Part shown: one piece after another, positions 1 through 25,116 of the stretch
How the letters are laid out: each line of letters opens with the position of its first letter
Position numbering within the stretch: position 1 is the first letter of the stretch
Virus record (IMG/VR): IMGVR_UViG_3300006641_000166
Span: 1-25,116 of that record
Length of the DNA stretch: 25,116 nt
DNA from: a virus
Reading direction: 5' to 3' (one strand)
Translations under genes and position numbers: made by a program
Notes under the pieces: generated by a model
What the model was told of the DNA's origin: nothing
The model's database searches: none
What the model saw: only the letters and a program-made list of their open reading frames with translations

Positions 1-4
1 CGAA

Positions 5-47
5 GGCCTCGAAGATGCGTTTTTCCCTTGTTTTCTAGGGGTTTTCG
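5..47 (+). repeat. Imperfect direct repeat, copy 1 (43 nt)
   Basis: This segment and 149-191 have the same length and align without gaps. Both start GGCCTCGAA and both contain CCTTGTTTTCTAGG followed by GTTTTCG. By hand alignment they differ at about 10 of 43 positions, most of them in the central 12 bases. The copies are offset by 144 nt. No coding role is apparent. Confidence 0.65.
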
Positions 48-48
48 C

Positions 49-68
49 TTCGAAAAAAAGTTTTCGAA
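49..68. repeat. Perfect 8-bp inverted repeat with AAAG loop
   Basis: TTCGAAAA (49-56) pairs perfectly with TTTTCGAA (61-68) across a four-base loop. It has no GC-rich stem of the usual terminator kind. It could be a protein-binding or DNA-processing site. Confidence 0.5.
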
Positions 69-148
69 TTCTCTCGAATGGCAGTCCGGTTCGTCCCTCG
101 GGCATCGCACTGGTCGCGAGCCGATGGGTCGGATGCGGGGTGCCGCAG

Positions 149-191
149 GGCCTCGAAAACGCAGAAAAGCCTTGTTTTCTAGGTGTTTTCG
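149..191 (+). repeat. Imperfect direct repeat, copy 2 (43 nt)
   Basis: This is the second copy of the repeat at 5-47. Its divergent centre creates an AGAAAA/TTTTCT inverted repeat (163-168 and 175-180, six-base loop) that is not present in copy 1. Confidence 0.65.
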
Positions 192-270
192 TTGTTTTCG
201 TCGAAATGGCCTAGAAATGAAGCGAAAAGGTGGCGCTCCGCTCGACGACGATGGACGACGTCGCCCGCCG

Positions 271-342
271 CTCGACGCCCTCGACCGCTCGACGCCCTCG
301 ACCGCTCGGCGCCCTCGACGCCCTCGACCGCTCGGCGCTCGG
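271..342. repeat. GC-rich tandem repeat, 17-nt unit
   Basis: The unit CTCGACGCCCTCGACCG is present exactly at 271-287 and 288-304. Degenerate and truncated copies, with CTCGGCG replacing CTCGACG, run on to about 342. The array accounts for most of the apparent open frames on both strands. Confidence 0.7.
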
Positions 343-343
343 A

Positions 344-409
344 GTCGCATGTACGACGAGAGACGTCGGATCTCTCGGCGACCTCGTCGCCCATCGCTCT
401 ACATGCGAC
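344..409. repeat. Branched inverted repeat (three-way junction potential)
   Basis: An outer perfect 10-bp stem, GTCGCATGTA (344-353) with TACATGCGAC (400-409), encloses two further hairpins: CGAGAGA/TCTCTCG (357-363 with 371-377) and GCGAC/GTCGC (378-382 with 386-390, CTC loop). An alternative 9-bp stem, CGACGAGAG/CTCTCGTCG (406-414 with 434-442), competes with the outer one. CGACGAGAG is also repeated directly at 354-362. Pairings were checked by hand; folding energy was not calculated. Confidence 0.55.
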
Positions 410-601
410 GAGAGCACCACGTCCTGACGTCGTCTCTCGTCGTCGTGGCGGCTTGGTGTCGACGTCGATCGGATCGACGCTCGACCGCGACGTCGGGGAG
501 GGGCGTCGGCCCCCACCCCCCACGGGGGGGAGGCGGCGAGTTCGTTCTAGAATCACCACTTCACGACACACACCATTTTTAAAGTTCCTCGTACTATGGA
601 A

Positions 602-638
602 ATGCAGAACCCCCGCAACTAAGTACGGGGGTCTGCAT
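602..638 (-). terminator. Long hairpin, likely late transcript terminator
   Basis: ATGCAG (602-607) pairs with CTGCAT (633-638), and ACCCCCG (609-615) pairs with CGGGGGT (626-632). Together they make a 13-bp stem with one bulged A at 608. Read on the minus strand, the hairpin follows the last gene of the late operon and is followed by TTTCC, a weak U tract. Position and stem strength support a terminator; the poor U tract leaves an RNA-processing or 3'-protecting role possible. Confidence 0.5.
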
Positions 639-651
639 CTATGACGGTCCT

Positions 652-682
652 AAGTGCCCCGACTCTACATCGGGGCCTACTT
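652..682 (-). terminator. Hairpin straddling the last stop codon
   Basis: GCCCCGA (656-662) pairs with TCGGGGC (670-676), and AAGT (652-655) pairs with ACTT (679-682), leaving a two-base bulge at 677-678. The structure begins in the stop codon of the lipoprotein gene. It has no U tract, so it may assist the stronger hairpin at 602-638 or protect the mRNA 3' end. Confidence 0.4.
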
Positions 683-973
683 CTGGTCGAGGGCCTTCAA
701 CATGGCCCGCAAATCGCTCTCGTGGACCAGAAAGTAGCCAGCAGAGTTCTTAAGCACCCCCTGCTTTCCGGTCTGATCTAGGACCACCTGAACCTCGTTC
801 TGGGCCACCCTAGGCCATCCCTTGGTCATTCCATCCACCGGATGAAGCGTCCCAAGAATAACATCAGAACTCGAGCACCCCACGGCCACGAGAAAGCACA
901 TCATCCACGGGAGTCGAGAGCACCTCATCCATAACACCAACCTCGTCCACAGCACGCTGAGAGAATACCACAC
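677..973 (-). CDS. Putative lipoprotein, outer-membrane spanin candidate
   Basis: This is a predicted 98-residue lipoprotein. The GTG start at 973 was chosen because a near-perfect Shine-Dalgarno (AAGGAGGT) lies five to six bases upstream; an earlier TTG at 1012 has no comparable site. The N-terminus has scattered arginines, then a hydrophobic run ending in the lipobox FLVAVGC, with Cys33 as the lipidated residue. The mature part is about 66 residues, small and polar. It is the last gene of the late operon, next to a holin candidate, and its ribosome binding site and start lie inside the 53-codon ORF. An Rz1-like o-spanin would link to an inner-membrane partner to disrupt the outer membrane at lysis. 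The lipobox and context support this; sequence similarity to a known spanin was not established. A different phage lipoprotein, such as a superinfection-exclusion factor, is possible. Confidence 0.6.
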   Translation of the reverse strand: MWYSLSVLWTRLVLWMRCSRLPWMMCFLVAVGCSSSDVILGTLHPVDGMTKGWPRVAQNEVQVVLDQTGKQGVLKNSAGYFLVHESDLRAMLKALDQK

Positions 974-1025
974 GGATGACCTCCTTAAGAACTTCGACAA
1001 CGATCTGAACAATGATCGAAGCCAT
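864..1025 (-). CDS. Small 53-residue ORF overlapping the lipoprotein gene
   Basis: The ATG overlaps the holin stop as TAATG, the same coupling used at many junctions in this operon, and the frame runs for 53 codons to a TGA at 864-866. The N-terminal 21 residues (MASIIVQIVVEVLKEVIRVV and one more) are strongly hydrophobic or amphipathic, with acidic and basic residues at helical spacing; the rest is polar. The 3' two thirds overlap the lipoprotein gene in another frame and contain its ribosome binding site. It may be a small membrane-associated lysis partner, or simply a leader that couples translation of the lipoprotein. It is too short for a classical inner-membrane spanin. No family was recognised. 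Confidence 0.45.
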   Translation of the reverse strand: MASIIVQIVVEVLKEVIRVVFSQRAVDEVGVMDEVLSTPVDDVLSRGRGVLEF

Positions 1026-1372
1026 TACTTCGACTCCAACTTCTTAACCGCGAGTTCGATCATCCCGCGAATGCGAGCCTCGCCCCACGTCTTAATGAAG
1101 TCGGCGACCTTGGGGCCAGCGATCTCGAGGGCCTTCTTAAGGGCCAGATCTCGAGCCTCGGCCTTTTCTTCGTCGGTAAGTTTGCCGTCGAAGTTCCGCT
1201 CCTTCAGGGCCTCGACATAGATGACCTTAACCTCGGCGACAGCCATCAGGAACGCACGGGTGGCGTCGCGGTACTTAAGGTCCTTGTCGAATCGCTTAAC
1301 GATGTACAGCCCGAGAAGGGTGGCCACCGCAATGAATGCCGAAAACACAGCGTCAGTAAATTCAATATCCAT
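1025..1372 (-). CDS. Putative holin, LLH-type
   Basis: This 115-residue protein has one N-terminal membrane segment at about residues 8-26 (AVFSAFIAVATLLGLYIVKR region), followed by a basic KRFDKD stretch and a long helical soluble tail. The order of one membrane segment, then a helix with a VIYVEAL motif, then a charged L-T-x-E-E-K-A-E stretch and a C-terminal helix, resembles the LLH-type phage holin family as I recall it. Positive charge just after the membrane segment predicts an outside N-terminus and a cytoplasmic tail, unlike an Rz-type inner spanin. The ATG is preceded by GAGGATGT, a reasonable ribosome binding site. Its neighbours are the 53-codon ORF and the lipoprotein, consistent with a lysis cassette. 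A tail-associated membrane protein is an alternative. Confidence 0.6.
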   Translation of the reverse strand: MDIEFTDAVFSAFIAVATLLGLYIVKRFDKDLKYRDATRAFLMAVAEVKVIYVEALKERNFDGKLTDEEKAEARDLALKKALEIAGPKVADFIKTWGEARIRGMIELAVKKLESK

Positions 1373-1378
1373 ACATCC

Positions 1379-1582
1379 TCATTCCGGAACGGGGTCCGGA
1401 GTAATTGGTTCGATGAATCTAGGGGTGGCATTCGAATCGTAAGTCCAACCGGGAGAGCAACGCTCGTTTTCTCCTAGTTGTACAGTTGTAAAGCCGTCGA
1501 AGAAGTTATCACCCCCGGCCCAAATCACAACATTGTCAACAATATTATCGGGGCGAACAATGGCCCATCGAAAACTAATCAT
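1379..1582 (-). CDS. Small fibre-associated protein
   Basis: This is a predicted 67-residue protein. The start is the ATG that overlaps the stop of the glycine-rich fibre gene as ATGA; longer upstream versions of the frame read through the glycine-rich gene into an Arg/Trp-rich shadow and are not credible. The pattern, NVVIW followed about 20 residues later by a short acidic turn and GWTYD, then a Pro-rich tail, recurs in small phage proteins encoded beside tail fibres. The four-base overlap implies translational coupling with the fibre, so it may be an accessory or assembly factor for it. The function is inferred from position and pattern only. Confidence 0.6.
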   Translation of the reverse strand: MISFRWAIVRPDNIVDNVVIWAGGDNFFDGFTTVQLGENERCSPGWTYDSNATPRFIEPITPDPVPE

Positions 1583-2598
1583 TGCAAATATTCCCAAAAG
1601 AAGACAACGAAACCTGTACCGCCTACACCACCGTCCCCACCTAGTGATCCTGCAAATCCTGCGGCAGATCCTCCTCCACCACCAGTCCCCCGCCATCCAT
1701 CGCCGCCGTTTCCACCTTTGGAGACTGCGGCATTATCGCCACCTGTTCCGCTGTTGCCTCCAAAAATAGAAAGGAAGTACAACTGCTCCATTGAGGGGGC
1801 TTCACGCAATCCTGAGTAGCAGGATTGAACAAACTTTTCATAAACATCTCTAGAATGTTTACCGTCGATTGAATAACCAACCGATCCACCACCAAGTGAA
1901 GAACGTGATCCTAAAAATTGAGGAGGTTCCATTGGTACGAGGTTTCGGCTTGAGGCTCCACTACCGCCACCACCGCCACCACCCATAACAATTGAAGAAG
2001 CGAATGGGTAAGAACGAGTACCCGATTGAATAATTCCCGGCCCCGCAGGAAATGAAGTTGTACCCGCTGCCCCCGCAAAACCGGGAGTCGATCCTTGAGA
2101 AGAAGCAGTACCACCCGTTCCTGAAGTACCTCCCGCTGCGGTTCCACCACCACCACCACCGCTTCCACCTGCGGCTTCTAACCTCCAAGTAGAAGTTCGC
2201 GAACCTTCCCATGTAAAAACAAATTCAAGGTAGGTGCTTCCACCGCTGCCGCCGCCAGTACCTGCGGCGGGGCTTGTGGTTGCGCCTAAACCTTTAGTTC
2301 CATTTGCCCCCACTACCACTTTAAAGTAGTTGACGCCAATGGCATAAAAGGCTTTAAGCGGGACTCTGTATCTAAAGTTACTCGCACCCCCGCCACCTCC
2401 ACCACCACCGCCTGCACCAGTGGCCGTGTTAAACGCACCACCGCCGCCACCGCCTCCACCACCTACAACCAATATAGATACATGGGAAGCATCATTTGGA
2501 GGAGTGATAAAGCACGACGAAAATGCTTCTTGAATCTCAATTGGTTTTTTAGCGAAGGCAGATCCTCGCCCCCATCCGTCATACAATCCGTTATTCAT
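1579..2598 (-). CDS. Glycine-rich tail fibre or receptor-binding protein
   Basis: This 339-residue protein has an ordinary N-terminal 40 residues (FITPPNDASHVSILVVGG), then many runs of 5-9 glycines separated by short segments with aromatic or hydrophobic residues. The last such run leads to a GTGFVVFFWEY terminus. Glycine-rich domains of this kind are known in phage tail-tip adhesins, including T-even gp38-type adhesins, where polyglycine helices form a sandwich and the loops bind the receptor. A receptor-binding role is inferred. It lies between small virion-type proteins and one base after the preceding stop. The GGN codon runs are repetitive at the DNA level and would be prone to recombination or slippage. 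Confidence 0.65.
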   Translation of the reverse strand: MNNGLYDGWGRGSAFAKKPIEIQEAFSSCFITPPNDASHVSILVVGGGGGGGGGAFNTATGAGGGGGGGGGASNFRYRVPLKAFYAIGVNYFKVVVGANGTKGLGATTSPAAGTGGGSGGSTYLEFVFTWEGSRTSTWRLEAAGGSGGGGGGTAAGGTSGTGGTASSQGSTPGFAGAAGTTSFPAGPGIIQSGTRSYPFASSIVMGGGGGGGSGASSRNLVPMEPPQFLGSRSSLGGGSVGYSIDGKHSRDVYEKFVQSCYSGLREAPSMEQLYFLSIFGGNSGTGGDNAAVSKGGNGGDGWRGTGGGGGSAAGFAGSLGGDGGVGGTGFVVFFWEYLQ

Positions 2599-2599
2599 A

Positions 2600-3028
2600 T
2601 TAGTAAGTCGCGCTAAAAACGGTTACATGAAATGTTTCAGCGTTGTTTGTCGAAGCGTAAAGAATTGTGTCTTGGCTAGAGCCATTTCGCCCCGGCAACA
2701 CAAATCCGTTCAACGAAGAAACAAACGCTGTAAACGTGGGAGTAGTCGCAGTAGTCAAGGTGTTAGCGGGAACCGGGGTCTCTGCTACAAATCGCTTTGT
2801 AGTTCCTCCATCCGTCGAAATGAAAAATCGAATCATTCCGGCAGATGTGGTCACCGTAGCAACGATAAGGATTCCTAGGATTCTCTTACCAACGCCCGTT
2901 CCGGCTGAAGCGGAAGGGCCAATTGCGATTTGAACTACGGTTCCAGTACCATCACGGTTTGTGTTGGCTGTGTTAAGAACAGCAGTTTCGATAACTGGAG
3001 CCGTAGAATATTGAGCAGCCGTTGCCAT
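2600..3028 (-). CDS. Conserved phage structural protein (MATAAQY type)
   Basis: This 142-residue protein looks mainly beta and rich in Thr, Ala and Val. It starts [14 protein letters not shown] and has the pattern NTANTNRDGTGTVVQIAIG, then GKRILGILIVATVTTSAGMIRFFIST and a C-terminal NNAETFHVTVFSA. This pattern is familiar from small conserved proteins in many phage virion clusters, usually annotated as hypothetical structural proteins. A single beta-sandwich decorating the virion or tail tip would fit. The start overlaps the stop of the collagen-like gene as TAATG. The exact role is unknown. Confidence 0.65.
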   Translation of the reverse strand: MATAAQYSTAPVIETAVLNTANTNRDGTGTVVQIAIGPSASAGTGVGKRILGILIVATVTTSAGMIRFFISTDGGTTKRFVAETPVPANTLTTATTPTFTAFVSSLNGFVLPGRNGSSQDTILYASTNNAETFHVTVFSATY

Positions 3029-4050
3029 TAGATAATCCCCGCTTGATGGAGAAGGAAGTCAGGAGCAGATCCACCACTAGCAGTTGATTCAATAGTTACT
3101 GTAGTGGATGTAGAAGAAATGTTAATGCCAGAACCCGCAGTCAACACACGTTCATTCGTAAGTGTTGCATTGGAGTTCAATACAATGTAATCGGCGTCGG
3201 ATGGTGCGCCGCCAGTATTTGCCACCCATTTAAGGCCAGTTGTTTCCGCTGAATCAGCAGAAAGAATCTGACCGTTTGTGCCTACGGGGAGGCGTGCGAG
3301 GGCCGAAGAATCTCTTGTGAGAATGTCGCCTTTGGTCGTGAGAGTGGAGGTCCCACCTTCAGGGCCCTGAGGCCCTGTTGGTCCCGCTACACCTTGAGGT
3401 CCTTGAGGTCCAGCAGGTCCTTGAGGTCCAGCAGGTCCTTGAGGTCCAGCAGGTCCTTGAGGTCCAATAGGCCCTTGAGGCCCATCAGGTCCTTGAGGTC
3501 CAGCAGGTCCTTGAGGTCCAATAGGCCCTTGAGGTCCAATAGGCCCTTGAGGCCCATCAGGTCCTTGAGGTCCAGCAGGTCCTTGAGGTCCAGCAGGTCC
3601 TTGAGGTCCAGCAGGTCCGATAGATCCCGTAGCGCCTGTAGCCCCGGCAGGACCCTGAGCCCCCGTGGGCCCGACACCCAACCGAGACCCGTCGGTCGAC
3701 AACACGTACCACCCGGTCCCCGCCTCGTAGTTCAGGCTGTAGCCAGCCAGAAGCATGGTCTTAGTCAGGGTCGGAGTCGTGGTACCGTCGTCAATGTAGA
3801 CCTCTACCGTGACGGCTGCGCTGTCCCTGTTAAAGATCGTCAAAGACTTGAGGACGTGCTCCCGGTTGGCCGCAGGGGCCGTCAGGACCGTCACAGGGGT
3901 CGTGCCGGACAAAAGCCCGTACTCCGTCTTGGCGGAGTAGGAAGACGATCCGTGGTCACCGTAGGCGACCTCGTAGAAAGGTTGCAAGGTTGCCGGGGCC
4001 GCCGACAGCACAGCCTTGATCGATTTAGTTGTCGCGTTGAGAGCCTTCAC
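3028..4050 (-). CDS. Collagen-like virion or fibre protein
   Basis: This 340-residue protein has three parts. Residues 1-126 form a beta-rich domain ([20 protein letters not shown], then VYIDDG) like the small virion beta-sandwich proteins encoded nearby. Residues 127-231 are 35 uninterrupted Gly-X-Y triplets, mostly GPQ alternating with GPA, GPI or GPD. Residues 232-340 form a C-terminal domain containing [18 protein letters not shown] followed by a [12 protein letters not shown] segment. Collagen repeats are known in phage fibres, where they form trimeric rods. The C-terminal KGDIL segment is shared with the gene just upstream, hinting at co-assembly. The triplet codons are nearly identical at the DNA level (18-nt units), and GC content drops sharply across the repeat. 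Confidence 0.8.
3365..3672 (-). repeat. 18-nt tandem repeat coding the collagen-like rod
   Basis: On the plus strand the unit reads GGTCCAGCAGGTCCTTGA with variants in which GCA is replaced by ATA or ATC. Most units are identical or differ by one to three bases, so copy number can change by slippage or recombination without breaking the reading frame. Confidence 0.85.
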
Positions 4051-4298
4051 AGCCCGATATCAATCCATCGCATAATGTCTGAGTGCACCGCACCAGAACC
4101 ACCACCGCCCCCGCCACCACCGGACGGCGTCTGCCAAGAGACGCCAGCCGAAACCGAGGAGTCCGCAGTTAGGACCTGCCCGTCGGAGCCAACCGAGATC
4201 GCGACCACCGACTCTCCGTTCGACACCAGCATTTCACCCTTCACGTTGGCCGGAAGGGCTCGAGGCACCCGTGAGTCGCGATCCCTGAGATTGCTCAT
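4047..4298 (-). CDS. Small fibre-type protein with KGExL repeat segment
   Basis: This 83-residue protein has a basic N-terminus ([18 protein letters not shown]) followed by [20 protein letters not shown] and [16 protein letters not shown]. That segment is clearly related to the C-terminal part of the collagen-like protein encoded just downstream. An eight-glycine run at about residues 60-67 and a short tail follow. Segments of this kind are frequent in phage tail fibres and in other surface fibres. Four-base ATGA-type overlaps at both ends couple it to its neighbours. It may be a fibre fragment that works in trans or an evolutionary remnant of a longer fibre; no enzymatic role is visible. Confidence 0.6.
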
Positions 4299-4627
4299 GC
4301 CTTCTTCTTTGCCCCAAGGCGAACAGAGGCGATAACGAGGCCGATGAGGGCCGCCACAGCGTCATCACTCCGCATCTCCCTACAACGGTTGTTGTAGGTC
4401 GCCATCGCCGATCGAATCGAGTCCTCGAACTCCGGAGGGACCTTGGCCTGTGAGTCTTTGTTCTTCAAGGACCATTCGATCCCGTTGGCCATCGCAATGG
4501 CCAATTGGGACGAACGGGCGCTGTTCAGGTCAAGGAAGGACCGAATCAAAGTGTAGACGATGGGCTCCACCTCGCTAGCGATCCCCGTAAAAGGATCAGC
4601 GGGGGGAGGGGTAATCTTGGTAGTCAT
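4295..4627 (-). CDS. Hypothetical helical protein
   Basis: This 110-residue protein was not recognised. It has a proline-rich start (MTTKITPPPADPF), then amphipathic helices, a moderately hydrophobic segment VAALIGLVIASVRLG near the C-terminus and a basic KKKA end. The hydrophobic stretch is about 13-15 residues, short for a membrane span. It lies between two small structural-type proteins in a coupled run, overlapping the next gene by four bases, so a virion or assembly role is likely by association only. Confidence 0.6.
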   Translation of the reverse strand: MTTKITPPPADPFTGIASEVEPIVYTLIRSFLDLNSARSSQLAIAMANGIEWSLKNKDSQAKVPPEFEDSIRSAMATYNNRCREMRSDDAVAALIGLVIASVRLGAKKKA

Positions 4628-4635
4628 TAGTTAGA

Positions 4636-5070
4636 TCAAACCATGTTGAGGGTCGAATTGATCTTCGACACAATGTAAGAGATCGAGAAGAACCCAGTGC
4701 CTGTAGTTCCAGCGGTAGTAATCCGCATACCGTTACCGTCCGGAAGATTGAAAAGACCCAAACCTTCCGGAGGCGTAAGGTTAACGGGATTATTTGCGGC
4801 TAAATTAATAGTGACAACCGCAGTGCTTCCTGCTCCGATGTAATCGGAAGAAGAGCAACTTGCATTAGCAGCCCCAGCAGAATCGCAACCTTGAATAGTC
4901 AAAGTAGACGCTGCTGAGGAAACAGCAGAAATGCTCAAAATAGTAATTCGGCTGCCAGCGGCTGCCGTAATAAAATTTGTAGCCGGAACCGCTGATTCGA
5001 ACTTACCGAACACTCGACGAACAATTCGAGCATTATGATGCTCTGGGATGTAATCGCAAATCTCACTCAT
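4636..5070 (-). CDS. Putative small virion beta-sandwich protein
   Basis: This is a predicted 144-residue protein. The ATG at 5070 (MSEICDYIPEH) was chosen; it overlaps the metallopeptidase stop by eight bases, whereas a start nine codons upstream would deepen the overlap without an evident ribosome binding site. The sequence is Ser/Ala/Thr-rich with alternating hydrophobics (SRITILSISAVSSAASTLTI) and a C-terminal GFFSISYIVSK strand. It resembles, in layout rather than close sequence, the N-terminal part of the collagen-like protein and the 142-residue protein at 2600-3028. A decoration or tail-tip subunit is likely; no enzyme motif is present. Confidence 0.6.
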   Translation of the reverse strand: MSEICDYIPEHHNARIVRRVFGKFESAVPATNFITAAAGSRITILSISAVSSAASTLTIQGCDSAGAANASCSSSDYIGAGSTAVVTINLAANNPVNLTPPEGLGLFNLPDGNGMRITTAGTTGTGFFSISYIVSKINSTLNMV

Positions 5071-5455
5071 GGTTCGACTCCGAAATCCCGAGCACAAGTT
5101 GAATCATTTGACTGGGATTATCGACAATAACTCGACAAATAACAGACTCAACGATGCGGGTAACCGCTTCGTCGAACTCAGCAGATTTCGACACACCGTG
5201 CTCATGCATAGCGGCGTGGCAGAGTTCGTGGACCAGAGTCGACCAGACTCCGGGCGTGCGTTCAGAGAGGGACTTAAGGGCCCGAGGGCCAAGGACAATC
5301 TTGTGGTCGTCCGGGCAGCAAGCGCCCCAAAGACCATCAGCCAAGGGGTCCTTAACTACTTCGTAGTGGTGAAGACCAACCTTCCATGAAGAAGGAAACT
5401 GAACGCCTTCAATTGAATCAGTAGAAGGCTTATGGTTCTTTTTATTCTTCTTCAT
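5063..5455 (-). CDS. Small zinc metallopeptidase-like protein (HELCH)
   Basis: This 130-residue protein has the zincin signature STLVHELCHAAMHEHG, with HELCH at residues 76-80 and a following helix carrying acidic residues (AEFDEAVTR, Glu96 a possible third ligand). The size and single HExxH motif suggest a minimal SprT/ImmA-like metallopeptidase as found in many phages. The N-terminus is Lys/Asn-rich and no signal peptide is visible, so it would act in the cytoplasm or be packaged. It is the first minus-strand gene after the plus-strand endonuclease gene, with a divergent 168-base spacer and no strong Shine-Dalgarno immediately before the ATG. Substrates could be host regulators or phage structural precursors; none is indicated by sequence. 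Confidence 0.7.
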   Translation of the reverse strand: MKKNKKNHKPSTDSIEGVQFPSSWKVGLHHYEVVKDPLADGLWGACCPDDHKIVLGPRALKSLSERTPGVWSTLVHELCHAAMHEHGVSKSAEFDEAVTRIVESVICRVIVDNPSQMIQLVLGISESNHE

Positions 5456-5623
5456 AAATAACTACAAAATAGAAACTTAAGAGAGTGCGGGGGATTCTCC
5501 CCCTGCGCCCCCTCCCCCTCCTAAGGTTCCCCCAAAATTTATCGGCGTCAAGGACCCCTACATATTGCGACGAGAGACTCTTCTGAAGGTTGCCGCCCAG
5601 TTGGTCGGGTGTACAATCCCTCG
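5456..5623. promoter_or_regulatory. Divergent spacer with G/C hairpin
   Basis: This 168-base gap separates the metallopeptidase from the plus-strand endonuclease gene and is the longest gene-free stretch between genes in the window. It holds a perfect hairpin, GGGGGA/TCCCCC with a TTC loop (5489-5503), an unusual polypyrimidine stretch at 5508-5521 (plus strand) and the putative promoter listed separately. The hairpin has no U tract in either direction, so it is not a standard terminator. No phage-type or clear sigma-70 promoter for the minus-strand genes was found. Confidence 0.5.
5590..5617 (+). promoter_or_regulatory. Sigma-70-like promoter for the endonuclease gene
   Basis: TTGCCG (5590-5595) and TACAAT (5612-5617) are separated by 16 bases, each one or two mismatches from TTGACA and TATAAT. 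The ATG at 5624 lies seven bases after the -10 box, exactly where transcription normally starts, so the predicted mRNA would be leaderless. This suggests expression by host RNA polymerase, independent of the minus-strand late operon. It was found by eye and not scored against a matrix. Confidence 0.5.
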
Positions 5624-6010
5624 ATGCCTTCGAAGAAACGACCAAAACGCCTTCCGAGCAGCCGCAAAGTTTCAAAGACGACTCGGTTGAAGGATCGGGT
5701 TAGAACGTGGAAAGCCTACGGCATTTACTTTGAAAGTTACGAAGCGGCCTTGGAAATGGCCGAAGAAATTGAGAAGCCTGAAAAATTTTGCACCATTTGC
5801 GGGGTGACAAACGAGGAACTGAAGAATCGGCAAAACCGTGGGTTGTGTCTTGATCACGATCACGTATCTCACAAGCCTCGTGCGTTCTTGTGCGGTCCTT
5901 GTAATTCTTTGGTTTCATTCTATGAAAAGGGCTTTTTAAGTAAGAACATCTTTATCAACATCGTTCAGTATGTTGAAAACTATGATGCCCTTCGCAAGCC
6001 GTTATTCTGA
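5624..6010 (+). CDS. Endonuclease VII-type HNH nuclease
   Basis: This is a predicted 128-residue protein of the recombination endonuclease VII family (His-Me finger). Motifs are CTIC (residues 56-59), LCLDHDH (74-80) and CGPCN (90-94). The four cysteines form the zinc site and the central HDH carries the catalytic histidine. The N-terminus is very basic (MPSKKRPKRLPSSRK). T4 endonuclease VII resolves branched DNA, while short relatives of this size are often free-standing homing nucleases. It is the only plus-strand gene in the window and its end overlaps the terminase end by nine bases. The ATG at 5624 is preferred over GTG at 5609 because the latter lies inside the -10 region of the putative promoter. 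There is no Shine-Dalgarno. Junction resolution before packaging and homing are both possible. Confidence 0.8.
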   Translation: MPSKKRPKRLPSSRKVSKTTRLKDRVRTWKAYGIYFESYEAALEMAEEIEKPEKFCTICGVTNEELKNRQNRGLCLDHDHVSHKPRAFLCGPCNSLVSFYEKGFLSKNIFINIVQYVENYDALRKPLF

Positions 6011-7762
6011 TCTGAGAGCCGTCGGCTCTTGAATCCAACGGTCGTGTTTCTTATCACGGTCCTCGACGGGCGAAAGTCCCATAAGTAGGCGGGGAAGTCC
6101 AAAGCCGCTTTGAGTGGCCTTCAAGATTTTCTCGAATTGTTCCAAGTCCCTGTTGCGTTTTTCGTCTTCAGGGCTCAACCCAAGGTGCTGAACCAAATGA
6201 GCAACAGCCATAGCGAGTGCGTCAAGACGGTCGTCGTGGATGAGGCAGTCCTTCTCCCAAGTCACGTGGGTCATCTGGTACAGCAGGCTGTAAGTCATAG
6301 TGGAGTCACTTTGGTCGGTTGGAACGGAGAGGTCGTCGTCAAGGGCCTTCTGCGTGAAGGTGACTCGATGCTGATTCAATGCAGGCTCGAGGGCTTGGAT
6401 GATTCGCTTTTCCTTCTGGGTATAGTGTTTAATTGGAAAGATGGTTGTCGGCCACGTATCCGCGAGGTACGGCTTGAGGAGCGTCGTCCACGCACCATCC
6501 GAGAAGTTCTCTTCGATTACAACCCCTTGAACCTTTTCCGATCGAGCGATGTCCGCAAGCCGCTGAAGGTTCTCCTTACTGTGGCCCCCTCGGAGACCGA
6601 TGACTCGAGTAACGAAGAAGTGACCACCAAGGGCGTGAACGACAACGGCAGCCGTCTCGTCAAGCCCACGTCCCGCAGGGTCAATCGCAAGGACCGAGGC
6701 CGTGGATGGCACGTAATTCCCCTCGACGGCCCTAGCACGGTGTAAACGGTCTCCGGAGAAGCCTCGGGACGGGTAATCCTTAATTTCTAGGAACGGCTCG
6801 CAGCCCCATCGCACGATCTCTGGGAAGGCGGCGCTCGAGATGCCGACCACGGAAAGATCGTCAAGTTTCAACGGGAATCGTTCGGAATCGGAAAGCGAGC
6901 AGTCCAATTGAAACTGAAGCGCAAAGCCAGACGATCCGTAGGAAAGTTCTCTTGAAACAAGTTCTTGTTCCGGAAACCGCGAGTCGGTCGGGGCACCGAG
7001 GTTGGACTTGGCTCCGTATTTTGGCTCACTTAGTTCCGGGTTCTTAGCGAGGCGGGCCCGCAGTTCCGGTGCGAGGTCCTGACCGTACACGACCATCTTG
7101 TTTGTCGTCGGGTAGCGCGAGGGCCAGACCCATCGCGAGTAGCCGCGATTGGGGAGAATTGAATAAACCGACTCTTGAGATTGAGGCGTGCCCAAGAAAA
7201 CGATGCGCCCGCCCGGCTTCAAGATTGCGTCGAATTCCTTGACCGACTCGGCCAACTTCTCGCGCAGGATAGGCGTTGCGGAGTTGTTCGGCACCTCGAT
7301 GTCGTCAGCGATGATCCAGTCGGCTCGAGAGCCCGTAAGTTGCCCGGTGATGCCGACGGACTTGAGGGACGGGGCGTGGGCCGCCGGGGCCCCGTAGACG
7401 TCGAAAGAGGTCTTGAGGGCCCGTAGGTCATTTCCCCCGTGCTCTGGGTGCAAGTGGTTCAGCCACGGTATGTCCCGCAAGATCTTCATGCAGAACGTCG
7501 TGAACTGCGTGGCGCGGTCAGCCGATGCCGAGGCCACCAGAATGTTCAGCGACTGATTCCAGTACAGAAGCCAAATGCAGAACGCAGAGGTCACCCACGA
7601 CTTGCCGACGCCACGGAAGGCCTGAATCATCAGGCGTGCCTCTTCGCCCTGAAGTTGATTCGCGATCGCGTATTGTGCGTCCGTCGGTTCCGGAAGACCG
7701 AGGTCACGCCATAGGATGAACAGGAAGTTGCGGAAGTCCTTCAGATCATTGTTCGAGTGCAT
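6002..7762 (-). CDS. Terminase large subunit (T7 gp19-like)
   Basis: This 586-residue DNA-packaging motor protein is the same size as T7 gp19. The N-terminal ATPase has Walker A FRGVGKSW (residues 49-56) and Walker B WIIADDIEVPNNS (149-161), both close to the T7 versions. The C-terminal RNase H-like nuclease has AIDPAGRG with Asp361, a VVIEENFSDG segment and the DDRLDALAMAV motif with Asp514. It would pump concatemeric DNA into proheads and cut it. The start is coupled to the small terminase stop as TAATG. The last codons overlap the convergent endonuclease gene. T7 has its spanin genes (18.5 and 18.7) between the two terminase subunits; here they are absent from that place. Confidence 0.95.
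   Translation of the reverse strand: MHSNNDLKDFRNFLFILWRDLGLPEPTDAQYAIANQLQGEEARLMIQAFRGVGKSWVTSAFCIWLLYWNQSLNILVASASADRATQFTTFCMKILRDIPWLNHLHPEHGGNDLRALKTSFDVYGAPAAHAPSLKSVGITGQLTGSRADWIIADDIEVPNNSATPILREKLAESVKEFDAILKPGGRIVFLGTPQSQESVYSILPNRGYSRWVWPSRYPTTNKMVVYGQDLAPELRARLAKNPELSEPKYGAKSNLGAPTDSRFPEQELVSRELSYGSSGFALQFQLDCSLSDSERFPLKLDDLSVVGISSAAFPEIVRWGCEPFLEIKDYPSRGFSGDRLHRARAVEGNYVPSTASVLAIDPAGRGLDETAAVVVHALGGHFFVTRVIGLRGGHSKENLQRLADIARSEKVQGVVIEENFSDGAWTTLLKPYLADTWPTTIFPIKHYTQKEKRIIQALEPALNQHRVTFTQKALDDDLSVPTDQSDSTMTYSLLYQMTHVTWEKDCLIHDDRLDALAMAVAHLVQHLGLSPEDEKRNRDLEQFEKILKATQSGFGLPRLLMGLSPVEDRDKKHDRWIQEPTALRSE
6015..6029. terminator. Possible hairpin at the convergent gene ends
   Basis: AGAGCC and GGCTCT form a perfect six-base stem with a GTC loop, starting four bases after the endonuclease stop and lying inside the terminase C-terminal codons. 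It has no T run on either side, so it would be a weak terminator at best. It is listed because no other termination signal for the plus-strand gene is visible. Confidence 0.25.
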
Positions 7763-7998
7763 TACTCATTTGCCGCCTTCTTTGCGTGGGCCGCAAAGGG
7801 GAGGACCTCTCCAAGTTTAAGGATAGGCGGCGGTGCCTTCTTCTCTTCGACGTTTACAACGATTCCGTTGTTCTTGAGAAGGTTGACGGCCACCGCAAGT
7901 TCCGCAGACGTGGCCTGACCGGACTCAACTTTGTTGAGAAGGTCCGTGGCGACCGCAGTCTGAAGTTCTTTGAGAATGTTCTTAATATTATCATCCAT
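7762..7998 (-). CDS. Terminase small subunit (T7 gp18-like)
   Basis: This is a predicted 78-residue protein. The start MDDNIKNILKEL at 7998 was preferred because it overlaps the preceding stop by eight bases in the style of this operon; a start seven codons earlier would lie deeper in the holin-like gene. The sequence (LNKVESGQATSAELAVAVNLLKNNGI, then an acidic/basic linker and KLGEVLPF) has the helix pattern of T7 gp18-type packaging subunits, and the gene is immediately upstream of the large terminase, with a TAATG overlap. It would recognise phage DNA ends and regulate the motor. Confidence 0.8.
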   Translation of the reverse strand: MDDNIKNILKELQTAVATDLLNKVESGQATSAELAVAVNLLKNNGIVVNVEEKKAPPPILKLGEVLPFAAHAKKAANE

Positions 7999-8209
7999 GA
8001 ACAAACACCTTTGAAGCAATCCCGAGAATGAAGCCGAAGATTGCGGTAAAAATCCAACGATACCACCAACGCATTCCCTTTATCGATTCCTCAACGTGAC
8101 TCATTCGAGTAGTCAGTCCCGGTTGACCATTGCCTCGAAGGGTGTGATCAATTGAGTTGACCTTTTCCTCAAGTCGCTCGAGGATTGCTTGGATAGTTTG
8201 AGTATCCAT
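7991..8209 (-). CDS. Coiled-coil membrane protein in the holin position (17.5-like)
   Basis: This is a predicted 72-residue protein starting MDTQTIQAILERLEEKVNSI. An N-terminal amphipathic or coiled-coil helix (about residues 3-25) is followed by a GNGQPGLTTRM linker, a second helix, and one C-terminal membrane segment at about residues 50-69 (RWIFTAIFGFILGIASKV). This layout matches XhlA-like and other one-span phage lysis accessory proteins. Its place between tail fibre and small terminase equals that of the T7 type II holin gene 17.5, although the sequence and topology differ. The start overlaps the fibre stop as TGATG. It may be the holin, or an antiholin or partner of the second holin candidate at 1025-1372. 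Confidence 0.65.
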   Translation of the reverse strand: MDTQTIQAILERLEEKVNSIDHTLRGNGQPGLTTRMSHVEESIKGMRWWYRWIFTAIFGFILGIASKVFVHG

Positions 8210-9666
8210 CAATCTTGAACCTTCTGAATCAGAATGTCGCCGTAGTGGAGGAAAATGCCGGGGTTCGTCGCGGAGTTGCGGCATGCGACGATGGCAAACT
8301 TGTCCGTGGTGTTGCTGGTGCTTCCGGTAAGTATCCGTGTAAACGATACCGACACGGTCCTCGCTGAATCAGCCGCCCCGACCACACCACCGCCAGATGC
8401 GTTGGCGTCGTTAAGGGAAGATGCGGTAGTGGGTGGAGTAACATTATAGGTTACCGGAGCCACAATTACTTCTCTCCACGCAGTGCGCGGAGAAGCAATT
8501 GCAACTGCAAACTCTTGACCAGTCGCGCTTGCGATGCTGAACACCAGATTGACAGTAACCAAGTAAGCAGAAGTTGCTGTAGTCTTTAGAATAAACGACC
8601 TGCTTGATTCTTGGTCGACGTCGGTAGAGGTGTTGTTTACCGACACAATTCCAGAGAAATTCAAATGGTTCGCGGAACTGTTGTAATCAAAGTCTCTCCA
8701 TGCTGTCGACGTGTCCGCAGTCAGCATTGGATGCGTGTTTGTAGCCGTCGGGGCAAACTTTGCTGAATACAGAACGTCCAGCATTCCCCCGTTCCGACCG
8801 TACACTTTATGGTTGTTGAGAACCAAGTTTCGACCGTCGACAGCCGGAAGTCGAGCACTACCATCAAGAGCCACCACGTTGTTTGCAGCGGTTCCCGTAG
8901 CGGTCGTAGCAGTTGAAGTCAGTCCGAGATTGGTCCGTGCGGTAGCAGCGCTCGAAAGATCCGAAAGGTTTAAAGACTTTCGCGTGTACCGACCGTCGGC
9001 GTCATTAACCGTCGGAAGGTTAGTACCGCCAGTTCCAACCGTGTAGGTCGCGGCGGTCCCGAGCCCGAGGTTAGTGCGAGCGGTCGCGGGCACCGTGGCG
9101 GACCACGATCCGCTCGAGACCATCAGCACGTTTCCGTTGTTCGCCCCCGTGACAATCGGAAGGCCAGAAAGGTTACCCAAACCGTAGGCCTGAAGGTCGC
9201 CCAATCGAACAGCGTCTCCGTATTCAGTAGGTGCCGCAAGTTCGCTAAGGCGGCGAGATCCCGCAGAGAGCGCGGACTCCGTCGGGTACTCCAGAGACAC
9301 GGAGTCCGATTCAATCTTGTCGGCGACCTCTTGCACCGCAAAGTACGCCTGAATCGAAGCGGAGTCGAGAATCTCACCAGTCACCACCGAGGCGTCCGTG
9401 AAGTTGACAACTCGGTCGTCGACCGATGTCGGCGTCTGTCGGACTACGGTGACAACCTGACCATTACTTGGTTTGGTAATCAAAGTAAGCACAGGCTCGT
9501 TAATACCACCCCACTCAGCCTGCGGCCCGGAGATCGAGTAGTCGACGTCGATGGTTTTAAGAACACCAGCGTAGTAGACCTTTACATGATCGCCACGGAG
9601 AGTGGGAAATGAAAGGGTAACCTCGTCGGTGCCGCTATACGAAAATGAAGTGCGTGCAAAAGGCAT
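8209..9666 (-). CDS. Tail fibre with T7 gp17-type anchor domain
   Basis: In this 485-residue protein, residues 1-150 match the N-terminal domain of T7-like fibres, which attaches to the tail: TSFSYSGTDEVTLSFP, VKVYYAGVLKTIDVDYSI, then QTPTSVDDRVVNFTDASVVT and a helix AYFAVQEVADKIES. The shaft has two copies of a TARTNLGL motif (near residues 195 and 241), common in phage fibre repeats. The C-terminal 190 residues look like a beta-rich head (SSRSFILKTTATSAYLVTVN, HYGDILIQKV) that may bind the receptor. No chaperone-type cleavage site or carbohydrate-degrading motif was seen. It is coupled at both ends by TAATG and TGATG overlaps. Confidence 0.85.
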   Translation of the reverse strand: MPFARTSFSYSGTDEVTLSFPTLRGDHVKVYYAGVLKTIDVDYSISGPQAEWGGINEPVLTLITKPSNGQVVTVVRQTPTSVDDRVVNFTDASVVTGEILDSASIQAYFAVQEVADKIESDSVSLEYPTESALSAGSRRLSELAAPTEYGDAVRLGDLQAYGLGNLSGLPIVTGANNGNVLMVSSGSWSATVPATARTNLGLGTAATYTVGTGGTNLPTVNDADGRYTRKSLNLSDLSSAATARTNLGLTSTATTATGTAANNVVALDGSARLPAVDGRNLVLNNHKVYGRNGGMLDVLYSAKFAPTATNTHPMLTADTSTAWRDFDYNSSANHLNFSGIVSVNNTSTDVDQESSRSFILKTTATSAYLVTVNLVFSIASATGQEFAVAIASPRTAWREVIVAPVTYNVTPPTTASSLNDANASGGGVVGAADSARTVSVSFTRILTGSTSNTTDKFAIVACRNSATNPGIFLHYGDILIQKVQD

Positions 9667-12600
9667 TAGCGACCTTTCTTCTTGTTATACGTATCGATGA
9701 GTTTCTTGACTGTTTCGTCCATTTGTTCTCTTGATTGTCCCTTACCAATGTCATCCTTTTTGATCCAATTTTGAGACATTTCAAACAAATCCGGATCTTC
9801 TTTAAGAAGTTCTGCCCAAGCCGCTTTTCTATGTTTATTAATCTCGTTCGAAAGCGATTTAGCGGCCTCTGAACGCTTGTTCCCGAACCCATATCCATGA
9901 GTATATCCCCTAAATTGAGCAGAGTTAATCAAATTTTTAAGGCTATTGTAACTTCCCATATCAAGCATTTTTTGACCTAGTTGATCATACACAGTGTTTC
10001 CTTTAGGGCCAATTTTTCGAAGATCGAGTTTAGTAAGAGATTCGTGTTGGTCGCTTGTGGGCGCTGAATAGGACAACGTGTCTTCCATGCCGTTATCGAA
10101 AAGGGCCTTTTGCACGACATTCATTTTAGATGCTTTCTTCCCTTGTGCGGGATTGAGCATGTAATTCAGAGCCTCCAAGAAAGAGATATCTGCGTCGTAT
10201 AGCGGATTTTTAATTTGCAAACCTGTGACGCTGCGGCGTGCGCTTACGCTGTTGCGATCGTAATACTTGTTCCACCAGAAATCAGAGAAGGTTTTAAATT
10301 CGCGCATGTACTTATCGTTGTAGGTATTAATAGAGTTCATCGCCATAGAACCGGGGAGCACACCAGAACTAAGGGAACCAAGCCAGCGCGGAAGTTTATT
10401 ATCCGGGTCGTGAGACGCTTCGATAAAGTCGTTGAGACCAGTCATAAAAGACTTATCAAGAACGCCACGAACTAGAGCAGTGTACACAGGTCGAGCCAGC
10501 ATTTCGAAAACTTCAACCTCACCGTCGGACTTGTCGTAAGCCTTCTTTCCTAGTGTGAACATGTCAACAATCATGCTCACAACTCCAGCAAAGGGTTCCG
10601 CAAACTGATAGGAGTGCCATTCGCCACTGCTGTCCCTGATGGACATAGGACGATGGGTCTTAAGCCATTCCTTACGTTCTTGCTGGTCGGTCGGGCCTGC
10701 CCCAGTAATATCTCCGCTATCGGTCACCATAAACAAAGTTATGTAAGCGATAGTTGCGGTAAGTGCTTGCCCATACGCCTGCGAGCGGACAGCGGGATCT
10801 TTAGCGTGGAATCGATTGACAAAATCGTTCTTCCAATCTTCGTCTCCGGTGAATTTAGTAGAACGGCTTCCCACTCCCAACATTTTGTAGGCAACCGCTT
10901 GAAACGGAGAGGCGGCCATTGAGACACCAGCGCCAATAATGTTGCCGGGGATGTGCAAGAACGGGAAGATCACCGCCGCTCCGAAACCGATGGTCTTTTC
11001 AAAGGCCGACGAGTTCGGGTCGCCACGCTTTAGCCTGTTGATCCAGTTCATGAACCGAGACCAAATTCCCTCACGATCAAGCGGGTCCTGAGTGAAGGTT
11101 CCCTCTGATCCAAGGCGCTCCGCCACTCGAAGATTCGAGGTCAGTTCGCCCCACATGCGGAGGAGTTCGTCGTTGTCCTTAGCGGGCCGCCCGTTGTAAA
11201 TGGCAACATTCTCTTGCACCTTTAGACGGAAGTTCCTAGCAGTGGCAACCGAAACTGCCTGATCGTATTCCGGAGTATCTGCCCCAAATCCCTTTGCAAT
11301 CATTGCGGCGCCTTCGACGTTGATTGCATCTTGACGAGCCTCGGCCATAATCCGCTGGTCCGTCATTCTAAAATGACTCGACATCATTTTAGTGTACATA
11401 GCGTTTGCGTCAGCCGCAGGATTCGTAGATCCATTTGCGACTGCACGTTCGAAGAAGTTTGCCTTGATGTGCGCTCGTTGGGCAAATTGAGTGAAGAACT
11501 CGTCCGAAAAGTTATTTACTCTATTAAAAACTTGATGAATCGGGTCAAACCAAGTTTTCATCCAATTAGCGACATCACCACGAAGCGTTCCGGGCGGGAA
11601 TGCTTCACTGAAAATTCCGCCGACGCCGAGCATCTTATTTGGAGTTGCGCCGTCCGCTGTAACGTACCGGACATTCTTCTTAAACGAGTCTTTAGCAATA
11701 GTGAACGACTCTCCAATTGTCGCAAACGCTGTGGCAAGTTGCCTAAAGTGATAGGAAACCATTCTCCCATTTCCGCTTACCGCTCCTCCAGCCATTCCCA
11801 TAGCAATTCGCATAAGAATGTTTCCGGCGGCGCTCATGGAGTTTTTCGCACTGGTCATGGGATTCGACAAAAGATTTGTCGAGTACCAAGAAGCAAACGC
11901 CATGTTGAGCGGGTGGAAAATAAGCGGATTGGAGATGCTGCCACCCGCTTGAGCGACTTGGCGAATATGCGCGGCCATATTCATGATTGTCGCTAGGTTC
12001 TGGCTTTGATTTCCCGCGCCTCCAGTTGAGCCTCCGAATCCTCCGACTCCGAGAACCTTCTGAAGTTCAGCGTGCGCGTCCATCTCCTCTTGAAGTTGCT
12101 TATTCAAATCCGTGATCTTTTGATCGCGGCGATCCAACTTATCCTTAAGAAGTTGAATCTCAGAACGGCGGGAAGCCAATTCGGTCTTCAACTTGTCGAT
12201 GACTTGCTGACGTTCGGCACGCAACTTCTCGAGCGCTTGTTCGCGGACCTCGTCCGCCTTATCAAGTTGGCCCTGAGCCCTTCGTCGCTCGCTTTCGATC
12301 TTCTTCGCGAGAGCCTTGGCCTCCTCTTCACGCTTCTTAGCGGCCTCGGCCTTGCTCAAGGCCTTCTTGGTGTCCTTAGCGCCTTCGGTAAGAAGTTCCT
12401 CAGCAGTTCCCAATTCCTCTTCAAGTTCGAGGACGCGCATTTGCGATGCCTCGAGTTCCTTAAGAGTGGCGTCCAATTCCTCGCCGAACAACCCTACCGT
12501 GTCGTTGGCATACTTGAGGTCGTCAATAAGTTTTTGGACATTCGCGCTAAGTTCGTAAACCTTACGAGAAACCCTAGGCTTCTGGGGAACTTCCCCTTCC

Positions 12601-15600
12601 GGCGTCGGTGTACCCGTTTCCGGAGTAGGAGTCCCAGCCTTGGGAGCCGCAGTCTTAGGCTTGGGTTTACGAGCGCCAGTGGTGGGCTCCGGGGCCCCCA
12701 TTTCCGGAGTCGGGGTACCAGCCTCAGGCGTTGGGGTACCAGCCTCAGGCGCTGGGGCAGCAGTTTCAGGAAGTTCAACCGTACCTGTGCCACCGTTCTG
12801 ATCGTTCGCCTTGGCCGCCGTATCGATAGCGTTTATGGCTTGATCGATAACGGAGGCAGCGGTCGACAGTTCGCGGGCCTTGCGCCGCTTACCTTCCGGA
12901 GTCGCAATCTCATCGGGAGCGAGTTGGAGAATATCTTTCTTCCCCTTACCCTTGGCGCCCTTCTTAGGCTTCCCTTTGGGCGCCCCTGCTTCAGCACCAG
13001 TGCCAGTGCCAGCGCCTTCTGCGCCAGTTCCAGTGCCAGTTCCAGTGCCAGCGCCTTCTGCGCCAGTCCCAGCGATGCTCTGAGCACCTTCTTGAGCGTT
13101 CGCATTCGAGACGGCTTGATCGCTCATCTCGGGGTAAGCCGTGTTGTAGTCGTCGGCGCCGTCGAAGGCCATGTCCCGAAGGACACCGGAACGAAGGGAC
13201 GCGAGAGTCCTGCCCGCCTCCGAAGACATTCCACGGAAGGCGAATCGATGGTACATCACCTCGTTAACGAGGCGCACGATCTTGACCCGATCTTCGTCGC
13301 TCAAAGATTCATAATCACGGACGATGTTCTTTCCGGTAACCTCGATCGAATCAATAAGATTGGCCAATCGACGGCTAGAAGACTCGAGTGCCTTTTTGCG
13401 CGTAAGCATGACCATACCGATGCGGCGCTGGATCTCAACCTGAACCGACGGCGGCAACTTATCGATATCGGTGACAGATCGAATCTTTTCAAATTTACCG
13501 TCGATAAAGATCCCACGGGGGTCGATGTCGTTATGCGTCTTGAGAATATCAATCATCAGTTCAGTCGGGGTCTTGCCGGATTCGGCAGCCATCGCCTCAA
13601 CGTGATTGAAAAGACTTTCATCGGCACGAGCGGTGTTTTTTGCGACGCTTTCGGGAACGCGCTTCGAAAGGTTCTCGGACTCCGTGTACTCCTTCGAACC
13701 GTTGAGGATCGAAGATTCGATGGCCTGATGCGCGGTATTCAGGTCGTTTACGTGAAGGTTTACAGCAGGTTGAGACTCCGATTCCTTAGGGTTTCGGATC
13801 CCGTCCATGTAGTCCTGCACGGCCTTTCGAGACTCGGGGTCGAATGCCGGGGAGCGAGAAAGTAAAACATTTTTGCTAAAAGGCTTCAGAGTACGATTCC
13901 AAGTGTTCGGGATACCCTTGCGACCCTTAAGAGGTTCGCCTTGGAAGTTGAGAACCGACGGCATAGATGCGGTAAGTTTTTCACCCTCCTCGACGACTCG
14001 GTTACCCTTGGCGTCCCACTTAACTTTAGTTTGCGATCCCTTGTTGATCCCGGTTGGTGCATCAACCATTGCGCGACCTTGGCCCTGCGCTTCTTGGAAC
14101 CAAGCGTCAAATTTAGCCCTGTCAAGTTTCCCCTCTCGAATCATTCCTTCAGAATTCGCCACAAGGAATTTAATCGCGGCGTCGAGGAAGTTCGGGGAGA
14201 AGTCCACATTCTGACCAAACCGATCCACCATTGTCTGAGTCGCGTTCCAAAGGATGGCCTGCATCATGGCAGGTTCCGCTTGGAGATTGGTGCCTACAAG
14301 ATCATTCGAAAGATCTTGAGCGGTTCGGAACATGGGTTCACGGACAACGTCATCAGCGGTTGGACTAGTTCCAAAAGTCTCAAAAAGTTGTTGCGGAATC
14401 TTTTCGGAAATGGTTCCAGTCTCCTTATCGTAGGACTTGGTTTGTTTTCCATCCTTTCCAAAAATTGCAGCATTGCGGCCCATTGCGTATCGCGTTTCAA
14501 TTCCGGACCACAAGTCTTGAGTGAATAGGTAGAAGTTTCCGAGAATGTTGCCAGTAAAGGCCCCGACCTTAGGACCAAAGGACGCCTCGATTCCCATCTT
14601 CATAAGAGCACGTGCACGCTCGATTACGATGCTTCCGTGCTCGTCAAGGAACAAGAATCCTCCGACACCTTCACCTTTAAATTTAGAACCTTTACCTTTA
14701 ACTACATCAACCCAAGAAATTGCTTCTTGTTTAAGTTCAGCCGAGATCTTGTTGATGAGTGCAGAATCTACCTTACCCTTAGTTTTTACAACTACAGTAG
14801 GTTCGGAATCCGATTGATGAATTGAAACGGAGACAACCTCAATTCCATTTGCTTTGTAAACGTCAATGATTTCACGTTTAGAAGCCTCGACGGATGCCTC
14901 GACGTTCACAGATCCGTTTTTGTTGCGAACGGTTTTAATGAACTCTTTTTTAGATCCTACGTGAGTTCCGACGTTATGTACTGAATCAGCATCAGTCAGC
15001 ATAGTCCCGGCAACGTAACGTCCCGTTCCGGCATCATCAGCCCGTTCTCCGTTCGGAAGGATGAAGTATTTCGGATTAAATTTTCCACCCCAATTCGCAG
15101 CGCCGGGACCAGCAAGGTTGCCCTTTGTGGAGAAATTTTGAGTGAATACTTCCTTGTCGACACCAAGCACTTCCTTAGCGAAAACTTGCATTTTCGTGAA
15201 GAACTTGATTACGTCATCCTCGGTCGCGGTAGTGAAATCCATCTCGAATTGCTTGGCATAGTCGCCCACAATCTTGAGAAGTTCAGCACCCTTGGGACGC
15301 CCGTCTTCGGAAAGAAGGGCTTCCTTGCCGGGGTTCTTACCGACAAAGTCCTTGACCGCCGCATCGATAATTCGATTCATTCGACGGGAGTTGGTCTCGG
15401 GACCGTTGCCGTGAAGGTTGGCAGTCTGCTTCTTTTTCTTAACCGTGACCCTAAATCCTGTACGCTTGGGATCCAACCGTTCCGCAACGCGACCAGTTTC
15501 CATCATGGTTCGGAAACCTTCGATGGCGTTTCTGGTGTTTATTTCAGGACCGGAGTTGGGAGAGAAGACCCCCAAAAGATACGACATGACTCGAATGGCG

Positions 15601-18600
15601 TTTCCATGCATGTCCATTCGGGCATTGAATTGCTCGTCGGTCTCCGCAGGATTCGCTTCGCCCTTAACAGGTTCCTTTAGATAATTGAATTCGTTACCAA
15701 ACATTGACATCGTGTCGAAGGTCCCCTTGATCGCGTCGGCGTACCAGCGCGTCTGACCCGACGAGATATCATATTCGTGAATCAGGCGCAGGCGCTCCCG
15801 GTACGTATCAAAAAGGCCCTTTTCAAGAGTGTCGTACATTTCAGCGAGAACACGCTTGCCGGATTTGACCTTACTCGGATTGACCTTGATTTCGAGGTAA
15901 TCGGGGTGCTTAAACTTACCTTCGGAGAATTGAGCCTTCAGTTCCGGAGTGGCGTACTCCTCGTTCCACTTAGACGTGGAAGTAATCTCAAAACCGAGAC
16001 GCTTGAGATTCTTGATGTAATCACTCTCGAGTTGACCAGAAGCGCTGTCGACGACGTTGAACGCCTCTCCGTGAATGCCCTTCCAATCCTTCGAATCGAG
16101 CAACGGCTTGATCTTAGAATTATGGATTTTCCAGATCTCCTCGGGCGTATCGACATCCGGGAACACGATAGCGATGACAGAGCGCATCGCTTCCATACCC
16201 ATGCCCTTGAACTTCGGGTTGTTCTGGATGTTGAAAAGGCTTTCTACGTAGCCGTCCTTGCGGATTGCAACGCCAGCCACGGGCAAGCCATCAGGACCCT
16301 TGTCGTTCGAGAGAATGAGAATGTGGTCCTTGTAGAACTCCGCATCGTTAATCGTGACGGTCGGGTTGTTGCCCATTCGAGCCAAAGCGGCGGCAAACTC
16401 CTCAGGGCTGGAAATGCGGAATCCAGAATGGTACGGAGAGCCGGAAGGGCTTCGTCCGTTGTACATCTGGTCCTGAATGCGATCGTATTCTGCGCGTTGA
16501 GCGCGAGTCTTCGCACTCGAGGGGTACTTACGAGAAACGCCCAAAAAGGAGACATCTGGATTAGGCGCATTAAAGTCAATAACTTTAAGGTTGTCGCCGA
16601 ACTTATCTCTGAGAGCCTTTGCCGTCTTCTCCCCTTGGATAATTGGATTCCCGTCCTTATCGACGACAAGAATTCCAAGTTCCGCCATCTTCTTACCCTG
16701 AAGGGCAAGAGCCATCGTCGTCTTGTCGACGCCACCGTTCACGTGAATAGATTCGTGTCCGTTCTCGTGAATAATAATCTGAGCAGTTTGCCCATTCTTC
16801 TGGGCCAAGTGCTCAACAATGGCAAGCATCTCCGGGTCGACGCGATCGTGATAAAGGGCCTTCCCAAGTTCGCTGAGAAGGTTGACGTCGCTGGTCCGCA
16901 CCGGACCGCGAGATGCGTGAACTACGTCTTGCGTCGAAAGTTCGGCTGCGTCCACGAGACCGCGAACGCCTTCGGTCGTGTTGTAGAAGTTACTCCCGTT
17001 GATTGCGATGTGGGCCGAGCGAATCGCCTCGACAATCGAATTGGTCACGTACTCGCCGTGGGCCATTTCGGAAGTCTTAAAGAACGCATCGGTCATCTTG
17101 GAGTAAATCTTAAAGAAGAGCACTTTGGCCTTCGAAAGATCCTCTGCCGGGTCAGCCTCGATAATGCGCTTGACTCCAGCGTCTCCAAAGCGCATGGCTT
17201 CGAAAACTGCGGCCTCCTGCGGATTTACCATGCCGTGCACGGCAAACATGAAATCGCGGGCGTAGCCTTCGCTGATAATTTTCTTGTCGACAAGTTTCCC
17301 GATCTCTGCGGTGATCGCTTCGTACTTTCCGCTGAAGGATTCTGAAATGAGGGCGCGAATGGACCGAAGATCCTTGACGTCAACCTTTCCGAGAAGTTTC
17401 CCGTTTTGAAGGAGAATATCCGATTCCTCCTTCAAATACTTATCGATGATCTTCTTGACCTCTTTCGGAACGGGCTTTCCGTTGATCTTCAGAGTTCCGG
17501 TGATGACCTTCGAAACATGGTCCGCATGGTTTTTCACCATAGCCCGAGCGATGTTTTTCTTGACCGCTTCGGGCACGCTCTTCAAATTAAGAGCCACGTC
17601 CAAGGTCGCATGGAAAATCTCATGCAAGATCGGAGGGTTAGTCAGATCAGAGTTCTTATGGGCTACAACGTCCTTACCACTCTTGATAATGGTGGCGCCT
17701 TCAGCAATGACCGTGATGACTTTATTCAAGGCGTCAAAGTGCCCAGTAACGTCGTCGACGGCGTCCCCGCTCTCAATTTTTTGAGCAAGGTCGAGGTGAA
17801 CCATCCCGATGATCGGATCAGCGATCGCCATGATTTGATTCACGGCGTCGCCAAGACGCATGCGGGAGAACAATCCTAGGTTGATGGATGTGTTCGAAAT
17901 GGTGGATTCATCGCCGACCAAGTCGTTCGCGGAGGCCAAGGCCTTGAACACGTTTGCGCGGAAGGACTTGCGGTACTCTTCGCGAATCGCCTGAATATCG
18001 GGACGATGGAGGTCAATCGTCATCCCGTTACCCATCAGGTACCTAGACTTCGATTCCCCGGCAAAGTCGAAAGCCTCTGCGATATCGTTAACTTTGAAGG
18101 CCACGCCGACGGTGTACGATCCGTCAGAGTTAGCGACCACCTTGACCGTAGCGCCCTTGGTTCGCAGAAGTTTCTGGCTAACGGCGCTCGAGTTCTTCCA
18201 CTTATCCATCTGCGCGAGCAGGTCGTTTCGGTTGTCGGCACGGAGCACCACAGAGGTCTCGCTGTCCATAGCGACCCAGTCGCCCTTGTTAGAGGACTCA
18301 GCGTCGCCATCCGAAAGGGCCGTGTCGAGATCGACATCATCGAGGTTTTCTCGACCGACCTCCCGATTGAGAACCGATCGAGTTACCGACCCTTCTTCAA
18401 AGTTCGGAATGAACTGAAGTTGGAAGTTGGTGAAATCGAAATCGGACACCTCGTCAATTCCGCGAATTCGAAGAATTTCTCGAACTCGATTTCGCGTCTG
18501 GGCGTCGATCTTTACGGTTCCATTCTTCGCAAGAATGTCAGCGATCGATACGGCCACTCGATTCGTTCTTCCGCCAACTTGTTCTACGTAGTGGATGAAT

Positions 18601-20618
18601 TCCGAATTGTTTCGGATCGCCGTAGTAATGGCTTTAACCCAGTCTTCGGGCTTGTTGAAGTTCGGCTGAACTTTAACAACGGCCAATTTAACATTACCTT
18701 CGCCGTCTTTGTACCACATAACGTGGTCGGTACGGTCGCGAAGTTCCTCGGTAAGGTTCAGGCGCTTTCGAGCCTCCGCATCCGTCAAACTTCCAAGTTC
18801 CCCCTCGGAGACCGTAATGCTACGGACTTCAATGAAGGAATGATTTTGAGGAATGAAGCCTTCGTCTAGAGTTCCATCTTGGTTTGGACGAAGGAGGACC
18901 AGATCACCATTGTTCAACTTTTCGTTGAGGCTGGTCGCGATTTCCGGGGTCATGTCGGGAATCACGGGACCAGAACGAGCCGTCGAGGAACCCTCGGGAA
19001 CAGCGGCGTTCGGATCAAAGGAGGTCACTCGAGCCTGATAGGCCTCGGCCATCGTAGCGGCCTCGAGCAGGTCCGCTTCAGTCCCGGTCTCCAAAGCCTT
19101 TCGGAGAGCCTTACGGACCTTCCCAGCCTCGGTGACCGTCTCGTACAGCCACGTGTGCGCGGCGCTCTTACCGTCCACGGCAAAGCGGGAAACAACGGAT
19201 CCGGCTGCGTGGGAGATCCCGTTCTTGGTGGCCCTTCCGGCCATACCAGCGACACGGAACCCAATGTCCCCGAACGGTTCAAGAAGCATACCGTCAATGA
19301 CATTCTTGAAGCGATTGAGAGCGCTGTCTTCGCGGGTGATTCGCCCAGTGATCGGATCGTATTGAGGAGGGCTGCCGTCATCATTCAACCAGCCCAAAAG
19401 CGCCTGCTCAACCTTGGTACCGCCAAGGGTGTAGCCGAGGTCGGCAAAGCGTCCGCTGCTTCCCTTCTGAAACAGGAAGTCGACCGGGGCCTCCGTCGCG
19501 ATGTACTTAGCGGTCCAGCGGGCCGTATCGTATCCGTAGGCCTTGGCCTTGTTGATGGCACCAACGGCCTTCTTGAGTTTATCGTACTTGGAATCCAAGG
19601 CCGCAATGGCCTCTCCAGACGCTGCAAGTCCGGCGCGGATGCGGGTGGCCATTGCGGCGCCTTTACCGCTCAAAGAGAGGCCTTTTAGACCAAGGGAAAG
19701 CGTTCCTCGGGCCGCCAATTGGACAGCACCAGAACCGACCATAAATGAACCGAGTTGTCCAGCAAGGCTAGAAAGGCCGAAGACTTCCTTCGGGCGTGCG
19801 TATCCGGGCACGTTCCTTCCAGTTACGGGATCGATGGTTGAAACTCGAGGCCCACTCTCGTTGCCCCAAGCAATATCCATCGGAATATACCAATCGTCCC
19901 CAGTGATCAAGGATCCGAGGCCCTCGACCATTTCGATCATAGAGGTCCCCATAGCGTAGGCGCTCTTGAAAAGGAAGCGCTGAGTATTCTGAAGATGTTT
20001 CTTACCGACAGCGTAACCCTTGCTAAAGAACCCTCTATTTTGATCCGTAAGTAGATCTGTAAACGAGACGTCGGTGGCGGATTTAGTCACTCCGTTGACG
20101 TCAAGTTGGAAGCCAAGGGCCTCATCGAAGAATCGATCAGACTCCATTGCCTCCTTACCGTAACCCATGACATTGTCGTAGAACCAGTCCCCAGCGGCTT
20201 TCCAAGTGTCGCCGTCGAAAAGACTGGACGAATTGGACATCTTATCGATTTCCGGTTCGGAGAGACCGGAAAGAGCGTATTGGTTGTTAAGTAGCGGGAG
20301 ATCGTCCGTTGCGGAAGGCCCCTTGGGCGCGACAAACGGGCTGGGCCCAAACGGGTTTTCAAATGTGCCCGGAGCGCCTTTAGGAGGCTGTGTAAGGGAA
20401 GAGACTCGGATATCGGAAAAACTCGGTTCCGGCTTGGCGGCCCCCTTTTTTCGCTCGTCTTGAATATCTTCAGAAACGGCTGCTGGTGATTCCGCCGAAT
20501 CCGCGAGGGCTTGGGTATCTGAATCGATATCCGTTTTGGGCGTAGCACCACCCAAATCTACGGAGGCTTGCTGATCGAGAAGTTGTTCAGGATTGATTTC
20601 GGAATTAGGTTCGATCAT
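9666..20618 (-). CDS. Giant internal virion / ejection protein (gp16-like position)
   Basis: This 3650-residue protein lies exactly where T7 has gene 16 (1318 residues). Residues 1-130 are polar and Pro/Ser-rich; 200-520 contain Gly/Ala-rich hydrophobic helices and a TEAPVDFLFQKGSSGRFADL segment seen in large podoviral core proteins. HEIFH at 999-1003 (PPILHEIFHATLD) is a zincin-type site. About 1390-1580 is an acetyltransferase-like region with FKGMGMEAM at 1470-1478. Near 2020-2125 are GNILGNFYLFTQDLW and MMQAILWNATQTMVDRFG, patterns found in phage polyvalent proteins. Gly/Thr and Pro/Glu/Thr repeats (about 2510-2680) precede a coiled coil (about 2690-2850) and a helical C-terminal ejection domain. 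It is probably injected with the DNA to form a trans-envelope conduit and deliver enzymatic domains. No transglycosylase motif was recognised. Both ends use TAATG overlaps. Confidence 0.8.
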   Translation of the reverse strand: MIEPNSEINPEQLLDQQASVDLGGATPKTDIDSDTQALADSAESPAAVSEDIQDERKKGAAKPEPSFSDIRVSSLTQPPKGAPGTFENPFGPSPFVAPKGPSATDDLPLLNNQYALSGLSEPEIDKMSNSSSLFDGDTWKAAGDWFYDNVMGYGKEAMESDRFFDEALGFQLDVNGVTKSATDVSFTDLLTDQNRGFFSKGYAVGKKHLQNTQRFLFKSAYAMGTSMIEMVEGLGSLITGDDWYIPMDIAWGNESGPRVSTIDPVTGRNVPGYARPKEVFGLSSLAGQLGSFMVGSGAVQLAARGTLSLGLKGLSLSGKGAAMATRIRAGLAASGEAIAALDSKYDKLKKAVGAINKAKAYGYDTARWTAKYIATEAPVDFLFQKGSSGRFADLGYTLGGTKVEQALLGWLNDDGSPPQYDPITGRITREDSALNRFKNVIDGMLLEPFGDIGFRVAGMAGRATKNGISHAAGSVVSRFAVDGKSAAHTWLYETVTEAGKVRKALRKALETGTEADLLEAATMAEAYQARVTSFDPNAAVPEGSSTARSGPVIPDMTPEIATSLNEKLNNGDLVLLRPNQDGTLDEGFIPQNHSFIEVRSITVSEGELGSLTDAEARKRLNLTEELRDRTDHVMWYKDGEGNVKLAVVKVQPNFNKPEDWVKAITTAIRNNSEFIHYVEQVGGRTNRVAVSIADILAKNGTVKIDAQTRNRVREILRIRGIDEVSDFDFTNFQLQFIPNFEEGSVTRSVLNREVGRENLDDVDLDTALSDGDAESSNKGDWVAMDSETSVVLRADNRNDLLAQMDKWKNSSAVSQKLLRTKGATVKVVANSDGSYTVGVAFKVNDIAEAFDFAGESKSRYLMGNGMTIDLHRPDIQAIREEYRKSFRANVFKALASANDLVGDESTISNTSINLGLFSRMRLGDAVNQIMAIADPIIGMVHLDLAQKIESGDAVDDVTGHFDALNKVITVIAEGATIIKSGKDVVAHKNSDLTNPPILHEIFHATLDVALNLKSVPEAVKKNIARAMVKNHADHVSKVITGTLKINGKPVPKEVKKIIDKYLKEESDILLQNGKLLGKVDVKDLRSIRALISESFSGKYEAITAEIGKLVDKKIISEGYARDFMFAVHGMVNPQEAAVFEAMRFGDAGVKRIIEADPAEDLSKAKVLFFKIYSKMTDAFFKTSEMAHGEYVTNSIVEAIRSAHIAINGSNFYNTTEGVRGLVDAAELSTQDVVHASRGPVRTSDVNLLSELGKALYHDRVDPEMLAIVEHLAQKNGQTAQIIIHENGHESIHVNGGVDKTTMALALQGKKMAELGILVVDKDGNPIIQGEKTAKALRDKFGDNLKVIDFNAPNPDVSFLGVSRKYPSSAKTRAQRAEYDRIQDQMYNGRSPSGSPYHSGFRISSPEEFAAALARMGNNPTVTINDAEFYKDHILILSNDKGPDGLPVAGVAIRKDGYVESLFNIQNNPKFKGMGMEAMRSVIAIVFPDVDTPEEIWKIHNSKIKPLLDSKDWKGIHGEAFNVVDSASGQLESDYIKNLKRLGFEITSTSKWNEEYATPELKAQFSEGKFKHPDYLEIKVNPSKVKSGKRVLAEMYDTLEKGLFDTYRERLRLIHEYDISSGQTRWYADAIKGTFDTMSMFGNEFNYLKEPVKGEANPAETDEQFNARMDMHGNAIRVMSYLLGVFSPNSGPEINTRNAIEGFRTMMETGRVAERLDPKRTGFRVTVKKKKQTANLHGNGPETNSRRMNRIIDAAVKDFVGKNPGKEALLSEDGRPKGAELLKIVGDYAKQFEMDFTTATEDDVIKFFTKMQVFAKEVLGVDKEVFTQNFSTKGNLAGPGAANWGGKFNPKYFILPNGERADDAGTGRYVAGTMLTDADSVHNVGTHVGSKKEFIKTVRNKNGSVNVEASVEASKREIIDVYKANGIEVVSVSIHQSDSEPTVVVKTKGKVDSALINKISAELKQEAISWVDVVKGKGSKFKGEGVGGFLFLDEHGSIVIERARALMKMGIEASFGPKVGAFTGNILGNFYLFTQDLWSGIETRYAMGRNAAIFGKDGKQTKSYDKETGTISEKIPQQLFETFGTSPTADDVVREPMFRTAQDLSNDLVGTNLQAEPAMMQAILWNATQTMVDRFGQNVDFSPNFLDAAIKFLVANSEGMIREGKLDRAKFDAWFQEAQGQGRAMVDAPTGINKGSQTKVKWDAKGNRVVEEGEKLTASMPSVLNFQGEPLKGRKGIPNTWNRTLKPFSKNVLLSRSPAFDPESRKAVQDYMDGIRNPKESESQPAVNLHVNDLNTAHQAIESSILNGSKEYTESENLSKRVPESVAKNTARADESLFNHVEAMAAESGKTPTELMIDILKTHNDIDPRGIFIDGKFEKIRSVTDIDKLPPSVQVEIQRRIGMVMLTRKKALESSSRRLANLIDSIEVTGKNIVRDYESLSDEDRVKIVRLVNEVMYHRFAFRGMSSEAGRTLASLRSGVLRDMAFDGADDYNTAYPEMSDQAVSNANAQEGAQSIAGTGAEGAGTGTGTGTGAEGAGTGTGAEAGAPKGKPKKGAKGKGKKDILQLAPDEIATPEGKRRKARELSTAASVIDQAINAIDTAAKANDQNGGTGTVELPETAAPAPEAGTPTPEAGTPTPEMGAPEPTTGARKPKPKTAAPKAGTPTPETGTPTPEGEVPQKPRVSRKVYELSANVQKLIDDLKYANDTVGLFGEELDATLKELEASQMRVLELEEELGTAEELLTEGAKDTKKALSKAEAAKKREEEAKALAKKIESERRRAQGQLDKADEVREQALEKLRAERQQVIDKLKTELASRRSEIQLLKDKLDRRDQKITDLNKQLQEEMDAHAELQKVLGVGGFGGSTGGAGNQSQNLATIMNMAAHIRQVAQAGGSISNPLIFHPLNMAFASWYSTNLLSNPMTSAKNSMSAAGNILMRIAMGMAGGAVSGNGRMVSYHFRQLATAFATIGESFTIAKDSFKKNVRYVTADGATPNKMLGVGGIFSEAFPPGTLRGDVANWMKTWFDPIHQVFNRVNNFSDEFFTQFAQRAHIKANFFERAVANGSTNPAADANAMYTKMMSSHFRMTDQRIMAEARQDAINVEGAAMIAKGFGADTPEYDQAVSVATARNFRLKVQENVAIYNGRPAKDNDELLRMWGELTSNLRVAERLGSEGTFTQDPLDREGIWSRFMNWINRLKRGDPNSSAFEKTIGFGAAVIFPFLHIPGNIIGAGVSMAASPFQAVAYKMLGVGSRSTKFTGDEDWKNDFVNRFHAKDPAVRSQAYGQALTATIAYITLFMVTDSGDITGAGPTDQQERKEWLKTHRPMSIRDSSGEWHSYQFAEPFAGVVSMIVDMFTLGKKAYDKSDGEVEVFEMLARPVYTALVRGVLDKSFMTGLNDFIEASHDPDNKLPRWLGSLSSGVLPGSMAMNSINTYNDKYMREFKTFSDFWWNKYYDRNSVSARRSVTGLQIKNPLYDADISFLEALNYMLNPAQGKKASKMNVVQKALFDNGMEDTLSYSAPTSDQHESLTKLDLRKIGPKGNTVYDQLGQKMLDMGSYNSLKNLINSAQFRGYTHGYGFGNKRSEAAKSLSNEINKHRKAAWAELLKEDPDLFEMSQNWIKKDDIGKGQSREQMDETVKKLIDTYNKKKGR
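12070..13080 (-). repeat. Low-complexity hinge and coiled coil within the giant protein
   Basis: Between about 13080 and 12960 the protein runs through repeated GTG/GAEGAG units; between about 12780 and 12590 it has repeats of PEAGTPTP and PETGTPTP. A Lys/Glu/Arg-rich coiled coil of about 160 residues follows (12560-12070). The segment is disordered or rod-like and probably separates an N-terminal enzymatic part from the C-terminal membrane or DNA-conduit part. Confidence 0.7.
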
Positions 20619-23600
20619 TACTTTTGTTTCCCGTCAGAGGAGTCTTCGTCGTCGCCCTCTTTGTAGGGCAATCCCTGTGTGGTGGGCGTGCTCTTAGAGC
20701 CCTGTTTTTGAACTAGGTATGCGCCGTAAATCTGCCTGCTGAAGAAAGCGCTTTCAGCAGTAAAGCCAGATTTGGGATCTAGATAGGTATTCTGAGGATT
20801 AATAAACCCAGCAAAAAGATAATTCATTGCGTTATCGATAGCGGCTTCCCGAGCAGCAGGATTTTTTATGGCTTGTTGATCAAATGGAGAAAATTCTCCT
20901 TCTACCCTTTTAAGTTCCTCTTCCAATTCTTTGCGAATTGTATATCGCATCGTCTCAAAATTTTGAAAAGGATCAGGACCTTCATCACCAAATCCTATAA
21001 GCAGTTCACCCTCTTGAATCGCGTTGCGAGCAAACGGTGGAAAAATTTCATCCATCAAATTAGTAATCTCACCTTTTCGACTTGCACGCGACAACCTACC
21101 CAAAGGATCGGGAGTTTGGGCGGTACCTGTTCGCTTTTTATCGTCCTTGTTATATCCAAATTCTGCTGCGTTTATATGTTTTGCGTACTCTTCACCAAGC
21201 GGAGTCTCGTGACGGTCACCAATTATATAACGTGACACACCGTGGATAATTAGTTCTCTTTTAAGTTTATTAGTTCTATCAAATGAAAATGATCCGACAT
21301 TGCCGGAGGCCGCCCGCACCCGTGCGGCAAGTTGTCCAAAGACTCCGTTAGGATTTTCAACCCGAAGCCTCGCCGCGACGTTAGACTTTTGGGTTGAAAT
21401 TGATTTGTTCAAATCTCCATTAGATTTAGGTTTCACGTTTTTAGCAATTTTACCAAAAGCAATTGCTTCCTCGTGCGGAAGTCTAGGAAGATCCGTACTA
21501 GTTTCTTTCGGTAGGCGATTCGGATCAAAAATAGAGACAGGGTTTGGGGACAAAACCTGAGAATAAATTGAATCATCTCTTTTAAAAGAAAGTTGAAATA
21601 CATTATTTGCAAGTTGTGTTTTATCTTTTGAGTTCCCCAGTGCTTTTACTAGTTCGTCCACTTTGGGATCTTTTTTATCCCCGGCCATAAGGCCCTCTGT
21701 GAACCGGACCGCGCTCATCTTTTCTGGAAGCGTTACCCAAGAATTAAGCAATCCAGTCTCGTCGTCCTTATCGTTAATCTGCTTGTTGGATTCTTTGATT
21801 CCCTTGATATTCTTATCATCTCTTTTGTCTTCAATTCGGACTGAATTAATAGAAGTATTCAACCTCTCCCGCATTTGACCCAACTCTTGAGACTGGGAAT
21901 ATGCTGGAATCTTGAGAAGTTTGTCGAACTTGGCGAGCAATTGCTTTGCGCTATCGATCTTAACTGGGTTAAGATTTGTCGGCTCATTGGGCATGAAAAG
22001 TTGTGAAAGTTCTTCATTGAATTTAGAGACGTGGCTATTGGAACTTTCGATCGCCCGCTGCCGAACATTTTGAATGGCTTGATTCTGAGCCTTCTGGATG
22101 TCCTCAATTGAAAGGCTTTCGCGACCAGCGGCTTTTGGGAATTTCTCAGCAATAGATTTGTATTCCTGATAAATAGCCGTCGCTACATTAGACGTAGATC
22201 CTTTGAGTTCCGACCCAAACTCAGATTTCAGGTTCTTCGCCGCTTGGGAAAACAATTTTCCATTGGTCAGATTCGTTTGATCGATGTTTTCGTAGTAATT
22301 CAGCAGTTGCGGAATGTCTACGCGCCTCGAAGCGGGTACCTTTTTATTGGAATCTTCAGCGATCGCCACAACCAAATCGGAAATCGGCATCGATCCGTTG
22401 GCGGAAAGTTTGGTAGCCGTTTTGTTGATTTCAGTAAAAGTTCTCCGGTTGGCTGCGGTGATGCCGTAATTATTGACCTCAGCGAACGACGCAACGTAAG
22501 CGTTTCGCATGGCCTCGATTTGCGGGGCGTTCGCCGAGAACATGCGAATTGAGCCGTCTTTCCCGTCGAATCCGATTCGCTTAAGAATGTCCGGAGAACT
22601 CTTCAAAAGCCACGCTTGGATGTCTTGACGCTGCTCGCTATCCGGCTTCGTGAAGAAGGCGTCCTCGGGATCAAAGTTCTCCATGATATCCGAGGAAAGG
22701 TGCGTCAAGAAATTGCGAGCGTCCTGCGGATTCTCGAAGCCAAAGTTGGATTCGAGTTGATTCATTCGCTCAAAGGCCTTGCGACCCATCTCGCCGAGAA
22801 TGCCAGCGAGTTCTCCATAAACGGGATCCTTTTTCCCCTTGTAGAAGAAGTATTGGCGAAGCCGCATAAAAGAGTCGTGCTGCTTCTCGTAGTCGTCGGC
22901 GTACTTAAACATCACGGCGTTCGCAATCGACGTAGAGTACGTGGCGGCATTGGGGGGCTGGCCGAGTTGATCGGACATGACCCGCATCTTCGCCAAGAAC
23001 GGGTCCACGGTGGCATCGAGGGCCGCAATCTCCTCGGGCTTAGTGGACTTGTCCACGTATGCCCCTGAGTCAACGGCCTCTAGGAGCCCGCGCCCGGCCT
23101 CAGAATTGACTCCAATGGCTGCGGTCTTACGGTTGGCCCCGCCAGCGGAATTGACTAGGGAGCGGTACCCAGCGGAACCGAGGACCTTGGAAATGTAGAG
23201 GTCCTTCGCTCCGGGGTAGGAATTGAGAGCGTGGTTTTCGGGCAGCGAGTTGAAGTGGTTGGTGACGTAGGCTTGAGCGTCGGCCTCGAAGTTGAACCGC
23301 TCCCGGTTCTCGGGCTGGTTCCTCAACTCATCGAGGTATTCGGGAAGGTTGATCAGAACCTTACTCGTCTCCTGCTCGCCGAAGGAGTCAGCGTGGAGAA
23401 TGGCCAGCCGAAGGTCAAAAGCGTCTGCGTAACGTGGGTCGTCAAGGCGCCTTTGAATTCGTTCCCCGCCTTTGGACCTAAGGACCTCAACGTCCCTATC
23501 GGTCAGCATGCCAGTGCGAGGTTTCTTTTCTGGCTCGTGGAGGCTGATCTCGCCGCCAAACTCATCCTGCCGCGCTAACTCGTCGGCGAGGGATTCCATT

Positions 23601-23887
23601 TTCGGACCCTCGGTACGGAGGATGCCTTCGGCAATTCGAAGGTCCGCCTCCATAGTCTGGGCCATTTCGCGATCTTTCTCAGCCTCGTTTTTATCGATGA
23701 TTTTGGTGACTAGATTGGACAACTTATCAGAAAGACCTGAAAAGTTGATAAGGGGGCTAGACTCAAAGTATCGACTGAGATAGGTCAAGTCGACATAAGA
23801 AGACTGAGCCGATGCCCTCGGGTTGAGCGAGGGTCGGACCTGAGGGCTTTCGCCGCCTTGGTAGCGTTTGCGAGGTTCTGTGGCCAT
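20618..23887 (-). CDS. Internal virion protein (gp15-like)
   Basis: This 1089-residue protein sits between gp14-like and gp16-like genes, the place of T7 gene 15 (747 residues). It is mainly alpha-helical and charged (KIIDKNEAEKDREMAQTMEA, then repeated Asn/Gln/Lys-rich helices), with a disordered N-terminal 30 residues and an acidic C-terminal tail (EGDDEDSSDGKQK). No membrane segment or enzyme motif is visible. In T7, gp15 and gp16 are ejected and form a periplasmic tunnel for DNA, and the same role is inferred here. Composition is uneven: a 60-base line at 23041 has 39 G/C, one at 21601 has 22. The assignment rests on position, size class and coupling (TAATG at both ends). Confidence 0.75.
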   Translation of the reverse strand: MATEPRKRYQGGESPQVRPSLNPRASAQSSYVDLTYLSRYFESSPLINFSGLSDKLSNLVTKIIDKNEAEKDREMAQTMEADLRIAEGILRTEGPKMESLADELARQDEFGGEISLHEPEKKPRTGMLTDRDVEVLRSKGGERIQRRLDDPRYADAFDLRLAILHADSFGEQETSKVLINLPEYLDELRNQPENRERFNFEADAQAYVTNHFNSLPENHALNSYPGAKDLYISKVLGSAGYRSLVNSAGGANRKTAAIGVNSEAGRGLLEAVDSGAYVDKSTKPEEIAALDATVDPFLAKMRVMSDQLGQPPNAATYSTSIANAVMFKYADDYEKQHDSFMRLRQYFFYKGKKDPVYGELAGILGEMGRKAFERMNQLESNFGFENPQDARNFLTHLSSDIMENFDPEDAFFTKPDSEQRQDIQAWLLKSSPDILKRIGFDGKDGSIRMFSANAPQIEAMRNAYVASFAEVNNYGITAANRRTFTEINKTATKLSANGSMPISDLVVAIAEDSNKKVPASRRVDIPQLLNYYENIDQTNLTNGKLFSQAAKNLKSEFGSELKGSTSNVATAIYQEYKSIAEKFPKAAGRESLSIEDIQKAQNQAIQNVRQRAIESSNSHVSKFNEELSQLFMPNEPTNLNPVKIDSAKQLLAKFDKLLKIPAYSQSQELGQMRERLNTSINSVRIEDKRDDKNIKGIKESNKQINDKDDETGLLNSWVTLPEKMSAVRFTEGLMAGDKKDPKVDELVKALGNSKDKTQLANNVFQLSFKRDDSIYSQVLSPNPVSIFDPNRLPKETSTDLPRLPHEEAIAFGKIAKNVKPKSNGDLNKSISTQKSNVAARLRVENPNGVFGQLAARVRAASGNVGSFSFDRTNKLKRELIIHGVSRYIIGDRHETPLGEEYAKHINAAEFGYNKDDKKRTGTAQTPDPLGRLSRASRKGEITNLMDEIFPPFARNAIQEGELLIGFGDEGPDPFQNFETMRYTIRKELEEELKRVEGEFSPFDQQAIKNPAAREAAIDNAMNYLFAGFINPQNTYLDPKSGFTAESAFFSRQIYGAYLVQKQGSKSTPTTQGLPYKEGDDEDSSDGKQK

Positions 23888-24453
23888 TACTTACTACTAA
23901 AAACGTCGCCCCAAGTTTTCTTACCACCAATCTGAGCCGCAGTCGTAAGGCCGCCAATCGCTCCGTTCAGTAGGGAGCCGAACAGGTTGGGCCTTCGGGC
24001 GGGCGGTCGGTAGCCGGATTGAACCCGACCAACGGTTTCCGCTTCGATTCCCTTCATGTTGTTAAGGGCCGCCGACTTTTCAAATTCGTACTGAATCAAT
24101 GCGTTTTCGTGGCCCTTAAGCATCGCCTGCTTAAGGTCTGTGACCACGCTCGTAGCAGCCGATCCACCGATACCAGCCTCAGTGGCTGAGACGGCGGAGA
24201 ACCCGATGCGCTTTTCGAACTCTCGGCTAATCGAGTCCATCTCCGTGCGGGCCGTGGTCTCGGCCTCGGAAATTCGTCTAACCATCGAAGCGTATTGGAA
24301 CCGAGCGCTGTCCTCAGCGTTCTTCTTGTTCAACTCGTACATCTGCTTGTTGAACTTGTCCTCGGCCTTCGCTGCGGCGGTCCCGGACATATAGTCCGCC
24401 ATCGAGGACCCCATTTGAAGTCCAGCGAGAGCAACGGCGGGTCCGACGCACAT
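23887..24453 (-). CDS. Internal virion protein (gp14-like)
   Basis: This 188-residue protein is close in size to T7 gp14 (196). The N-terminus is Ala/Gly-rich and mildly hydrophobic (CVGPAVALAGLQMGSSMADY), followed by a long helix rich in Gln, Asn, Lys and Glu with an ARFQYASM..RISEAE segment, a Gly/Ala patch (ATEAGIGGSAATSVV) and a C-terminal GLTTAAQIGGKK segment. This pattern fits the small podoviral ejection protein that inserts in the outer membrane. GGGAG-type sequence (GGGAGT) lies eight bases before the ATG, and the start overlaps the preceding stop as TAATG. The assignment is by synteny plus pattern. Confidence 0.8.
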   Translation of the reverse strand: MCVGPAVALAGLQMGSSMADYMSGTAAAKAEDKFNKQMYELNKKNAEDSARFQYASMVRRISEAETTARTEMDSISREFEKRIGFSAVSATEAGIGGSAATSVVTDLKQAMLKGHENALIQYEFEKSAALNNMKGIEAETVGRVQSGYRPPARRPNLFGSLLNGAIGGLTTAAQIGGKKTWGDVFSSK

Positions 24454-24956
24454 TAGAGTTTACTCCCATCGATGACGAACTTGATGAAATTCCGGCCCGA
24501 AATGACCTTATTCTCAATGAGTTCAGCACCGCAGTGCTTAAGCCAGCGCAGGGCCGGGGCGTTATCTTCCCAAACCCAGTTCATCCCGGTCTTCCCGTCC
24601 ATGATGTGCTTCATCCACGGGCGGGACCAACGCAAGAATTCGAGGGGATTAGAGTAGACCCAATCCGAACCGACGGCGCAGATGAGGTAATCAGCGTCCG
24701 CCTTAACTTCACCGAAACGAGTGGCCCCAAACATCATTTCAACCTTGCCGTCAACAACAATTGACCAGCAGGGCTCGAGGGCCTTGTGCAAAATCTCAAG
24801 GGCCTCCTCGCCAGAGACGCTGAGGAATGCCTGAATTTCCACCATATCGGCAGATCGGATTCGTGGCCCGAGGTCGACGATGTCTGGCTTCCGGGAGCGC
24901 CGAATCGTCACATTGGGTAGCGGGTGCCTCTGGGGTTTGCTAACTTTAGTTCCCAT
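24453..24956 (-). CDS. gp13-like acyltransferase-fold virion assembly protein
   Basis: This 167-residue protein is placed like T7 gene 13 between the nozzle and gp14. Features include NVTIRRSRKPDIVDLGPRI, a PCWSIVVDGKVEMMFGA strand pair, and NWVWEDNAPALRWLKHCGAE, which is the C-terminal 'N..ALRWLK..GA' pattern of GNAT-fold proteins and is shared with the T7 gp13 family. The motif A acetyl-CoA loop (Q/RxxGxG/A) is not evident, so catalysis is doubtful. The ATG at 24956 has AGGA five bases upstream; a GTG at 24911 that overlaps the gp12 stop is an alternative start. With the chosen start, 49 bases overlap the nozzle gene. Confidence 0.75.
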   Translation of the reverse strand: MGTKVSKPQRHPLPNVTIRRSRKPDIVDLGPRIRSADMVEIQAFLSVSGEEALEILHKALEPCWSIVVDGKVEMMFGATRFGEVKADADYLICAVGSDWVYSNPLEFLRWSRPWMKHIMDGKTGMNWVWEDNAPALRWLKHCGAELIENKVISGRNFIKFVIDGSKL

Positions 24957-25116
24957 TCAATTCCTGTGAAGTTCGACGGGTAAGGGCTGGAGTTCACCAA
25001 GGTGACCCCAGTTTCCGTGTTCCGTCTAAATACCGAGAATCTGAAGTATCCGTCAATCACCCCTTCGTCAGGTTGCCCGAGGACAGGGTGGTTAAACGGG
25101 ATGTTGAATTGGGTCG
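24908..25116 (-). CDS. Tail nozzle protein (tail tubular protein B, gp12-like), C-terminal part
   Basis: Only the last 68 codons are in the window, the reading frame being open to the right edge (first whole codon at 25114). The translation includes FNIPFNHPVLGQPDEGVIDG, YFRFSVFRRNTE and SSPYPSNFTGIEWELKL before a TGA at 24908-24910. Its beta-rich character and place just before a gp13-like gene fit the C-terminus of the podoviral tail nozzle protein. The last 49 bases overlap the next gene. The missing 5' part limits certainty. Confidence 0.65.
   Translation of the reverse strand, partial: TQFNIPFNHPVLGQPDEGVIDGYFRFSVFRRNTETGVTLVNSSPYPSNFTGIEWELKLANPRGTRYPM

Follow-up and report, generated by a model that had tools for sequence, protein, structure and literature searches.

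In most accounts, the proteins that T7-like podoviruses eject serve to build a channel for DNA. The locus analysed here raises the question of whether such a protein can also carry enzymes into the host: in the window (the whole stretch of 25,116 bases, a virus record), the place of T7 gene 16 is held by one reading frame of 3650 codons, 2.77 times the length of T7 gp16 (1318 aa), and the domains recognised within it are of disparate kinds. We read this gene as an ejection protein D of a T7-like podovirus that has been enlarged into a carrier of polyvalent effector domains, and would give this reading a probability of roughly 0.6.

The position of the gene is clear. Minus-strand genes follow the order gp13-like, gp14, gp15 slot, the 3650-aa gene, tail fibre, two small ORFs and TerL, which is T7 13-14-15-16-17-(17.5)-(18)-19; the gene also stands where phrog_6651-type proteins stand in virion operons, after gp14 and gp15 and before the fibre and TerL. 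With TerL 42% identical to T7 gp19, the original prediction of a gene in the T7 gene 16 slot, almost three times longer than its T7 counterpart, is borne out. The closest isolates by TerL are Roseobacter podoviruses (~48%), and a TerL search of viral contigs returned nothing beyond this phage itself and a single remote contig. The neighbouring gp15-slot protein, which gave no family match in Pfam, PHROGs and NCBIfam scans, is longer than T7 gp15 (747 aa) and diverges over part of its length in the contig L003.

The reading frame is not an assembly artefact, because contigs L002, L004 and L005 match parts of the window at 99.9% and the independent contig L003 carries an intact 3650-aa ORF at 94% nucleotide identity. 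It shares one base with each neighbouring gene, as in a tightly packed virion operon. Between the window and L003, dS is 0.214 and dN 0.019 over the whole ORF, residues 1201-1400 show 29 synonymous and 0 nonsynonymous differences, and indels are confined to a low-complexity linker (residues ~2505-2690). The gene is thus genuine and under purifying selection along its full length, inserts included. The separate low-complexity and coiled-coil spacer that had been proposed is present, consisting of this Ala/Gly/Thr/Pro linker and the coiled coil that follows it (Table 1).

Table 1. Features of the virion operon and of the 3650-aa protein in the window (all on the minus strand; residues refer to the 3650-aa protein)
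Feature	Residues	Window positions	Strand	Basis
Terminase large subunit TerL (gp19)		6002..7762	-	Pfam; 42% identity to T7 gp19
Tail fibre with T7 N-terminal domain (gp17 slot)		8209..9666	-	PF03906, E 2e-13
Internal virion (ejection) protein D homologue, whole gene		9666..20618	-	3650 aa, ATG start, one open frame
C-terminal core module	~2905-3650	9666..11906	-	phrog_6651, hhalign and alignment
Coiled coil	~2690-2855	12054..12551	-	weak SMC/Rad50-type coiled-coil matches
Low-complexity linker, Ala/Gly/Thr/Pro	~2505-2690	12549..13106	-	composition
DUF7178-like domain, second half	2013-2130 (2013-2056 with profile excluding own contigs)	14229..14582	-	profile
phrog_11722-like domain, N-terminal block placed second	1879-1984	14667..14984	-	profile
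phrog_11722-like domain, C-terminal block placed first	1823-1861	15036..15152	-	profile
DUF7178-like domain, first half	1665-1745	15384..15626	-	profile excluding the window's own contigs
RimI-type GNAT acetyltransferase-like domain	1397-1586	15861..16430	-	profile, AlphaFold and VIA-align
Candidate zincin metallopeptidase region	~955-1200	17019..17756	-	strand motif and HEIFH; borderline profile evidence
HEIFH motif	999-1003	17610..17624	-	motif; helix in low-confidence model
N-terminal core module, matched part	370-449	19272..19511	-	hhalign vs 23 relatives, E 1.3e-4
gp15-slot protein, 1089 aa		20618..23887	-	position only
gp14 homologue		23887..24453	-	Pfam PF24072, E 2.7e-16
gp13-like internal virion protein		24453..24956	-	phrog_308, E 1e-24

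The two ends of the protein assign it to a family. Its C-terminal module matches phrog_6651 (hmmscan E 1e-20) as well as the profile built from 23 relatives (615 columns, hhalign E 8e-43); among the matching proteins are the Roseobacter and Synechococcus podoviral versions of internal virion protein D. The hhalign match of residues 370-449 to phrog_6651-family relatives is weak, yet lies at the expected place; the N-terminal module probably spans residues ~130-460. A core-protein C-terminus had been expected, and one of the T7 gp16 kind: the former expectation stands, and the resemblance turns out to be to the Syn5/Roseobacter type of internal virion protein D, since neither blastp nor hhalign (P 0.14), run with a single T7 sequence, detects similarity to T7 gp16 itself. 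By homology, then, the protein belongs to the phrog_6651 family in a T7 slot, as T7 gp16 is not detectably similar to the relatives' profile. T7 gp16 shares the gene position and a presumed ejectosome role; its transglycosylase match is absent here, no Pfam match to an N-terminal lytic transglycosylase domain being obtained with the whole protein or with segments. The Syn5-, P60- and Roseobacter CRP-type proteins share gene position and both end modules, but measure 1142-1415 aa in the isolates compared, lack the ~2450-aa middle and have no detected GNAT.

Standard searches say little about this middle. Scans of the whole protein against Pfam, PHROGs and NCBIfam recovered no enzyme, only phrog_6651, phrog_11722 and coiled-coil artefacts; segment-wise profile scans likewise gave no enzyme match, a PDB sequence search no match, and tblastn of the region against phages and plasmids no significant match. 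For several stretches no relatives were found.

The best-supported enzyme domain is the acetyltransferase-like one, which had been foreseen at about residues 1390-1580 and is now placed at 1397-1586. Its family was gathered with the pattern GF-x7-[WF]N-x-EYAP, yielding 111 ORFs, most of them >1000 aa, and a profile of 65 representatives finds the window protein at E 7.5e-6 for 40,000 sequences (best of 300 shuffles, 4.9). The collecting pattern is similar to the motif in the window itself, so conservation there cannot count as independent evidence, and the other half of the domain was examined apart: this first half, unused in collecting, scores 55.5 in hhalign vs 22.6 for the best of 200 shuffles. 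One family member reaches Pfam Acetyltransf_10 (E 9e-4). An AlphaFold model built with the family alignment has pLDDT 82-93 in the core, and acetyltransferases are listed for it by VIA-align, the top two being RimI (Z 11.5, rmsd 2.7 and 3.0, 140 aligned residues), in agreement with the fold predicted near residue 1470; the model was also searched with Foldseek. The acetyltransferase-like motif KFKGMGMEAM (residues 1469-1478) begins with a near-canonical CoA loop, KFKGMG (1469-1474), in which Lys replaces the Gln/Arg of Q/R-x-x-G-x-G/A. Tyr1534 aligns with a position at which 98% of family members have Tyr. At two invariant positions of the family, within its EYAP..W motif, the window protein departs, with Thr1557 replacing Pro and Leu1560 replacing Trp, and an insertion precedes beta 5. 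Family membership and predicted fold together identify the segment as a GNAT. GNATs of polyvalent proteins have been described as RimI-like and likely protein-modifying (Iyer et al. 2017, PMC5512222). The predicted enzyme would most likely acetylate a host protein.

Downstream of the GNAT, two further homologies are arranged one inside the other. A DUF7178-like domain is recognised solely by a profile built on L113-type relatives (E 1.7e-4 after exclusion of the window's own contigs; best of 200 shuffles, 21), and is so named because the Pfam model itself (PF23802) gives no match in the window's own record. Between its two collinear halves sits a phrog_11722 match (E 6e-9) split into two stretches in reversed order. 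The same domain is continuous and in the usual order in 67 of 69 other members and permuted in none of the 69, so that by these alignments it is circularly permuted in the window alone among the members compared. It is tempting to suppose that a permuted domain, whose ends would lie close together, is suited to insertion into another domain. The phrog_11722-like family is embedded in 18 ORFs >500 aa, some of which also bear ART-PolyVal, LPD37, LPD38 or DUF7178. Its solo members are small phage proteins (L090 2193-2564, L011 3716-4105, L091 2746-3246); in Achromobacter phage Axy23 such a protein is the third annotated ORF, near the left end and in an early-region position, and in an Acinetobacter phage one is annotated as "structural protein".

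A zincin site at HEIFH had also been proposed. The motif is indeed at residues 999-1003, and the fold around it is at present a candidate. Coincidence is a rival account of the motif and would leave the GNAT and the other two domains as the only cargo: the zincin HMM gives 8.6 bits, near the mean of shuffles that keep HEIFH (6.5) and well inside their range (maximum 20.5), and the AlphaFold model of residues 880-1225 is mostly helical, with a mean pLDDT of 50 that is too poor to judge a zincin fold. Against this, the composition of the whole 3650-aa protein predicts only 0.055 HExxH motifs by chance, the strand motif upstream of HEIFH fits other phage zincins, the hhalign score is higher than in 198 of the 200 HEIFH-kept shuffles and higher than in all 200 context-kept ones, and relatives carry zincins in the same region. 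Coincidence thus seems rather unlikely, and a predicted zincin within residues ~955-1200 quite probable, mainly on account of the low chance expectation and the zincins of relatives. The region shows no obvious canonical third zinc ligand, for which Asp1122 or His1128 are candidates, and the Pfam MPTase-PolyVal model gives no match in the window's own record. Structural matches of the 880-1225 model are unrelated helical bundles (Z <6.5) and are not interpretable.

Comparison with relatives shows that variable cargo is general in the family and that the window protein is its extreme, because relatives carry differing cargo between the same end modules. The span between these modules is 329-999 aa in 23 relatives vs ~2450 aa here, and among 89 ORFs with a homologous C-terminal module the runner-up in length has 1952 aa. 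Zincins lie upstream of that module in 18 of the 89, many of which are fragments; they are of the HELWH, HEILH and HEATH types, and a further type, HEGTH, occurs in L052. A search for an isolate whose core protein carries a HELWH-type zincin was unsuccessful. In L070 an ART-PolyVal domain above the curated cut-off lies between the end modules of a protein that also has a HELWH motif, L074 has a methyltransferase-like domain at residues ~600-800 (Pfam E 5e-5, below the cut-off), and the cargo region of L057 gives helix-turn-helix matches. Proteins similar to the methyltransferase-like stretch of L074 occur in Vibrio phages (~250 kb) and in a 485-kb phage.

This variation bears on a different account, in which the middle serves virion assembly or ejection, as packaging signal, self-processing unit or part of core architecture, the zincin-like part maturing or packaging the protein and the GNAT modifying virion proteins or being structural. 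Zincins are the commonest cargo in relatives, in N4, encapsidation depends on the metallopeptidase-domain region, and P1 DdrB undergoes cleavage ahead of packaging (PMC5512222). Yet relatives manage with 329-999 aa in the middle, cargo varies among them whereas the end modules persist, and a RimI-type acetyltransferase or an ADP-ribosyltransferase at this place is hard to explain by assembly alone; we consider a purely virion-directed role unlikely, marginally more so than a chance HEIFH. Least probable is that GNAT and zincin have no activity and persist as scaffolds, serving as spacers or binding modules, as the substitutions at Thr1557 and Leu1560 and the missing evident third zinc ligand might indicate, against the near-canonical CoA loop K-x-x-G-x-G, the retained Tyr1534 and the strong purifying selection.

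Under the preferred reading of an enlarged ejection protein D, the conserved end modules would fulfil the structural role in core and ejectosome, and the middle of ~2450 residues would be cargo, comprising the GNAT, the nested DUF7178-like and phrog_11722-like domains, probably a zincin, and orphan stretches, joined to the C-terminal module through the flexible linker and the coiled coil. After ejection, T7 gp16 spans the membrane, with gp16-N in the periplasm and gp16-C reaching the cytoplasm and binding DNA (PMC8954989). This topology is borrowed, as no direct homology to T7 gp16 is detected; by analogy, the protein would be ejected from the capsid earlier than the DNA, with a part of it passing into the host cytoplasm. 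If its C-terminal module reaches the cytoplasm as in T7, the middle would end up at the membrane or past it and could pass into the cell as well, either held by linker and coiled coil or released by the zincin, which might cleave the cargo loose or attack a target. We infer that the protein is packaged and delivered in this manner and that its enzymes are active on host targets: the cargo would come into play prior to phage transcription, with the GNAT acetylating one or more host proteins, and host proteins may in this way be disarmed.

The polyvalent proteins known from phages and plasmids, for which injection alongside the DNA has been predicted, likewise combine several unrelated domains in one giant polypeptide, include RimI-like GNATs and occur in a virion context (PMC5512222). 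By homology, at least two domains of disparate kind (GNAT, DUF7178-like, phrog_11722-like) are joined here in one polypeptide, and the latter two are common to giant phage proteins bearing ART-PolyVal, LPD37 and LPD38, so the predicted polyvalent character is upheld by shared domains. Unlike in the proteins described in PMC5512222, a paper from which the terms "internal virion" and "core protein" are absent, the window's cargo is built into a podoviral core protein between two structural modules; two known kinds, core protein and polyvalent effector protein, are thus joined in one. A giant ejected protein of similar size is the N4 virion RNA polymerase (about 3500 aa; PMC12633501), reported to contain a zincin domain (PMC5512222). 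An RNA polymerase domain finds no PHROG or PDB sequence match in the 3650-aa protein. The N4 virion RNA polymerase PHROG (phrog_2206, positions ~2025-2250 of 3406) is matched by the zincin-bearing middles of two relatives, L044 and L052, a hint at a zincin module common to podoviral core proteins and N4-type virion RNA polymerases.

It is intriguing to hypothesize, at slightly less than even odds, that a widespread group of podoviruses possesses, in internal virion protein D, a general delivery platform not described so far, in which conserved ejectosome modules flank exchangeable zincins, ADP-ribosyltransferases, methyltransferases and acetyltransferases, and of which the window protein, acetylating host proteins before phage transcription and holding a nested circularly permuted domain, would be the largest found. 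A text search of open-access literature returned no paper naming both internal virion proteins and polyvalent proteins. Should the core protein of T7-like podoviruses carry exchangeable enzymes too, takeover of the host would begin ahead of all phage transcription, as is the case for the N4 virion RNA polymerase. Through the cargo region, such effectors could be located by sequence in many environmental podoviruses, and the region would be a natural scaffold for testing protein delivery via the ejectosome.

Several other features of the window deserve mention. Positions 1-650, also present in L004 and L005, are GC-rich and repeat-laden, with no evident gene and with 9-, 17- and 26-base units around 266-338, and could be a terminal or regulatory region. 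The minus-strand stretch at 3028-4050 encodes collagen-like repeats (a stretch of 11 protein letters), its DNA containing an 18-base unit 12 times. A separate small SprT-like protein with HELCH is encoded at 5063-5455 on the minus strand (Pfam SprT-like E 7e-4, below the cut-off; phrog_1233 E 1e-8), and a recombination endonuclease VII homologue (PF02945) at 5609-6010 on the plus strand, opposite to the virion operon.
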